Of a stretch of DNA of 64,000 nucleotides, positions 1 to 64,000 are shown in pieces. Every line of letters starts with the position of its first letter. Position 1 is the stretch's first letter. The notes beneath the pieces are model-generated. The model had not been told where the DNA came from. It saw only the letters and a list, made by a program, of their open reading frames with translations, and ran no database searches. The DNA comes from Marispirochaeta aestuarii. GTDB lineage: Bacteria; Spirochaetota; Spirochaetia; JC444; Marispirochaetaceae. The DNA is taken from NCBI RefSeq assembly GCF_002087085.1, contig NZ_MWQY01000021.1:1-64000 (forward strand). The letters are read 5' to 3'. The translations under genes were made by a program, and so were the position numbers.

Positions 1-54
1 GCTAGGGTAAAACCGCTGGCGGAGTTCATTTCTATTCGGAATCGCTCACTTTAG
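1..54 (+). CDS. Possible 3' end of a gene cut by the window edge
   Basis: The first frame is open from base 1 to a TAG at 52-54 and would encode a 17-residue basic tail (ARVKPLAEFISIRNRSL). It has the look of a protein C-terminus, but it is too short to name. The sequence after it (55-235) is AT-rich and I see no gene there. It could equally be a chance open frame. Confidence 0.2.
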   Translation, partial: ARVKPLAEFISIRNRSL

Positions 55-235
55 GTTACAATTATATTCTCAAAACTATACGTCGAAACTAAGGATTTTC
101 AGTACTCACATATTACCTTTTTAACCAAAAGATTTTCATTCTGGATATTATTTCATTATCCTCATTGATCTTATGAATAAACAACCATTATTGTAAATGT
201 TAGTTAATTTTCTTTTCAATATCGTTGTAGAGGTT

Positions 236-670
236 CTAAAAATCATTCGACTCCATTTTAATTATTTTTGCTTTTTTATCAGTATCAATCAGTTCAATAT
301 TCAGATTATTTCTTGCATATATAAATGCGATATCACCATTCTCAAAGGCTTCCCCCGGTTCAGGTTTTACTATAACACGCAATCCTTTTTTCTTTAATTC
401 TGAAATCTCAGTACTCAAGTCTTCACATTTAAAACAAATATGGTGCAATCCTCCCCCTTTCATTGAAAAAGCAAAAACATTTGATGTAGCATCTGTTGGC
501 TCTATCAATTTTATCAAGATAGAACCTTTTTTTTCTAGAAAAACTACCTTAACCTTTTGCCTAGTATTAACAACGATTTCTGTCTTCTGTTTGTAATCAA
601 AAACTTTCTCCCAATGAGCAATTCCGTCTTTAACTGATTTGACTACAATTCCTATGTGATCAATTATCAT
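236..670 (-). CDS. VOC-family (glyoxalase / methylmalonyl-CoA epimerase-like) protein
   Basis: This 144-residue protein has the two-module beta-alpha-beta-beta-beta pattern of the vicinal oxygen chelate superfamily. It opens with IDHIGIVVKSVKDGIAHW and has a second module around GGGLHHICFKCEDLSTE. The histidines of DHIGI and LHHICF and a glutamate near the end (NIELID) fit the metal ligands of methylmalonyl-CoA epimerase-like members. The start is ATG with a GGTGG ribosome site just upstream. Its place at the distal end of a polysaccharide locus suggests a role in making or altering an acyl or sugar substituent, but the substrate cannot be told from sequence. Confidence 0.75.
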   Translation of the reverse strand: MIIDHIGIVVKSVKDGIAHWEKVFDYKQKTEIVVNTRQKVKVVFLEKKGSILIKLIEPTDATSNVFAFSMKGGGLHHICFKCEDLSTEISELKKKGLRVIVKPEPGEAFENGDIAFIYARNNLNIELIDTDKKAKIIKMESNDF

Positions 671-701
671 TTTCCACCTAATTCCTTACTTTTCTCTATT
701 T

Positions 702-851
702 CTAATAATATCCATGCTGTTTTTTATCATCAAGCATAGCGTACTTCTTCCCACAGAAACAACCATAAAGGCTTTTTCTACTTTTCAACTTTTCTGCCAC
801 TTCAATAAATTGTTGATCATCTCTGTCACTATCAATTTGGTTTTCTAACAA
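702..851 (-). CDS. Possible short or remnant ORF, unknown
   Basis: Between the VOC gene and the kinase gene, the minus strand stays open from an upstream TAG near 865 to a TAG at 702-704. It would give about 49 residues from a TTG codon at 851. The product is charged (near the start ENQIDSDRDDQQF) and ends in a Cys-containing tail (CFCGKKYAMLDDKK). There is no ATG and no clear ribosome site. It may be the 3' remnant of a decayed gene rather than a working one. I do not recognise it. Confidence 0.2.
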   Translation of the reverse strand: MLENQIDSDRDDQQFIEVAEKLKSRKSLYGCFCGKKYAMLDDKKQHGYY

Positions 852-932
852 AATAAATAGATACTATAAATATATTTATACCTAACTTTCAATAATATAT
901 TTAATTGGAAATTCCCAGCATAAATAAATGAA

Positions 933-1712
933 CTATATTGAGATTATACTCTCAACGATTTTTTTATACATCTCTAATTTTTTATGAGAATGATCGTTTT
1001 CCAAGACTAATACTTTAACTCCATTTTTTTTATAAAACTGACTAATACTTTCCAGCTGCCCTTCCATCTGCTGTAGACGCTCAAGCAATTCTAACATAGA
1101 ACACTGCTTAATGCGTTCAGGTATTCCCTGATTCCTTTTCTGCATCCTACGCATACACTCATCAGGTGGCGTTTTTACGAATACTACCATAGAAGGCTTG
1201 GGTATTTTCCTAAGATAATTCACGATGGAATTATCCGGAATCTCTATATGCGACTGGTTAAAAAAAGAAAGAGAGCGCTGTGAAAGACTCTCATCGAATA
1301 GAACAATAGCATCGTCCCCTATACTTTCATTTAGGAAAGAATATCTGCTCGCGCCTAGTAAAAAATATTTTAAGGCCATTTTTCTCTCTTTCTCTGATAT
1401 TTTTTCATACTCCGGTAGCTCAAAGTATGTTGAAAGGCTTTTTCCGTAAATACTTAAATAGCGAATTAGGTAGTGGGAGAAGTAATTAGATTTGCAGAAT
1501 ATAACTCCTATACGGTTTTCAAACAGAAGACGGGGAAAATATTTAACAAGAAAATGATACTTTGAATCTACATTTACTCTCTTCATCCCTAGAAGCAAAG
1601 CTCGGTTAGGAGAATATATTGGTGATCGACGGAGCATTCGATGTAAGAGAATATCCTTCATAATTGTTGATTTTCCCGAACCTGGTAGACCTATAATATC
1701 AATAAATTTCAT
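933..1712 (-). CDS. P-loop nucleoside/sugar kinase-like ATPase
   Basis: The 259-residue protein begins with a beta strand and a Walker A loop (GLPGSGKSTIM, residues about 8-18), as in thymidylate, adenylylsulfate and other small-molecule kinases. A later strand MVVFVKTPPDECMRRM followed by a run of basic residues (KRNQGIPER) resembles the LID region of nucleotide kinases. No sulfotransferase or GTPase motifs were seen. In a polysaccharide locus this may phosphorylate a sugar or nucleotide precursor, or it may be a member of the widespread uncharacterised P-loop proteins of such loci. The ribosome site is weak (AAAGAAAAGA). Confidence 0.65.
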   Translation of the reverse strand: MKFIDIIGLPGSGKSTIMKDILLHRMLRRSPIYSPNRALLLGMKRVNVDSKYHFLVKYFPRLLFENRIGVIFCKSNYFSHYLIRYLSIYGKSLSTYFELPEYEKISEKERKMALKYFLLGASRYSFLNESIGDDAIVLFDESLSQRSLSFFNQSHIEIPDNSIVNYLRKIPKPSMVVFVKTPPDECMRRMQKRNQGIPERIKQCSMLELLERLQQMEGQLESISQFYKKNGVKVLVLENDHSHKKLEMYKKIVESIISI

Positions 1713-1791
1713 ATTCTTGTCTTTTCTTTCACTCTATGGAACGTTAAAATAGTTGTTGTGTCAAAGTAAACATTGAAAACGAGGAATTAGC

Positions 1792-2919
1792 ATGTCTTTC
1801 TTAAAAAAAAACAATAGTATTTCGATCACTGTATACCCACACACTGAAATCTTTATCCGGAATAAGGTCAAAAGAGTTAAAAATGGTAAAATCTCTATTC
1901 TACTTAAGAATGGTGTCTATCTATGTCGCTATAAATGTCCCGGAAAGCCTTCCTTCACGCGACTCCTCTTTCTTAACAATCTAAAAGATGAAATATCCTT
2001 TGACTACCGTTTATTGCAAGATATGAGTGAACATCACTATAATGTTAAGGTACATAATCCTGAAAGACTTCCTTTTGAACCTGAAACCCTTAAAATTCCT
2101 GGAGCTCATGTGCATCTTGGAGTTCAACTGGGAGAAGGTCCTTCGACATCCTTAGGTTCTTACTCCATAAAACTAAGAAGCTTTGCTATTAGCAAATATG
2201 AAGTCACAAATAAACAGTTTTCTACTTTTGTCCAATCGACAGGTTATGTCACAGATGCTGAGCAATCAGGAGGAGGATTTAGCACCGATGGAAGGGGTCA
2301 TTGGCAATGGCTACCTTCCGCGCAATGGAGGCATCCATTTTTAAAAAACCGAATTTCCCTACCAGATGATCATCCTGTTGTTATGGTTAGCTGGGATGAT
2401 GCCATGGCCTATTGTAAGTGGCTCAGCAACATGACGAACAGAAACTACAGGCTGCCCAAAGAAGCGGAATGGGAATACGCAGCACGAGGCGAAGATCATC
2501 GTCTATTCCCCTGGACACGTTCTTTTAATGGTGATTTTCACAACTACTGCAATCACGGAAAAAGCCATAAGAAATCTTTAGGTAGAGGTTCTATTCATGA
2601 CGGGTACCTTCTAACTTCGCCAGTTAATGCATTCCCACGAGGAGTTAGCCCCTTCGGTGTGTGGGACATGTTAGGAAATGTAAAAGAATGGATGGAAGAT
2701 GATTTCATCTACTATGACGAAAAAAAGAACTCGCAACACGCAAATCAAAAGGAAGAACAATACGGATCTATAACTATTCATGGCATTCCCAAAACACTCC
2801 GCGGAACCGGTTTTTACGGAGATCCCCAAGGTTATTTTCTGAATGCAATCGCACGTAACAGTCATGTACATAAAGCTCGTTTTTCAGCCCTTGGTTTCAG
2901 GCTCGTTGAAGAATTATAG
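1792..2919 (+). CDS. FGE-sulfatase (SUMF1/EgtB-like) domain protein
   Basis: This 375-residue protein lies on the opposite strand to its neighbours. Residues about 100-375 carry the formylglycine-generating-enzyme fold: SKYEVTNKQFSTFV, PVVMVSWDDAMAYCKWL, YRLPKEAEWEYAARG, SPFGVWDMLGNVKEW and a final SALGFRLVEEL. The cysteine pair that makes true FGE catalytic (near the RGGSW and CR segment) is absent; the equivalent stretch is LRGTGFYGDPQGYF. It is therefore unlikely to make formylglycine and may bind or modify carbohydrate or another ligand. The first 100 residues are unlike known domains. There is no signal peptide. The start is set by GAGGAA seven bases before the ATG. Confidence 0.8.
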   Translation: MSFLKKNNSISITVYPHTEIFIRNKVKRVKNGKISILLKNGVYLCRYKCPGKPSFTRLLFLNNLKDEISFDYRLLQDMSEHHYNVKVHNPERLPFEPETLKIPGAHVHLGVQLGEGPSTSLGSYSIKLRSFAISKYEVTNKQFSTFVQSTGYVTDAEQSGGGFSTDGRGHWQWLPSAQWRHPFLKNRISLPDDHPVVMVSWDDAMAYCKWLSNMTNRNYRLPKEAEWEYAARGEDHRLFPWTRSFNGDFHNYCNHGKSHKKSLGRGSIHDGYLLTSPVNAFPRGVSPFGVWDMLGNVKEWMEDDFIYYDEKKNSQHANQKEEQYGSITIHGIPKTLRGTGFYGDPQGYFLNAIARNSHVHKARFSALGFRLVEEL

Positions 2920-2974
2920 CTTGCGTGCCAACTTCCAAGGTTATGATAGATTAGCTTACCTTATCTGACAGAAG

Positions 2975-4204
2975 TTAGGGAGTTAGCCTTTCGGTTAAGT
3001 AAATTGCCTTATAGTTTACCGAGTAGTCATCTGTTGCCCCTATCTGTTCTAACCATACAATTGGTAGGGAGTCAGCGTCAGCTGGTAAATATTGAGGAAT
3101 TTGTACGTAGCGACACTTAGCGTCTTGAGCACTTATGAGCAAGCGCTCTGACGCCCATCCATCCTCGAAATTCCATTCTTTAAGATACACCTTAGCCTCA
3201 TCGATATAGACCATGAACAGGCTATTTCCCCAGGCAGATAACAGCGGAAACATTTCAACCTGATAGGATGCTTCTACGGTTACCGATGTCGGCCATGAAT
3301 CCCTCCATTTCTTGTAAGAATGACGTATCTGATAATCTTTTTCTTCTCCCTGAACCTGATCTACCCAGACCACATGAATCCAGCCATCTTGTGTTTGTGT
3401 TGTTGAATACTGACGAGTCATATTATCATCCCATATGATGTCGATCGCATCGGTATCAGCACTAAACCCATTGGTATCGTTATCATAACGATATATTTTG
3501 ATAGTGTTTGGATCTCCAGATGTACCACTCCCCTCATTCCAAGAGACAAGTGCAATTGCCCCGTCAATGATCACTGAACCGATCCGTGACTCTCTTACTG
3601 GAGTGAAAATCTCATAAGGGCCATTCCAACTCTCACCATTGTTGGTAGAACGGTAATATTTAACAGCATCTTGATCATCGTTAGCATTTCGAGTAAATAT
3701 TATAACATCACTCCCAACAGCATTTATATTGCCAGATGTTTGGTCGTTTTGAGTATAAGCATCTATTTCAATCGCAGGATTGAATTCAAGGCTGCCGTTT
3801 TTGTTTACAAGGCGAAGATATTCACCTGGATCTCCTCGATTAATAAAGTGGATATTGTCATCTCCATCTCTTGCGATACTTAAATGACGTTCCCAGCCCT
3901 GAGAATCACTCCAATTCCAGCTATCCCCGCCATCTGAGGAGTAGTAGGTGTCTAAACCAGAATCGGACTCCATGGCAAGCCAGATTTTTTTCGGATCTAA
4001 AGACGATTGGACAATCTTATAACGAGGGATTCCGAGAAGTGAGTCTTTATTAGCACCGGAAGCTTTTATCGTCACAATCTCGGAACTGGGGGGATTAGGG
4101 TCAGTGTTAATAGATTCTGAGTCATTCTTTGTATCAGAAAAGCTACAGCCCATTAACAAGAATATAAGAACACAACGCCAGGCATCTTTATAAAAGCTAT
4201 TCAT
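2975..4204 (-). CDS. Lipoprotein with sialidase-type Asp-box (BNR) repeats
   Basis: The 409-residue product starts with a short hydrophobic segment and a lipobox (LLMGC), so it should be lipid-anchored outside the cytoplasm. At least two Asp-boxes of form SxDxGxxW are visible (SSDGGDSWNW and STNNGESWNG), which mark six-bladed beta-propellers of the sialidase/BNR class. I see no full set of sialidase catalytic residues (arginine triad, Tyr/Glu), so a binding or structural propeller is as likely as a glycosidase. Its start overlaps the stop of the GT4 gene by one base (TAATG), with GGAGATGTATA upstream, so the two are translationally coupled. Confidence 0.75.
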   Translation of the reverse strand: MNSFYKDAWRCVLIFLLMGCSFSDTKNDSESINTDPNPPSSEIVTIKASGANKDSLLGIPRYKIVQSSLDPKKIWLAMESDSGLDTYYSSDGGDSWNWSDSQGWERHLSIARDGDDNIHFINRGDPGEYLRLVNKNGSLEFNPAIEIDAYTQNDQTSGNINAVGSDVIIFTRNANDDQDAVKYYRSTNNGESWNGPYEIFTPVRESRIGSVIIDGAIALVSWNEGSGTSGDPNTIKIYRYDNDTNGFSADTDAIDIIWDDNMTRQYSTTQTQDGWIHVVWVDQVQGEEKDYQIRHSYKKWRDSWPTSVTVEASYQVEMFPLLSAWGNSLFMVYIDEAKVYLKEWNFEDGWASERLLISAQDAKCRYVQIPQYLPADADSLPIVWLEQIGATDDYSVNYKAIYLTERLTP

Positions 4205-5409
4205 TATACATCTCCAAGATTTTTATCTCTCTTAGCATTGTTCTCTACAACAGATTTTTCCAGACAATCAACTATTTTCTCTGCAATAACTCTATTATCA
4301 TAACGCTTCACTATTTTTTGATCTTCACGCGCATACTGTTTTAACTCTTCATAATTGAGATAGGCTGAAACTAACTTCTCAGAAAAAGATTCCAAGTTGT
4401 TTTCTGCAAAACTTATAGAACGAAATTCTTTTTTCAAGAAAAGTGTCGCCTCTGTACCAGTAGTTACAATGGGAACTGCCAGACTTAAGGCATCAAAAAT
4501 TTTTATAGGACGTATTGCCCGAGCCATCTCTTTTTTGTCGTCAATGGGTACTACATAAAGGTCGATTAACTCGGTGAAAAGAGGTGCATCTTGATAGTCT
4601 ACCTTACCAAATAAAGTAATAGGTAAGTGTTCCTTTTCTTCCAGTAATTTTAGCTCAGGCTCAAGAATCCCTTCCCCTCCTATCAAAAAATAGGATTCAG
4701 GAATTTTTTTATGAATGGTCTTTATGAGGGGAATTAGAATATCTTCTATACCTTTAAACGGAGACATATGCCCAAGCCAACCTATAACAAATTTCTGAGA
4801 TAAAAAGTCAAGCTCATGAGGTCGTTCTTTTTTGAGTGAATGAAAAACTTCAAGGTTAGTACCAAACCAAGTGACCTTTATCTTATCTTGCGGAGCACCA
4901 TTGTATATGAGTAATTTTCTTAATTCCTCTGTTGGTACTAAAACAAGATCGACACTCCGATAAATAGAGTTCATACACGATTTCAATTTTTTTGGTCTCT
5001 TTACCACACCAGAAGCTGTCTTATATTCATAGATAGGATCAACAGGGTCATAGACGAGTTTAATACTAAAAATTTTTAACAGCTTCACATAGAGTCGAAG
5101 ATAAGTATGGCTACGTTCATTCCATCCAGAGATCCAGAGCATCTTTATGCCATGAATTTTTAATACAACTGCTATATACAAGGGATAGAATAAGTATTTT
5201 AGTAATTTGGGTACTTTTTTCTCATTGAGAATTTTACAACTGAAGAATTCTTTGTAAAATCCCTGATTTTCAGTATTGCAAGTAAAGAACCACTTAACTT
5301 TATATCCTCGGGAAAGAAGAACGCGCGAAATATAATATTCCCTATAATTACTTGGTATCTTAATAGCCCTGTTAAACACAAAGGCAATCCGTGATATATT
5401 ATCCTGCAT
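4204..5409 (-). CDS. GT4-family glycosyltransferase
   Basis: The 401-residue protein has the GT-B layout of family 4 enzymes. The C-terminal half carries the nucleotide-sugar-binding region (FVIGWLGHMSPFKGIEDIL, then an acidic EKEH and a DALSLAVPIVTTGTEAT segment), where the EX7E motif of retaining transferases would lie. It acts at the cytoplasmic face, adding a sugar to the growing lipid-linked repeat unit. It overlaps the acyltransferase gene upstream by 11 bases and the lipoprotein gene downstream by 1 base, so it is part of one operon. The start is ATG after AAAGGAACC. Confidence 0.85.
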   Translation of the reverse strand: MQDNISRIAFVFNRAIKIPSNYREYYISRVLLSRGYKVKWFFTCNTENQGFYKEFFSCKILNEKKVPKLLKYLFYPLYIAVVLKIHGIKMLWISGWNERSHTYLRLYVKLLKIFSIKLVYDPVDPIYEYKTASGVVKRPKKLKSCMNSIYRSVDLVLVPTEELRKLLIYNGAPQDKIKVTWFGTNLEVFHSLKKERPHELDFLSQKFVIGWLGHMSPFKGIEDILIPLIKTIHKKIPESYFLIGGEGILEPELKLLEEKEHLPITLFGKVDYQDAPLFTELIDLYVVPIDDKKEMARAIRPIKIFDALSLAVPIVTTGTEATLFLKKEFRSISFAENNLESFSEKLVSAYLNYEELKQYAREDQKIVKRYDNRVIAEKIVDCLEKSVVENNAKRDKNLGDV

Positions 5410-6049
5410 CAGGTTCCTTTTCCTTTTTTAATCCGCTCCCCCATCCCATGAACGCACCAATTCTGCTTCTAGGGCCAACGACCTTGGCGGGATTTCCCGA
5501 AAGTACACTGTAAGGCTTGATGAACATCTTACCTACCACAGATTTCGGGAATACTACACAGCCCTCAGGAATAACAGTCCCAGGCTTGATAAAAGAATCT
5601 GCACCAATCCAGCAGTCAGCTCCAATAACAACAGGCTTTCCTTCAAACCCCTGTTGTAAAATAGGTATTTCTAAGTCTTTGAAGAGATGGTTAACAGTCC
5701 ATATTTTGACCCCAGGACCAAAAATAGTGTTTTCCCCTATCTCGATCCCCCCACCAGCCTGAAACATGCAACCAGAGGCAATACCAACATTATCTCCGAG
5801 TCGTATTTTATAGGGAAACTTAAATCGGTTACCCGGGTCTATCATTATCGATTTACCAGCAGCAGCAAAAAAGTGGGATACAATCCTATATCGAAAATAG
5901 CGACCTAAATAACCAGGCGTCTCGCGAAAAACACTTTCGATATATTCATAAATTCCTCTATGACTAAACAAATCTTTTTTTAGAGACGTGAAAAATCCAA
6001 ATACTTTAACAGGATTTGACTTAGTTATCAGCCATGGTTTATCTTTCAC
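5399..6049 (-). CDS. Hexapeptide-repeat (left-handed beta-helix) acyltransferase
   Basis: This protein of about 216 residues has the imperfect hexapeptide repeats of LbH acyltransferases (IEIGENTIFGPGVKIW, VIGADCWIGADSFIKPG, CVVFPKSVVG). It also has the His-containing NHLFKDLE segment typical of the WcaF/maltose acetyltransferase group. It probably O-acetylates or otherwise acylates a sugar of the polysaccharide. The open frame extends to a TTG at 6067, but AGGAG lies just before a GTG at 6049, which I prefer. Both ends overlap neighbouring glycosyltransferase genes. Confidence 0.8.
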   Translation of the reverse strand: MKDKPWLITKSNPVKVFGFFTSLKKDLFSHRGIYEYIESVFRETPGYLGRYFRYRIVSHFFAAAGKSIMIDPGNRFKFPYKIRLGDNVGIASGCMFQAGGGIEIGENTIFGPGVKIWTVNHLFKDLEIPILQQGFEGKPVVIGADCWIGADSFIKPGTVIPEGCVVFPKSVVGKMFIKPYSVLSGNPAKVVGPRSRIGAFMGWGSGLKKEKEPDAG

Positions 6050-7016
6050 TTTTTCTCCTAGCTTCAATAGGCCTCGCTTTGTACCCCATCATCCGGATCA
6101 ACTCGTAATTCCACCCTAAACCCTGTGCAGGTTTCCATCGTTTGACTATTCTTAATTTATTAGGGAAAGAAATAAAAGTGTATAAAAAATACCCCCCCCA
6201 CTTAAAAAAAGATAGCACCCTCACGACAAGCCAGAATATAATGAAGCGATCATAAAGACGCTCTTCATACATAACCCGCAGCCTTGCTCCTCCTCGTCCA
6301 CTAGTGAAAGCCCGTTTAATAATACTACTTTTTTGTAGAAGACTCGCCGGAACTCGATGACCAATTTTTATAGAAGGATCGTAAAGAATAGAATACCCTT
6401 TTTTTCTAAGAGTATTTAAAAAAGAGGTTTCACTCCCCATTATCCTGTTTTTTGGTCGAGGTCCTATTGTTTCATCGAATCGCATACCTTGGTCAAAGAT
6501 TTCTTTTCGCATCCATATATTTGTACCTACAGGATTCTTATCGACACTAAAAGATTTTGCTTCTGATCCCAAATCAAGCTTTGAGAAAGCCAGACCCTGA
6601 GATGCAAGCACTTTCGCCCAATACGGAATCTCTTGTTCAGGCCATATCAGGAAAACATTACCACCGAACACAGAGTATTCATTCCACTTCCTAACAGAAG
6701 CTTTTAGACGAGAAAACAAGTCTCTCGGAAATGTCACATCATCATCAGTAAAAAAAACAACATCACCAAGCTCAAGTTTATCCAGAGCGCAGTTAAGGGC
6801 ACAGTTTTTCCCTTGCTTCCTTTCAAATATATATGAAATAGGTAGCTTTGCGGAGAATCTCTCAATAACAGAAATGGTAGAGTCAGTACTATTGTTATTT
6901 ATAATCGCGACCTCAACTCTGTGACCAGAAAAATCAACGACGCTGAGGGATTCTAGTGTTTTCTCAAGCATATCACTATTATTATAGGTAGGTATAAGCA
7001 TAGTAACATCAATCAA
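6039..7016 (-). CDS. GT2-family glycosyltransferase
   Basis: This 325-residue GT-A enzyme begins with the family 2 fold (DVTMLIPTYNN), a conserved NNNSTDST and the DxD-type metal site (VVFFTDDDVTFP, around residue 90). The C-terminal part has a hydrophobic stretch (FIIFWLVVRVLSFFKWGG), which suggests membrane association. The start is a TTG preceded by AAGGAG at proper distance, within the last codons of the upstream gene, so translation is coupled. The sugar added cannot be inferred. Confidence 0.85.
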   Translation of the reverse strand: MIDVTMLIPTYNNSDMLEKTLESLSVVDFSGHRVEVAIINNNSTDSTISVIERFSAKLPISYIFERKQGKNCALNCALDKLELGDVVFFTDDDVTFPRDLFSRLKASVRKWNEYSVFGGNVFLIWPEQEIPYWAKVLASQGLAFSKLDLGSEAKSFSVDKNPVGTNIWMRKEIFDQGMRFDETIGPRPKNRIMGSETSFLNTLRKKGYSILYDPSIKIGHRVPASLLQKSSIIKRAFTSGRGGARLRVMYEERLYDRFIIFWLVVRVLSFFKWGGYFLYTFISFPNKLRIVKRWKPAQGLGWNYELIRMMGYKARPIEARRKSER

Positions 7017-8421
7017 AAATAACTCCTTTTTCGCTTTTTCGAGCTACAAGCAGAATAGAAGATCCAAGGAGAACATCAAAAATATGCAGACTTATTTTTG
7101 AGAAAGCATGTGCTCTTCCCTTCATGAGGTATTTTCTCCGTGTTATGTGATAATCGCTCTGTACAAGCCATTTTTTTACTTTCCCGTAATCCGTTAAACG
7201 AAATGCTGAATTTATCTTTTTGGCTTCTGTTCCAAGTTTTTTCAGAATTTTTCTATACTTCAAATTTTTTCTATTTAAAGAAATAATAAAAAGCTGGCCA
7301 TCTTTATCAAGGAATTTCTTTAGTCCATATAGTAAACCGGTAGGATTTTCTATATATTCTAATACATACCGCACTAAAATAATATCAAATTTTCTGTTTT
7401 TCAATACTGTCTCGGCTTTATTCATATCGGCTGAAAGGACCTCTATACCTTTCATCCTGCTGCTAATACCAATTAAGTCATCGACTGGAATCGCAGTGAC
7501 TGTCTTGCCTTTTTTTATTAACTGTGCTTCAAACTCACCTGAACCACAGCCAACAGAAAGAACTCTTTTTCCGGGAACGTCGATATTTTTTTCAGGTAAC
7601 TCTTGAAGCTTTTCATAAATTAACTTATCAAAGTACCAAGTCTCTTTTAGTGCACCAGGATTAAAAAAAGATTTAAGTTTTACTTTATTGCTTCTCAACA
7701 AATCTAACTGTGCTGAAAATTCATCAAATGGAATGCCAAGTTTTCCGATATATATGTCCGGCAGATGATGTAGTAGACAGTCGTCGATTTCTGATATACA
7801 GATCATTTTATTAAAACCACACTGAGTATAAGGATCGGTCGCGGCTGAACATAGTAGATCATATTTTCCTGCATGTGGAGGAACCATAAATCCCTTCGAT
7901 CGAATTGCACTCTTAAGTTGTTTGCGTGTTAGCATAAACGAGGCAGAGTGCAGGTTAGAAAAGTAAGCAAAGGAATATGGTCCTACTTGCAATACTGAAT
8001 CGATATCCCAGTAAAAATGAGAATGTACTGAAGAAATATATTTTTTTTTATCCGAACTTTCTTCATACCTTAAAAAACCTGGGATATATGCATCTGGTAG
8101 ATATTCATTCCATATCATAAAGGAATCTACATGCCGTTCTTCGATCAATGTATCGTCTTCTGAATAGATAAAAAGATCGTATTCATCTTGTTGTCTAAAA
8201 AATATCTCTTTGTGTCTAAAAGGCAAACTCCAAGGATTTTTTGAAGGTAGACCTATACAGACTCTAATATCCGGTGCGTAATTTTTTGCGATATTCGACA
8301 TGATTACAATCTCTACATCATGCCGCATTCGCCTGTAAGACTCTATTAAAAGTTTCACATAATGATCGTTTTTACTACCATAATTTGCTATGGCTACTAA
8401 TATTTTTAATTTATTCTTCAT
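7009..8421 (-). CDS. Fusion of a glycosyltransferase-like domain and a SAM methyltransferase
   Basis: The 470-residue protein has two parts. Residues 1 to about 260 resemble a GT-A-like domain (ILVAIANYGSKNDHYVKLL, an acidic FIYSEDDTLIEERHVDSF in place of the usual DxD). Residues about 280-400 carry a class I methyltransferase Rossmann fold (VLSVGCGSGEFEAQL glycine-rich motif, then FDIILVRYVLEYIENP). It may add a sugar and methylate the chain end, a way to cap polysaccharides. ATG at 8421 overlaps the flippase stop (TGATG), while a GTG one codon upstream is an alternative. The combination is known in other surface-glycan loci, but the activity is inferred. Confidence 0.75.
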   Translation of the reverse strand: MKNKLKILVAIANYGSKNDHYVKLLIESYRRMRHDVEIVIMSNIAKNYAPDIRVCIGLPSKNPWSLPFRHKEIFFRQQDEYDLFIYSEDDTLIEERHVDSFMIWNEYLPDAYIPGFLRYEESSDKKKYISSVHSHFYWDIDSVLQVGPYSFAYFSNLHSASFMLTRKQLKSAIRSKGFMVPPHAGKYDLLCSAATDPYTQCGFNKMICISEIDDCLLHHLPDIYIGKLGIPFDEFSAQLDLLRSNKVKLKSFFNPGALKETWYFDKLIYEKLQELPEKNIDVPGKRVLSVGCGSGEFEAQLIKKGKTVTAIPVDDLIGISSRMKGIEVLSADMNKAETVLKNRKFDIILVRYVLEYIENPTGLLYGLKKFLDKDGQLFIISLNRKNLKYRKILKKLGTEAKKINSAFRLTDYGKVKKWLVQSDYHITRRKYLMKGRAHAFSKISLHIFDVLLGSSILLVARKSEKGVIFD

Positions 8422-9983
8422 CACATTTTTCTCAGTTTTCGATATTTTCTTTCGAAAAGTTTTTTTAGGTCCTCTTTATCATTGGACATGAGACAGAACT
8501 TCAGAAGAACAAAAACGTACACTCCAAGACCTATCAGTGTCTCAATTCCTAAAAGAAACCAACTGTCTGGTGTTTTCAACACCTTGAGGAACAATAGGAA
8601 CATAAAGCTTATCACTGCTGGCATATTCCCAGGAATAATTGTTTCGTGAATCCACTGCTTATATCCGAGGTGAGCAAGCTTCAAGCCCAAAGGTATTTCT
8701 AAGAAAGGTTTTATAAAAATAAATACTAATGCTGTCGATAGAGCAGAACCAAAAGCTCCTAATTGTTTATATCCCACCAGGTAAAGAGTCAACAGTAGAT
8801 TGATAATCTGCATAAATATAGACCTTAAGGCCACCGGTTTTATCTGCCCTGATGCTACAGCAATTTTATGTGTCATACGGATACCTAAGGTTAAAATCTC
8901 AGACCCAAGTATTAATAGAGAAACTGTTCCAGCAAGAAGATATTTTTCACCCACATACAATCGCATAAACTCTTGATTAAAAACCATGACAGGGATACTA
9001 AAAAATAATACAGCCCAAGTAGCATACCTTCCGAACCGTGTGAAAGTCCTTCGTATCTTTTCAAAGTCTTTAGATACATATAATGAGGTAAGACCAGGCA
9101 TGATTGGCTCAGTGATCAATAAAAGGGCATCCTCAATTTGTTTCTGAAAAAGAAAGCCAAGATGAAATGAGGTTACGTCAAAGGGTGTTGCGAATTTATT
9201 GAGAATTATGGGATCCGCACTAGTTCTTATACGATTAGCAATCCGTCCCACAAAAGCCCAACCTCCATAAGAAAGTAGTTTTTTTCCTCTTTCCCAAGAA
9301 AATGAGTTAAATGAAAATCTTAGCTCGGGTAAAGCCTTTTTTGAGAAAAATACTGTCAATGACAATCTTATTATATTCGCAGTTTCCATAGAAACAACAA
9401 CCCAAAGCACTCTATTACTTATCCTGGTAAGCAAGAAAAAAAGAAGCAGAGCACGAAAAATTGTAGTTAGTACATTGAAAACATTTATAAGAATGAATTT
9501 TTGTTTAACAAAAAGACCTACAGTAAATGGCATCAATGCTAATTGTAGACAAAATGAGAAAACCATAATGCCAAACATTATTTTTGCATCCAATACAAAC
9601 TGGCTTTTTATATTTAGTATGATATTTACATGCAATGAGAAAAACAGACCCGCAACAAAAAGAACCGTAGCTACCGATACCTGGAGGATAACCATGGTAC
9701 TGGTCATCTCTTTCACACCATCGATATCATTAAGTGAATATGCTTCGGTGATATATCTGGCAACTCCACTAGTTAAAATTGTTCGTACGATTGTAACGAG
9801 CATCATAACCGATAAGACGACTGGGTAAATACTGTACTCAGCCGCACTTATTCTACGCAGCAAATACTGTTGAAGCCAAATTAGTATTATGAGATTGATT
9901 CCTCTGGCTATCACCGCACTCAAAGAGTTGAAAGCAAGAAGTTTTTTATTAAATTGAATTATATTATTTGATTTTTTCGTAAT
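8421..9983 (-). CDS. Wzx-type polysaccharide flippase (MATE/PST superfamily), probable ATT start
   Basis: This is an integral membrane protein of about 520 residues with 12 or more hydrophobic segments, typical of the polysaccharide transporter family that flips undecaprenyl-linked repeat units across the inner membrane. An obvious start at TTG 9923 would cut into the first conserved helix. The frame stays open and protein-like upstream (FNKKLLAFNSLSAVIARG) to a TAG at 9996-9998. The only ribosome site in that stretch, AGGAAGGAAG, sits a few bases before an ATT at 9981-9983. I therefore place the start at ATT, a rare initiation codon; a mutated ATG or a base error is an alternative. Confidence 0.8.
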   Translation of the reverse strand: MTKKSNNIIQFNKKLLAFNSLSAVIARGINLIILIWLQQYLLRRISAAEYSIYPVVLSVMMLVTIVRTILTSGVARYITEAYSLNDIDGVKEMTSTMVILQVSVATVLFVAGLFFSLHVNIILNIKSQFVLDAKIMFGIMVFSFCLQLALMPFTVGLFVKQKFILINVFNVLTTIFRALLLFFLLTRISNRVLWVVVSMETANIIRLSLTVFFSKKALPELRFSFNSFSWERGKKLLSYGGWAFVGRIANRIRTSADPIILNKFATPFDVTSFHLGFLFQKQIEDALLLITEPIMPGLTSLYVSKDFEKIRRTFTRFGRYATWAVLFFSIPVMVFNQEFMRLYVGEKYLLAGTVSLLILGSEILTLGIRMTHKIAVASGQIKPVALRSIFMQIINLLLTLYLVGYKQLGAFGSALSTALVFIFIKPFLEIPLGLKLAHLGYKQWIHETIIPGNMPAVISFMFLLFLKVLKTPDSWFLLGIETLIGLGVYVFVLLKFCLMSNDKEDLKKLFERKYRKLRKM

Positions 9984-10082
9984 TTTTCTTCCTTCCTATG
10001 ATGAATAACAAATCTAAACAATATTTTTCTAATATAGAAGTAAACGAAAGTACTATAAGACTTATCAGATAGAAATGAAAAA

Positions 10083-10136
10083 GGGGCATATCCTTCTGAT
10101 GACGATAAAACCAACAGAAGGAGTAACGTATGCCCC
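10083..10136. repeat. Interrupted inverted repeat, possibly the leader of a truncated insertion element
   Basis: GGGGCATA followed by TCCTTCTG (10083-10098) is answered by CAGAAGGA (10115-10122) and, after a six-base bulge, TATGCCCC (10129-10136). Within it lies a good ribosome site (AAGGAG) and an ATG at 10130 on the plus strand, opening MPHNKYIPFQWEG before the frame runs antisense through the next gene. This looks like the 5' end of a foreign, plus-strand gene cut off in the gap between flippase and FrhB-like genes. I cannot name the family. It may also simply be a processed hairpin in the minus-strand transcript. Confidence 0.35.
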
Positions 10137-10155
10137 ACAACAAATATATCCCCTT

Positions 10156-11385
10156 TCAGTGGGAAGGCTTATTCCATCCATATTTTATTACCCGCACAAC
10201 AGTACCTATAATAATTCTTAGACGTGTTCTTAAGTCCAATTGTTTCCATGCTTTTCTTAATGGAACACCTTTAAATCGTGTTACAGGGATACCTAATAAC
10301 TTTAAAACAAAAAGTCTTCCCCAGATAGCGCATCGTCGGTTGATAATACCGGAATCAGTTCCCTGAGATCGAAGTATTTCATCCTTTTTAATTTCTCTTA
10401 GGACGAGATAACCATCTTTTATTGCATCCTCTACGATAGAACATCCTTTCTTTGTTCTGGCGACAACAATGGAAAGGCCTAGGTTGCCATCATGCTTATA
10501 TAAATGCCATGCATCGCCACATGCAATGTCAGCAAGATCACCCATACCATCTGCACACAGCCTACATCGCAACCCTCTAGAAGCTTGAAGTATATGCCAA
10601 GATTCTGCATATGAATATAAATTGTAATTCTGTAAATCTTTTGTTTTTATTCTAAACTCACCTGGCCAGCCATTACCCCTATAATGTACTTCTTGAAGAT
10701 TTTCCATCCTACCATCCATAAAATCATTTACCAGGTCAAACGCACTCTTGGTAGCAGGCACTCCTGCACAAAAAAAAGACAAAACTAAAGGTATACATTC
10801 TAATAATTCTGGCTGTTGTTTTATTGTCAGCGCCAATGCGGCTACGTCACAAGGTTTACCTACAAAAACATATTTTTTTTTATTTTCTCTTATAACTGAG
10901 AAATGTTCACATGGCGATGAAGGTGCATAACGAGATCCTGCCTTCTGTAAGATTTCAACAGAAGACTGACTGATTACATTACAGTTTTTCCAAGGTTCTG
11001 CAGCATCCATACCTGTATGCGCTACATAATCAATAAGATCATTTTCGAGACAGTATGTTGAAATAGCAGTTATTATACCTCCGGAAGAACCGATCCTCCG
11101 AACATCCTGATTTGCTGCATGTCCAATCCAAGCCTTAACAACCGGCCCTACCAAAGGATCAACAGAGATTTTGTTAACCTGTGCTGGTACACATATTCCC
11201 GGACATACCTTAAGAGACTTCTTGTTTTCTTCTGGAGTTAGATCTCTTAACAAAGCTGGGCGTAACCCCTCCTCTGGATAGTCAATCATAATAGCAACAT
11301 CGCTTCCTAATATATGAGTGCATGCACCACAACCGATACAAAGCCGGTTATTAATTACATCTAATAGTGTATTACAGTTCCGCAT
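10156..11385 (-). CDS. FrhB/FdhB-like iron-sulfur flavoprotein (polysaccharide-associated)
   Basis: The 409-residue protein carries an N-terminal ferredoxin-like cysteine motif (CIGCGAC, residues about 16-22). It then has the F420-hydrogenase beta-subunit fold with further cysteine segments (KPCDVAAL, SRGLRCRLCADGMGDLADIACGD). Members of this family without F420 metabolism often sit beside polysaccharide pyruvyltransferase genes, as here two genes upstream, and are thought to reduce or oxidise a sugar intermediate. The C-terminus (IKYGWNKPSH) is beyond the domain. ATG follows GAGGAATT and overlaps the Wzy-like gene by 14 bases. Confidence 0.8.
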   Translation of the reverse strand: MRNCNTLLDVINNRLCIGCGACTHILGSDVAIMIDYPEEGLRPALLRDLTPEENKKSLKVCPGICVPAQVNKISVDPLVGPVVKAWIGHAANQDVRRIGSSGGIITAISTYCLENDLIDYVAHTGMDAAEPWKNCNVISQSSVEILQKAGSRYAPSSPCEHFSVIRENKKKYVFVGKPCDVAALALTIKQQPELLECIPLVLSFFCAGVPATKSAFDLVNDFMDGRMENLQEVHYRGNGWPGEFRIKTKDLQNYNLYSYAESWHILQASRGLRCRLCADGMGDLADIACGDAWHLYKHDGNLGLSIVVARTKKGCSIVEDAIKDGYLVLREIKKDEILRSQGTDSGIINRRCAIWGRLFVLKLLGIPVTRFKGVPLRKAWKQLDLRTRLRIIIGTVVRVIKYGWNKPSH

Positions 11386-12676
11386 AATTCCTCAACTTTT
11401 GTTCATCTACTTCTTGTTTAATATTTCCTACTAGACCAAGAAATGAGAAAAAGAAAAACAATATCTGTCCAAAATACGAGACTCCGACGAAAGAAACAGC
11501 ATGTGTAAAAATAACAGCGAACAAAGACCATATATATATTTTTTTATTCGTTTCAACAGTACTTCTATATGATATCACAAGGATCTTGAAACTGTTTAAA
11601 AGAATCAAAATAAACAATACCAAAGTGATTATTCCACCTCGAACTCCTTGAAGAATATACATATTTGTAATATCTTGTAATCCCCATCCCCAATGTGCTG
11701 TTGATCTTATTCCAAATATCATCCACTCATTTAAATTTGTTACAGCTCTATCTATTAATAAATACCTATGATATCCTGTAGATCCACCTGTTATATCGAT
11801 TCTAGATAACAAATGCCAGACAGGAGCATCCATAAAATAATTTAATGCGATTATACAAATAACTCCTATAACTATAATATCTTTTAATCTATTTTGATAT
11901 TTTCGCAATGAAACTGCAAATAAACCAGCCATTAAAGAGAGTATTGGCCCACTTGAACCCGAGGCAAATGTTATAAATATTCCTGCTAATAAACTGACCC
12001 AAATGATTCTATTTCCACGATTGAATTTACTTTTCAGTAATCCGTATGAGAACGTGAAAATTGTTGCACCATATGTACCAAATAAAATAGCATGTGAGAA
12101 TGAACTCTGAACCCTCACCTGTCCATTACGAATCCATACTACTTCTCGAACACCGCCCAATGCACCAAAAGGATTTATATGTGTAATATATTCATAAGCA
12201 GCAAAAAAAGCCAATATAGAAGTGAACATTAAAAGTGATTTACCGAAGATTTTTAGCTGCGTCCTTGACCTTGTATAGATCCGTACAACAAGATAAGCCC
12301 CTAAGGAATCAATACTGTAGCCGATTCTATTAAGTAAAGCTGAAATACTTGTCCACAGGAATGTATAAGCTACCATGAGCACAATAATGTACATCACTAT
12401 CAACACATCAAAATTAGTAATAACAAAACCAGAATATTCATTCCTTATAATTTTTCGAATGAAAATGCAAATTATAAGTATTCTTAGATATGGAAAGTCA
12501 ATACCATAGACGACAATGCGTTGTCTCGCAGCAACAAATAAACCAACAAATATCAGTCCTACGATCACATAGTTTTTATCAGAAAAAAATACCCATATTA
12601 TTGATGATAACAATATAAAAATTGTAATAGGATGAGTAATAGTCTCATTATAGCTATACCAGTTTATTTGTCTCAT
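11372..12676 (-). CDS. O-antigen polymerase/ligase-like (Wzy) membrane protein
   Basis: A very hydrophobic 434-residue protein with about 10-12 predicted membrane helices and a long periplasmic loop between late helices (from SRIDITGGSTGYHRY to WGWGLQDITNMY). This is the usual architecture of Wzy polymerases and WaaL-type ligases. These families have little sequence conservation, so topology and locus context (flippase, glycosyltransferases) carry the call. A GTG at 12706 would extend it into the preceding gene, so the ATG at 12676 is preferred. Confidence 0.75.
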   Translation of the reverse strand: MRQINWYSYNETITHPITIFILLSSIIWVFFSDKNYVIVGLIFVGLFVAARQRIVVYGIDFPYLRILIICIFIRKIIRNEYSGFVITNFDVLIVMYIIVLMVAYTFLWTSISALLNRIGYSIDSLGAYLVVRIYTRSRTQLKIFGKSLLMFTSILAFFAAYEYITHINPFGALGGVREVVWIRNGQVRVQSSFSHAILFGTYGATIFTFSYGLLKSKFNRGNRIIWVSLLAGIFITFASGSSGPILSLMAGLFAVSLRKYQNRLKDIIVIGVICIIALNYFMDAPVWHLLSRIDITGGSTGYHRYLLIDRAVTNLNEWMIFGIRSTAHWGWGLQDITNMYILQGVRGGIITLVLFILILLNSFKILVISYRSTVETNKKIYIWSLFAVIFTHAVSFVGVSYFGQILFFFFSFLGLVGNIKQEVDEQKLRNYAEL

Positions 12677-12686
12677 CGAATATATT

Positions 12687-13937
12687 TCAACTCTTTCTGA
12701 GAACACGCTCGATTTGATCTTTACTTTTATCCAAGAAATCAGGTATTATTTTCTCTAAATACCTTTTTGTTTTTTCACGGTTCCTATAAGAATCTATCAC
12801 AAGTTTCATAACATTTTTATTTTCTTCATATATACGTAAGTCTATAACACACTTATCTGCGCCACATATTTCAAATACGCCCTTAGCTTTATCGCTGTAA
12901 GATAATGATGCTGTTGGTACCTTTGACGAAATAGATGCAATTGTCGAATGCATCCGAGCACCACAGAACCAATTCAATTGAGCAATCACCCATTTTACTT
13001 CATTTTGATTGTAGTTTACATCGACCAATTTTACTCTATTTCTATCTGAAGCTTTCACTTTTTGATAAGTTTCATAACATGCACTTGAATCAGAAGTCTC
13101 ATCATCCTCATTACCCAACACATGGGATATTAAATAAATATTCACGGCTGTATTAGAAAGGAACCAATCTATTATTTCATCCATTATTTCTTCATAATGT
13201 ATTTTTATTTTGAAGTCTTTATAATTTTTTGATCGATTATACAGCAAACCATTTATATTAATTCCTATATTATTTTTTTTATTTTTTCCTTCCAGACACT
13301 GAACCAGGTGACTATTTTGGGGTTTTATCGCTGGTAGTTGAAATGCAAGATCCGCTCCTATATGAATCTTTTCTAAAACTTCACTGCCAATATTCAAATT
13401 TTTTATAACTTCTACACTTAATCTATCACGTGTCCAAATGCAGCTAGCTTTTTCCATAATCCTTTTTGCTTCTTTTCGTGCATAAATACTTTTAAATGGT
13501 CCATAAGTCTGTGGCAGTAGGATTAAAGGTGTTTTCATTCTCAAAACTATCTTCTTTCTTAAGAGTGTAGCCTTAAATCTTTTTGCACCATACATATCGG
13601 TGAAGCTATCTCCACCTGTGATATCCAATACAAAATCAGCATTTTTTATATTTTTAACACATTTATTGTAAAGTCCACCGAAAAAGCTACAAAAAGTCAT
13701 ATTCCATAAATTGTCTGGCCTTAGGAACCTTTTCGAGTAAAAGCTTCCATACGTTTCTAACTCTATCACCCTTCCATCAATAATGACATACTCAGTTCTC
13801 CATCCTTTAGTGAAACATAGCATAGTTATTTTAGCATCGGGATATATTCTTGCAATCCCAGCCAGTATTGAATATCCTAGTGCAGACACACCCAAATTTC
13901 CAGTGTCAAATGAAGCACCCATTATCACTATATTCAT
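12687..13937 (-). CDS. Polysaccharide pyruvyltransferase family protein
   Basis: The 416-residue product starts with MNIVIMGASFDTGNLGVSALG and has the family's IGADLAFQLP, NIGININGLLYNR, and late NWFCGARMHSTIASI with the conserved RMHS that binds phosphoenolpyruvate or nucleotide. Known members (CsaB, WcaK, AmsJ, EpsO) transfer a pyruvate ketal onto sugars, though some homologues have other roles. It is cytoplasmic, with no signal peptide. It lies directly upstream of the polymerase gene in the same operon as the FrhB-like gene, a repeatedly seen pairing. Confidence 0.85.
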   Translation of the reverse strand: MNIVIMGASFDTGNLGVSALGYSILAGIARIYPDAKITMLCFTKGWRTEYVIIDGRVIELETYGSFYSKRFLRPDNLWNMTFCSFFGGLYNKCVKNIKNADFVLDITGGDSFTDMYGAKRFKATLLRKKIVLRMKTPLILLPQTYGPFKSIYARKEAKRIMEKASCIWTRDRLSVEVIKNLNIGSEVLEKIHIGADLAFQLPAIKPQNSHLVQCLEGKNKKNNIGININGLLYNRSKNYKDFKIKIHYEEIMDEIIDWFLSNTAVNIYLISHVLGNEDDETSDSSACYETYQKVKASDRNRVKLVDVNYNQNEVKWVIAQLNWFCGARMHSTIASISSKVPTASLSYSDKAKGVFEICGADKCVIDLRIYEENKNVMKLVIDSYRNREKTKRYLEKIIPDFLDKSKDQIERVLRKS

Positions 13938-13960
13938 AATATTTGTATGTTACTTTCCTT

Positions 13961-15391
13961 TTATCGGAAATTCTTTTTTAACCTTTCGCGTAATCGTTTA
14001 GGAATTTTTTTGGTCCAATTACGTCCATTTTTGCAGTATGAAACATCCAAAAGTTCGGGCCACATAAAATCGACTAATGATACTAAAAAATCATTTTTTA
14101 AAAATTCATTCACATTTATACTGGACACTATTTCTAGGATTAGTCGATTATTAAAAGGTGATAGTGACTCATAAAACAGTTGCGAGCCTGTTTCCCCAGG
14201 ACTCATCCATCTTGATCGTTGTTCAAGATACATAAGATTATATGCTGTAATCGGTGAAACATCAGGAAGAGATTGAAACCATCTGTTCACTGCATACTTT
14301 ATTTTCACTGGCCTGTTATAAAACTCCTTTAGTAGACTCTCTATTTTCACATTTTTAGGTTTTTTTCTATGCCAGTAAAAGCTTTTACATATTGCACCTA
14401 GATTACCATTCACGTGAACTGTATTATGTCCAGATAACAAATTGCATGTAGAGACAATCTCTCTTCTTTTTCCTATCGACATAAATGAACTATTTTGATC
14501 ATATAATTTCAATAGCCACTTTTCAGGCCTAAGGATTGGATAAACCTTGTGATTCAAATTGAAAGTATCTGCCAATCTTTTGCTTAAAACGTAATCACAG
14601 TTTTTTAGATCTTTATCAGCAATAGTAAAATAATGGAGACTATTTTTAATGTTTCGTGATGCGGATAGATTAACTCTAGTATCTTTACCACCTGTCAATG
14701 AAACTATTAAGTCCCATTCCTTAGAAGCATATTCAAGAGTATTTCTAAGAATTTTAGAAACTTTTTCTAATGCATCAGAGTAGGAAATATTCTGTGTTGA
14801 TTTCTTAGGCCAAAACCTTTCTATAACGCCAGTCGTTAAATTCAATTTATGATTTGCCATTAGTGCTCTGATATTTTTATATGGCGTTAAATCACCAGGA
14901 TACCATTCATCTGACGATCCAAAAGGAAAACATGAATCCAAATCTTTGTCTCTTTCTACATTTTTTGATATTAACAAAGGAGTGGATGCAACTGAATAAG
15001 AAGAATAATACACCCCTCTGAGAGCCGCAGGATCGGTAAAAATGCTAATCGATTCGGATTCACATAAAACTATTACATACGACCCAGATAAGAACTCACA
15101 AAAATCATCAATTTCGTTTCCTATATCCAAAGATTTCTTAATGAAATTAGTGGATTCTAAGAGAGTGTCTAAATGAGGAACTAGTAAAATACCTAATATA
15201 ATTATCCGCTTAACTTTTGGTTCACTTATATTTATCATCCGGACATTCAGATCCGGATGATAATATAAAACAAAATCTTTCGATAGTACTACATTATTCC
15301 AATTTTTATAGTAAAAATCACTATTCTTTCTAAGGATAACCCATTGTCTTCTGAATTTATATTTATTCTGTGAAAATGAGGTTATGGTCAT
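13961..15391 (-). CDS. Asparagine-synthase-like protein with degenerate motifs
   Basis: The protein of about 476 residues has an N-terminal region that resembles the glutaminase half of AsnB but lacks the catalytic Cys2. Its ATP-pyrophosphatase domain carries SLTGGKDTRVNLSAS where active enzymes have SGGxDS. Such proteins are frequent in polysaccharide and secondary-metabolite loci, and their reaction is rarely known. If active, it would use free ammonia or another amine. The frame reaches a TTG at 15427 that overlaps the next gene upstream, but the ATG at 15391 is a more usual start. It is cytoplasmic and there is no evidence for a link to the lasso cluster further on. Confidence 0.7.
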   Translation of the reverse strand: MTITSFSQNKYKFRRQWVILRKNSDFYYKNWNNVVLSKDFVLYYHPDLNVRMINISEPKVKRIIILGILLVPHLDTLLESTNFIKKSLDIGNEIDDFCEFLSGSYVIVLCESESISIFTDPAALRGVYYSSYSVASTPLLISKNVERDKDLDSCFPFGSSDEWYPGDLTPYKNIRALMANHKLNLTTGVIERFWPKKSTQNISYSDALEKVSKILRNTLEYASKEWDLIVSLTGGKDTRVNLSASRNIKNSLHYFTIADKDLKNCDYVLSKRLADTFNLNHKVYPILRPEKWLLKLYDQNSSFMSIGKRREIVSTCNLLSGHNTVHVNGNLGAICKSFYWHRKKPKNVKIESLLKEFYNRPVKIKYAVNRWFQSLPDVSPITAYNLMYLEQRSRWMSPGETGSQLFYESLSPFNNRLILEIVSSINVNEFLKNDFLVSLVDFMWPELLDVSYCKNGRNWTKKIPKRLRERLKKNFR

Positions 15392-15423
15392 AAAGTCACC
15401 AATAATTCTCGGCTTACAAATAC

Positions 15424-16845
15424 TCAATAATTGTTGCGATATTCATTCCACATATCAGTCACAAAATCAGAATTACCACATTGATAATCTTCAGGATCAG
15501 CTGAGCTGTAAAGCGATTTAATATAACTCCCAGACTCTCTCATCCATCGATCTAAATAATCAAAATATGCAGGATGATCCCATTCATTTTTAATACCCAA
15601 AACTATTGCTGAGAAACCAACCCCCAGCCATGCCCTACTATTAATGACGCGGTACACCTCCCGCTTTCCACCACCACCATCACTAACAAGATCCCATTCA
15701 CTCGGGTCTAAATGCTCATGTTCTTGGCTGCCATTGGTAGAAGATTGCCTCCAAAACGGTATTGGTGTTCTACTATAAGAAGTCCAAGTATTTCCCGCTG
15801 TAACTATGCTACTTGAAATTGATGAATGATGATCAGACCAATAGTAAGTTTTATCAACGGAACGCGATAATGTTTTATTAGACCCGCTCGTAAAAGCACT
15901 TAAAATTGTATTATCTCCCAGCATTAAGCCAGCGAATAATACCGGCCACTCTATAAATGCACTATCACCATTACCAAGAATACACATGTGGTACCAATCA
16001 ATTCCATTCTGTATAGCGTACAACACTAAATCTTCATTCTGTATACCTTCTGTTAAAAGAAGTGTTGCTATTGTGCTTAAGTTGCTAACCACCTCTCTAT
16101 GGTAACTAGGCATATTCATTGCTGGATGAATTGACCGGGCTAACCAATCAGTATTATGTGTGATCCATGGTCTTTGAATTAATCTTGAATAATAATCAAT
16201 ATTCGAAGGGGCACTATTGGTGGGCGAAAGCTGTGGTAATAAATTAAAATTTAGATTATCGGCACTATATACAGGTTTATCATCTCCAACAAATGGTGGC
16301 CGGAAAGTATTAGCAGTCTGTTCCTCGGATACACATGTTAATACTGCAGCTGACCAAAGTGAGCAATGATTTAAACTTGGTTTTTTCCCATCAACAGTCT
16401 CTATTTGCCCATCAGAATTTAATCGGAAATCGCTTATACTTTCTGTAGAAACAATTGATTGACCAGGAAATAATGTTATTGGAAAAGAAATAACTTTGCT
16501 CGCATTCCAACCATTTGCATTCTCATCATATGCCTGTCCATTTCCAGTCATTGGATTTATCATCGATCCATTCCCAAATCTTGTGACTCCATTTGCAGTT
16601 ACAGTTCCTGGTGCAGGAGAAACAGATTCGATTGTTACCGGACCGACGACCCAGTAATCTCCTGTTATATAAGTACCGAAAAAAACAGGTTCACTGAATG
16701 TCCAGGTAATTCCATACTGAGATATTTCAGTTGTTTTCGATGCTGTTAAAACCTTCAAACCAGACAGCTTAGCCTGAGCATGTAAAATCATAGAGCTATA
16801 TGCTACTATCAACAAACATATTATTTTAAGGCATTTAAATTTCAT
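15424..16845 (-). CDS. Secreted protein of unknown function
   Basis: Starting at ATG 16845, set by GGGAGGG six bases before it, the 473-residue product opens with a clear signal peptide (KCLKIICLLIVAYSSMILHAQA) and should be exported. The N-terminal 120 residues are beta-rich and Ser/Thr-rich, with a segment beginning YGITWTFSEPVFFGTY. The rest is rich in Trp, His and Tyr and contains helical stretches (NGIDWYHMCILGNG, WDHPAYFDYLDRWMRE) that could form an alpha/alpha toroid as in polysaccharide lyases. I cannot see conserved catalytic motifs, so a polymer-degrading or polymer-binding role is only a guess from the neighbourhood. Confidence 0.7.
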   Translation of the reverse strand: MKFKCLKIICLLIVAYSSMILHAQAKLSGLKVLTASKTTEISQYGITWTFSEPVFFGTYITGDYWVVGPVTIESVSPAPGTVTANGVTRFGNGSMINPMTGNGQAYDENANGWNASKVISFPITLFPGQSIVSTESISDFRLNSDGQIETVDGKKPSLNHCSLWSAAVLTCVSEEQTANTFRPPFVGDDKPVYSADNLNFNLLPQLSPTNSAPSNIDYYSRLIQRPWITHNTDWLARSIHPAMNMPSYHREVVSNLSTIATLLLTEGIQNEDLVLYAIQNGIDWYHMCILGNGDSAFIEWPVLFAGLMLGDNTILSAFTSGSNKTLSRSVDKTYYWSDHHSSISSSIVTAGNTWTSYSRTPIPFWRQSSTNGSQEHEHLDPSEWDLVSDGGGGKREVYRVINSRAWLGVGFSAIVLGIKNEWDHPAYFDYLDRWMRESGSYIKSLYSSADPEDYQCGNSDFVTDMWNEYRNNY

Positions 16846-16989
16846 AGTATCCCTCCCAAGGCGTTTCCATGCACTAAATATATCTCGTCTAACTGATAAA
16901 ATCATAACAATAGTTAATTTTTCACAAAAAATAGGCTTACTGTACTTAACACATTTTAGCGATACCATCATCTTCGACGGGTTAATACA

Positions 16990-17487
16990 CTATGCATCAG
17001 ATTTTGGTATGCTGTTACGGATAAAATATTGAATATGAGCAATAAGCGAATCAGAAGCAGATTTGGATATAGCGCTACCGCTTGTAAACGTTATGGCAAC
17101 ATCCAGAAGATCTTCAACATCAGTTTCACTTTTCGCAACTAAAACACCTTCATATTTTCCAATGTTCTCTGCTGTGTGTACCTGATGATTATTCCTGTGT
17201 TCACCATATATCTGTAGCCGAGGAAGTATAATGATAGGCTTGGCAAGTTCAAGAGACTTTAGAATACTGCCCATTCCTGCATGAGAAACAACCACATCAG
17301 CTTTCTTCACATACTGCTCAAACTGTTCCGGTTTAATAAATTGTGATGCAGAAAATCCGGAAGGAAAGTATCCACCAGGACCAACCTGAAAGATAACATC
17401 ACTAGCTTTGTGCTTTTTTGCCCAAGCTTCAACAGTTCTCACCAAGCGGTTAAAAGGGAGCTGCATTCCAACAGTAACAAAAATCAC
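16990..17487 (-). CDS. PssE/Alg13-like glycosyltransferase subunit
   Basis: This is the catalytic C-terminal half of a split GT-B enzyme. From GTG 17487 it begins VIFVTVGMQLPFNRLVRTVE, the hallmark start of PssE/EpsF proteins, and contains VVSHAGMGSILKSLELAKPIIILPR, the UDP-sugar-binding GHAGxGS-like region, followed by HNNHQVHTAE. It works only together with the membrane-anchored PssD partner encoded immediately upstream. GTG lies in a GTGA overlap with the partner's stop and has AAAGGAGC before it, so the pair is made in equal amounts. The longer open frame to 17565 is not needed. Confidence 0.85.
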   Translation of the reverse strand: MIFVTVGMQLPFNRLVRTVEAWAKKHKASDVIFQVGPGGYFPSGFSASQFIKPEQFEQYVKKADVVVSHAGMGSILKSLELAKPIIILPRLQIYGEHRNNHQVHTAENIGKYEGVLVAKSETDVEDLLDVAITFTSGSAISKSASDSLIAHIQYFIRNSIPKSDA

Positions 17488-17933
17488 ATAACAGCTCCTT
17501 TGTATTCTGGCCCCTTCGGACAGGCTAAATCGTTCCATTGTGTCAGCCATTGATCTGAAAACCATCTGGCGAGTCGACCAGACATAGACATCTTTTCAAC
17601 ATTCGCAATGCTGTCAAGCCACAAAGTTTTTGCACCAAGTAATTTCCCAAATACAAGAACAAAAAGCCCTGGAGCAGCCCCTGTGGTAATCACTACCCTT
17701 GGCTTTACCCGAATAACGATCCATAGCGCAGAAAACATGCATCTAACTAAAGACAGCTTCGTCCACCTATTGGCGTCAGGTATTATATAAAGCGGACATC
17801 CCGCAATATCTAACTGTGAATCGGGATTTACGGTTGCATAAACCACATTGAAACCTTCGAATGCGGTTCTCAAACGTAAGAGTTGAACCCAATGTCCGCC
17901 CCCTGAGGAAACAGCTAGAACTTTATCTCTCAT
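17484..17933 (-). CDS. PssD/Alg14-like glycosyltransferase membrane-anchor subunit
   Basis: The 149-residue protein has the Alg14/PssD pattern: an N-terminal VLAVSSGGGHWVQLLRLR, a hydrophobic helix (LVRCMFSALWIVIRVKPRVVITTG) and a conserved GAAPGLFVLVFGKLLGAKTLWLDSIAN. It anchors and helps the PssE-like protein to add a sugar, usually glucuronic acid or GlcNAc, to a lipid-linked acceptor. The two genes overlap by four bases. Confidence 0.85.
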   Translation of the reverse strand: MRDKVLAVSSGGGHWVQLLRLRTAFEGFNVVYATVNPDSQLDIAGCPLYIIPDANRWTKLSLVRCMFSALWIVIRVKPRVVITTGAAPGLFVLVFGKLLGAKTLWLDSIANVEKMSMSGRLARWFSDQWLTQWNDLACPKGPEYKGAVM

Positions 17934-17951
17934 TATTGTTTCTCTTTCCTT

Positions 17952-18791
17952 TTAACTCTTGATCCGAGATGATTCATCTCGCTCCCATTTCTTTCTTCCA
18001 GTAAATTGATTCATCTTACCCTTAAATTTGGCAACGAGTGAAACATAAATGTAAATAAGTGAATCTTTTATTGAAACTTTTTGTTCAATCATTCGTTTTA
18101 AACTTAATGTCGGTGAAGTGGTCTCATTGTTAAATAGTTTAGGGTATTTTTTTCGTAATTCATAAGTTCCACCATGTGATCTGCTTTTTATTTTTATAAG
18201 ATTAGCAAGATCCCTTGGGGTAGTAACAACTACGCTGCTCGATTTCACTGTAACCCTTTCTGAAGGGTGGAAGTGCAGCCGAACAAAGCCGTCATCTGCT
18301 ATTATATCTGGAAATTCTTCAAACCGTCTGCGTCCCTCTTCAGATAAACCATAAGCACCGGCGATTCTCCCGGATTCAAAATAGGGCATCCGTCTCCAGA
18401 CCCTATAATATGCTTTAACTGCTGAACTGGCCGTTGAATCGTCAAAAATAAACTCTGGTGCTGCTGCTAAAACACCGACCTTCTCAAGTTCATCGGCAAC
18501 TTTTTTAAGGTCTGCAAAGGTAAAAATGATGTCAGAATCTACATAAAAACGAGGAAAGCTTGAAACAAGTTTATCCCCGATATTAAGTGATTGTACCTTT
18601 GATGGAATATCTGATTCTATTACCGTTATTGGTCCCGGTATGCTTCTTGCGACTTCAGCCGTTTTATCAGAACAACCATTGCAAACAACAACGACTTCCA
18701 TTTGATCAGGAGGAGCACCTTTTGTAATAGCCCTTAAAGATCGAGCAATAAATTTCTCCTCATTGTGAGCAGGCATCACAACAGATATCAT
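17952..18791 (-). CDS. GT2-family glycosyltransferase
   Basis: The 279-residue GT-A enzyme begins ISVVMPAHNEEKFIARSL, with VVVCNGCSDKTAEVA and a metal site of form DSD (RFYVDSDIIF, about residue 85). It resembles glycosyltransferases that extend lipid-linked oligosaccharides. No membrane segment is seen. It lies 18 bases downstream of the next GT2 gene's region and directly upstream of the PssD/PssE pair on the same strand. Confidence 0.85.
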   Translation of the reverse strand: MISVVMPAHNEEKFIARSLRAITKGAPPDQMEVVVVCNGCSDKTAEVARSIPGPITVIESDIPSKVQSLNIGDKLVSSFPRFYVDSDIIFTFADLKKVADELEKVGVLAAAPEFIFDDSTASSAVKAYYRVWRRMPYFESGRIAGAYGLSEEGRRRFEEFPDIIADDGFVRLHFHPSERVTVKSSSVVVTTPRDLANLIKIKSRSHGGTYELRKKYPKLFNNETTSPTLSLKRMIEQKVSIKDSLIYIYVSLVAKFKGKMNQFTGRKKWERDESSRIKS

Positions 18792-18792
18792 T

Positions 18793-19719
18793 CTAAACAG
18801 TCTCCCATTCGCTTCGCCTATACCATACTTTTTTCCAGGAATGAAATGATGGAGAATTATTTTTTTTGACCATAGAAATAAAAAACAAGACTGTCATCCG
18901 TGAAAAAGTCCACATTTCCAGCATCAAGATTGCATATTTTCTCTTAATCCCTTTCCAGTGTTTCCGGAAAAGCTGAACCTTAGCTGTTAGTAATCTGATC
19001 ATCTTATCCTCTTTAACTACTTCTGACGCACCCCCAAAATGGATAATTTTAGCGTCAGGGACAATAATACAAAACCTATTAATAGCCGCCGACCGCAGAC
19101 AAAGGTCGGCATCTTCTCCATACATATAAAACCGTGTATCAAAGCCTTCTAGACGATTCCATAAATCTCTATGGATCAGCAAAAAGCACCCGGTAACAAT
19201 GTCTACCCTGCGTGGTCTTTTCCAGTCCCACCACGATAGAGATTCCGGATTAAAGAAGCGTGACTTTCTGAATATAGAACTCAGGCCCGAAGCTGTAGAG
19301 AACAAACTCCATACGGTTGCCATATTCCAACCCGCAGTAGGATTACGGCTCATATCTCCAAAGAAGGTAGATCCACCATATATTCCGTATTCGGTATTTT
19401 TATCAGCAAAGTTCACAAGCTTATCGATAGCACCATCAAGAACCAAAGTGTCAGGATTCAATAATAAAATATAACGACCTTCAGCTTCTTCCGCTGCAAT
19501 GTTGTTGGCCGCGGCGAATCCCTTGTTACTGTAGAGACGGATTAATCGTACGCTGGGAAAACTTTTTTCTATCATATCAGCCGAATCATCGGTGGAATTA
19601 TTGTCTATTACCAGTATTTCAAAGTTAACCTGTTTCGTCTGCTCATAGACAGACGCAATGGCAGCACAGGTAAGCTCTGCAGTGTTGTAACTAACTATAA
19701 TTACAGAAACATCAATCAT
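18793..19719 (-). CDS. GT2-family glycosyltransferase (rhamnosyltransferase-like)
   Basis: From ATG 19719 the product begins IDVSVIIVSYNTAELTCAAI, followed by EILVIDNNSTDDSADMI and GRYILLLNPDTLVLDGAID, the GT2 subgroup of WbbL-like rhamnosyltransferases. It continues with the GCFLLIHRDLWNRLEGFDTRFYMYGEDADLCLR region containing the catalytic-base ED. It has about 308 residues. The start overlaps the stop of the outer-membrane barrel gene (AATGATTGA). The open frame to 19779 is an upstream extension without support. Confidence 0.85.
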   Translation of the reverse strand: MIDVSVIIVSYNTAELTCAAIASVYEQTKQVNFEILVIDNNSTDDSADMIEKSFPSVRLIRLYSNKGFAAANNIAAEEAEGRYILLLNPDTLVLDGAIDKLVNFADKNTEYGIYGGSTFFGDMSRNPTAGWNMATVWSLFSTASGLSSIFRKSRFFNPESLSWWDWKRPRRVDIVTGCFLLIHRDLWNRLEGFDTRFYMYGEDADLCLRSAAINRFCIIVPDAKIIHFGGASEVVKEDKMIRLLTAKVQLFRKHWKGIKRKYAILMLEMWTFSRMTVLFFISMVKKNNSPSFHSWKKVWYRRSEWETV

Positions 19720-20350
19720 TGTCTTCTTCAATTTCTCCGTTTGAGATAGCTTGTTTAAACAGATAAACAGTGACACCAATGGAAGCCTGATTTCCTAAAT
19801 CGCTAATATCTGTTCCGATTCTGTAATTAAAAGAAGTATCTCCGTCGCTGCTGCTCCGGCTAAATGCAAAACCCATACCATATTCAGCAAAAAGAGACAA
19901 AAAATCAAAAACATAAATCTCCGCACCTAACAATGCAGTTATACCGGCTGTATAAGATGTAGTTTCACTGCTGCTTAAATCATCTTCACCATCGAATTCG
20001 TACCCTAATATCAGTGAACCTCCCCAATAGGGAGATACCCTGCCGGTAAAAAAAGGTCGTTCATAGGTGCCACCCAATCCCATTTCAAAAATATTGTCGC
20101 TGCTCTCATAGTCCACATTGACTGAAGCACGTATGGCATAATCATCGGCTTTTAACTTGATGCCGACTCCGGACTGATAGTCTCCCAGGCTCAGCAGGAT
20201 ATCGCTGGTGGTAAATATCAGGCCAGGTGTATACCGACCAAAGATTAGCCCATCGGGCTCTTTGTCTGATGTATCACTTGATTCCTGTGCGTTCACAATA
20301 GCGATATTTACAAACAGGAAAAATAGAACAAATAGAAAACTCTTTTTCAT
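19712..20350 (-). CDS. Outer-membrane beta-barrel protein
   Basis: The 212-residue protein has a signal peptide (KKSFLFVLFFLFVNIAIVNAQ) and alternating strands rich in Gly, Tyr and Ser (SLGDYQSGVGIKLKADD, GVTVYLF near the end) as in small outer-membrane barrels. It is preceded by an FN3-type lipoprotein gene on the same strand. It could be a porin or a surface-glycan export or assembly accessory. No specific family was recognised. Confidence 0.65.
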   Translation of the reverse strand: MKKSFLFVLFFLFVNIAIVNAQESSDTSDKEPDGLIFGRYTPGLIFTTSDILLSLGDYQSGVGIKLKADDYAIRASVNVDYESSDNIFEMGLGGTYERPFFTGRVSPYWGGSLILGYEFDGEDDLSSSETTSYTAGITALLGAEIYVFDFLSLFAEYGMGFAFSRSSSDGDTSFNYRIGTDISDLGNQASIGVTVYLFKQAISNGEIEEDND

Positions 20351-20379
20351 ATTACACCTTTTAAAACGACAGTATGTAA

Positions 20380-20841
20380 TTATTCTTTTGGCTGAGTGAG
20401 CACCAAATACCAGCCACCGGCAGGTTTAGCAGAAAAATCGGTAGAGGAGTGTATATCCAATTCCCGACCGTTGTTGAGAACTTCAGAAACTCCCAGTTCA
20501 TAGGTTCCATATCCACCAAGTTCCACGGCTGAGAGTGTTATACAAAGCTTGAAACCTGAAGTCGACTTAATATAATTCCATTTTTCTTGATCAGGATTTC
20601 GATAGTAAATATTGAAATGCTCAATTGAAGATGGCAAATCAGGTATTCGGGGTTCTTCAGCTTCCCAGGCCAGCATAAAGGAGTCCCGTTCTAAATGGAC
20701 AGGTAGGGCACCCATCTCTCCAAAGAAATCTTCCAGGGGTAGTTTACAGCCGGAAAGGTATATAAGGGCAAAGAAAAATAGTAAATACCGCAGCAGGCCG
20801 TCTGGAAAATTGTAAAAACCGCCAGGTTTGCATGACTTCAT
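20380..20841 (-). CDS. Single-FN3-like lipoprotein, paralogue of the 38.9 kb lipoprotein
   Basis: The 153-residue product has a hydrophobic segment ending in a lipobox (IYLSGC) and one beta-sandwich domain that resembles fibronectin type III (DSFMLAWEAEE, FNIYYRNPDQEKWNYI, YELGVSEV, GGWYLVLTQ). The same order of motifs occurs in the lipoprotein at 38875-39303 (DSFTLAWNPSE, YNVYYRPHETETWLFL, YEFAVSSY, TGWYLVWNQ), so the two are paralogues. It lies upstream of the barrel gene. ATG at 20841 is chosen over a GTG two codons earlier. Confidence 0.75.
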   Translation of the reverse strand: MKSCKPGGFYNFPDGLLRYLLFFFALIYLSGCKLPLEDFFGEMGALPVHLERDSFMLAWEAEEPRIPDLPSSIEHFNIYYRNPDQEKWNYIKSTSGFKLCITLSAVELGGYGTYELGVSEVLNNGRELDIHSSTDFSAKPAGGWYLVLTQPKE

Positions 20842-21038
20842 CTCCACCTACCACTCTGTTCGCAATACTTGGTTGCCGTATACGTCAAACTAATAAAAAC
20901 TCCCTTAATAAGCTTATCTCCTTAATTCCTTAAGATCCAACTTATCAGGTAACTCAAAAGACTATCCTGCTTTTATGTCATGATTATGGCAGATTGACAG
21001 CAATACACCTGCTGAGTATTGTCAGTTAGGGGGCCAGC

Positions 21039-22250
21039 ATGGTGTATGAATACAGCTCCAACGAAGAAAAGCTGATTATAGCTCTTCTTAATAGAAACAA
21101 TGTCTCTGCTCTCGACATTGCCGAAAACACAACCCTGAATACACGAAAACTGGTATCCATGGCTGACCGGCACATGGTTTTCCCCCTCATTCTTGATCGC
21201 CTTTTCCACCTTCCTCTTCAGAATATCCCCGCTGATGAACTCTTCCCGAAGGGCAGAAGAATCATAATCGCTGCTGCTGCAGTCAATATGAAACTCCGCA
21301 GTGAACTTTCTCGTACTACTCGTATTCTGGGAAAAGAAGGGATCAGCTTTCTTCTGATAAAGGGTTTCGCCGTCGACAAGAATCCGCTTCGTAAAACCAA
21401 CGATATTGATATTCTCATTCACAGGGAAGATCTCCACAGGACTGTAGCCCTTCTCGAAAAAGCCGGCTATAACTATACCGGAAGCGGGGTTATGTCAGCA
21501 AAAGAAATACAAAACCCCTTCGGCACCCTTGACTGGAACAACCAGTTTCAGTTCGAAACTCCCTCCGGTGGAGTCAGCCTCGAAGTGCACACAAATCTTT
21601 TTGAAAGGGACAGAATACGCCTCGAAAAACTCGACAAGTTTCTGGATAATGTGGATCTCTTCTGGAAAGAAAGCCGTTTTGACGAAGAACTCGGATGCAG
21701 TATCCCCTCCACGGAAGCCACACTGGCGCTCTTATGCGTCCATTCGTCAACAAAGAGATCCCCGGCACACAATACCTATATAGCACGGCACGCCTACGAC
21801 ATACTGCAAACCCTCAAGTGTGGTGTAGACCAGAGCCGTTTCATCTCGCTGTGCACTTCCTGGGGTCTGGAATACTACGCCTATACTGCTTTATACCTGA
21901 CATCCTTGTGTCTGAATACTGACGCTCCCCTGAATGCAGCAGCACCACTTGAAGATTTACTTTCAAAAAGATGTAAACGTCTCGCGGATATACACCTGAA
22001 ATGCTTTCGCGGCCTTGGGCATGCGTCTTTTTTCTATCGGATGCTTTTTGCTCTTCTTATGCCGATGGCTATTGGCGGAAACCTTCGCAAAATTCTCAGG
22101 CACTATCGTCTTATTGTTTTTCCGCCTCTATGGCAGCAGGAAAACCTCTTTGGCGTAAGGCGTGACTCGGCGGCTATATACCTGACGTATCTGTACGGAC
22201 CCTTTGTACGCGCCTTTGTTATTATGAAGCGCTGGTTATCAGATGGCTGA
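21039..22250 (+). CDS. Nucleotidyltransferase-like protein of lasso-peptide type (NTP_transf_5)
   Basis: This 403-residue protein has the NTP_transf_5 signature ISFLLIKGFAVDK then TNDIDILIHRED, which supplies the paired aspartates of the nucleotidyltransferase fold (residues about 110-135). The rest is helical. Family members are encoded in many lasso-peptide clusters together with an HPr-kinase-like kinase. In the pseudomycoidin system such a protein is tied to glycosylation of the phosphorylated C-terminal serine. Here it converges on the lasso operon, with only 25 bases between its stop and that of the subtilase gene. A GGGGG ribosome site precedes the ATG. A tailoring role is inferred from the context. 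Confidence 0.8.
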   Translation: MVYEYSSNEEKLIIALLNRNNVSALDIAENTTLNTRKLVSMADRHMVFPLILDRLFHLPLQNIPADELFPKGRRIIIAAAAVNMKLRSELSRTTRILGKEGISFLLIKGFAVDKNPLRKTNDIDILIHREDLHRTVALLEKAGYNYTGSGVMSAKEIQNPFGTLDWNNQFQFETPSGGVSLEVHTNLFERDRIRLEKLDKFLDNVDLFWKESRFDEELGCSIPSTEATLALLCVHSSTKRSPAHNTYIARHAYDILQTLKCGVDQSRFISLCTSWGLEYYAYTALYLTSLCLNTDAPLNAAAPLEDLLSKRCKRLADIHLKCFRGLGHASFFYRMLFALLMPMAIGGNLRKILRHYRLIVFPPLWQQENLFGVRRDSAAIYLTYLYGPFVRAFVIMKRWLSDG

Positions 22251-22275
22251 TAAAAATCTTTTCCTCATCAAGCGT

Positions 22276-23727
22276 TTATAAATCTCTGCGCACTATAACG
22301 TAGTACACTCCTCCCTGAAGTTTAACATCAAAGCTTATACTTTCACTCCCAGGTAAAGGGGCTCCTACAGAGACAAGGCGCCCAGCAATATTATAAAGAT
22401 ACATTCCTATACCGGCCTCGTTTTCCGGAATCTCCAAAGAGATTTCCATAACTCCTGCATCCGCGTGTATTTGCCAGCAATGAGAAAAACTCCCCTCCTC
22501 TATCCTGCGGGCAGCGAAACCAGTAATGTTTTCATAGAGATTTATTCCGAAGGACAGTGCCGCCACAGGGTCGATGAGACCCTTTCCGTAGTACGGGTCC
22601 GTGTAAGGTTCTCCGAGGTCCACAGCGGTATTCTCCATAGCAGCTCGGATCTCAGCAGGAGAAAGCGAAGGTTGAGCAGACTTCAGTAGCGCTGCGAGGG
22701 CAGAAACATGGGGTGCTGCCTGCGAGGTACCCGCAAGGTACCAGAAATCTTCATTCCCGTATTGAACTGCCGGTAAAGGTACATAAATTACTGTATGCTG
22801 CAGGATCGCATCCCGCAGTCCGTCACCTACTACATTTGCCGTTGAGCCGCCTCCGGGTGCCACGACATCCAGTTCAGGACCGTAATTGGAATATTCCGTC
22901 CGGTTGCCTGCGAAATCAACTGCACCGACGGCTACAACTTCCTCAAACGCTGCAGGATACCGGACACTATCGTTGTTGTTGCCCGCTGCAGCTACAATAG
23001 TGACGCCCATGGAAACGGCGTTCTGAATGGCCGTATGAAGACCTTCCATGCCCTCCGGAGTTACAGCTTCGGGGTCCCCAATGCTGAGATTAATAATATC
23101 GGCGCCGTTGGAAGCAGCCCAATCAATCCCTTGAGCAATAAGGTCGCTGCTGCTCATCATATCGTTTTGAATGACCTTGACCGGCATTAAACTCACCCCG
23201 AAGGCCATCCCGGCAGTACCAAAGGCATTGTTCGTCGCCTGTGCTATTGTGCCAGCAACGTGGGTACCGTGTCCGATAGAATCCGAAGTGTCACCGTTGT
23301 TGTCAACGATGTTTCTTCCAGTAACAAAATTTACCCCGTTAAAATCCGGGAGTTCTTGATTTATACCCGTATCAAGAACAGCAACCACAACGCTGGGGTC
23401 TCCTGTTACAGAAGCCCAGACTGCCGGCATTTCGAGATGCTGCAGGTTCCACTGCTCATTATACAGTGTATCGTCGGGAGTAGAATCAATATCCGGGTTG
23501 TATACCGGGCCGTTATAAGGATCAAAATCAACCCCAGGACTATCTGAAACAGGAACAAAATTGTCTAGGAATTTCGAAAACCAGGTACCCGACAGTGTAT
23601 ATGAGGATGTGTCTGTTAGAACATCCGACTCAATTTTATCCGAATCAAGGCTGCAGGAAATAAAGTAAAAAAACTCAATAAAAAAAAAGAGGTATGTAAT
23701 TACAGTTGAATACCTGGTATTAATCAC
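22276..23727 (-). CDS. Lipoprotein subtilase (S8 peptidase) at the end of the lasso operon
   Basis: The 483-residue protein begins with a hydrophobic segment and a lipobox-like FISC, so it should be anchored outside the cytoplasmic membrane. The subtilisin triad is complete: Asp in VVAVLDTGIN (about residue 117), His in GHGTHVAGTIA (about 155) and Ser in LAGTSQAAPHVS (about 333). A beta-rich C-terminal domain of some 80 residues follows. GTG at 23727 overlaps the stop of the exporter gene (GTGA), so it is translated with it. S8 enzymes are not core lasso enzymes. It could trim exported peptide, act in immunity, or be unrelated. It is not the S9-type lasso isopeptidase. Confidence 0.85.
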   Translation of the reverse strand: MINTRYSTVITYLFFFIEFFYFISCSLDSDKIESDVLTDTSSYTLSGTWFSKFLDNFVPVSDSPGVDFDPYNGPVYNPDIDSTPDDTLYNEQWNLQHLEMPAVWASVTGDPSVVVAVLDTGINQELPDFNGVNFVTGRNIVDNNGDTSDSIGHGTHVAGTIAQATNNAFGTAGMAFGVSLMPVKVIQNDMMSSSDLIAQGIDWAASNGADIINLSIGDPEAVTPEGMEGLHTAIQNAVSMGVTIVAAAGNNNDSVRYPAAFEEVVAVGAVDFAGNRTEYSNYGPELDVVAPGGGSTANVVGDGLRDAILQHTVIYVPLPAVQYGNEDFWYLAGTSQAAPHVSALAALLKSAQPSLSPAEIRAAMENTAVDLGEPYTDPYYGKGLIDPVAALSFGINLYENITGFAARRIEEGSFSHCWQIHADAGVMEISLEIPENEAGIGMYLYNIAGRLVSVGAPLPGSESISFDVKLQGGVYYVIVRRDL

Positions 23728-25562
23728 ACGACTTCTCTTTCCTGATAATTCCTCGCCTGAGTTTCGAATAGTTCAGCATAGATACCACCCTCAGAGAGGA
23801 GCTCTTCGTGAGTACCACTCTCAACTATGCGACCCGAGTTAAGCACAAAGATTCTGTCTGCCATCCTCACCGTGGACATTCTGTGACTGATAAGAAGAGC
23901 TGTCCGGCCATCGAGAATATCCCTGAAACCGCTGAACAGTTCGAATTCCGCTCGGGGATCCATTGAACTGGTTGGTTCGTCAAGAACAACCACAGGGGCA
24001 TCGCGGAAGAATGCTCGTGCAAGAGCTATTTTCTGCCATTGTCCGATACTGAGTTCACTTCCCTTATCAAAGAAACGACCAAGAACTTCATTATAGCCTT
24101 CGGCAAGCTTCTCTATTTCTTCGTGGATGCCAGCTTTCCTGGCGGCATTTTCGATATCAGGCGAAATCTCAGAATAATCCACGTTACCAAACCAGATATT
24201 ATCCCGCACCGTCAAATTGTAATGGGCGTAATCCTGGAAGATAACTCCAAGCTTTTTTCTCAACTCCTCAGGTTCCATTCCCCGGATATTTGTTCCGTCC
24301 AGGAACACACTGCCCTTATCCGGGTCGTAGAGACGGCAGAGGAGTTTTACCAGTGTTGTTTTACCTGCTCCATTCAAACCCACAAGCGCGGCAACCTCAC
24401 CATGATGGAGACGAAGGTTTACACCGCGCAGGATCTCCTTGTCCGTTCCGGGATAAGTAAACCAGAGATTTTCGAAAGCAATGGCCGCATGTTGATCTTC
24501 AACCTGCTTGGTATGCAGGATGTTTTTTTCAGCAGCGATCCGGGATTTGATGTCAAGAAACTCGTAGAGGTTTGTAAGAAACAGATTGTTCTCGTAGAGC
24601 TTCGCTGCGTTTTCCAGTACCGCCTGAAGAAAGGACTGCCCCCTTTGAAAGGCCTGGTAAAACATGACAAAGGCCCCCAGGGAGATTCTACCCACCAACG
24701 CATCCCGGGCAACCCAGAAGTATGCACCAAACACGAGGACTGTGGAAAACACGTGAGATGCGGCCCCGTATTTGGCAGTTCTGAGATCCAGAGCAAGACG
24801 AATCTTTCGCAGCTCTTTCCTCAAAGCCTGAAAACGCCTGATAAACGTAGGACCAAGGCCGAACATCCTGATTTCTTTCGCGAATTCCCTTCCCACGAGC
24901 ATAAAGTGGTAATACGCAGCCCTGCGCTCCCGGGAGGTATACCTGCGCTCCAGTAGATACTCCCGTTCGGAAAATAGAATACGGATGAACAAAGGCGGTA
25001 ACATGGCGGCAACAAGCAGTAAAAGTACCTGGGGCTTGAAAGAAAAGAGAAGCCAGCCGACCCCGATCAGAGAAATACCGTTCCGAAACAGGGCAGCCAG
25101 GGAGTTTACAATGACCCCGGGCCTGTAAACCGCCTCTTCCTGGGCTCTGTGCAGGGTATCCTGATAGGCGGAGTTCTCGTAGTACTCAAGGTCTACAGCG
25201 GTCGCCTTCTTCTGGATCACATCGTGCATGTGATCTACAACCCGTCTGCTTTGCTCTTTGTTGACAACGAGGCCCAGGGTTCTGGAAATACCGGTCAGCA
25301 GTGCTGCCATGCCGACCGCTGTAAGTACAATAAGCACTTTTCCAGACATAGCTTCAGGACCGGCCGCAACCGTGCCTTCCGCAACAGTATCAACCAGGAC
25401 TTTCAGCAGATAGAGGGTCACAACAGGAAGCATACCCTGAATAAAGAGCAGCACAAGATTCGCAATGGTCCAGCCCCGAGAGCTTTTCCATACGAAACCA
25501 AATGCCCTCTTTACATTGAAAGTTGTAAGTACAACGTCCTTAAGCTTTTCCTGAATTTTCAT
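23724..25562 (-). CDS. ABC exporter with fused membrane and ATPase domains (lasso D-type)
   Basis: A half-size ABC exporter of 612 residues. It has six hydrophobic segments in the first 320 residues, then Walker A GLNGAGKTTLVKLL (about 388), signature LSIGQWQKIALARA (about 504) and Walker B VVVLDEPTSS (about 524), with the D-loop and H-loop (LLISHRMSTV). There is no C39 peptidase domain, which fits lasso systems where B2 removes the leader. It probably exports the mature peptide and gives self-protection. ATG 25562 lies in an ATGA overlap with the kinase gene. The frame to 25580 is an extension. Confidence 0.85.
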   Translation of the reverse strand: MKIQEKLKDVVLTTFNVKRAFGFVWKSSRGWTIANLVLLFIQGMLPVVTLYLLKVLVDTVAEGTVAAGPEAMSGKVLIVLTAVGMAALLTGISRTLGLVVNKEQSRRVVDHMHDVIQKKATAVDLEYYENSAYQDTLHRAQEEAVYRPGVIVNSLAALFRNGISLIGVGWLLFSFKPQVLLLLVAAMLPPLFIRILFSEREYLLERRYTSRERRAAYYHFMLVGREFAKEIRMFGLGPTFIRRFQALRKELRKIRLALDLRTAKYGAASHVFSTVLVFGAYFWVARDALVGRISLGAFVMFYQAFQRGQSFLQAVLENAAKLYENNLFLTNLYEFLDIKSRIAAEKNILHTKQVEDQHAAIAFENLWFTYPGTDKEILRGVNLRLHHGEVAALVGLNGAGKTTLVKLLCRLYDPDKGSVFLDGTNIRGMEPEELRKKLGVIFQDYAHYNLTVRDNIWFGNVDYSEISPDIENAARKAGIHEEIEKLAEGYNEVLGRFFDKGSELSIGQWQKIALARAFFRDAPVVVLDEPTSSMDPRAEFELFSGFRDILDGRTALLISHRMSTVRMADRIFVLNSGRIVESGTHEELLSEGGIYAELFETQARNYQEREVV

Positions 25563-26488
25563 GCTCCGTCTCCGAGGCATTCTTCTTTTTCCGACAGCAC
25601 ATAATCTACCCGGGCTGCGACTTCCTGGAGTACATCGAAGCGACGCGGACGGGCAAGACGAAAAACCCGTACTTTGGAGGCGAGATTAGCAATCTCCCTG
25701 AAATAGCGTTCCTGACCAAAAATGGGCAACAGTTGTCCATCGAAAAGGGCTCCGTACCAGTGGGGCAGGAGCGCGCGAACAGCTTTAAACCCCGATAACC
25801 TCTCAATCACAATTTCATCGGCTGTTTCGAGCACAAAAACCGCTTTCAGGAAGGCCTGTGTCGTGATAAAACGGTCGTTTACCGTGCGAGACATCTTTTT
25901 AAACCCGGGGAAAATCATGGAAAGCGTGTCATCTCCGTCTGTCAGAGCCTCGGCGGATTCTGTCCAGAGTTTTGAGCGGGGAAAACCAGGGGAAACCAAG
26001 GGATGTTCGTTATCGAAAGAAACCGCCGTTAGGTCGTCGCTTATCATTCCATACCCTGCATTGTACATGGCGGCGGCCATTGTCGATTTTCCCTCTCCTT
26101 TTACAGCCGCAAAGGCAACAGCAGCTCCTGTAAGGGGACACGCTACCCCTGCAGCGTGGAATACCGCCCATCCCCTTTGTATAAGAAGGACTCCAAGGAC
26201 AGGCCCTGTCAAAACCAGGCGTACAAGGGCTTCATCAACTCCATGCCGGGGAGATATTGTCACCTGCCTTCCTTCCTGTACAAGGAATGAACCAATAGCG
26301 TTCCAGTGCAGAAGAACTCCTCCATTGAAGGGAACCATGAGACGAACGTTCTCCCCCTCGGGACAACCGGGAGGAGGGGCAAGCTCTCTCGTCAGCATGA
26401 TCACATCCGGTTCTCCCTGGGTGGGAGAAAATTCCGGTATATGTATATCTGATCCGATGCGTAACCCGAATGCGGTGGAATAGTACAT
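25559..26488 (-). CDS. HPr-kinase-like tailoring kinase of the lasso cluster
   Basis: The 309-residue protein has the HPrK/P C-terminal fold without a normal N-terminal domain. A P-loop variant AVKGEGKSTMAAAM lies around residues 126-139, and GMISDDLTAV about 20 residues later supplies the paired aspartates. Homologues in paeninodin- and pseudomycoidin-type clusters phosphorylate the side chain of the precursor's C-terminal serine. Here the predicted precursor ends Val-Ser-Gly, so the serine is next to last, which is unusual for this kinase. ATG 26488 follows AAGAGGAACC. It lies just downstream of the precursor gene and overlaps the exporter gene by four bases. Confidence 0.85.
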   Translation of the reverse strand: MYYSTAFGLRIGSDIHIPEFSPTQGEPDVIMLTRELAPPPGCPEGENVRLMVPFNGGVLLHWNAIGSFLVQEGRQVTISPRHGVDEALVRLVLTGPVLGVLLIQRGWAVFHAAGVACPLTGAAVAFAAVKGEGKSTMAAAMYNAGYGMISDDLTAVSFDNEHPLVSPGFPRSKLWTESAEALTDGDDTLSMIFPGFKKMSRTVNDRFITTQAFLKAVFVLETADEIVIERLSGFKAVRALLPHWYGALFDGQLLPIFGQERYFREIANLASKVRVFRLARPRRFDVLQEVAARVDYVLSEKEECLGDGA

Positions 26489-26585
26489 GGTTCCTCTTGT
26501 CACTTTTTATACATGGCAGGCTGGCGGGAAGGGCTCACAGCCCCTAAAAAATGTAATGAAAAAGAACGATTAGAAAATAAGCGCG

Positions 26586-26606
26586 CCGGCTAATTGTATC
26601 AGCCGG
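26586..26606 (-). terminator. Stem-loop over the precursor stop codon (partial terminator or processing signal)
   Basis: On the minus strand CCGGCT, a nine-base loop GATACAATT and AGCCGG form a six-pair GC-rich stem that includes part of the TGA stop codon of the precursor gene. After CGCG it is followed by a T-rich stretch (CTTATTTTCT). This may slow or partly stop transcription after the precursor, or shield the 3' end of its message, as is common in RiPP operons that need far more precursor than enzyme. Confidence 0.45.
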
Positions 26607-26721
26607 ACACACCCCAGGAAAAGATCCAGAAGCTGTCTGAGTTTCCTCTCCAGCCTTCCCCACGGGTCAGTTCGGCGATATCACCGAGAATGACCAATTG
26701 GGGCGATTCATATTTTTTCAT
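26599..26721 (-). CDS. Lasso-peptide precursor (A), 40 residues
   Basis: The small gene between cyclase and kinase starts at ATG 26721 with GGAGG five bases upstream. It encodes a 20-residue leader, MKKYESPQLVILGDIAELTR, and a 20-residue core that begins GEGWRGNSDS and ends FWIFSWGVSG. The leader shows the canonical lasso spacing YxxPxLxxxGxxxxxT (Tyr4, Pro7, Leu9, Gly13, Thr19), with Thr at -2 from the cut. The core has Gly1 and only one acid at ring-closing distance, Asp9, so a nine-residue macrolactam is predicted. Trp12, Phe14 and Trp16 are candidate steric plugs. Leader length and family signature match RRE-dependent split-B systems. The core is tryptophan-rich and does not match a lasso peptide I know. 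Confidence 0.93.
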   Translation of the reverse strand: MKKYESPQLVILGDIAELTRGEGWRGNSDSFWIFSWGVSG

Positions 26722-26756
26722 AAATACCTCCGAAAAAAAGAACTTTTATAAATTTG

Positions 26757-28805
26757 TTATTCAACAGCAGAATACTGTGAGCCCTTCCCGCCAGGCTGCT
26801 TTGAATTACCATTTTTCATCCAGCGGTCCAGAACCGCTGCTTGCCATATATTGGTGATAACAGTGTCTTTATCCTGCCCGCCCCCATTCTTGAAGTCTCC
26901 CAAAGTTTCCTTGAGACGTTCCTGGTTCATAAAATGCTTGGCATTATTCGAAAGATACTCTGTAAGACCAAGAATGCGGGAGCTTTCAAAACGCTTAAGC
27001 CCTTGCCGAAGAACATCAGCAAGATCCCCCTTACCTGAACGGGTCCTTATTTCCTCCGGAAGAATCCCCTTAAGGGACTCACGGAGTATATATCTGCTGA
27101 CTCCATTCCGCAGCTTGAGATGCGGGGGAACGGAAAGACAAAACTCTGCAAGTCGGGCATCGCAGAAAGGATGACGTACCTCTATATCATAATAGGAGGC
27201 CATTCTATCCAGGCATTCCAGCGTATAAGGAAGAGCACCGGAAGTCAGCCTGTCGTAATGACTCTGCCGGAGATGTGCAGGGAAACGGGATGATCGGTAA
27301 CGATTGTCTATCTCCTGGAGTTTATCTTTTACCCTGTACTTGGCTGCAAGCCCGACATCCATAATACCCGTGTCGAAAACGGAAGATTTTTTACCGTACG
27401 AAATCAACGCCTTAAGCCCGTGGTCTATCAGCAGCTGTTTTCGGGAATACCCGAATAATCGATGTATATGCCGAAGGGCATGAAAATATTTGATCCACTG
27501 TCCGGTTTTCGCAAGGTATTCCAGGTAAGGAATACCGTGGGCCTTGAGCATTCCTGTCTTCGAAGCATACGTGCGGCTGTTATCAAAGGCACGAACAACC
27601 GCCTCGCATTCTTCCGCAAAGATTTGCCAGGAACCGCTCTGAACGAGCTGCAGAAGAAAATCGATTCCGTGTGAGACCGTTGTGTCTCCGTCCTCTCCGT
27701 CGAGGATAATTTTTACCCCGTCATCCCTTGCTGCTCGATAAATATCCAGATGTATAAAATAATTCGCTCCGTAAAACGGCCCATCATGAAGCCATATCAT
27801 AGCGTCCAGGTCCGATAGAGGACTTCTCTGATCAGGGTGGACTTTCCTGCTCACGACCCCCTGGCGATCATGTAAAGCAGCGTCTATCCAATGGCGTTCG
27901 TCCGCGGAAGGTACACTATCGAAAACCGCTGAGTACGTAAAAAGCGGCAGCCGGCTCTGCTTTTCGAGAATATCACGGGAAGCACATGCAATGGATGAGG
28001 AATCGAGTCCTCCGCTCAGGGTGCAACCGATCTTCGATTTTCCCCGGAGCCGGTTTTCGACCGAACGGAGGAAGACGTCCTTAAACGCATCGAAATACTC
28101 TTTTTCAGAGGAGTATTCCGCTTCCCGGTACGGGTCGAGTTTCCAGTAGTGCTCTTTGTGAATAGACTCACGGGAAACAAGGACACGGTGTGCCGGCTCC
28201 AGGCGTTTTACACTCCGGTACATTGTTATTGTTTTGTCCCCAAGAAGAAGTTCAGGGAAAAAGTGTACGCATATTCGTTCTTCGTTTATATCCTCTGGGA
28301 CTTCCGTCAGAGCAATCAGTGCTTTGGGTTCAGACGCAAAGGCGAAAATATGGTCGGAACTATAAAGACACAAGGGCTTCACACCAAAATGGTCTCGGGC
28401 GCAGAACAGGGTTTTCGTGCGTATGTCCCAGACAGCAAATGTGAAATCACCATAGAAATGATCTACGCATGATGTACCCCACCGGCGGTATGCAGCAAGT
28501 ACAATCTGGCCATCAGTGACATTTGCACCAAAACATTCAGCGGGGTCTAAAGCTGCGGTTATTTCAGTCCGATTGTCCAGTCGAATATCTCCGACTAAAT
28601 ACAGGTTGTCATCTTTGAGAAGCGTGCCGCCAAAGGTCTCTTCGATGGAATTTGAAGAAAATCCAAAAGCGAAAGCTACGGGACCATCAGATATTGACTG
28701 GATACCCTTTCCACAGCGATGAGGCATGGACAGGATCATGTTCTCTACCGTTTCCGTCTGCGCAGGTCTGCCATCCCGGTAGAATAATCCTGCTATTCCG
28801 CTCAG
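26757..28805 (-). CDS. Lasso cyclase (C), asparagine-synthetase-like, probable CTG start
   Basis: This 682-residue AsnB homologue activates the core aspartate by adenylation and closes the macrolactam. The N-terminal half is a glutaminase-like domain without Cys2. The P-loop CTLSGGLDSSSIACAS lies around residue 264, followed by LDGEDGDTTVSHG and YRSSRFPAHLR. The first ATG in frame is 28739, but the 22 codons upstream encode SGIAGLFYRDGRPAQ, the conserved start of lasso cyclases. The codon before Ser is CTG at 28805-28803, with AAGGAG seven bases upstream. CTGA overlaps the B2 stop exactly as ATGA would. I therefore start the gene at CTG. Arm 2 of the inverted repeat lies in its last codons. 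Confidence 0.9.
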   Translation of the reverse strand: MSGIAGLFYRDGRPAQTETVENMILSMPHRCGKGIQSISDGPVAFAFGFSSNSIEETFGGTLLKDDNLYLVGDIRLDNRTEITAALDPAECFGANVTDGQIVLAAYRRWGTSCVDHFYGDFTFAVWDIRTKTLFCARDHFGVKPLCLYSSDHIFAFASEPKALIALTEVPEDINEERICVHFFPELLLGDKTITMYRSVKRLEPAHRVLVSRESIHKEHYWKLDPYREAEYSSEKEYFDAFKDVFLRSVENRLRGKSKIGCTLSGGLDSSSIACASRDILEKQSRLPLFTYSAVFDSVPSADERHWIDAALHDRQGVVSRKVHPDQRSPLSDLDAMIWLHDGPFYGANYFIHLDIYRAARDDGVKIILDGEDGDTTVSHGIDFLLQLVQSGSWQIFAEECEAVVRAFDNSRTYASKTGMLKAHGIPYLEYLAKTGQWIKYFHALRHIHRLFGYSRKQLLIDHGLKALISYGKKSSVFDTGIMDVGLAAKYRVKDKLQEIDNRYRSSRFPAHLRQSHYDRLTSGALPYTLECLDRMASYYDIEVRHPFCDARLAEFCLSVPPHLKLRNGVSRYILRESLKGILPEEIRTRSGKGDLADVLRQGLKRFESSRILGLTEYLSNNAKHFMNQERLKETLGDFKNGGGQDKDTVITNIWQAAVLDRWMKNGNSKQPGGKGSQYSAVE

Positions 28806-29269
28806 AACAGTACTCCTTCGATTCCCTCGAACAATTTGAAATCCTTAATGCCGGGGATATCTCCAACTACTATTTTCCCGTCCGATTCAAGCCAGGCGTG
28901 GGCGGTAAAATCCGATCCACTTGAACGAACGGCACCTATACGGAGAACCGTGTTATAGCCATAACGGGCAAAAAGGATTCGGCCGGCCAGGGCTTTTGGC
29001 AGACAGTCACAGTTTCCATGAAATATACCGGAACAGCGTTCAACAGCAAGACTAATATCATCTGCAGAAATCTTCACATTGCTGACGGATTTTCTTTTTT
29101 CTGCCAATTTGTTGACATTGGAAAGAACAGTTTTAAAAGGTTTTTTCCTGAGAGACTTCCGGACCCGACTAAGCCACAACCAGGAACTAAGAAATAAGTA
29201 TTTTTCCGCCGAAGTAAGCAGGAAAAATTTTTTAAACCTTTCGATCGACAATTTCAATAAGACCTTCAT
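28802..29269 (-). CDS. Lasso leader peptidase (B2), transglutaminase-like
   Basis: The 155-residue protein has the transglutaminase-like cysteine protease fold of split lasso B2 proteins. Cys lies in GNCDCLPKAL (about residue 88), His in TAHAWLESDG (about 123) and Asp in IVVGDIPG (about 137). It removes the leader so that the Gly1 amine is free for ring closure. It needs the B1 protein to present the leader, and the two genes overlap by 38 bases. ATG 29269 has AAGG close to it. A TTG five codons in with a better-spaced ribosome site is an alternative. Confidence 0.9.
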   Translation of the reverse strand: MKVLLKLSIERFKKFFLLTSAEKYLFLSSWLWLSRVRKSLRKKPFKTVLSNVNKLAEKRKSVSNVKISADDISLAVERCSGIFHGNCDCLPKALAGRILFARYGYNTVLRIGAVRSSGSDFTAHAWLESDGKIVVGDIPGIKDFKLFEGIEGVLF

Positions 29270-29516
29270 CCTTGAGTTTTTCCAGTAAAGCCTGGATATC
29301 TGGTGAACAAACTTTTAAACTAACGTCAAATTCCTCAGTAACTGCATCACAAAGGTTGCGCACAAGCACCGGAGTGGTCATGAGTTTCCACACGAATGCA
29401 CCAACCTCGTTAAGTCCAAAATAGATGCCCCTCTCGACATGCATTAAAACGGCCTCGCCATCCAGCTGTGTGGCTAAAACACCATCGTGTGCCTTTACTT
29501 TCGTTTCCAAATCCAT
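29232..29516 (-). CDS. Lasso RRE / PqqD-like leader-binding protein (B1)
   Basis: The 94-residue protein has the PqqD/RRE winged-helix pattern (VLATQLDGEAVLMHVERGIYFGLNE, then GAFVWKLM and a helix ending in LKDEGLIEIVD). It binds the leader through its Tyr/Pro/Leu motif and delivers it to B2 and C. It is the first gene of the lasso operon on the minus strand. The ribosome site is weak (AAGG before a run of A), so it may be expressed below the precursor. Confidence 0.9.
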   Translation of the reverse strand: MDLETKVKAHDGVLATQLDGEAVLMHVERGIYFGLNEVGAFVWKLMTTPVLVRNLCDAVTEEFDVSLKVCSPDIQALLEKLKDEGLIEIVDRKV

Positions 29517-29766
29517 TTTTAAACCTTTTTTTAAGATTAATAGTCCTGAAGAATCCCTTCCATTATGGTTCTATCCATAGAGCTCCAGAACGCTGTAAAT
29601 CAACTTCATTCCTCACATAGAACACAGACAAATATCATCGATTTTTCAATCGACGTTTTGTCGTATTCTCTGAGGAAAATCGTCCGACCTTCCGATGCCG
29701 CCGAAACAGGCTATCCAGGCCATTATGTAAGGTACATACAACGGGAAGTCCTATCCCGCAGTATGC
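29517..29766. other. Gene-free stretch upstream of the lasso operon
   Basis: Between the barrel gene and the lasso B1 gene there are 250 bases with no credible gene on either strand. A short inverted repeat (TCGAT, loop, ATCGA) lies near 29638-29655. On the minus strand a weak promoter-like pair, TTGATT and TATGGA 18 bases apart, is about 80 bases upstream of B1. Neither is strong. If the lasso operon has its own promoter it should be here. Confidence 0.35.
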
Positions 29767-30474
29767 TTATAATTCAAAAACAACTCCGGTTCTGATTGTC
29801 ACACTAAAATCCATCTTGTCAGTCATTACCGGCTCGCCACCGATATAGAATGTCCGGCCTTGGGGGCTCTTTTTCATTGCTGTCAGGTTGCCGCCGTATT
29901 TGAGAAGCGTTTCTCTTTCCGGAGCGATCTCACGCCCCTCCTCGGTTTCAAGACCGGTTAACTGGATGGTGTAATTATAATTCCGGTAGCCACCAAAGAT
30001 ACCGAAACGCAGGTGAAAAGAGTCACTGAGGGCAAAGTCTCTGAGTAGTTGAAGCTGGATATTATAGCCATGACCTTCGGTTTGCAGGTCATTATCCTCG
30101 AAGTAACTGCTATCAAGAATCGAATAGCCATAGCTTCCTGACAATTCCAGGGAGACCGGGGAGAAGTTCTCCTGTTTTACAAGTACAATCCCGTAGAAAA
30201 TCCCGATGTTGGTTTCGGTTGAGGATTGGGACTCGATCTCATCCATATTGACAGAGAATACCGCGCCCACATCGAGGACTCCGCCGATTGAATACCCAAG
30301 ACGACCTCCAACATCTTTAAGGCTTCCGTCGTCGTTCAATGAAGATTCAATGTTAAACAGAGCTGCGTTGATCCCGCTACGGGTATAACTGCTCTGAGCA
30401 CAGACCGGAACGCTTATTCCCAGAAGCAGTAAAATAAGGAGCCATATTCTTTTGTGAGCAGTTTTTTTATACAT
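29767..30474 (-). CDS. Outer-membrane beta-barrel protein
   Basis: From ATG 30474 (GGAAAGGG upstream) the 235-residue protein has a signal peptide (IWLLILLLLGISVPVCAQ) and alternating beta-strands (SLELSGSYGYSILDSSYF, FHLRFGIFGGYRNYNYTI), ending in the aromatic-hydrophobic TIRTGVVFEL expected for the outer-membrane insertion signal. It lies downstream of the NadE-like gene in the same orientation and upstream of the lasso genes. It is not similar to the barrel at 19.7 kb. Function unknown; possibly glycan or peptide passage through the outer membrane. Confidence 0.7.
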   Translation of the reverse strand: MYKKTAHKRIWLLILLLLGISVPVCAQSSYTRSGINAALFNIESSLNDDGSLKDVGGRLGYSIGGVLDVGAVFSVNMDEIESQSSTETNIGIFYGIVLVKQENFSPVSLELSGSYGYSILDSSYFEDNDLQTEGHGYNIQLQLLRDFALSDSFHLRFGIFGGYRNYNYTIQLTGLETEEGREIAPERETLLKYGGNLTAMKKSPQGRTFYIGGEPVMTDKMDFSVTIRTGVVFEL

Positions 30475-30490
30475 TGAACCCTTTCCTTTT

Positions 30491-31489
30491 TTACAGCACG
30501 TTTTCAACAAGCTGCGGAGCCATATGCAGGTAGGAAGTTGTCCTCCGCTTCTGTTCTATATCCGCGTAGACCCGTTCCAGCTGTTCGAGATTTATGCCGG
30601 CGGCGGAAGCAACCTGTTCCCGGGGAATACCCTTGTTTTTTCCGTACAGGCACAGATCCATCTTTTTGTAGGAGAGGGAAAAATAGAACTCCTCCTGGGA
30701 CTGGGGCAGGGAGTACGTATCCGTTGTAGGCGGTCTGCTGCGGATCTTCTCCGGTACACCGAGGTACTCCGCAAGCTGATACACCTGACTCTTGTACAGG
30801 TGGGCTATGGGTTTTATATCCGCCGCTCCGTCGCCAAGCTTGACGAAAAATCCCTGGTCGTATTCCAGGCGGTTCGGGGTGCCCGTAACCGCATAATTCA
30901 GCCGGTCCGCATGATAGTACTCGAACATCTTGCGCACCCGCTGTTTAAAGTTTGTTGCCGCCACAATCTCCAGGTAGGACTTATGGTCCAGACGCTTTTT
31001 TATTTCCCTGCCCTCCGGCGAAACAGCTACAAGGGAAAACAAACGTAACTGGCCGCTTTCCAGAACTCCGGGAAGTACAATCTTTGCCCGCCATCCCGGT
31101 CCATATTCCGGAATAAGTCTGCGGTAGGCCGCCTCTTGTCGGGCATAGCACCCCAAGGCAGTAAGAACTTCGGTTATATCCTGGTGCCCCGCCTCTATGC
31201 CGAAGTGCCCTGCTACCAGTCCGCTTAATTCCAGGGTATCCTCCGAGGAGTGTTGCTCCGGCATCTGCAGGCCGAAGACCTTATCCGGCCCCAGGGCCCT
31301 GACGCACAATGCTGCGACTGTGCTGCTGTCTATGCCGCCGGAAAGGGCTACCACTACACCCTGACGCTTCATTTTTAAGGCGATGGTCTCCTGAATCCAT
31401 CGACAGATACGTTCAACCTCAGCTGACGCATCAATCTCCAGGCTCTTCAGATTAAACACAGACTCAACTGTTCGCACCGGCCTCTCCAT
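30491..31489 (-). CDS. NadE-like ATP-pyrophosphatase amide ligase
   Basis: The 332-residue protein has the NH3-dependent NAD synthase fold: P-loop ALSGGIDSSTVAALC (about 45-59), TGTPNRLEYDQGFFVKLGDG and PIAHLYKSQVYQLAEYLGVP. It could be the cell's NAD synthase. However, its gene overlaps that of an acyl carrier protein by 26 bases and sits in a polysaccharide locus, which suggests amidation of a carrier-bound or sugar acid instead. No glutaminase domain is attached. Which substrate it uses cannot be read from the sequence. Confidence 0.75.
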   Translation of the reverse strand: MERPVRTVESVFNLKSLEIDASAEVERICRWIQETIALKMKRQGVVVALSGGIDSSTVAALCVRALGPDKVFGLQMPEQHSSEDTLELSGLVAGHFGIEAGHQDITEVLTALGCYARQEAAYRRLIPEYGPGWRAKIVLPGVLESGQLRLFSLVAVSPEGREIKKRLDHKSYLEIVAATNFKQRVRKMFEYYHADRLNYAVTGTPNRLEYDQGFFVKLGDGAADIKPIAHLYKSQVYQLAEYLGVPEKIRSRPPTTDTYSLPQSQEEFYFSLSYKKMDLCLYGKNKGIPREQVASAAGINLEQLERVYADIEQKRRTTSYLHMAPQLVENVL

Positions 31490-31754
31490 TCAGCTTTCTC
31501 CGTACAAAGGCGTCCACCGCGTTTACCGAATCCAGGTTTTCCGGGACCAGCTCATCGTCTTCTATGCTTATTGCATAGGTATCTTCCAGGTAACCTATCA
31601 GTTCAAGGATTCCGGTTGAGTCAATTATTCCTCTTTCAAGGAAGGAGTCATTGTTATCAAAATTCAAACCATCCTGACCAAACATGAAATTGGTGACAAT
31701 GAACTCCTTAAGAGCATTTTTTACCTCATTAGATTTAACCACGATATCAGACAT
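31464..31754 (-). CDS. Acyl carrier protein with intact phosphopantetheine serine
   Basis: This 96-residue protein has the carrier fold with the modification site GIIDSTGILELIGYLEDTYAI; the serine of DS(T) is the 4'-phosphopantetheine acceptor. GAGGGAG precedes the ATG. Its gene overlaps the NadE-like gene, and a phosphopantetheinyl transferase and an acyl-CoA ligase are encoded at 36.5-38.4 kb. A role as carrier of a small acyl or amino-acyl group for sugar decoration is inferred. Confidence 0.85.
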   Translation of the reverse strand: MSDIVVKSNEVKNALKEFIVTNFMFGQDGLNFDNNDSFLERGIIDSTGILELIGYLEDTYAISIEDDELVPENLDSVNAVDAFVRRKLNGEAGANS

Positions 31755-31779
31755 TTACTATCTCCCTCTATTTATTAAT

Positions 31780-32928
31780 TTATTCATACACCTTTTGTTC
31801 ACCAAAAAAACGGCGGGCCACACTTTCACCGACCATTGCAATAACCGCCGGCAGGGTAAGAAGAATGATTTTCAGATCCAGTGCCAGGGTCATTTTCCGG
31901 GAATAGGCAATATCCAGAGCAATCATCTCACGGAAGGTCAGCTTGTTCTTGCCGCTCACCTGCCACAGCCCGGTCAAACCGGGAACGATATTAAAGCGGT
32001 GGGCGTGCCAGCGAAGATAACTTTCCGCTTCGTAGGGAATGCAGGGCCGGGGACCTACAAGACTCATCTGGCCCCGTAAAATGTTTATCAGCTGGGGCAG
32101 TTCATCTATACAGGCCTTCCGCAGTATCCGGCCGCCGGGAATTATTCTCGGGTCCTGTGCATCCAGCTTTTCCATAGGTACGTCACTCTGGGTTATAAAG
32201 TTTGTAGCGTGCTGGGAGTGAATACCCTGATCGTTATTGACATGCATGGTCCGGAATTTAAGAAAGGTAAAATTCTGCCCCTTGTACCCTACCCGCACGG
32301 ACTTATAGAAAACCGGTCCCGGGGAAACTATTTTTATATAAAGCGCAACAAGAGCAAGCAGAGGTGCAAGAACAACGAGACCAAAGAGGGACCCGAATAT
32401 ATCCAGCAGACGCTTCCAGGCCGGCATGTTTCTGCTCAACCTTTTAATCAAGCGAGTGTCGATTCGGAGCTTGTTATTTTTATAGATCCCGGTCTCGTCG
32501 GCATTGTTGCCGCTCTCGTTATGGTGTTTCTCATCGGGATATCGGAATACCGCCAATGTATAGTGCGGGTAGGTGCCGTTCTGATATCTGGAATCCAGAA
32601 TACTCTTAACTTTATTTGCAAACAGATTTGCCCCTTCGATTTCCGTTGCGGTCAGCAGAACACAGAGGCTTGTTTCATCGTACCAGCCAAGGTGATCAAT
32701 AAGGCGGGTGCAGTTTTTCAACACCTCAATTAGACTTTTTATCTTATCCGCACCCCCTTTTTCTTCCGGGGTTAAAAGTAGCCCGGAAAAACAGCCGCCC
32801 TCCCGGTCTACCCTGCTGCGTTCATATTGCAGTATCCGGTCCATGGCGTCTTGAGAATAGATTCCATATTTTCCCAGGTCTTTGGTTAACGACGGACTCC
32901 ATAAGGTTCCCACTTTTACTCTTCTCAT
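31780..32928 (-). CDS. Initiating sugar transferase with N-terminal degenerate GGDEF-like domain
   Basis: Residues about 165-382 form a bacterial polyprenyl-phosphate sugar-1-phosphate transferase (PF02397 type): a membrane helix (LLDIFGSLFGLVVLAPLLALVAL), VRVGYKGQNFTFLKFRTM, DELPQLINILRGQMSLVGPRPCIPYE and GLTGLWQVSGKNKL. The first 140 residues are not the usual membrane domain of WbaP or a PssY start but resemble a diguanylate-cyclase fold. HLGWYDETSLCVLLTAT occupies the place of the RxGGDEF strand, so it is catalytically dead. It probably starts the lipid-linked repeat unit under control of a nucleotide signal. AAGGGGGG precedes the ATG. Confidence 0.85.
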   Translation of the reverse strand: MRRVKVGTLWSPSLTKDLGKYGIYSQDAMDRILQYERSRVDREGGCFSGLLLTPEEKGGADKIKSLIEVLKNCTRLIDHLGWYDETSLCVLLTATEIEGANLFANKVKSILDSRYQNGTYPHYTLAVFRYPDEKHHNESGNNADETGIYKNNKLRIDTRLIKRLSRNMPAWKRLLDIFGSLFGLVVLAPLLALVALYIKIVSPGPVFYKSVRVGYKGQNFTFLKFRTMHVNNDQGIHSQHATNFITQSDVPMEKLDAQDPRIIPGGRILRKACIDELPQLINILRGQMSLVGPRPCIPYEAESYLRWHAHRFNIVPGLTGLWQVSGKNKLTFREMIALDIAYSRKMTLALDLKIILLTLPAVIAMVGESVARRFFGEQKVYE

Positions 32929-32943
32929 ACTAATGCCCCCCTT

Positions 32944-33312
32944 TCAGGCATCTTCTTTTAAATCCTCTGCCGGGGGAGTGTCGATGTCTCCCATGCTCGG
33001 CAGAATGGTATAGCGCTTGTCGAAACTGATTCCAACGCCCCCCTGCTCAATCCTGATGACTTCTCCTCTTACCTTTACACAAACTTGTTCGTGAAGCTTG
33101 AAAAACTCCTGAAGTTTGTTAATGGAGAGGTAAAGTTCGATCTCCACCCGGCGTCCCAGCTCAAGGGGTTGCTTCATCTTCAGGAAAGTACCTTGAGATG
33201 AGACGTCCCGAGTGTAGGCTTGAAACCCCTTTAAACCACGATGACTGTTAGCAACCTTCACCACGGCAGGAACGACAAGATCGTATCTCGTCATACCACG
33301 TTTTTCTTCCAT
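32944..33312 (-). CDS. PilZ-domain c-di-GMP-binding protein
   Basis: From ATG 33312 (GGAAG upstream) the 122-residue protein has the two c-di-GMP-binding signatures of PilZ domains: RxxxR (RGMTR, near residue 5) and DxSxxG (DVSSQG, about residue 38). It is otherwise a single small beta-barrel. It is encoded directly upstream of the sugar transferase and downstream of the VpsT-like regulator, in the same direction, so c-di-GMP probably controls polysaccharide production post-translationally. A longer frame to 33375 lacks a ribosome site. Confidence 0.85.
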   Translation of the reverse strand: MEEKRGMTRYDLVVPAVVKVANSHRGLKGFQAYTRDVSSQGTFLKMKQPLELGRRVEIELYLSINKLQEFFKLHEQVCVKVRGEVIRIEQGGVGISFDKRYTILPSMGDIDTPPAEDLKEDA

Positions 33313-33463
33313 AACTTTCTTCCGTGGAATAAGTGTACGCCTCTGATAAGAGAGATGTAAATAATGCGGACTCATGATTTTTTGAAGAAAAAAAAGCTGC
33401 TTTATTTAAATATCAGGTACTAGTCTTTTTACAGAGAGGTAACAATTGCGCACTAGTCATGTT

Positions 33464-34132
33464 TTATAAATTTCGTGCCGCCCAAAGAGCGGCCTGAAGT
33501 CGGTTGGAGACCTGTATCTTTTTATAGATATTGTACATGTGGGTTTTAACAGTGTTTACGCTTATGCATAATCTGTCGCCGATCTCTTCGTTACCGACGC
33601 CGGCACTCATAAGAGAGAGAATCTGCTGTTCCCGCTGGGTCAACTGAACAGCCTGGCCTGCATCTTTCTTGTGCCCCTCGACATGGTTCATTATATACCG
33701 CAGCAGTATCTGACGGCTGATCCATACCTCTCCCTCAAAGATTGCATTTACCCCTTTAAGAAAGAGCTCCATACTGTCGTCGGTGTAAAAAAATCCCCGT
33801 ACTCTTTTGGTTAGGGCCTTTACCTCGGATTCAGAATAGTCTGAAAGATTATAAAACGCTATCAGATGGTTATTTAGCTGCGGATTGTCAATTACACTTC
33901 GTGTCACAGTCTCGATGTCTGCGTCCTTACAATCGATAAGAAACAGAAAGCTGCTCTCCCCGGAGGAAAGAGTATCCGGGTTGAACCTGGAGCCCTCAGG
34001 GAAATTATTCAGGGAATGACTGTAGATCGTGCAGTCGACATCCAGCTCTTTTTTTATGGAATACACCAACATCTGGTTACTGAGATTGTCGGCACTCATT
34101 AAAACAATCTGTCGGCCGCTCGGACTATCCAT
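33464..34132 (-). CDS. LuxR-family regulator, VpsT/CsgD-like
   Basis: The 222-residue protein has a receiver-like N-terminal domain without the standard phospho-acceptor pattern and a C-terminal HTH (LTQREQQILSLMSAGVGNEEIGDRL, ISVNTVKTHMYNIYKKI). Between them lies VWISRQILLRYI; WISR matches the W-[FLM]-[TS]-R c-di-GMP-binding motif of VpsT apart from Ile at the second position. It likely activates the polysaccharide genes downstream. Two copies of ATACGCAATA upstream of its start may be its operators. Confidence 0.8.
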   Translation of the reverse strand: MDSPSGRQIVLMSADNLSNQMLVYSIKKELDVDCTIYSHSLNNFPEGSRFNPDTLSSGESSFLFLIDCKDADIETVTRSVIDNPQLNNHLIAFYNLSDYSESEVKALTKRVRGFFYTDDSMELFLKGVNAIFEGEVWISRQILLRYIMNHVEGHKKDAGQAVQLTQREQQILSLMSAGVGNEEIGDRLCISVNTVKTHMYNIYKKIQVSNRLQAALWAARNL

Positions 34133-34165
34133 GCTGAAACACCTTATTAAAAAGCAACATTGTTA

Positions 34166-34206
34166 ATACGCAATACCCTTGTATAGTAATGATAATATAC
34201 GCAATA
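34166..34206. promoter_or_regulatory. Two direct ATACGCAATA repeats upstream of the LuxR gene
   Basis: The decamer ATACGCAATA occurs at 34166-34175 and at 34197-34206, 31 bases apart, that is about three helical turns. They lie 34-74 bases upstream of the VpsT-like gene's start on its minus strand and also upstream of the divergently transcribed carrier-like gene. This arrangement suits an operator for a dimeric regulator, possibly the LuxR protein itself. Confidence 0.5.
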
Positions 34207-34391
34207 TAAATAGTAAAGAGCACTAATAGCTTTGAATTACTATTTCCAGAATTGTGCTCAACTTGTCCTAGACCTGGTGAAAGGAAAATAGCACTAACGA
34301 TAGTATCGCCCGGAAAACTCTCGCAAAAGGCACATCCTATGATATAGTTTTGAATGTATATGAAAGTGAAGATAGAAATTGGAAAAAGCCG

Positions 34392-34601
34392 ATGGATACA
34401 ACAGCTGTAGAAAAGATAATCTCGGAACTCAGGGAAATGCAGAAAAGCCGGGGCTGTCCCGAAATCGATCTTCTGGAAACCGCCATGTTTCTGGAGGACG
34501 TCTTCGGAATACGCCTCGACGAATCGGAGATAGACGAATCCGTCCTTGGTCCCCCTGCAGATCTGACCGCATTTGTATCCTATAAACTGGGGGACTCCTG
34601 A
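34392..34601 (+). CDS. Acyl-carrier-like protein lacking the phosphopantetheine serine
   Basis: The protein of about 69 residues has the ACP helix II/III pattern (IDLLETAMFLEDVFGIRLDESEID), which aligns with DSLDLVELVMALEEEFGI. The acceptor serine, however, is a glutamate: PEID stands where DSLD should be. It therefore should not carry phosphopantetheine and may be a scaffold or regulatory pseudo-carrier. The ATG at 34392 is used; a TTG at 34350 extends the frame. Its stop is one base before the AsnB start. Confidence 0.75.
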   Translation: MDTTAVEKIISELREMQKSRGCPEIDLLETAMFLEDVFGIRLDESEIDESVLGPPADLTAFVSYKLGDS

Positions 34602-34602
34602 T

Positions 34603-36537
34603 ATGTGCGGAATCTGCGGTATCTTCGACACCTCCGGCAGCCCCGTCCGGCGGGAAACCCTGGATGCCATGACAGACTCCCTGCGTCACCGCGGACCGGA
34701 AGCCCGGGGAACCTGGCTTGAGCGGGGTATCGGACTCGGTCATGCCCGGCTCTCCATAATCGACCTTGCCACCGGCGACCAGCCCATGAGCAACGAGGAC
34801 GCTTCCCTGTGGATCAGCTTTAACGGCGAAGTCTTCAACTATCTGGAGCTGCGGGATGAGCTTATGGCCCGGGGACACATCTTCAAAACCACGAGCGATA
34901 CGGAGGTCATACTTCACGGCTATGAGGAGTACGGGACCGATTTTTTCCGCCGGATGAACGGTCAGTGGGCCTGTGCGCTCTGGAACACCGGCAGGAGGGA
35001 GCTCCTTCTCTGCCGGGACAGGGTGGGCATCGCCCCCCTTTTTTTTACCAGTGTCTCAAGCAAAGGAGGCAGACGCATCCTATTTGCTTCGGAACCGAAG
35101 GCCCTTTTCCGCGATCCCGGGGTTCCCAGAGAGCTCGATCCCCGGGGCCTGGCGGAAAGTTTTACCTTCTGGACCACCGTAGCGCCCCGGAGTGTTTTTA
35201 AAGGTATCCGGGATCTCCCGCCGGGCAGGTGGATACGCTTTACTGAAGGCTCCGAACAGGAGGGTTCGTACTGGGAGCTCAGGTACCCCCCCCGCTCCGC
35301 CGAAACAGCAGGAAGCGCCGCCGAACATGCCCGGCACCTGCGGGAGACCCTTGTGGAAGCGACCCGGCTGCGCTTTACCCGAAGCGATGTACCGGTGGCG
35401 GCTTACCTTTCCGGGGGAATCGACTCCTCCGTTACCACCGCCGTTATCAGGAATTTCACCGATACCAGGATCAAGACCTTTTCCCTGCGTTTTGCGGATA
35501 CCGAATTCGACGAGGGGGGCTACCAGGAGCAGATGGTTTCCCGCCTGGGCACCGATCACGAGACTCTGACAGTAACAAACCAGGACATCGGAGAGGTCTT
35601 TCCCGAGGTTGTGGCGCAGGCGGAAAAACCCCTCCTGCGGACGGCCCCGGCGCCCATGTTTCTGCTCTCCCGCTTTGTCCGGGACTCGGGCTACAAGGTC
35701 GTGGTTACCGGAGAGGGCTCGGACGAGATGCTCGGAGGCTACGACATCTTCCGGGAAGCCCTGGTTCGCGACTTTATCGCCAGGGCCCCGGAATCCGCCC
35801 TGCGCCCGGAGATTATCCGGCACCTCTATCCCTGGCTGCAGCGGAACCCGGCGTCGGCTCCGGCCTTCGCGAAGAGTTTTTTCAGCCAGTCTCTGGATCC
35901 GGCTGACGCTGCCCTCTCCCACAGGCCCCGCTGGCAGAGCGCCTCGGGGATCATGCGCCTTCTGCATCCGGATCTGCAGGACGAGGTCGCTCAATACCGG
36001 GTAGCGGATGTACTGCTTGAACGGATGCCCGCGGGGGCCGCCGGCTGGCACCCCCTCTCCCGTGCCCAGTGGCTCGAGATTACCACCCTGCTTGCAGGAT
36101 ACCTGCTTGCCTCCCAGGGAGACAGGATGCTGATGGCTCACGGCGTGGAGGGGCGTTTTCCCTTTCTCGATCCGGATCTTATCGATCTTGCAGCGGCCCT
36201 GCCCCCGCGCTACAAGATCATGGGCCTGGATGAGAAGTACCTGCTTAAATACGCCTTCGCAGATCTTGTACCGGAACAGATTCTCCGGCGACCCAAGCAG
36301 CCCTACCGGGCACCGGACGCCGGGAGTTTCTTCAGTCGGGAACCGGAATGGCTCAAGGAGATCACCGAGCCCCGGCAGGTGCGGAATTCCGGGGTCTTCA
36401 ATCCACAGGCGGTGGAAAACCTGATACAGAAGTGCCGCAGAAAGAAGGGTCAGGGAATGAGCAACTTTGACAATATGGCAGTTACCGCTGTGCTTTCTAC
36501 CCTTCTGCTTCAGAGGCAGACAGCAGGGTCTTCATAA
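34603..36537 (+). CDS. Glutamine-hydrolysing asparagine synthase-like amidotransferase (AsnB type)
   Basis: The 644-residue enzyme starts MCGICGIFDTSG, so the glutaminase nucleophile Cys2 is intact. It has RHRGPEARG and the ATP site YLSGGIDSSVTTAVI (about residue 265), then GEGSDEMLGGYDIF. It transfers glutamine-derived nitrogen to an adenylated carboxylate. The gene lies directly after the pseudo-carrier gene and converges with the acyl-CoA ligase gene, with a 41-base tail-to-tail overlap. In such surroundings the substrate is likely a sugar acid or carrier-bound acid, not aspartate. It could also be the cell's asparagine synthase. The upstream frame to 34573 is an artefact. Confidence 0.85.
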   Translation: MCGICGIFDTSGSPVRRETLDAMTDSLRHRGPEARGTWLERGIGLGHARLSIIDLATGDQPMSNEDASLWISFNGEVFNYLELRDELMARGHIFKTTSDTEVILHGYEEYGTDFFRRMNGQWACALWNTGRRELLLCRDRVGIAPLFFTSVSSKGGRRILFASEPKALFRDPGVPRELDPRGLAESFTFWTTVAPRSVFKGIRDLPPGRWIRFTEGSEQEGSYWELRYPPRSAETAGSAAEHARHLRETLVEATRLRFTRSDVPVAAYLSGGIDSSVTTAVIRNFTDTRIKTFSLRFADTEFDEGGYQEQMVSRLGTDHETLTVTNQDIGEVFPEVVAQAEKPLLRTAPAPMFLLSRFVRDSGYKVVVTGEGSDEMLGGYDIFREALVRDFIARAPESALRPEIIRHLYPWLQRNPASAPAFAKSFFSQSLDPADAALSHRPRWQSASGIMRLLHPDLQDEVAQYRVADVLLERMPAGAAGWHPLSRAQWLEITTLLAGYLLASQGDRMLMAHGVEGRFPFLDPDLIDLAAALPPRYKIMGLDEKYLLKYAFADLVPEQILRRPKQPYRAPDAGSFFSREPEWLKEITEPRQVRNSGVFNPQAVENLIQKCRRKKGQGMSNFDNMAVTAVLSTLLLQRQTAGSS

Positions 36538-38029
36538 TCTTTCCCGACTTGTTCTTCGGAAGCTCCTGTCTGAACTCAACCTGTTTCGGCAGCTTGAAGG
36601 CGCTCAAGTGAGGCTGTAAACGTTTGAGGACCTCCTGCTCATCGAGACCGGACGCGTCCTTCAGAACAATAAAGGCCTTTACCGCCTCTCCCAGTACCGG
36701 ATCGGGAATGCCGATTACCGCGGCCTCCACCACCTCGTCCATCTCCATGAGGCGCTCTTCTATCTCCTTGGCGCTGACCCGGAATCCCTTTACCTTGATG
36801 ATGTCCTTTTTACGCCCCACGATAAAGATATAGCCGTCATTGTCGGCCCTGCCCAGATCGCCGGTAAAGTAGAGACCGTTTTTCAGCACCTCCGCCGTCC
36901 CGTCGGGGTCCTTCCAGTAGCCCTTCATAATGTTCGATCCCCGGGCCACGATCTCCCCCTCCTCGCCAATGGGTAAAGGATTCCCCTCCTCATCGGCGAC
37001 AAAAAGATCCACGTTGGGCACCGGCGTACCGATGGAGCCTATCTTGGTCTCCAGCATGGAGGGATGCAGGTAGGAGAGCCGGGGAGCCGCCTCGGTTGCT
37101 CCGTACATGACCCAGAGTTCGGCGGGACTGACAGCCTCCTTGACCTCCTGTGCAAGGGAGACAGCCATGTGTCCCCCGGCCTGGGAAACATAGCGCAGGG
37201 ACGGGAAGCTCATCTTCTTCAGGGAGGAACGGCTCACAAGGATCGAGTAGGTCGAAGGAACCCCGGCAAAACCGGTCACCGAGGTCTTCTGCATGGTCTT
37301 CAGTATCGTATTGGGAAAGGTAAAGCGGTTGTCAATAACCAGAGAACCCCCGATCATGATATGGGACAGGAGAAGGGACTTTCCGTAGATATAGGTGAAG
37401 GGAAGAATCACCATCATCCTGTCTTCCGGCGTAAGGCCGAAATACTCGACGATGGAGCGCATGTTGCTTACCAGGTTCAGATGGGTCAGCATGACCCCCT
37501 TGGGGATGCCCGTACTGCCCGAGGTGTAGACAATCTCCGCCAGGTCCAGGTCGATGCCCCATACCCCCGGGGGATCCGCCGGCCCGGACTCCATTATGGA
37601 GTTCAGATACACTGCATCCGACCTGTCGGAATCCTCTGAATCGCCGTTCAGAATGATCCTCTTCAGCTGACCGAGCTTTTCCCGGACAGCCTCATAGAGG
37701 TGCAGACGGTTCCCGTCGATAAACAGAACCTCGGCGTCGGAATTGACAACCAGGTACTCCAGGTCCTCCGCCGTTATCTCCGTATTCAGGCCCACCACAA
37801 CTCCGCCGGCCTTGAGGATGCCGAAATAGGCGCAGACGAAGGCAAAAGAGTTCTCCAGAAGCAGTACCACCCGGTCTCCCCGCCTCAGATTCTCACTTAT
37901 CAGAAAGCGGGCGATCCGGTTCGCCCTTTCTTCTATTTCCCGGTAGCTCATCCAGTTTTCTTTAAACCAGAGGGCCTCCTTGTCGGGATACCGCCTGCAT
38001 GACTCTTCGAGTAATCTGTGTACCAGCAT
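36497..38029 (-). CDS. AMP-forming acyl-CoA/acyl-ACP ligase
   Basis: The 510-residue ANL-family enzyme has YTSGSTGIPKGVMLTHLN (about residue 169), YGATEAAPRL, FTGDLGRADNDGYIFIVGRKKD and KNKSGKIMKT, the complete core motifs A3-A10. It activates a carboxylic acid as an acyl-AMP and passes it to CoA or to the carrier protein. It is encoded four bases downstream of the phosphopantetheinyl transferase gene, so the pair forms a carrier loading unit. The acyl substrate is not evident. Confidence 0.9.
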   Translation of the reverse strand: MLVHRLLEESCRRYPDKEALWFKENWMSYREIEERANRIARFLISENLRRGDRVVLLLENSFAFVCAYFGILKAGGVVVGLNTEITAEDLEYLVVNSDAEVLFIDGNRLHLYEAVREKLGQLKRIILNGDSEDSDRSDAVYLNSIMESGPADPPGVWGIDLDLAEIVYTSGSTGIPKGVMLTHLNLVSNMRSIVEYFGLTPEDRMMVILPFTYIYGKSLLLSHIMIGGSLVIDNRFTFPNTILKTMQKTSVTGFAGVPSTYSILVSRSSLKKMSFPSLRYVSQAGGHMAVSLAQEVKEAVSPAELWVMYGATEAAPRLSYLHPSMLETKIGSIGTPVPNVDLFVADEEGNPLPIGEEGEIVARGSNIMKGYWKDPDGTAEVLKNGLYFTGDLGRADNDGYIFIVGRKKDIIKVKGFRVSAKEIEERLMEMDEVVEAAVIGIPDPVLGEAVKAFIVLKDASGLDEQEVLKRLQPHLSAFKLPKQVEFRQELPKNKSGKIMKTLLSASEAEG

Positions 38030-38032
38030 GGT

Positions 38033-38431
38033 TTACCTCTTTACTTCAGATTTCTGCCCGGTCAGGGCCAGGGCGACGGCATAAGCATATTCACTGCAAT
38101 GGGATATGGAGAGCAGGATCTCCGGCACCTGGTCCGGCGGGTACCTTTTCAGTATGGCCGGCGATAGCCTCACCAGGGGGGCATGGTCCGGGCCTGAGAC
38201 GATCTCAATCTCCTTCCAGCTGAAGGGCCGGTCCCACTTCAGCCTCAGAGCCTTGAAAACCGCCTCCTTGGCCGCCCATCGGCCGGCGAAATGTACCGGC
38301 GGGTTGGCTTTTCCCAGACAATCCGATACTTCCGCAGGGGTAAAACAGCGTCTCATAAAGCGGTCACCCCCTCTGGTAAGCAGGGAGGCTATTCTCGGTA
38401 TTGAAACGATATCGTTGCCCAGGGCGGACAT
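38033..38431 (-). CDS. acpS: Holo-ACP synthase (phosphopantetheinyl transferase)
   Basis: From ATG 38431 the protein of about 132 residues begins MSALGNDIVSIPRI, with GNDIV (in place of GIDIV) and the later WAAKEAVFKAL, the two magnesium- and CoA-binding signatures of AcpS. It transfers the 4'-phosphopantetheine arm onto the serine of carrier proteins. It is likely the activating enzyme for the ACP at 31.5 kb. The frame to 38503 adds 24 residues without family support. Confidence 0.85.
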   Translation of the reverse strand: MSALGNDIVSIPRIASLLTRGGDRFMRRCFTPAEVSDCLGKANPPVHFAGRWAAKEAVFKALRLKWDRPFSWKEIEIVSGPDHAPLVRLSPAILKRYPPDQVPEILLSISHCSEYAYAVALALTGQKSEVKR

Positions 38432-38874
38432 TCTCCGTTCCGTTAAAAAGGTATTCAGGGGCAGTTCAGGCAGATTCCTGCAGATCGGCATACTTTTATC
38501 CATCTGTCCTTTCCATGGCCAGTATAAAACGGAAAGCTCTGAATGTCGATCGAAGCCTGAAATTTTCCAAAAGACTAGAAGGCACTAGTACTTTTTTACT
38601 ATCTTTTGTTTAGGTATTTACCTGTTTTTTATTATATTTTTTACTTCGGGCCTGATTTTTTTTTATTACGCGCTATATTATTCCCTGAGCAGTTCAATTC
38701 ATAAAGTTCAACTTATTTAGTCATTAACTTAATTTTATAGATTAACTCCATAGTTGACGGCAGACAGTACCACCAATACTGTGCCCCGACGTTTCATCAG
38801 AGCTGGTAACTCTGATGCGCTTGAGGTGTGCCCGAGCTGTGGACCGGAGATTTTTTAATCGGGAGGGAATATCG
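38432..38874. promoter_or_regulatory. Long leader/intergenic region with promoter and stem-loop
   Basis: This 443-base region holds no gene. The first 300 bases are very AT-rich with several T tracts. A good plus-strand promoter is TTGACG (38754-38759), 17 bases, then TACTGT (38777-38782). A strong stem-loop follows in the presumed 5' UTR, CATCAGAG (38795-38802), a seven-base loop CTGGTAA, and CTCTGATG (38810-38817). GGGAGGG lies just before the lipoprotein ATG. I do not recognise a known riboswitch. Confidence 0.5.
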
Positions 38875-39303
38875 ATGAAATCCGGAAAGCTTCTTTTTAT
38901 ACTGATAACACTCGCTGCAGTAATTCTTACCGCAGGCTGCGTAGAACCGGGAATGGAGATTGCATCCTCCTCTTTTCCGCCTGCTGAATTACCGCCTGTT
39001 GGATCTTCACTGACCCCCTATACCGTGGAGGGAGACTCCTTTACCCTGGCATGGAACCCCTCGGAATCAGAAGATCTTCTGGGATACAACGTCTATTACC
39101 GGCCCCACGAGACGGAAACCTGGCTCTTTCTTATCGACTCCGATGAGGCCCAGCTGGAAGTAACCTCCGCCATGCTCCCCGGCGGGGATTATGAGTTCGC
39201 AGTCTCCTCCTACACTGCCACCGAAGAGTCGGACCTCCACACATCCCTTGACGACACCGCCAACCCGGATACCGGCTGGTACCTGGTCTGGAATCAGGTC
39301 TGA
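38875..39303 (+). CDS. Single-FN3-like lipoprotein, paralogue of the 20.4 kb lipoprotein
   Basis: From ATG 38875 the 142-residue product has a signal peptide with lipobox (ILTAGC) and one FN3-like beta-sandwich (DSFTLAWNPSE, YNVYYRPHETETWLFL, YEFAVSSY, WYLVWNQ). It shares the whole motif order with the lipoprotein at 20.4 kb but is in GC-richer DNA. The gene stands alone with its own promoter and long leader. Function unknown; a surface or periplasmic adhesion or structural role is possible. Confidence 0.75.
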   Translation: MKSGKLLFILITLAAVILTAGCVEPGMEIASSSFPPAELPPVGSSLTPYTVEGDSFTLAWNPSESEDLLGYNVYYRPHETETWLFLIDSDEAQLEVTSAMLPGGDYEFAVSSYTATEESDLHTSLDDTANPDTGWYLVWNQV

Positions 39304-39322
39304 ACAGAAATCCAAAAAAGCC

Positions 39323-40093
39323 CTACCAGTCCATTCTGACCGATACGCCCTGGTCCCGCAGAAACTCCTTGATCTGACGGACAGAATAGTCGCCGTAGTG
39401 AACCATGGAGGCGATCAGGGCGGCATCGGCAGCCCCTTTTGTAAAGACCTCCGCCAGATGCTCCGGCTTCCCGGCACCGCCGGAGGCGACCACGGGAATA
39501 TTGACGGCCGTGGAGATCATTCTGGTCAGGTCGAGTTCGTAGCCGTCCCGGGTGCCGTCTGCATCGATGGAGTTCAGGACGATCTCTCCGGCTCCCAGCC
39601 GCTCGGCGGTCAGAGCCCATTCCAGGGCATCCAGATCGGTGGGAGTACGGCCGCCGTTGATTACGACCCGGTAGCCTGAAGGCATTTCCGCATCCTTCAG
39701 GGCATCCATACCCAGAACGATACACTGGCGGCCGAAAAGCCCCGCCCCTTCTTCGATGATTCCGGGAAACTTGACCGCCTGGGAGTTGACGCTTATCTTC
39801 TCTGCCCCTGCCAGCAGACAGGCCCGCATGTCCGAGGGCGAAGAGATTCCGCCTCCCACCGAAAAGGGGATAAAAATCTGCTGGGCCACCCGTTCAACCA
39901 CATCGATCATGATGCCCCGTCCCTCGGATGAGGCGGTAATATCGTAAAAGACAAGCTCGTCAACCCCGCCCTGGTAATACTCTTTTGCCATTTGTACAGG
40001 ATCGCCGATGTCGACGTTTCCCTTGAACTTGATACCCTTGGTGGTCTTGCCGTCCCGAACATCCAGGCAGACGATGATCCTTTTGCGGTACAT
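39323..40093 (-). CDS. hisF: Imidazole glycerol phosphate synthase cyclase subunit
   Basis: This (beta/alpha)8 protein of 256 residues has the two HisF half-barrel motifs, [19 protein letters not shown] (catalytic Asp near residue 8) and [21 protein letters not shown] (second Asp near 130), and [15 protein letters not shown]-type phosphate sites. With HisH it makes imidazole glycerol phosphate in histidine synthesis. ATG 40093 is one base after the HisH stop and follows a GGGGGG site; a TTG at 40102 is less likely. Confidence 0.92.
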
Positions 40094-40094
40094 A

Positions 40095-40709
40095 CTATTC
40101 AAGCCCCCCTTTCAGGAAATTCTCCAGCAGCTGGAGACCGAAGCGTCCCGACTTTTCCGGATGGAACTGGGTTGCCACTATATTGTCCCTGGCGTAGATT
40201 GCAGAGAAGCGCTCACCGTATTCACAGGTACCGATCTCCAGGGTCCTGTCTGCCACCTCCGGGTAGTAGGAGTGGACAAAATAGAAGGAGGCGCCGTCGG
40301 GTACGTCCCTGAAGATAGGGTGCCTCCTGTTCTGCGTCACGGTATTCCAGCCCATGTGGGGTATCTTCAGCCCCTGGCCTCCCTTGAAGAGCCTGACTCT
40401 GCCGGGAATAATGCCAAGGCAGCTGGTGTCCGCCTCTTCGGAGTGGTCCAGAAGCACCTGGCAGCCTATACAGATACCGAACAGGGGCTTACCCGCCTCT
40501 ACGAACTCACGGATAGCCTGGTCAAGGCCGCGGTGCCGTAAAACCCGCATGGAGGATGATGCCTCTCCCACCCCGGGAAATACTATTCCGTCGCACTTTA
40601 GAATGGATTCGGGGTCTTCATGAACGCTGAAGTCCGCCCCTATATGGCGCAGGGCGGTTTCCACGCTCCTTAAGTTTCCTGCTTCATAATCTATTACACC
40701 GATTTTCAC
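40095..40709 (-). CDS. hisH: Imidazole glycerol phosphate synthase glutaminase subunit
   Basis: The 204-residue class I glutamine amidotransferase has the triad: Cys in [13 protein letters not shown] (about 83), and His and Glu in [13 protein letters not shown] (about 185). It provides ammonia to HisF. GTG start after AAGGAGCT. The pair is not accompanied by other his genes in this window. The same pair also serves amidino-sugar synthesis in some lipopolysaccharide loci, but no WbpG partner is seen here. Confidence 0.92.
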
Positions 40710-40727
40710 AGCCAGCTCCTTGTTCTG

Positions 40728-41570
40728 TTATGAGCCGATTCTCCCCCAGGCCTGAAGATCAACATACTCGGTGAGCAGCTGTTCTATACTGCCTGGGTTC
40801 ATGCGGATGCCGCCGATCTGAACCTCCGACCCGTCTATCCGGGAACTCAAGGTCCGCCGGTCAAAATCCGGATCCAGACCTTTCATAAAGCCCCATAAAA
40901 GGAGCTTCGCGAGGGGGAGCGCGGTCCTTGCCTGGCGGGCGTCCTCAAAACGCCATAAAAAGGAGAGCTCCAGATCCGTCTCCCTCCAGGTACCGACTAT
41001 ACGGCATTCTCCCCCCAGGGGCAATCCTGGGGAGAAATTTTTCATTTCGGGGATAAGGATGACAAGATCATTCTCCCGGACAAGCCCCTTTTCGAAGCGA
41101 TCTTCCCAGGCCCTGAGGATCCGGTCTGTTCCCAGGCTGCTGAAAAGGAGCGTCCCGCCTTCGGGCAGGCTTACCTGTGCATCAGCCTCCCTTAAGGTCC
41201 AGGTATCGGGGTTTCGGCCCGTGAGCTCCCAGCTCCGGCTGAAGCCCAGAGCCAGGGAGGTCCTGAAGCGGGGAAAATTCCCCTCCAGCAGCAGTTCCGC
41301 AGCACCGTCGTCGAAAAGGGAGAGATTGAGTTCTTCAGTCCTCTTCATAATCCCCGCGATATCATCCCCGTAGACACGGAATATGGAGTTTTCGAGACCG
41401 GGGGGGAGGGATCCGGCATGCAGGGATGCCGTCAGCACGGCCTCCGGAGGCAGGGGAGCAACATAGGCTGCGGCCTCCCGGGGGATACTGCGGCAGCCCG
41501 CAAAAAAAAGCAGCGCCGCGATGAGCGCGGCGCCGACTTTACCTAGACCTTTTCCAGGGCGATAAGGCAT
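40728..41570 (-). CDS. Predicted lipoprotein of unknown function
   Basis: From ATG 41570 (GGAGAG upstream) the product of about 280 residues has a signal peptide ending in lipobox FFAGC and a beta-rich body without recognised motifs. Its start lies within the last codons of ileS (28-base overlap), so the two are coupled. It may sense or stabilise the envelope, but nothing specific is visible. Confidence 0.65.
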   Translation of the reverse strand: MPYRPGKGLGKVGAALIAALLFFAGCRSIPREAAAYVAPLPPEAVLTASLHAGSLPPGLENSIFRVYGDDIAGIMKRTEELNLSLFDDGAAELLLEGNFPRFRTSLALGFSRSWELTGRNPDTWTLREADAQVSLPEGGTLLFSSLGTDRILRAWEDRFEKGLVRENDLVILIPEMKNFSPGLPLGGECRIVGTWRETDLELSFLWRFEDARQARTALPLAKLLLWGFMKGLDPDFDRRTLSSRIDGSEVQIGGIRMNPGSIEQLLTEYVDLQAWGRIGS

Positions 41571-44500
41571 GAGGTCTCTCCGCACTCGATGCTGGCACCG
41601 TCGGAGATCTCTTCCCAGGTGAACTCCTCCGCAAGGGTCTCTTCGGTAAGGTAGTCCCTGAAGTCCTGTACCGAGGCCTGCACCTTCTCGTCGCCGAAAA
41701 GGCTGAGCCGGATCCGGTCGGTTACCTCCAGCCCGGTCTCCTTGCGCAGATTCTGAACCCCCCGCACGATATCCCGTACAACCCCTTCCCGTTCAAGCTC
41801 TTCGGTAATCTCCGGGTCCAGGGCCACGGTCAGAGAGCCCTCGTTGAGAACCTTGAGACCCGACTTCTCGGTCCGCTGAATGATAATGCTCTCTTCGGTT
41901 ATTTCGATGGGACTGCCGTCCACATCTATTGAGAGGGTTGCCCCCTCCAGAATGGACTGGATTTCCCTCATGGAAAGTTCCTGAATCTTTGCGGCGGCGC
42001 TCTTCATCATCTTGCCCAGGCTCTTGCCCAGGATCTTGAAATTGGCCTTGGCGCTGTACTCCACCAGGTCTTCCTCGTTCTCCCGGTAGATAACCTCTTT
42101 GACGTTGAGCTCTTCCCGGATGATGTCTTCCATCTCGATAAGCACCTTCCGCTCCGTCTCTTCCCGGGTTACCAGGTGAATCGCCTTCAGGGGCTGACGG
42201 GTTTTCAGGGAGTGCATGGCCCTCAGGGCCCGGCCCATGGAGACCGCCTGCCGGGTCACCTTCATCTTGAGTTCCAGCTCATAGTCCCGTTTGGACTCGT
42301 CCGCCTCGGGATAGTCGGCCAGATGAACTGAATCGGGCATATCCTTTATCTTGAGGTTCTGGTAAATCTCCTCGGTAATAAATGGAGTAAAGGGAGCGGC
42401 TACGTGGACCAGCTTCATCAACACCTCGAAGAGGGTCCCGTAGGCCTGGAGCTTGTCGCCGTCGTTTTCGCTCTTCCAGAAACGGCGGCGGGAACGGCGG
42501 ATGTACCAGTTGTTCAAGAGGTCGACAAAATCCACGATGGGTCCGATGGCCTTCTGCAGGTCATAGGCATCAAGATACCCGGTAACCTGCCCCACGAGGT
42601 TCTCGGTTTCACTGAGAATCCAGCGATCCAGGGGATTGTCGGGATGCTCCGGCGCCCCTTCAGGGCTGATACCGTCGATATTGGCGTAGGTTACAAAGAA
42701 GCTGTAGGCGTTCCAGATGGGAAGAATTACCCCTTTCAGAACGTCCCGCACCCCGTCGTCGGAGTAGCGCAGGTCCTCCGCCCGGACAACCGCGGAATGC
42801 ATAAGAAAGAGCCGCAGGGCATCGGCACCGAACTGGTCCATGACCTCCATGGGGTCCGAATAATTCCTGAGGGACTTGGACATCTTTTTGCCGTCCGAGG
42901 CAAGAACCAGTCCGTTGACAACCACATTCCGGAAAGCGGGCTTGTCAAAGAGGGCTGCCGCCAGGATGGTCAGGGTATAGAACCAGCCCCGGGTCTGGTC
43001 GAGACCTTCGGAGACGAAGTTGGCGGGAAAATGGGATTCGAAAAACTCCTGGTCCTCGAAGGGGTAATGGTTCTGGGCATAGGGCATGGCGCCGGATTCG
43101 AACCAGCAGTCCAGGACCTCCGGAACCCGGCTCATTGTTCCTCCGCAGGAGCAGGGAAAGCTTATTTCGTCAACATAATGCTTGTGCAGGTCCGTGACCT
43201 TGACGCCGGATTTTTCTTCGAGCTCCGCCCGGCTCTCGATGCAGTGGACCTCGTCGCAGGTATCGCATTTCCAGACGGGAATGGGGTTTCCCCAGTAGCG
43301 GTTCCGGGAGATCGCCCAGTCCCGGGCGCCCTCCAGCCACTTGCCGAAACGTCCGTCCTTCAGGTGATCGGGTACCCAGTTGATCTGCTGGTTCGCATCG
43401 AGCATGCTCTGTTTGATCTTGCCAATATCAACGAACCAGGAGGAGATCGCCCGGTAGATAAGGGGACTGGAACAGCGCCAGCAGTGGGGATAGGAGTGCA
43501 GGTAATTGTCCCGCTTTATCAGCTTGCCCTCATCCCGGAGGCGCTGGATGATCGCCTTGTCGGCGTCCTTTACAAAGGTTCCCTGAAAATCGCTGACCTC
43601 TGGTGTGAACTTGCACTCCCCGTCCACGGGACAGACCGTGGGAACGTCGGTATCCTTCAGGACATTGTAGTCATCCTCGCCAAAGCCGGGGGCGGTGTGG
43701 ACAATGCCGGTACCGTCCTCTGTGGTAACGTAATCAGCGGTATAGGTTTTGAAGGCGTCCCGGCTCTCTATATCGGCAAAATAGGGAAAGAGGGGTTCGT
43801 ACTCGATTCCCGTCAGGTCCCTGCCCTTCTTTGTCCAGAGAACCCTGTACTCTTCTTCATTCTTGTAGTAGGCGGAGAGCCGTTCGGCCGCCATAATATA
43901 GAAGTCATCACCATCGGCGACCTTTACATAGTCGATATCCGGCCCCAGGGTAAGGGCCAGGTTGGACGGCAGGGTCCAGGGGGTCGTGGTCCAGGCAAGG
44001 AGATAGGAGTTCTCTTCTCCCTTGATTTTGAATCGCACCGTTATGGCCGGATCGGTTACGTCCTGGTAGCCGCCAAGGTTCAACTCGTGGTTCGACAGTA
44101 CCGTTGAGCAGCGGGGACAGTAGGGCAGAATGTAATGTCCCTCGTAGAGAAGGCCCTTGTTCCACAGCTGCTTTACGACCCACCAGATGGACTCCATGTA
44201 GTCCGGTTCCATGGTCTTATAATCGTTTTCAAAATCGACCCAGCGGCCGGCACGGGTCATGACGGTTTCCCATTCCTTTGTGTAGCGCAGAACAATGGAG
44301 CGGCAGGATTCGTTGAATTTGGCGATACCGAAATCCTCGATCTCCTTTTTACCGGAGATACCGAGCTCCTTCTCCATTTCGTACTCCACCGGAAGACCGT
44401 GGCAGTCCCAGCCGAAACGGCGTTCAACCCTTTTTCCCTTCATGGTCTGGTAGCGCGGGATTATGTCCTTTATGGTGCCCGGTACGAAATGGCCGAAGTG

Positions 44501-44662
44501 GGGCAGACCGGTGGCAAAGGGAGGCCCGTCGTAAAATGAGTAGTGCTCGCAGTCGCAGCGGTTTTCGATGGATTTCTTGAAGATGTTATTTCCCTTCCAG
44601 AACTCGAGGATGGCTTCTTCCATTCTGGGAAAACTCACTTTCGGGTCCACGGGATTGTACAC
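41543..44662 (-). CDS. ileS: Isoleucyl-tRNA synthetase
   Basis: The 1039-residue enzyme has the class I signatures GLPHFGHFVPG (HIGH-type, near residue 53) and KKMSKSLRN (about 590), an editing domain and a long C-terminal anticodon-binding region. The length and the KMSKS context correspond to the eukaryote-like (type 2) IleRS group, common in some bacteria and often tolerant to mupirocin. GTG 44662 follows AAGGAGCG. It is an essential housekeeping gene and bounds the accessory region on its right. Confidence 0.95.
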   Translation of the reverse strand: MYNPVDPKVSFPRMEEAILEFWKGNNIFKKSIENRCDCEHYSFYDGPPFATGLPHFGHFVPGTIKDIIPRYQTMKGKRVERRFGWDCHGLPVEYEMEKELGISGKKEIEDFGIAKFNESCRSIVLRYTKEWETVMTRAGRWVDFENDYKTMEPDYMESIWWVVKQLWNKGLLYEGHYILPYCPRCSTVLSNHELNLGGYQDVTDPAITVRFKIKGEENSYLLAWTTTPWTLPSNLALTLGPDIDYVKVADGDDFYIMAAERLSAYYKNEEEYRVLWTKKGRDLTGIEYEPLFPYFADIESRDAFKTYTADYVTTEDGTGIVHTAPGFGEDDYNVLKDTDVPTVCPVDGECKFTPEVSDFQGTFVKDADKAIIQRLRDEGKLIKRDNYLHSYPHCWRCSSPLIYRAISSWFVDIGKIKQSMLDANQQINWVPDHLKDGRFGKWLEGARDWAISRNRYWGNPIPVWKCDTCDEVHCIESRAELEEKSGVKVTDLHKHYVDEISFPCSCGGTMSRVPEVLDCWFESGAMPYAQNHYPFEDQEFFESHFPANFVSEGLDQTRGWFYTLTILAAALFDKPAFRNVVVNGLVLASDGKKMSKSLRNYSDPMEVMDQFGADALRLFLMHSAVVRAEDLRYSDDGVRDVLKGVILPIWNAYSFFVTYANIDGISPEGAPEHPDNPLDRWILSETENLVGQVTGYLDAYDLQKAIGPIVDFVDLLNNWYIRRSRRRFWKSENDGDKLQAYGTLFEVLMKLVHVAAPFTPFITEEIYQNLKIKDMPDSVHLADYPEADESKRDYELELKMKVTRQAVSMGRALRAMHSLKTRQPLKAIHLVTREETERKVLIEMEDIIREELNVKEVIYRENEEDLVEYSAKANFKILGKSLGKMMKSAAAKIQELSMREIQSILEGATLSIDVDGSPIEITEESIIIQRTEKSGLKVLNEGSLTVALDPEITEELEREGVVRDIVRGVQNLRKETGLEVTDRIRLSLFGDEKVQASVQDFRDYLTEETLAEEFTWEEISDGASIECGETSCLIALEKV

Positions 44663-44842
44663 AGCTTGCGCTCCTTGGTAGGAATATTCTTGTTCCAGGG
44701 TCGCAACATTCTAGAGAAAATGGAGTACCGCTGTCAAGGGAGCCTGGATTCCGCAGCCCCGGATGAATCGCCAGGAATTAATGGCACCTCAAAAAACTAC
44801 TCTTTTTACCACGTTTTTATAGATGCCCGTATCAAAAGTTCC

Positions 44843-44871
44843 TTGTAAACATTATTTTATTGATATATATT
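44843..44871 (+). promoter_or_regulatory. Putative sigma-70 promoter for the CoA-disulfide reductase gene
   Basis: TTGTAA (44843-44848), a 17-base AT-rich spacer and TATATT (44866-44871) lie about 40 bases before the start at 44913 in the divergent gap with ileS. The -35 box is only a partial match. No other strong candidate is seen in the 250-base gap. Confidence 0.35.
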
Positions 44872-44912
44872 TATCTATATATGTTTCATTCACACGACAC
44901 AGGGAGAACAGC

Positions 44913-47375
44913 ATGAAATACCTGATCATCGGCGGTGTTGCAGGAGGGGCGACCACAGCGGCACGCTTGAGAAGACTTGACGAAGATTCCCAAATAATTC
45001 TCTTCGAGCGGGGAGCATACATCTCCTACGCCAACTGCGGCCTGCCCTATTATATCGGCGGAACCATCGCCGAGAGGGACGATCTGTTTGTTCAGACCCC
45101 TGAATCCTTCTACGACCGCTTCCATATCGAAGTGCGGATCAACAGCGAGGTTCTCTCCATTGACCGGAAAGAAAAAAGCATCGAAGTCCGGGACCTCACA
45201 GGCGGCAGAACCTACAGTGAATCCTACGACAAGCTGGTACTCTCTCCCGGGGCGGAACCGGTAAAACCGCCGATCCCCGGTATTGAATCGGAGGGTATAT
45301 TTACCCTGCGGAGCGTTCCGGATACGGATAGAATCCATGAATATATAGCGGAGAAGAAACCGGAACGGGCGGTAATCGTGGGCGCCGGATTCATCGGTCT
45401 TGAAATGGCCGAGAACCTGCACAGGCGCGGAATCTTTGTCACCATTGTAGAGATGGCCAACCAGGTAATGAATATCCTGGACTACGAGATGGCCGCGGAG
45501 GTCCATCAGCACCTGAAGCTGAAGAATGTGGAGTTCTACCTGGAGGATGCGGTCAGCGCTTTCAAGCCGGACCGGAACAAAAAACTGAGCGTACATCTGC
45601 GCTCCGGAAAGGTCCTGCCAGCGGATATGGTCATCCTTTCCATAGGGGTAAAACCGGACACAACCCTCGCACAGAAGGCGGGCCTCGAAATCGGGGAGTC
45701 CGGGGGCATAAAGGTGGACAGCCATCTTCTCACCTCCGACAGGGATATCTACGCCCTGGGAGACGCCATAGAGTTTCCCAACCCCATAAGCGGCCATCCC
45801 ATGAAAATCCCCCTGGCGGGTCCCGCAAACAAGCAGGGACGAATTGTGGCGGACAACATTGTCAGGGGAAACAGCAGAACCTACAAGGGGACCATCGGCA
45901 CGGGTATCGCCAAGGTCTTTGATATTACCGTTGCCTCCACGGGTCTCCCGGAAAAACTGCTCAAGGGGATCGGAATCCCCCACACCTCGGTTATCACCCA
46001 CTCCGGGTCCCACGCGGGCTATTATCCCGGAGCAATTCCCATGACCATCAAGATCCTTTTTAATCCGGAAGACGGCAGGCTTCTGGGGGGACAGGTCGTG
46101 GGCTACGAGGGGGTGGACAAGAGAATTGACCTGATAGCCTCGATCATCGGCATGGGGGGCAATGTCAGCGACCTTGCGGAGATCGAACACGCCTACGCCC
46201 CGCCCTTCTCCTCCGCCAAAGACCCGGTGAACATCTCCGGTATGGTGGCGGAAAACGTAATAAAGGGTACCAGCCTGCAGGCAAGCTGGACCGAGGTATT
46301 CAATCCGGAAAAAAAGAAGGACATCCTGCTGCTGGATGTGCGCACTGAGGAAGAACACGCCCTGGGAAGCGTCGAATCTGCGCTGAACATTCCCGTCGAC
46401 GATCTGCGCCGAAGGATCGGAGAACTCCCCCGGGACAGGAAAATCGTTCTTTTCTGCAGTGTGGGACTCCGGGCCTACGTGGCGGAGCGGATTCTCCGGC
46501 AGCACGGATTCTCCAATGTCGCCAACCTCTCGGGAGGTTATAAAACCTACTCCATCTCCACCCAGAAACAGAGCAACGAGGATATCTTCTCCGGAGAGTT
46601 CATAGGAAAGGACGACCATATCTACCAGGGGGTCCCGAGAAAAAGTGAAGGCATACAGGTCAAACGGATCGATGCCTCCGGAATGCAGTGTCCGGGACCG
46701 ATAATGCGCCTTAAAAAGGAGATAGAAAGCCTCGATTCCGGCGACAGGCTTGTTCAGACCGCGACGGATCCCGGTTTTGCCCGGGACGTGGAATCCTGGT
46801 GCCGGATGACAGGGAACAGCCTGCTCTCCGTCAGCCACGAGGGAGGAGTCATAACAGCGGAAATAGAGAAAGGCCGCCCCCTTGCGCCGAACCCGATGCG
46901 TCAGGGCAACGGAACCACCCTGGTGGTCTTCTCGGATGATCTGGACAGGGCCCTGGCCTCCTTCGTGATCGCCAACGGCGCCGCGGCTTCCGGACGGGAG
47001 GTTACCCTCTTTTTTACCTTCTGGGGCCTGAACGTCATCAAGGCGCAGCACAAACCGAAGGTAAAAAAAGACCTCATGGGAAGGATGTTTTCCCTGATGA
47101 TGCCCGCCTCCAGCCGGAAGCTGTCCTTGAGCAAGATAAACATGGGCGGCATGGGCAGCCGCATGATGCGGCGGCGAATGAAATCCAGGGGTGTCGATTC
47201 CCTCGAGACCATGATCGACCAGGCCCGGGAGGCGGGAGTACGCCTCGTGGCATGCCAGATGTCCATGGACATAATGGGGGTACAGAAGGAGGAGCTTATC
47301 GACGGGGTTGAGGTCGGAGGCGTCGCCACATTCCTCGAGAGCGCCCAGGAATCCAGCGCAAGCCTGTTCGTATAG
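44913..47375 (+). CDS. CoA-disulfide reductase / rhodanese / TusA / DsrE four-domain protein
   Basis: From ATG 44913 (GGGAGA upstream) this 820-residue protein combines four sulfur-transfer domains. An FAD/NAD(P)-dependent CoA-disulfide or persulfide reductase has GGVAGGATTAARLRR and the redox Cys42 in SYANCGLPYY. It is followed by a rhodanese with CSVGLR near 515, a TusA domain with the CPGP motif (near 592) and a DsrE-like domain from about 668. It probably reduces or relays persulfide sulfur in the cytoplasm. An upstream in-frame extension to 44823 is not needed. Confidence 0.9.
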   Translation: MKYLIIGGVAGGATTAARLRRLDEDSQIILFERGAYISYANCGLPYYIGGTIAERDDLFVQTPESFYDRFHIEVRINSEVLSIDRKEKSIEVRDLTGGRTYSESYDKLVLSPGAEPVKPPIPGIESEGIFTLRSVPDTDRIHEYIAEKKPERAVIVGAGFIGLEMAENLHRRGIFVTIVEMANQVMNILDYEMAAEVHQHLKLKNVEFYLEDAVSAFKPDRNKKLSVHLRSGKVLPADMVILSIGVKPDTTLAQKAGLEIGESGGIKVDSHLLTSDRDIYALGDAIEFPNPISGHPMKIPLAGPANKQGRIVADNIVRGNSRTYKGTIGTGIAKVFDITVASTGLPEKLLKGIGIPHTSVITHSGSHAGYYPGAIPMTIKILFNPEDGRLLGGQVVGYEGVDKRIDLIASIIGMGGNVSDLAEIEHAYAPPFSSAKDPVNISGMVAENVIKGTSLQASWTEVFNPEKKKDILLLDVRTEEEHALGSVESALNIPVDDLRRRIGELPRDRKIVLFCSVGLRAYVAERILRQHGFSNVANLSGGYKTYSISTQKQSNEDIFSGEFIGKDDHIYQGVPRKSEGIQVKRIDASGMQCPGPIMRLKKEIESLDSGDRLVQTATDPGFARDVESWCRMTGNSLLSVSHEGGVITAEIEKGRPLAPNPMRQGNGTTLVVFSDDLDRALASFVIANGAAASGREVTLFFTFWGLNVIKAQHKPKVKKDLMGRMFSLMMPASSRKLSLSKINMGGMGSRMMRRRMKSRGVDSLETMIDQAREAGVRLVACQMSMDIMGVQKEELIDGVEVGGVATFLESAQESSASLFV

Positions 47376-47430
47376 GGGCTCGATGAGAAAAAACTTGAAA
47401 TTAAGGGCTTAACAATCTATCATCGAGGTA

Positions 47431-49347
47431 ATGCAAAATCGGCTTTCCACCCGTATGCTTTTCATGGTACTGCTACCTGTTTTTGTCTGTACACTTCTTC
47501 TGGTTTTTCTGCTTATCGCCTTCAACGCCGCCTATGATGTTGTGGTGGGCGTACAGGAGGAAAACCTCAGAGAACTTGTACGCCTGGGCAGCAGTTCCAT
47601 AGATCGCTTATGGATATCTCCCCGGGAGAAATCCGTTGAAGCCCTCGCCCGAAGTCCTCTTTTACAGAAACGGATACGGGGGGAGGTTCCTTTTTCCGAA
47701 CTGCATGCCGATTGGGAATCCATACACCCTGCCCTGGAAGGCTGTTTCTTCATTTACTATGGTCTGGAAGACGGAACCATAGAGCTGTATCCCGATCTCG
47801 ATCTGCCGGAGGATTACGATCACAGGGAACGGCTCTCGTATAAAAAGGGAATAAACCTCGAAACCACCTCTCCGGCATGGACCGCTCCCTACGCTGAAAT
47901 CATTACCGGGCAGATTATCGTCAGTACCGTGGTCCAGCTCCGGGATGCGCAGAACAGGCCCATCGGTGTCTTTGCAGCGGATATAACCCTCAAGGGACTC
48001 CAGGAGATCCTGAATCAGATTCAGCTTCCCCGGGGGAGCTCTATATTCCTGCTGGACACCGAAGGAACTCCCTTTGTGGGAACCGACGTTGAAGATGTGC
48101 GTACCGGAGGGCTTCCCGGGGAGAGCGACAAGACCTTTGTGGAATACAGCAGTCCCCTTTCCAACGGCTGGAGAATCGCGGTGGTTGTGCCGCGAAAGTC
48201 CATGGCAAGGAGCTTTGAACGCCTGCGAAGCCTGGTCCTGGGCTTCTCGTTTCTGCTGTTCATCCTCTCCGCCGGAATCCTCGCTTTTCATGTGATAAAG
48301 CTCGCCTCGAGGGCACACCGGCTGGCCTCCTACTTTGAAGAGGTCATGATGGAAAATCGACCACTGGGCAGGGTATTCAGAAGCAACGATGAGTTTTCCT
48401 TTCTGAACAAGCAGTTCAATAAGGTCATACTGGCTACCCGCAGAGCGGAAAACGAAAGACTGTCCCGGGAACAGGTATTCCGCTTTATCATAGAGCGTTC
48501 CCCCATTGGCTTTTTCCGAACCCGCAGCGAGGGATCCCTTCTGTACGCAAACCCCTATTTTATCCGGCTCCTGGGTTATTCCCCTGAAGAGATGGAGACG
48601 ATCGACTCTGTTGAACGTTTTTATGCCGACAGGGAGGACAGAAAGACCTTTCTGGCCGAGCTTTCAGAAAAACACGAGGTCCAGGGCCGACGGATCCGTT
48701 TTCAACGGAAGTCGGGGGATTTCTTCTGGATCTCCATGAACTCCCTGATTGTTCCCGGACAGGAAAACAGGGAGGTTTTCGAGATCGAGGGTTTCCTCAT
48801 CGATGCAACTGACGAGGTTGAAGAACAGGAACGGCTGCGGATTCTTGCCGAGACCGATCCTCTCACGACCCTGGCCAATCGCCGCGCCTTTTTCGAAAGG
48901 TTTTCAATTGCCCTGGGACAGGCGCGTCAGAACGGAGAATCCATCAGCCTGATCATCTTCGACGTGGACCGCTTCAAGCCGGTAAACGACACCTATGGAC
49001 ACGATCTGGGGGATGAAATCCTGCGGCTGATAGCAGCTGCGGGAGAAAAAATCATCCGCAAGGGAGACGTATTTGCCAGGCTTGGAGGAGATGAGTTCGC
49101 CCTGCTTCTGCCTGCCAGCAGCGGAGAGGAGGCAAAAGGTCTGGCATCCCGACTGCAGGCGGGTATTGCGCAGATCGACCCGCCGGATCCCCTGGATTCA
49201 TTTCCCAGCATCAGCATCGGCATCTGCTGTCATGGAGACGCTGAAGACTGCAGCATTGATGAATTATACAAAAAAGCTGATACCGCCCTCTATGAAGCAA
49301 AAGCCGCGGGACGCAACAGAATCGTCCTTTACACTCCCCCCACCTGA
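47431..49347 (+). CDS. Diguanylate cyclase with Cache-like sensor, PAS and GGDEF
   Basis: The 638-residue protein has an N-terminal membrane helix, a periplasmic Cache-like region (to about 260), a second helix (VLGFSFLLFILSAGILAFHV), a linker, a PAS domain (about 345-470) and a GGDEF domain with intact RLGGDEFALLLP (about 552). An RKGD five residues before GGDEF forms the inhibitory I-site. It should make c-di-GMP and be the active cyclase nearest to the c-di-GMP-responsive genes at 32-34 kb. It starts 55 bases after the preceding gene with GAGG upstream. Confidence 0.9.
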   Translation: MQNRLSTRMLFMVLLPVFVCTLLLVFLLIAFNAAYDVVVGVQEENLRELVRLGSSSIDRLWISPREKSVEALARSPLLQKRIRGEVPFSELHADWESIHPALEGCFFIYYGLEDGTIELYPDLDLPEDYDHRERLSYKKGINLETTSPAWTAPYAEIITGQIIVSTVVQLRDAQNRPIGVFAADITLKGLQEILNQIQLPRGSSIFLLDTEGTPFVGTDVEDVRTGGLPGESDKTFVEYSSPLSNGWRIAVVVPRKSMARSFERLRSLVLGFSFLLFILSAGILAFHVIKLASRAHRLASYFEEVMMENRPLGRVFRSNDEFSFLNKQFNKVILATRRAENERLSREQVFRFIIERSPIGFFRTRSEGSLLYANPYFIRLLGYSPEEMETIDSVERFYADREDRKTFLAELSEKHEVQGRRIRFQRKSGDFFWISMNSLIVPGQENREVFEIEGFLIDATDEVEEQERLRILAETDPLTTLANRRAFFERFSIALGQARQNGESISLIIFDVDRFKPVNDTYGHDLGDEILRLIAAAGEKIIRKGDVFARLGGDEFALLLPASSGEEAKGLASRLQAGIAQIDPPDPLDSFPSISIGICCHGDAEDCSIDELYKKADTALYEAKAAGRNRIVLYTPPT

Positions 49348-49425
49348 GCTATCGGATACCATGGGACATGGATTCTGCAGGGATGCGACTGCCGGAGGGA
49401 ATAAGCAGCTTGCGTCATTCTATTC

Positions 49426-49453
49426 TTGACTAATCCTATCATCTTTATATACT
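49426..49453 (+). promoter_or_regulatory. Putative sigma-70 promoter of the symporter gene
   Basis: TTGACT (49426-49431), a 16-base spacer and TATACT (49448-49453) lie about 35 bases before the symporter start at 49488, which has GGAGG at the expected place. Both boxes are near consensus. Confidence 0.6.
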
Positions 49454-49487
49454 TTACAATATAAGTAACATATATGGAGGATTAATC

Positions 49488-50843
49488 ATGGGTGCTTCCT
49501 TTTTTATCTGGCTCGCAGTTTTTCTGCTCCTTCTCGTGATTCTCGCTCTGCCGAAATTCCGGGCTGGAGTTCCGTTTTCCCTCAGGGTCTTCATCGCCAT
49601 GCTCCTTGGCGGAGGAACAGGCCTGGCGATCTATGCAACTCAAAGCCCGGAGGTATCGGCGGAACTGAGGCGCTGGTTTTCCCTGGTGGGCTACGGCTAT
49701 GTCGACCTGCTGCGAATGCTCATCATTCCCCTGGTCCCCACCAGTATTATTGCCGGGCTGCTTAAACTGGAAAACACCCGGGAACTGAAGGTCCTGGGAT
49801 TACGGACGATCACCCTGTTTTTATCCACCGCCGTTGTCGCCAGTATTCTGGGTCTTGTAATCGGCTCCCTTTTCAAGGTCGGTGCGGGAGTGGCAACTGC
49901 AGGTCTGGCCGCCCGGGAATCCCAGCAGATCACCGATGTGATTGCCAGATTCCGGGATTTTATACCGTCTAATCCTGTTGCAGCGGCAGCGGAGACAAAG
50001 ATAATTCCTCTGGTGGTGTTCTCCCTGTTCATCGGAACCGCAGCGGTAATAGAGTCAGGAAAAAACAAGGAACGCATAGAACCGTTCAAAGCACTGATCG
50101 ATTCCTTTGTCAGAGTAGTTATCCGCCTGACCAGGATCATCATAGGCCTGACACCCTACGGTGTACTGGGGCTCATGGCCTACTGGATGTCCAACACGGG
50201 AATGGCAGCCCTTGCGGATCTGGGTCTCTTTGTCCTGGCCATTGTCGCTGCCTGCGCCGTCCAGATCCTTGTTGTATACGGCGGTCTTCTGACCAGCCTC
50301 GCCAGGATTAATCCCTTCCGCTTTTACCGTGCCGCCTCTCCGGCCATGCTCCTGGCCTTTACATCCCGTTCGAGCCTGGGGACCCTTACCCTGACGATAG
50401 ACACCATGAAAAACCGCCTCAAGGTAAACTCCCGGGTAGCCAATTTCGTCGGTCCCATCGGCGCGGTCATGAACATGGATGCCTGCGGAGGAATTTTTCC
50501 CGCCATGGTGGCGGTATTCGCGGCCAACGCTTTTGGCATTGTGTTGGAACCGTTTCAGTATCTTCTTATAGTCATCGTATCGGTACTGGCGAGTATCGGC
50601 AGTGCGGCGGTCCCCATGGGGGCAACCGCCTTTACGATTATCACCCTCTCCACCGTCGGTCTGCCGGTAGAGGCGGTAGGACTGGTCGCCGGAGTCGATT
50701 TTCTGGTGGACATGTTCCGTACCAGTACCAACGTTACCGGAGATCTGACCGCTTCGGTGATCGTGGGAAACTCCCTGGGCGAGTTCGACCGGGAGGCCTT
50801 CAACAGCCAGGACTTCAGTGAACTCGCCCCTGAAGGGGTTTAG
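49488..50843 (+). CDS. Dicarboxylate/amino-acid:cation symporter (DAACS)
   Basis: The 451-residue membrane protein has the SDF-family pattern: about eight to ten hydrophobic segments, a serine-rich reentrant region (AFTSRSSLGTLTLTI, like SSSTTLP of GltP) and the motif-rich late helices with MNMDACGG and DMFRTSTNVTGD. It imports C4-dicarboxylate or an acidic or neutral amino acid with Na+ or H+. It is monocistronic with its own promoter. Confidence 0.88.
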   Translation: MGASFFIWLAVFLLLLVILALPKFRAGVPFSLRVFIAMLLGGGTGLAIYATQSPEVSAELRRWFSLVGYGYVDLLRMLIIPLVPTSIIAGLLKLENTRELKVLGLRTITLFLSTAVVASILGLVIGSLFKVGAGVATAGLAARESQQITDVIARFRDFIPSNPVAAAAETKIIPLVVFSLFIGTAAVIESGKNKERIEPFKALIDSFVRVVIRLTRIIIGLTPYGVLGLMAYWMSNTGMAALADLGLFVLAIVAACAVQILVVYGGLLTSLARINPFRFYRAASPAMLLAFTSRSSLGTLTLTIDTMKNRLKVNSRVANFVGPIGAVMNMDACGGIFPAMVAVFAANAFGIVLEPFQYLLIVIVSVLASIGSAAVPMGATAFTIITLSTVGLPVEAVGLVAGVDFLVDMFRTSTNVTGDLTASVIVGNSLGEFDREAFNSQDFSELAPEGV

Positions 50844-50851
50844 AAGACTGT

Positions 50852-51919
50852 TCAGTCCAGCCAGATATCGCAGGGTATCCCCAGGGATTCTCCCATGGCT
50901 TCCAGTTCTTTCGCGATGTTTTCATGGAGGGGGATACCCGTTTTATGCCGCTCTTCCACTGACTGAGCGGCCCGCTCTCCGGGATAGCGCACAGAGGAAA
51001 TTCCTTCCTGAACCGGGGAGCGGTGCAGCTTTTCGATCATTTCGTCCATAAGAGTTGTGAACTGCCCGCCTTCGAGGCATCCGATCTTCATGGCGAAGAA
51101 ACTGTGGGTATCCACCCCCTTCTTTCGCAGCATGCTCCCCCCGTCACCGGAGAGCATCCCGGCCAGAATATCCACCATCAGCAGAAGGCCGAAACCCTTG
51201 TGGACGCCGTGGCTCAAGCTGCTTCCCAGGGGCAGAACGGCGGAATCGGGACCGAAATATCCTTCAGGATCGGTAACAGGATTCCCTTTTCCGTCGATCA
51301 CATAGCCTTCCGGCATGGTCTCACCGTCCCAGGACATCAGATGGGCCTTGTTGGCTATGGACATGGTGGGGGCCATATCAAAGATAAATGGGGGATTCTT
51401 TCCTGCAGGGGCTGCAAAGGCAAGAACATTGTTCCCCACCAGCTTGCCTTTACCCCCCGGGGCGGCCACGGAATTACCTCCGGTGGAAAACTGCATTCCC
51501 AGCATGCCCGCTTCCGCGGCCATGTTCACGTAGTAGGAACCGGCTCCGTTGTGGTTGCTGTTGAAGACATTTACCCATCCCATGCCGTACTCTTCGGCCA
51601 TCTCCATGGCAAGTTCCATGGCCCGGTGACTGGCGATAAATCCCAGTCCGTTATCCGCATCCAGGAGGGCTGTTGTGGGTGTGCAGCGCTCAACAGAGAG
51701 TTCGGGCTTTCCATTGATAATACCGTCCTGCACCTTCTTTACATAATAGCTGTAAAGATTCATTACACCATGAGTCTTTATTCCCCTCAAATCGGCATCC
51801 ACCAGAATGGCGGCTGTGAGATCCGCATCATCCCTGGACACCCCGACTTTCTGAAGGGATAAAGAGGCCAGTTCCGTCAGTCGTTTCGCATCTGCTCTTC
51901 GATAGTTCTTCTTTTCCAT
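50852..51919 (-). CDS. Ldh-family (malate/lactate/ureidoglycolate) NAD(P) oxidoreductase
   Basis: From ATG 51919 the 355-residue protein has the type-2 malate/L-lactate dehydrogenase (YlbC/AllD) pattern: ILVDADLRGIKTHGVMNLY with the catalytic histidine in THG, FNSNHNGAGSYYV, and FDMAPTMSIANK. The substrate is a 2-hydroxy acid. It converges on the symporter gene with only eight bases between stops. The frame to 52009 is an extension. Confidence 0.85.
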   Translation of the reverse strand: MEKKNYRRADAKRLTELASLSLQKVGVSRDDADLTAAILVDADLRGIKTHGVMNLYSYYVKKVQDGIINGKPELSVERCTPTTALLDADNGLGFIASHRAMELAMEMAEEYGMGWVNVFNSNHNGAGSYYVNMAAEAGMLGMQFSTGGNSVAAPGGKGKLVGNNVLAFAAPAGKNPPFIFDMAPTMSIANKAHLMSWDGETMPEGYVIDGKGNPVTDPEGYFGPDSAVLPLGSSLSHGVHKGFGLLLMVDILAGMLSGDGGSMLRKKGVDTHSFFAMKIGCLEGGQFTTLMDEMIEKLHRSPVQEGISSVRYPGERAAQSVEERHKTGIPLHENIAKELEAMGESLGIPCDIWLD

Positions 51920-52032
51920 GTGGATATTGTAACAGGCAGGATCGGAATCAACAACGGAAGGCCCCATATCCGGTACTCGATGCTTGCGAAATTTCTGTCC
52001 CGCCTGCATACTCTGCAGTGGAGGCAGATATA

Positions 52033-52509
52033 ATGGACACGAAAACCCTTGAAAACAGAATTGCCCGGTGTATTCAGGAAGAAGAGGAGCTTCAGTTCAG
52101 AACATTCACCAACCGGGATGCCCTGGAGCTCGGTCTCGGGATACTGAAACGGGCGGAAGAACAGAACATACATATTACAATCGACATCGAGCGCCACGGA
52201 CAGCGTCTTTTTCATTATGCCATGGACGGGACGACCATGGACAATGACCAGTGGGTGGAACGCAAAAAACGCGTCGTTAACCGGGTTTTCAGGAGTTCCT
52301 ACCATTTCTTCCTCCTGCTGCAACAGCGGGGTCAGAACCTGAGAGACCGGGGACTTGATGAAAAGGATTACGCCCCCTCGGGAGGAGCTTTCCCCTTGAA
52401 AATCAGGGATGCCGGGGTAATCGGGGTCATAGCGGTTTCGGGACTTCCCCACGAGGAAGACCATGCCCTGGTGGTTTCGGAGATCAGGAAATTCCTGACC
52501 CGGGGGTAA
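52033..52509 (+). CDS. UPF0303 / heme-degrading domain family protein
   Basis: From ATG 52033 (GGAGG ten bases upstream) the 158-residue protein matches the UPF0303 (GlcG/HbpS-like) family: LQFRTFTNRDALELGLGIL, ITIDIERHGQRLFHYAMDG and VIGVIAVSGLPHEEDHALV. Members are small, soluble and of uncertain role. It is divergent from the Ldh gene and may share its regulation. Confidence 0.8.
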   Translation: MDTKTLENRIARCIQEEEELQFRTFTNRDALELGLGILKRAEEQNIHITIDIERHGQRLFHYAMDGTTMDNDQWVERKKRVVNRVFRSSYHFFLLLQQRGQNLRDRGLDEKDYAPSGGAFPLKIRDAGVIGVIAVSGLPHEEDHALVVSEIRKFLTRG

Positions 52510-52595
52510 GTAATATACCATTTATGAATTATCACGTGAAATTGTTCAGACACCCCCCTTGATTGTCGCCAAGATTCAGTCACATAATGGGGCGC

Positions 52596-53789
52596 ATGAG
52601 TCAGCCCAAGAAAATCAATCCCAGTCTGATGATCACCATGCTGGTTATCGCCATATTTCTGTCCATGACGTCACGGACGATATTCTCTCCCCTTATGCCG
52701 ATGCTGCAGAAGGAACTCGGAATCAGCCTCTCCACTGCGGGAACCCTGTTTTTCATGATCAGCCTGAGTTACGGTGTAACCATACTCTTTGCCGGATTTC
52801 TTTCCTCCAGGATAGGTCACGGTAAGGCAATCGTCACTGCTCTGGCGGCCATATCCCTGGGTCTTCTTCTTTCTGCGGTATCCTGGGGGATTCTGCCTCT
52901 TTCCATGGGAATGGTGCTGATCGGAGCCGGTGCCGGGATTTATCCTCCCTCCGGGCTTGTAATGATAAACACCACCATCAGCCTTGAACACCGGAGTACG
53001 GCATTTTCTTTTCATGAAATCGGACCCAACCTGGCACTGCTTGTCTCTCCTCTGATTGTCCTTGCCCTGGAGCCGTGGTTCGGCTGGCGGGGTGTTCTAT
53101 TATGTCTCTCCGTGGCTGTTTTCCTCGGGAGCATGGTGTTTCTCCGCTGGGGAGCACCCGGCAGCGGCATGGGGGCCCCGCCCCGGCTCAGTACCATCGG
53201 GAAAATCCTCAGACTGCGAACCACCATACTGGGCATGGTAATCATGTCCGCAGCCCTTTCGGGTCAGCAGGGTGTCTACGCCATATTACCCGCCTATCTG
53301 GTTACCGAACACGGACTCTCCTCCCAGTACGTGAATGTCCTTCTCTCCATCTCCCGGGTAACCGGCATAATCCTGCTGCTTCGCTCGGGACCGGTTATCA
53401 ACCATATCGGCAGACGGGCCACCATTTTCGGAGTGCTCTTCTTCTCCGCCCTGTGTACCGCCCTGCTCGGTATTTTGAAGGGTATACCCCTGGCTGTGGC
53501 GGTAATTGCCCAGCCGGCGCTTCTGACAGTGCTGTTCCCCGCGGCCCTCTCTTCCCTTTCCGAGATAGGCGAAGCCCAGTATCAGAATATTACCTATGCC
53601 CTGATAATAACCATCGGTGTGGGAGGCGGAGTCGGTGTGGCTCCGGCGATACTCGGGGTAATGGGAGATCTCGGTATCGGATGGCTCGGCTTTATTCTGC
53701 TGGCGGTCTATATGGCTTTTGCCATGCTGTTTCTGAAATCAACCCCGGTATTCGGCAGGGAAGTACGGAACAGGGAGAACCGGCAGTAA
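52596..53789 (+). CDS. MFS transporter
   Basis: The protein of about 397 residues has 12 hydrophobic segments, with the MFS motif region (FLSSRIGHGKAIV after helix 2) and a second, weaker motif NHIGRRATIFG. The product probably exports or imports a small organic molecule. The start is uncertain: ATG at 52596, ATG at 52587 or TTG at 52563 are possible; none has a strong ribosome site. Confidence 0.82.
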   Translation: MSQPKKINPSLMITMLVIAIFLSMTSRTIFSPLMPMLQKELGISLSTAGTLFFMISLSYGVTILFAGFLSSRIGHGKAIVTALAAISLGLLLSAVSWGILPLSMGMVLIGAGAGIYPPSGLVMINTTISLEHRSTAFSFHEIGPNLALLVSPLIVLALEPWFGWRGVLLCLSVAVFLGSMVFLRWGAPGSGMGAPPRLSTIGKILRLRTTILGMVIMSAALSGQQGVYAILPAYLVTEHGLSSQYVNVLLSISRVTGIILLLRSGPVINHIGRRATIFGVLFFSALCTALLGILKGIPLAVAVIAQPALLTVLFPAALSSLSEIGEAQYQNITYALIITIGVGGGVGVAPAILGVMGDLGIGWLGFILLAVYMAFAMLFLKSTPVFGREVRNRENRQ

Positions 53790-53803
53790 AACATCTTCCA
53801 GCT

Positions 53804-54775
53804 TTACTGTGCCGCAATTGTTATTAACAGCATATCAGTATAAAAGCCTTCGGTGGCCATACCGAAATCCTCGATCTCCACGCCCACGTCGTAGCGATCT
53901 CCCCTGATGGTACTGGGTCCTCCCAGGGGTACCACGGGCACATCCGTCCCGGAAGAGAGGTCGACCCCGCCGCCGGCCACCGACAGGGAATAGGGAACGC
54001 TGCTGGTATCGGTGGCGTCCTGAATCATCATGACCCCGCTGTTCTGGGAGCGCATATAAACTGAATAGCCGCTGTTGGCTCGGACCATCAGGTCCGCGTG
54101 GCGCCTGCTGCCGGCATAGAGTTCGCCGAAATCCAGGGTCAATTCAGTCCTGCTGGAATCGAAGCTTCCTCCAGAGGGTACCAGGGAGATATCCATAACC
54201 TGGTCCATTTGCGCGCTCATGCTCATGATGGCCGTGTCTTCAGGTCCTCCTCCACGGGGATTATCCGGCGTACCTGCCCACAATTCCAGACGGAGTTCCT
54301 CGGCGTACTGACCCGCCAGAGGGAACTGGTCGGGATCGAGAATCACGACAAAAGTCAGGTCCTTTGTGGTACCGCCTCCGGCTGCTGCTTCCGCATCGGA
54401 AAAACTGCCTGAGAGAACCTGGGACAGAGAGGGCCCGGCGCTCAGGTCCACCAGGATCCTGCGGTCCGCCGCATTATCGTACACCTGATAGTACATTATC
54501 CCCCCCGAGACCGGATCAAGAAGATAACGGTTGGCAAACTGTCCGCTTTGTCCGGTGGAAAAGGTAATGAAAAAGTCCGTCCCCTGGCCCTTGTGGTTGA
54601 CCCGGATTGTTTCACTGATTATGACCTCCTGGTCAAGGAGAAACTGGGCATTGTTAATCTTTGGCGTTCTGCCCCTGAAGGACAGAGACCATAATCCCTC
54701 AGTCACGAAAAAGGAGACCGCCAGCATAGTCACAAGCATAAGGATGTGCCGTTTTAAATAACCGTCCATACCCAT
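53804..54775 (-). CDS. Chaperone-usher pilus tip/adhesin-like protein
   Basis: The 323-residue product has a signal peptide (ILMLVTMLAVSFFVTEGLWS) and a beta-rich body ending in a segment close to the pilin's C-terminus (GFYTDMLLITIAAQ compared with GTYSDTLTFTIAAK in the pilin). It is the last gene of the pilus operon, where Csu-type systems encode the tip subunit. AGGAGG precedes the ATG. Two domains, an N-terminal binding and a C-terminal pilin domain, are likely. Confidence 0.75.
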   Translation of the reverse strand: MGMDGYLKRHILMLVTMLAVSFFVTEGLWSLSFRGRTPKINNAQFLLDQEVIISETIRVNHKGQGTDFFITFSTGQSGQFANRYLLDPVSGGIMYYQVYDNAADRRILVDLSAGPSLSQVLSGSFSDAEAAAGGGTTKDLTFVVILDPDQFPLAGQYAEELRLELWAGTPDNPRGGGPEDTAIMSMSAQMDQVMDISLVPSGGSFDSSRTELTLDFGELYAGSRRHADLMVRANSGYSVYMRSQNSGVMMIQDATDTSSVPYSLSVAGGGVDLSSGTDVPVVPLGGPSTIRGDRYDVGVEIEDFGMATEGFYTDMLLITIAAQ

Positions 54776-54791
54776 TTTTCGTTCCTCCTGT

Positions 54792-57281
54792 TCAGGGGCT
54801 GAGTTCTTTCCGTATCACCGGCAGAACCAGCGGTTCCAGGCTGACCCGACCCTCCGGACTTTCCGGTATGGAAAGCTCGATCTGGGCCCCGGTACTGGAA
54901 AAAAGGACCAGCAGGTATCGTCCTGCCTCTATATCATGAAGCTGAAAAAAACCCTCTTCATCGGAAAAAAAGAGCTGCCGTTCATCCCCGGGAGAATCCA
55001 GGGGAATAAGCTCCCCTGCCTGCAGGGCAATCGGCTCTGCCTGGAGTGTAAGCAGCCTCCCTGAGACAAACAGATTGTGGCGAAGGCGGACGGGAACGGT
55101 AATCCCGCTGCGGTAGGAGGGAACAAGCGTCACAATATCCTCCTTCAGAAGAACCTCCGGAGATGTATTGGGGAGCTCTATCTGCAGGGTTGCAGGGGTA
55201 TAGGAGCTCAGCTCGCTGTAGGTAATAACACCTCCCCTGCTCTCTTTTGTGCCGCCGCTTCCCCGGCTGTTGCGGACGCTCACAAGCTCATTCTGCAGTT
55301 CATCATCAGGTACCAGCATGATAAAACTGTCCTGCACCTGCCGGCTCAGCGCGAAATTTCCACCTGCAAAAAGGACGGCCCCGCCGAGACCGGCCCCCAG
55401 CCTATTGCTTGTGGTGTTGCTGCCGGTATCATAATTTGTCCGGGACAGGGAATTGTTTATACTGGCTCGAAGAAAGGGCGCATCGTAGTGGAAGCCCATA
55501 TCCGCGACAGTCTGATCAGCGGAGGCAGGCGGGTAGCCCTGAACCGATGCGGTATAAACCCATTGCTGAGGGTCCTCCGTATCCCGCCAGCTGAATCCCA
55601 GGCCCCCTTCTCCGGATTTAAGATCCTGGGAATACTGCAGGTTCTGTCCGGAATTATCGGGACTCAGGGAGAAGGCAAGATGCCCCCGCCACTCCCAGCC
55701 CTCCTGGGTATCGTGGTTCAGGGAAAAACTCAAAGACATGGAAGCACTGCGGCCGAAGCCCTTCAACAGGGTCAGGGAGCCTTGCAGACTGTCCGGGCTC
55801 TCTCCCCGTCCAAGGGCATAGGCTGTCATGATACTCGCATATGCGGAAAAGGGCAGGACCTGGCCGATACTCGAGCTGAAACGCCAGATATAGTCCGACG
55901 GGGCCTCGCTGAGTACAGAGCTGCGGTAGGCATCGTCATAATACTCGACCTGGACCCCCAGACTCGGTATGCTGCGCCGGGACGGAAAGGCAACGCGATA
56001 CTGAAGACGGGAATGTATCCCGGGATCCCGGTCCAACCCGGCGGAAGCTCCAAAGCCGAGACCCAGATTGCCGAACGGGAGGGCTGAAACCAGGGAGAGA
56101 TTGCCGATATATGTATCCCGGTCTATCTGCAGAGCTGTTCCCCCGGTAAGCCGGGGAAGCAGTCCGTAGGAAAAAAAACCCGCCGCCAGGGGATCGGAAA
56201 ATTCATGCTGAGGGGTTCCTCCGCTTACTGCGAAGGAGTATTCCTGCTGCCGGAGCAGACCGGAATCAAAGGGAACGATGGTTTCGATGGTCCGCTCCCT
56301 GCCGTCCTGTTCGGTAATAACGATCCTGATTTCGTTGAGACCGCCCACGTAGGGAAAATCCAGCAGATTATGTACCCCCGCGTCGAGGCGCTCGGTTTTC
56401 AGAAGGCGGCCGTTGAGATAGATGGAGACCTCCGCCGGCTGTTCAAGGAGAAGTTCCCGGGAGAGGGAGCGGTAGGGGCTGGCGATATCGGAGAGGGCTT
56501 TTTCCGTACCGATGCCAACTCCATCCAGAGGGACCGAGGGAATAGATGCATAGGAGGGACTGTCCAGGGTTCCTGCGGCAAGACGCAGTCCGTTCTCCGG
56601 GAAATCCCGGATCAGCCGCAGGGAATCCAGTTCCACCTCTTTTTCCGGATAGCTGGTCATGTTGACTCCCCCGGTAAGAACCCATCGCCGGAACTGCAGA
56701 TTAGGAAACAGATTCAGCTGGAGGGGAACATCGTATACGGCCTCCTCCCCATCGGCCCGGTACAGGAGTTCCGCTTTGCTGTAGTAGTTCATGTATGCGC
56801 TGTAGGGGTCGGCAGAAATATCCGCCGGATCGATATGCTGCGGGGCATGCCGCAGTCTGAGGTCTCTGCTCCGGCGCAGTTCGGGGGGAGTGAGGATCTC
56901 GACCTGCAGCATGGAAGAATCGTACCAGGCATCGAAACCGTACGAAACCAGATCCTCGAGCCTGACAGAGTCCCCCCCGAAGCTCTCCCGGATGCCGCTG
57001 ATGCCCTCCGGAGAAAGCCCCGGTTCCAGAAGTTCAAAAAGGGCTTCCCGGGGCAGATGGACCTCGTTATCAGCCGTGATATGCGCCGAGAGCTCGCCGG
57101 AGAATTCTCCGTCTATTCGAATCAAAAGAAGGATCTCCGCATCCTCCTGCGCCGGGGCCTCTGCTGTGTCACCAAAGGCCTGCATGAAGATCTCTGCAGC
57201 CGGGTCCGGAGCATCCTGTCCGCTTATCCGCATGGCCAGGAGAAAGAGTATGGAGATGCCGGTACTAATTCTCCGAATCAT
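54792..57281 (-). CDS. Fimbrial usher (outer-membrane assembly protein)
   Basis: The protein of about 829 residues is an outer-membrane usher: signal peptide (RRISTGISILFLLAM), N-terminal chaperone-binding region, a 24-strand barrel with repeated aromatic strands and a C-terminal plug/CTD region (LETEAIQLQ-like ending). Sequence features such as SYPEKEVELDSLRLIRDFPENGLRLAAGTLDSPSY and EIRIVITEQDGRERTIE match ushers of the Csu group. The start is ambiguous: ATG 57281 gives the neatest signal peptide; a longer frame reaches 57314. It overlaps the chaperone gene by 17 bases. Confidence 0.87.
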   Translation of the reverse strand: MIRRISTGISILFLLAMRISGQDAPDPAAEIFMQAFGDTAEAPAQEDAEILLLIRIDGEFSGELSAHITADNEVHLPREALFELLEPGLSPEGISGIRESFGGDSVRLEDLVSYGFDAWYDSSMLQVEILTPPELRRSRDLRLRHAPQHIDPADISADPYSAYMNYYSKAELLYRADGEEAVYDVPLQLNLFPNLQFRRWVLTGGVNMTSYPEKEVELDSLRLIRDFPENGLRLAAGTLDSPSYASIPSVPLDGVGIGTEKALSDIASPYRSLSRELLLEQPAEVSIYLNGRLLKTERLDAGVHNLLDFPYVGGLNEIRIVITEQDGRERTIETIVPFDSGLLRQQEYSFAVSGGTPQHEFSDPLAAGFFSYGLLPRLTGGTALQIDRDTYIGNLSLVSALPFGNLGLGFGASAGLDRDPGIHSRLQYRVAFPSRRSIPSLGVQVEYYDDAYRSSVLSEAPSDYIWRFSSSIGQVLPFSAYASIMTAYALGRGESPDSLQGSLTLLKGFGRSASMSLSFSLNHDTQEGWEWRGHLAFSLSPDNSGQNLQYSQDLKSGEGGLGFSWRDTEDPQQWVYTASVQGYPPASADQTVADMGFHYDAPFLRASINNSLSRTNYDTGSNTTSNRLGAGLGGAVLFAGGNFALSRQVQDSFIMLVPDDELQNELVSVRNSRGSGGTKESRGGVITYSELSSYTPATLQIELPNTSPEVLLKEDIVTLVPSYRSGITVPVRLRHNLFVSGRLLTLQAEPIALQAGELIPLDSPGDERQLFFSDEEGFFQLHDIEAGRYLLVLFSSTGAQIELSIPESPEGRVSLEPLVLPVIRKELSP

Positions 57282-58008
57282 AGCTGAGTTCGACATCCAG
57301 AGGCCCTTTCTCAAAACCTTCCGGAATTTTCAGTCTGACTGTTCTTGTTCCACCGGCAAGGAGATTCTCTCCGTTTATACCGCCCAGAAGCTCGGGGGGA
57401 TACTCAAGGAGAACAGCCCCATTGACTGCACTGCGGATGCTAATATTCAGGTCGTTCAGGATACTGTGTTTATTTCCCCGGTTATGCAGGCTTATCTCAA
57501 GGGTTTCAGACCCCTCTCCGCCGCTGATCTCTGCTTTCTGAACCACCACGTCGGCGGAAGCTTCGGGGGGGCATATATAAATGGCGCCGAGATAGCGGAA
57601 AAGAATCTGTATTCCGCTGTCCGTGGCGGCTTCTCCGCCAAAATCCACCGGAACCTGTTCTATCAGTATACGGTAGGCCTGTTCGCTGGATATATCCGCC
57701 GGTCCTTTCCACTGAACCCGTACGGTCTGCACCGATTCAGGCTTCAGCACTACCTGCCGGGGGTAGACGGTAAAAAGCTCATCTGCAGCTTCCCGGGCCT
57801 CCTGACCGTCACTGTCGATTCTTCGTGTAAACATGCTGATACGAATAGCTATATAGTCCTGGCCATCGTTTTTCAGACGGAAACTCTGGGTCGCCCCGCG
57901 TCCCGAAGGGGTAAAGCTGCGGGATATTGGTTCAAAAGAGAAGGACCAGAGTCCTGCGAGCACCAGAGTATTCAGAAACAGGAAAACCAGTATCTTTTTA
58001 GCCTTCAT
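57265..58008 (-). CDS. Periplasmic pilus chaperone (PapD-like)
   Basis: From ATG 58008 (AAGGGGGT upstream) the protein of about 247 residues has a signal peptide and the two Ig-like domains of PapD-family chaperones (FSFEPISRSFTPSGRGATQSFRLKNDG, QAYRILIEQVPVDFGG with the family's Arg/Lys pocket pattern, GGTRTVRLKIPEGFEKG). It caps pilins by donor-strand complementation. It lies between pilin and usher genes. Confidence 0.87.
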   Translation of the reverse strand: MKAKKILVFLFLNTLVLAGLWSFSFEPISRSFTPSGRGATQSFRLKNDGQDYIAIRISMFTRRIDSDGQEAREAADELFTVYPRQVVLKPESVQTVRVQWKGPADISSEQAYRILIEQVPVDFGGEAATDSGIQILFRYLGAIYICPPEASADVVVQKAEISGGEGSETLEISLHNRGNKHSILNDLNISIRSAVNGAVLLEYPPELLGGINGENLLAGGTRTVRLKIPEGFEKGPLDVELSYDSEN

Positions 58009-58065
58009 CAGGACCCCCTTCATCTTCTTCTACACCATCTATAATATCGGATTCTTCCGTTCAAC

Positions 58066-58097
58066 AAAAAAGCCGCCCAGGCTAAACGGACGGCTTT
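58066..58097 (-). terminator. Intrinsic terminator or attenuator after the pilin gene
   Basis: On the minus strand AAAGCCGTCC, a nine-base loop and GGGCGGCTTT form a ten-pair stem followed by a run of T. It lies between pilin and chaperone genes, so it would lower transcription into the assembly genes and keep pilin most abundant, a common arrangement. Confidence 0.8.
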
Positions 58098-58138
58098 GCG
58101 GCATCAGCTGCAGACCTGGTATTTCAGGCCACCCTGCT

Positions 58139-58633
58139 CTACTTTGCCGCAATGGTGAAGGTCAGGGTGTCGCTGTAGGTGCCTTCATAGGGGAAATCGG
58201 TGGCTCCATTGTAGCTTATGGCCACATCGTTGGCCGCTCCGCTTCCGGGGGACTTGGTACTGACATCGGAGATGACCGCTGATCCGCTGCTGAGAGTAAT
58301 TCCAGATCCTCCGTAGCTGATGCTGTAGTTCAGGCTTGCAGTGCCGGTGGTGTCCACAAATTGGGGGGTATCGCTGCCGGCGGCCATGGCGTTGCTCGAT
58401 TCCAGGGTTACGGTATAACCGGTCCGTTTGTTGCTGCGCTCGATTACCGTGGCGACCTTGACGCCCGAGGCGTCTATGGAAAGATCAAGGGCATCGCTTC
58501 CGGGTTCGGCATTCACTGTAATTTCAAGAATCTCGGGTACGCTTCCCTGAAGGAACAGGGTACCGCTTGTCTGGGCACTTACTACAACGGTAAGAACAGC
58601 AAGAACGGCTGTTACAATAATCAATTTCTTCAT
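58139..58633 (-). CDS. Spore-coat-U / Csu-like pilin (major subunit)
   Basis: The 164-residue secreted protein has a signal peptide (KKLIIVTAVLAVLTVVVSAQT) and one Ig-like beta-sandwich of about 135 residues. It has strands such as YTVTLESSNAMA and SLNYSISYGG and the C-terminal GTYSDTLTFTIAAK. It is the first gene of the operon, behind the sigma-54 promoter, with AGGAGG before the ATG. It contains no cysteine, unlike classical type 1 pilins. Confidence 0.82.
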   Translation of the reverse strand: MKKLIIVTAVLAVLTVVVSAQTSGTLFLQGSVPEILEITVNAEPGSDALDLSIDASGVKVATVIERSNKRTGYTVTLESSNAMAAGSDTPQFVDTTGTASLNYSISYGGSGITLSSGSAVISDVSTKSPGSGAANDVAISYNGATDFPYEGTYSDTLTFTIAAK

Positions 58634-58671
58634 ATAATCCTCCTGACCCTTTCGGGTTTCACTAACAGTAA

Positions 58672-58687
58672 TGCAATTTATGTGCCA
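58672..58687 (-). promoter_or_regulatory. Sigma-54 (-24/-12) promoter of the pilus operon
   Basis: On the minus strand TGGCAC, five bases (ATAAA) and TTGCA match the sigma-54 consensus TGGCAC-N5-TTGCA. The promoter lies 39 bases upstream of the pilin start, and the gene just upstream encodes a sigma-54 activator. Transcription should start about 12 bases further on, near 58661. Confidence 0.88.
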
Positions 58688-58795
58688 ACTTCACCGAACA
58701 AAAAAAGGAACCAACATAAATATTTATATTACAATTACTTACGCGCATACCGTCTTCACGTATCTTCTTTTCTTATACCAGATATCTCCAGAAGC

Positions 58796-60277
58796 TCAAT
58801 CCTGAATTCCCCGGTCTCGACGGTCATGACGAGGCAGCTCGACATTTGCGTCGAGACCGCTGCCGGACGCTTCCTGGTCGGGAGAATTATGGATTCCCAG
58901 GATTTCAAGGCGTGACCGCAGCCTGCGTTCGCTGATTTTCAGTCTCCGGGCCGCCTCGCTCTGGTTACCCTTTGCTTCCTTCAGGGCGCAGCTGATCAGC
59001 TGCTTTTCGAAGCTGTTCATCTTCTCCTGATAGTCGGTTCCGGTGGCTGAATCGCAGAGCTGATGAATCTCGTCCTCAAAGGATGTTTTGACTCCTGCAC
59101 TTTCCAGATCCCGAAGACTTATATGCGTACCCCGGGCCATAATGATTCCCCGCTCTATCATGTTCTCGAGTTCCCGCACATTACCGTGAAAAGGCAGTCT
59201 CATAAGAAGATCCAGGGCCTCCCGGGTGATCCCCTGTATGGAACGATTGTTCTTCAGATTGAAAATCCGGATAAAATGCTCAACCAGGGGGGGGATATCC
59301 TCTTTCCTGGCCCTCAGGGGCGGGATGGTTACATTCACGACATTGAGACGCCAGTACAGATCCGTCCTGAAGCTTCCTTCCGCCACCAGTCCTTCCAGAT
59401 CCCGGTTGGTGGCAGCAATTATGCGCACATTGAGCTGGCGGGTATGGTTTTCTCCCAGACGCTGGATCTGGCCGAACTGAATTGCCCGGAGCAGCTTTAC
59501 CTGTATGGAGGGGGGAATGTCTCCGACCTCATCAATAAAGAGGGAGCCTCCGTCGGCCTCCTCGAATCTGCCGGCACGGTCCTGATCCGCCCCGGTAAAA
59601 GAGCCCTTCGCATGGCCGAAGAGTTCACTCTCCATGAGGGACTCCGGCAGGGCCGCAATGTTTACCGTGACAAAGGGCTGTTCCTTCCGCAGGCTGGATT
59701 TGTGGATAAGCCGCGCCATGAGTTCTTTTCCCGTACCGCTTTCTCCGGTGATCAGTATAATTGCGTCGCTCCGGGCTGAACGGGATACGAGGTTAAGAAC
59801 CTGCTGCATTGCCCTGCTCTGAAACACAACCATGGAAAGGCCGTCAAAACTCTCCTCGATCTCCCGCTGTACTATCTGATTTTCCCGGACAACACAGCTC
59901 TTTTCAAAAATCCGGACAATGAGATGCTCGATCTCATCTTTTCTGGTGGGCTTTACCAGGTAATCGTCTCCGCCGTTCTGCAGGATGTGAACTGCATCCC
60001 GGGCATCTTCAAAAGCGGTCATTACCACGACACTGACAAGGGGGTTATCGGCCTTGATGCGCTTAAGAACCTCCAGACCGTTAATATCGGGAAGCCGGTA
60101 GTCCGTCAGAACAAGGTCCACGCTGCGGCTTTTTACTGTTTCCAGCCCCTGGGTACCGGTTTCGGCGCTCAGATATTCTATGGAGGGAAACTCGATTTTT
60201 TCGCAAATTACCCTGAGCAGCTCCAGCTGTGTCGCATCGTCATCAACAGCCAGAAGAGTGAACTGTGGGTTTTCCAT
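58796..60277 (-). CDS. NtrC-type sigma-54 activator (REC-AAA+-HTH)
   Basis: The 493-residue response regulator has a receiver domain (LLAVDDDATQL with LVLTDYRLPD as phospho-acceptor, KPTRK), the AAA+ module with GESGTGKELMAR, a GSFTGA loop (Ser in place of Ala in GAFTGA, still likely to contact sigma-54) and a Fis-type HTH (NQSEAARRLKISERRLRSRLE). No kinase is adjacent. It is encoded upstream of the pilus promoter in the same direction and is the likely activator. No clear ribosome site precedes the ATG. Confidence 0.9.
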   Translation of the reverse strand: MENPQFTLLAVDDDATQLELLRVICEKIEFPSIEYLSAETGTQGLETVKSRSVDLVLTDYRLPDINGLEVLKRIKADNPLVSVVVMTAFEDARDAVHILQNGGDDYLVKPTRKDEIEHLIVRIFEKSCVVRENQIVQREIEESFDGLSMVVFQSRAMQQVLNLVSRSARSDAIILITGESGTGKELMARLIHKSSLRKEQPFVTVNIAALPESLMESELFGHAKGSFTGADQDRAGRFEEADGGSLFIDEVGDIPPSIQVKLLRAIQFGQIQRLGENHTRQLNVRIIAATNRDLEGLVAEGSFRTDLYWRLNVVNVTIPPLRARKEDIPPLVEHFIRIFNLKNNRSIQGITREALDLLMRLPFHGNVRELENMIERGIIMARGTHISLRDLESAGVKTSFEDEIHQLCDSATGTDYQEKMNSFEKQLISCALKEAKGNQSEAARRLKISERRLRSRLEILGIHNSPDQEASGSGLDANVELPRHDRRDRGIQD

Positions 60278-60312
60278 ATATAGTTTATCGGCATTAAAGG
60301 GGAATACCCCAA

Positions 60313-61164
60313 TTACTGGGTATTTATATAGAGAATTGATTCGTGCTCGGGGCTCTGCCCGATAAGCTGACGGTAGAGATTGCGATAGTTTTTTGGGGAG
60401 CGTCCGGTATATTTCTTGAAAACCCGGGAAAAGTGGAACTCCGAGTTGAACTGAAGTCGCTCGGCGATCTGGTAGATATACATGTCACTGGAAATCAGCA
60501 TACTGGTGGCGGCTTCGATGCGCAATTTGGTCAGGTATTTCATGGGAGTGGTCTTGAGCTTATGCCTGAACAGACGGATAAGATGCTCCTCGGATATCCG
60601 CAGACGTCCTGCCAGGCTCTTCAGACTCGTACGTTTAAAAACAGAGTTCTGCATATGCATAAGGGCCTTTTCTATATGGATATTCTCCGTGTTCCCCTGC
60701 CGAAGGCTGCTGTCACCGCCCATAAGCAGGTATATAAAGGAGACAAGCTGATGTACGGCAGACATCTGCATATAGGCCGCCGCGGAAAGAGCTTTTTCCC
60801 TCAACTCCTCAAAGAAAAAGCGATAGGTGTTCCCTATCCTGTAGCAGCGCTGCCAGTTCAGATCCTGTTCCAGAAGTGAGCGAAGCTCACCGTCTTCGTC
60901 GTCAACCTGGAGCAGAAGGGCATAATAGGAGATCGGGTCTTCCGTATCGCTGGCTTCGATACGGTGCCGTACCCCCGGAGGGGAGATAAACAGGGAGCCC
61001 GGCTCAAGAATGAACCTCTGGTTGCCGTTCAGAAACCTTCCCTGGCCGCCCAGGAAATAGTGAACCTCGTATTCATCCGATCCATGGTAGTGAAAGCGGC
61101 TGTGCCACTGCATCTCATCGGGCTCCCTGAGATGATAGACAAAGACCGCTTCTTTTATAGTCAT
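60313..61164 (-). CDS. AraC-family regulator (xylose module)
   Basis: The 283-residue protein has an N-terminal cupin-like sensing domain (FHYHGSDEYEVHYFLGGQGRF) and two C-terminal HTH motifs (SLKSLAGRLRISEEHLIRLF, YQIAERLQFNSEFHFSRVFKKYTG) ending PKNYRNLYRQL. It diverges from xylB, 89 bases away, which suggests that it regulates xylB/xylA. No clear ribosome site precedes the ATG. Confidence 0.88.
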   Translation of the reverse strand: MTIKEAVFVYHLREPDEMQWHSRFHYHGSDEYEVHYFLGGQGRFLNGNQRFILEPGSLFISPPGVRHRIEASDTEDPISYYALLLQVDDEDGELRSLLEQDLNWQRCYRIGNTYRFFFEELREKALSAAAYMQMSAVHQLVSFIYLLMGGDSSLRQGNTENIHIEKALMHMQNSVFKRTSLKSLAGRLRISEEHLIRLFRHKLKTTPMKYLTKLRIEAATSMLISSDMYIYQIAERLQFNSEFHFSRVFKKYTGRSPKNYRNLYRQLIGQSPEHESILYINTQ

Positions 61165-61253
61165 ATATCAATTTTATGCATGTTTTATCACTCCTGTCCA
61201 TGGGTTTTCTGCATCTCCGGGCTGATACTTTAAACAGTGACGGAGGAAAATTT

Positions 61254-62744
61254 ATGAGGACAGTAATAGGGATCGATGTAGGAACCCAAAGCACCAAGGT
61301 TGTCTTCTACGATTATGAAAATAAGCGTATTGCCGCTACAGGCAGCGCGTCTCACAATATCCTGTCCGGGGATGACGGAACCAGCGAACAGGAGGCTTCC
61401 TGGTGGATATCCGCCATTCAGGAGTCCATGTCCCGGGTTCCAGCAGAAATCCGCGAAACAGCCGTTGCGGTCGGGGTCTCAGGACAGCAGCACGGCTTTG
61501 TTCCCCTGGACAAGGACGGAAATGTGCTGTACCGGGTAAAACTCTGGAACGATACATCCACCGTGGCGGAATGCGAGGAGATTACCCGCGCCTTCGGGGG
61601 AGAGGAAAAACTGTTTCAGCAGGCCGGGAACCTTATCCTTCCCGGATACACCGCCGCCAAGATCCTCTGGCTTAAAAAACACAAACCGGAACTCTTTGCC
61701 CGCATGGCCCACGTGCTGCTTCCCCACGATTATGTGAACTTTGTATTGACCGGGGAATACAGCATGGAGTACGGCGACGCCTCGGGTACCGGTCTGCTGA
61801 ACATACGGGATCGCAGCTGGAACGCTGAACTCTGCGGGGTGATCGATCCGAAGCTGATTACCATGCTCCCGGAACACCGGGCTCCCGGAGACGGTGCAGG
61901 CACGGTCAGCGGAGAAGCAGCGGAGCGTTTCGGAATCCCCCGGGGAATTCCCGTTTCCACCGGCGGCGGAGACAACATGATGGCTGCCCTCGGAACAGGC
62001 ACTGTCCGGGACGGACAGGTCAGCATGAGTCTGGGCACATCCGGGACCCTCTTTGCCTTCTCGTCAAAGCCCATAATCGACTCTGCAGGCACCATTGCGG
62101 CTTTCTGCTCATCCAATGACGGATGGCTGCCCCTGTTATGCACCATGAACTGCACCGTGGCGACGGAACAGACCAGAAAGCTCTTTGATGTTGATGTTGA
62201 TCAGCTGGATGCACTGGTCGGCTCCGTCCCTCCCGGCAGCAACGGGGTTACCGTCCTGCCCTTCTTTACCGGCGAGCGGGTGCCGAACCTGCCCTTTGCC
62301 AGGGCAAGCATTATGGGGCTTTCTTCGACAAATACCGGCAGGGAGAACATTCTGAAGGCCTCCATGGAAGCTGCGATTTACGGCATGCGCCTCGGCTTGA
62401 ACAGCCTGTCAGAACTCGGTCTGTCGGCCCGGCAGATTACCCTGACCGGCGGAGGATCGAAGAGCAGGGTTTGGCGGCAACTGGCGGCGGACATCACCGG
62501 TGTCCCGGTCCGGCTGCCAAACTTTCACGACAGCGCAGCACTGGGGGCTGCCCTGCAGGCCCTCTGGTACCGGGATGTTTTTGAAAACACGGCAGGAGTC
62601 TCCTCCATGGCGGATTACGTGGAAGAGCATACCGGCAGCCAGGAGACGGAACTTATTGAACCCGGAAAAAACAGAGACGGATACCAGGAGGGCTACAAAC
62701 GTTACGCCCGTTATATTGAACTGCTGACACCACTGTACAAATAA
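61254..62744 (+). CDS. xylB: Xylulokinase
   Basis: From ATG 61254 (GGAGGAAAA upstream) the 496-residue FGGY kinase has GIDVGTQSTKVVFYD (phosphate-binding loop), GVSGQQHGFVPLD (catalytic Asp region), GDASGTGLLNIRDR and TGGGSKSRVWRQLAADI. It phosphorylates D-xylulose, and the isomerase gene follows 18 bases downstream. The frame to 61176 lacks support. Confidence 0.93.
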   Translation: MRTVIGIDVGTQSTKVVFYDYENKRIAATGSASHNILSGDDGTSEQEASWWISAIQESMSRVPAEIRETAVAVGVSGQQHGFVPLDKDGNVLYRVKLWNDTSTVAECEEITRAFGGEEKLFQQAGNLILPGYTAAKILWLKKHKPELFARMAHVLLPHDYVNFVLTGEYSMEYGDASGTGLLNIRDRSWNAELCGVIDPKLITMLPEHRAPGDGAGTVSGEAAERFGIPRGIPVSTGGGDNMMAALGTGTVRDGQVSMSLGTSGTLFAFSSKPIIDSAGTIAAFCSSNDGWLPLLCTMNCTVATEQTRKLFDVDVDQLDALVGSVPPGSNGVTVLPFFTGERVPNLPFARASIMGLSSTNTGRENILKASMEAAIYGMRLGLNSLSELGLSARQITLTGGGSKSRVWRQLAADITGVPVRLPNFHDSAALGAALQALWYRDVFENTAGVSSMADYVEEHTGSQETELIEPGKNRDGYQEGYKRYARYIELLTPLYK

Positions 62745-62762
62745 ACTCTCAGAGGAGGAGAT

Positions 62763-64000
62763 ATGAGCAAGGTATTTATTGGTGGGAAAGAGTATTTTCC
62801 CGGAATAGGCAAAATCAACTACGAAGGAAAAGAGTCGGACAATCCCCTGGCCTTCAAGTTCTACGACGAGAACTGGATTGTTGCAGGCAAAAGCATGAAG
62901 GAGCATCTGCGTTTCGCCGTCGCCTACTGGCACACCCTGACGGAAGACGGTTCGGATCCCTTCGGCGACGCCACCCAGGACCGTCCCTGGAATCAGGCCA
63001 AGGATCCTTTGAAGGAGGCGGAAGAGAAGGCCGATGCCGCTTTTGAGTTCTTTACAAAACTGGGAGCTCCCTACTACTGCTTCCACGATGTAGACGCAGC
63101 CCCCGATGCCGACGACGTGAAGGAATACGAAAAGAACGTCGAAACCGTCACTTCCATGCTGCTGGAACGGCAGAAGGCAACGGGAATGAAACTCCTGTGG
63201 AATACGGCAAACATGTTTTCCCATCCGCGCTACATGAACGGAGCAGCCACGAACCCGGATTTCCGGGTACTCTCCCGGGCTGCAGTCCAGGTAAAGGCGA
63301 TGCTTGATGCAAACGTAAAGCTGGGGGGAGAAAACTATGTATTCTGGGGCGGCCGTGAAGGATACACCCAGCTCTTCAACACCGACATGAAACGGGAACA
63401 GGAACACCTGGCCCGTTTTCTCTCCTTGGCACGGGATTATGGGCGTAAGATCGGCTTTAAAGGGCCCTTCCTCATCGAACCGAAACCCATGGAACCCTCC
63501 AAGCACCAGTACGACAGCGATGCCGCCGCGGTAATCGCCTTCCTGAAAACCTACGATCTGGCCGGAGATTTCATGATCAACATAGAAGCCAACCATGCCA
63601 CCCTGGCTGGAAAGGCTTTTCCTCACGACCTTGCCGTGGCCGCCAACGCGGGCCTTCTCGGCTCCATTGATGCCAACCGTGGGGATCCCCAGAACGGCTG
63701 GGATACCGACCAGTTTCCCACAGATGTCTACGACGCCACCCACGCAATGCTGGTTGTACTTCAGAACGGTGGGCTTGGAAGCGGCGGCCTGAACTTCGAT
63801 GCCAAGGTACGGCGTAACTCCACCGATCTTGAGGATCTTTTCCATGCCCATATCGGGGGAATGGACACCTTTGCCATCGCCCTGGAGGCAGCGGACAGGA
63901 TAATCGCCCGGGGTCTTGTGAAGAAATTCCGGGACTCCCGCTACGAAAGCTATAACAGCGGCAGGGGAGCAGAGTTTGAGCAGGGTAAACTCAGCTTTGA
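62763..64000 (+). CDS. xylA: Xylose isomerase (5' part, runs off the window)
   Basis: The 412 visible codons from ATG 62763 (GAGGAGG upstream) contain the metal and catalytic motifs of xylose isomerase: YYCFHDVD with the catalytic His, [49 protein letters not shown] and [17 protein letters not shown]. The protein is only slightly cut; the class II enzyme is about 440 residues. No stop is reached before base 64000. Confidence 0.95.

Follow-up and report, generated by a model that had tools for sequence, protein, structure and literature searches.

A known type of class II lasso-peptide cluster predicted in a spirochaete, an unusual host, with an inverted repeat around the precursor gene and an added S8 subtilase gene

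Does a stretch of Marispirochaeta aestuarii DNA that was read, from its letters alone, as a complete and highly novel class II lasso-peptide cluster carry a functional-looking pathway, and how far does it depart from the lasso clusters of other bacteria? In the window (the whole 64,000-nucleotide stretch that was analysed), profile searches, reading frames and coordinates place every gene named in that original prediction: B1, B2, the cyclase C, the precursor A, the kinase K, the exporter D and a convergent nucleotidyltransferase N. Its gene listing left out an S8 subtilase gene (22276–23727) and an inverted repeat around the precursor gene. The locus is, very probably and judging from its sequence, a functional-looking class II lasso cassette of the paeninodin/pseudomycoidin (K- and N-bearing) type in a spirochaete host, in which S8 would act extracytoplasmically and an mRNA stem would decouple precursor expression. 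The cassette is complete and mobile-looking; its type is known, its host is unusual, and it does not make a new class. It has three oddities: the stem, S8, and an altered core tail and N.

Biosynthetic genes and limits of the cassette

The genes, their motifs and their order are direct observations. B1 (29232–29516, minus strand) encodes a PqqD-like RiPP recognition element of the leader-binding kind, with matches to PF05402 (PqqD; 1e-19) and to the lasso model NF033536 (lasso_PqqD_Bac; 70.5 bits, under the strict cut-off of 80). B2 (28802–29269, minus strand) encodes a transglutaminase-like leader peptidase (NF033537, 71 bits versus a cut-off of 33) with the catalytic Cys-His-Asp residues present (CLPKA...HAWLE...GD). 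C (26757–28805, minus strand) encodes an AsnB-like lasso macrolactam cyclase and scores 613 bits against NF033535 in a genome-wide search (26814–28805, model positions 1–667; cut-off 525) and 590 bits against the same cut-off when begun at the ATG of the simple open reading frame. That C and B2 are lasso enzymes is borne out by the domain check, both lying above curated lasso-family cut-offs, which also support the class II assignment with a nine-residue ring.

The start of C most likely lies at the CTG at 28803–28805 and not at ATG 28739, giving a protein of 682 residues. Position 1 of NF033535 maps to 28805, 66 bases upstream of the ATG. The CTG has AAGGAG upstream and shares a 4-nt CTGA overlap with the stop codon of B2, a 4-base B2/C overlap that is also found in cyanobacterial relatives, and translation from it gives (M)SGIAGLFYRDG, a normal AsnB-type N-terminus.

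Gene A (26599–26721, minus strand) encodes a lasso precursor of 40 residues, with leader MKKYESPQLVILGDIAELTR followed by core GEGWRGNSDSFWIFSWGVSG. The leader, which reads Y-ES-P-Q-L-VIL-G-DIAEL-T, is an exact match to YxxPxLxxxGxxxxxT, as had been claimed, and scores 28.5 bits against NF033521 (cut-off 19); when all 4.2 Mb of the genome were searched with this model up to E<=10, nothing but this leader matched (1.3e-5). The predicted cleavage site lies between YESPQLVILGDIAELT-R and G, with Thr at −2. The core has Gly1 and an acidic Asp9, as originally noted, and no Cys; Gly1 and the absence of Cys are class II features. Its tail ends Val-Ser-Gly and so does not have the C-terminal Ser of the phosphorylated lasso type, and with its three Trp residues the core is unlike the others surveyed. 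The predicted lasso mass, first calculated by hand as about 2212.0 Da, was recomputed as 2211.976 Da (linear core minus water). Three features that mark a lasso biosynthetic cluster are present, namely a cyclase above its cut-off, B2 together with B1, and the precursor motifs, and the evidence for a cluster is far beyond chance; the product would be threaded and isopeptide-bonded.

From these matches we infer the activities of the enzymes. B1 would bind the leader of A, and B2 would cleave A on the C-terminal side of Arg20, at a point two residues beyond where the conserved Thr-Arg end begins. C would join Gly1 to the side chain of Asp9, closing a ring around the tail in which Trp12, Phe14 or Trp16 would be a likely plug, and the product would be exported by D (23724–25580, minus strand), an MsbA-like ABC exporter (PF00005 7e-32, PF00664 1e-7).

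The limits of the cassette are given directly by comparison with a congener (G002), whose isoleucyl-tRNA synthetase is 95% identical. Window positions 17449–20687 and 29669 onward match stretches of G002 that are only 267 bp apart, collinear on both sides. The approximately 9-kb block missing from G002 (20688–29668, with both edges set by where the alignments stop and the left one perhaps nearer 20850) comprises only N, S8, D, K, A, C, B2 and B1. Since the syntenic region of G002 is without exactly these ~9 kb, the block is a gained (or lost) cassette. This comparison gives independent grounds for calling the cluster complete, and the absence of the block as a unit supports counting N and S8 within the cassette. 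PF14907 (the family of N) and PF00082 (that of S8) are present in one copy each in this genome and in none in two congeners. The G+C content of the block is ~43–52%, between an AT-rich polysaccharide region at the left and 53–57% beyond 34 kb. Promoter and terminator scans gave results at or little above shuffle level.

Relatives of the cassette and its host

Relatives of C were collected with an alignment-derived pattern from 84,980 species; at least 575 were confirmed, of which the 80 best were retained, and 84 loci were annotated with profiles grown from the window proteins. K lies beside C in 55 of the 84 loci, and N is also present in 41. K-bearing lasso loci span cyanobacteria, Bacillota, Bacteroidota, alphaproteobacteria, Acidobacteriota, Nitrospirota and two haloarchaea. 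The proposal that K and N are accessory enzymes is strengthened by dozens of other lasso loci that have the same genes. The high novelty ascribed to the locus finds no support, because cyanobacteria, Bacillota and others commonly carry such a set. Viral contigs yielded only distant asparagine-synthase relatives.

The closest cyclases among the matches listed are cyanobacterial (36–37% identity), and in a maximum-likelihood tree C groups, on a long branch, with 14 cyanobacterial cyclases, one from Desulfocapsa and one from Spirosoma (support 96/97). The gene order is the common cyanobacterial one, B1-B2-C-A-K-D-N, with two departures: S8 comes after D, and N has the opposite orientation. By its architecture and by the phylogeny of its cyclase, the cassette belongs with these cyanobacterial clusters of the paeninodin/pseudomycoidin type. 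The clusters of Calothrix PCC 7103, Scytonema and Brasilonema (L021–L029) share with it this order, the B2/C overlap, the leader type and the closest cyclases, but they have neither an S8 gene nor a stem around A, and their cores are Trp-poor and, where identified, usually end in Ser, unlike the core found here.

The likeness to characterized clusters is also partial. The pseudomycoidin cluster of Bacillus pseudomycoides (psmK, psmN) has the class II genes, an HprK-like kinase and a nucleotidyltransferase homologue, but the core here ends Ser-Gly, N is motif-shortened as well as convergent, and a gene for an S8 lipoprotein is added. The paeninodin cluster of Paenibacillus dendritiformis (padeK) and a plasmid relative in Priestia aryabhattai (L013) share B1, B2, C, K and D, with A directly downstream of C. 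They differ in that C is only 24–28% identical to the Bacillota forms, the leader here is of the YxxPxLxxxG type and the C-terminal Ser is absent here. Linear polyphosphorylated peptide (LPP) clusters share an RRE, an HprK-like kinase, an NTP transferase and an exporter, but are cyclase-free and have a signal-peptidase-like leader peptidase (PMC13381572). The presence of both C and B2 sets this locus apart from the LPP family.

Of 393 genomes sampled across the phylum, one, the present genome, has a lasso cyclase that exceeds the curated cut-off. Four other genomes of the class in which B2 is above its cut-off (G419, G010, G071 and G088) were examined. Three of these were set aside as lasso producers, having B1, B2 and K, mostly with N, and no cyclase; these three (G419, G010 and G071) are reminiscent of the recently described LPP family (PMC13381572). 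In G088, likewise set aside, only B1 and B2 were seen. Earlier mining reports put spirochaetes among the lasso hosts, but a later survey failed to uphold several of their clusters (PMC4289311). The lasso pathway is apparently very rare in spirochaetes. FlaA (PF04620) is present in all three genomes of the genus, at 4e-78 in this one, and in none of 14 control genomes. It is a family of spirochaete periplasmic flagella, and its presence marks the genome as that of a spirochaete.

Kinase, nucleotidyltransferase and tailoring of the product

K (25559–26503, minus strand) is an HprK-like lasso kinase by alignment with the K proteins of other lasso loci. HprK-related models match it weakly (1e-7) and its profile is matched by HPr kinase structures. 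Residues H116, K139, D156 and D157 are invariant across nine kinases, in keeping with an HprK-like kinase. The gene probably starts at ATG 26488, which by reading has AGAGGA just upstream, rather than at GTG 26503. N (21039–22250, plus strand, convergent to the operon) belongs to the NTP_transf_5 family (PF14907; 1.3e-25). Its KG-to-DxD motif spans 19 residues versus 24 in 44 of the 45 relatives with the motif, and the five residues missing correspond to a YGDxs stretch beside the active site. A sequence search of N against solved structures gave no match; its predicted fold (mean pLDDT 79) is that of a pol-beta-type nucleotidyltransferase, with Z scores of 11–12.6 to MenT1 and ANT(2'')-Ia.

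In the lasso kinases PadeK, ThcoK, SyanK and PsmK the target of phosphorylation is the precursor's C-terminal Ser, and PsmN adds hexoses to the phosphoserine (review PMC9266682). Of 48 surveyed K-bearing loci for which a precursor candidate was picked, 34 have a C-terminal Ser, although a few of these candidates are doubtful. By analogy, K may phosphorylate a tail serine before cyclization, Ser19 being nearest the C-terminus, and N may add to the phosphate made by K. Since the core ends in Gly, where characterized lasso kinases act on a C-terminal Ser, and since N has the five-residue deletion, a +80 Da form is uncertain. The related kinase LppK phosphorylates core residue Ser3 (PMC13381572), so that kinases of the wider family can do without a C-terminal Ser. 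Given this and the His-Lys-Asp-Asp set of K, phosphorylation at Ser19 or elsewhere is possible.

These departures also lend themselves to a reading in which the core lasso pathway works and its tailoring half is decaying, K and N being relics and the product a plain lasso peptide. The lack of a C-terminal Ser, the deletion in N beside the catalytic DxD and the convergent orientation of N would all fit such decay, but K retains both its His/Lys/Asp/Asp residues and an open frame, N keeps the invariant residues P64, G109, D122, D124 and H184 along with its predicted fold, and the action of LppK on Ser3 counts against decay as well. Decay of the tailoring half is possible, although the balance is somewhat against it. 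A phosphorylated or hexosylated form is thus uncertain, and the +80 Da form originally foreseen, weakened by the terminal Gly and the shortened N, is something to look for more than a prediction to build on.

The subtilase gene and the stem around the precursor gene

The S8 gene (22276–23727, minus strand) encodes a subtilase (PF00082; 7e-61) with intact Asp, His and Ser motifs (LDTG, GHGTH and GTSQAAP) and a lipobox-like FISC (Cys25). Its start codon overlaps the stop codon of D by 4 nt. With its gene translationally coupled to that of the exporter D, the S8 lipoprotein would probably work on the peptide after export, outside the cytoplasm, in tail trimming or turnover. S8 could instead be a passenger unrelated to the peptide, a reading that comes close to even standing. 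Homologues in other spirochaetes (up to 47% identity) stand alone, without RiPP neighbours being found, and no member of the family was found in the 84 lasso-type loci, by single sequence or by profile, which rules out S8 as a conserved lasso gene. The overlap with D, the position within the block missing from congeners and the status of S8 as the only PF00082 member in the genome argue against a passenger. Among the open-access papers searched, none was identified that connects lasso peptides with in-cluster subtilases, and the known lasso isopeptidases, reported mainly from alphaproteobacteria, are a different enzyme (PMC13352647).

The inverted repeat brackets gene A alone. Its left arm (26516–26540, extended 26509–26540) lies upstream of K, and its right arm (26775–26799, extended 26775–26806) lies in the non-conserved 3' end of C, past the end of the family model at 26814; the arms are complementary at 24 of 25 positions. 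The repeat scores 22, no other inverted repeat of >=14 within 700 nt is present in the 64-kb window, and random sequences with matching dinucleotide composition, five in all, gave top scores of 12–14, so that its uniqueness in the window is a plain observation. The transcript folds with the arms paired, at a minimum free energy of −124.5 kcal/mol versus −89.2 ± 5.4 for shuffles (z −6.5); the arms pair at −52 kcal/mol and, in a 1.2-kb context, with a probability of 0.81. A comparable repeat between C and K was found in none of 40 related loci, which rules it out as a conserved family feature. A transposon origin was also rejected: inspection by eye showed no target-site duplication at the flanks, and a genome search gave no strong second copy (the best other match is 22 nt at 91%). 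Among the open-access papers searched, none was identified that connects lasso peptides with a stem of this kind.

RNase III could plausibly act on a stem of more than 20 pairs, and processing that separates the precursor message from the enzyme messages is thus a first guess. The stem enclosing A would probably set precursor expression apart from that of its neighbours, through RNase III processing or protected ends. The near-perfect arms bracketing A alone could also suggest a DNA inversion switch, in which a flip of the 284-bp segment turns A off with C and K unbroken; a simulated flip indeed leaves C open (687 residues, with new last residues) and K untouched. However, a serine recombinase is absent from the whole genome, no recombinase was seen beside the cluster among the window ORFs classified, and invertases do not usually work on short arms that lack extra sites, making such a switch very unlikely. 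An mRNA stem is preferred, and a bolder, joint version of the proposal, in which a pre-rRNA-like long-range stem excises or protects the precursor message and a subtilase at the cell surface either stands in for the usual isopeptidase or shortens the tail of the exported lasso, for instance by taking off Gly20 to expose Ser19, is unlikely.

The cassette is a well-delimited lasso candidate in a phylum where several earlier mining claims failed re-examination (PMC4289311). Its S8 lipoprotein may reveal a step that follows export, and its bracketed precursor gene offers a testable idea of how precursor supply may be set apart from enzyme supply within one operon.

Surroundings of the lasso cassette

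A beta-barrel outer-membrane protein gene (29767-30510) and a small lipoprotein gene (20380-20847) flank the cassette; the two are neighbours in the congener (G002) and are separated by the cassette in the window. The polysaccharide region to the left (1-20350), which is AT-rich (33-42% G+C) and encodes a flippase, glycosyltransferases and a hexapeptide transferase, shows only patchy conservation in the congener.

A second asparagine synthase is encoded on the forward strand at 34573-36537, with an AMP-ligase-like ORF nearby, as well as a sugar transferase. It does not belong to the lasso cassette; its score of 185 bits falls far under the lasso cyclase cut-off (NF033535, 525 bits).

Related loci in other genomes

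Two haloarchaeal loci, L012 on a plasmid of Halopiger xanaduensis and L040 in Halosimplex salinum, combine a lasso cyclase, RRE, B2 leader peptidase, kinase and nucleotidyltransferase. Their precursor candidates are of the YxxPxx type, with cores ending in Thr or Phe, not Ser.

Among other spirochaetes, locus L017 (genome G088) carries B1 and B2 together with a leader-like ORF, KKAWKKPELERLGDVAELTKGYSISVRV. An RRE, a transglutaminase-like peptidase and an HprK-like kinase occur together at L014 (G419), L015 and L016 (both G010) and L018 (G071), most of which also contain NTP_transf_5. No lasso cyclase is present at these four loci, and their gene sets resemble those of the linear phosphopeptide RiPP family (PMC13381572).
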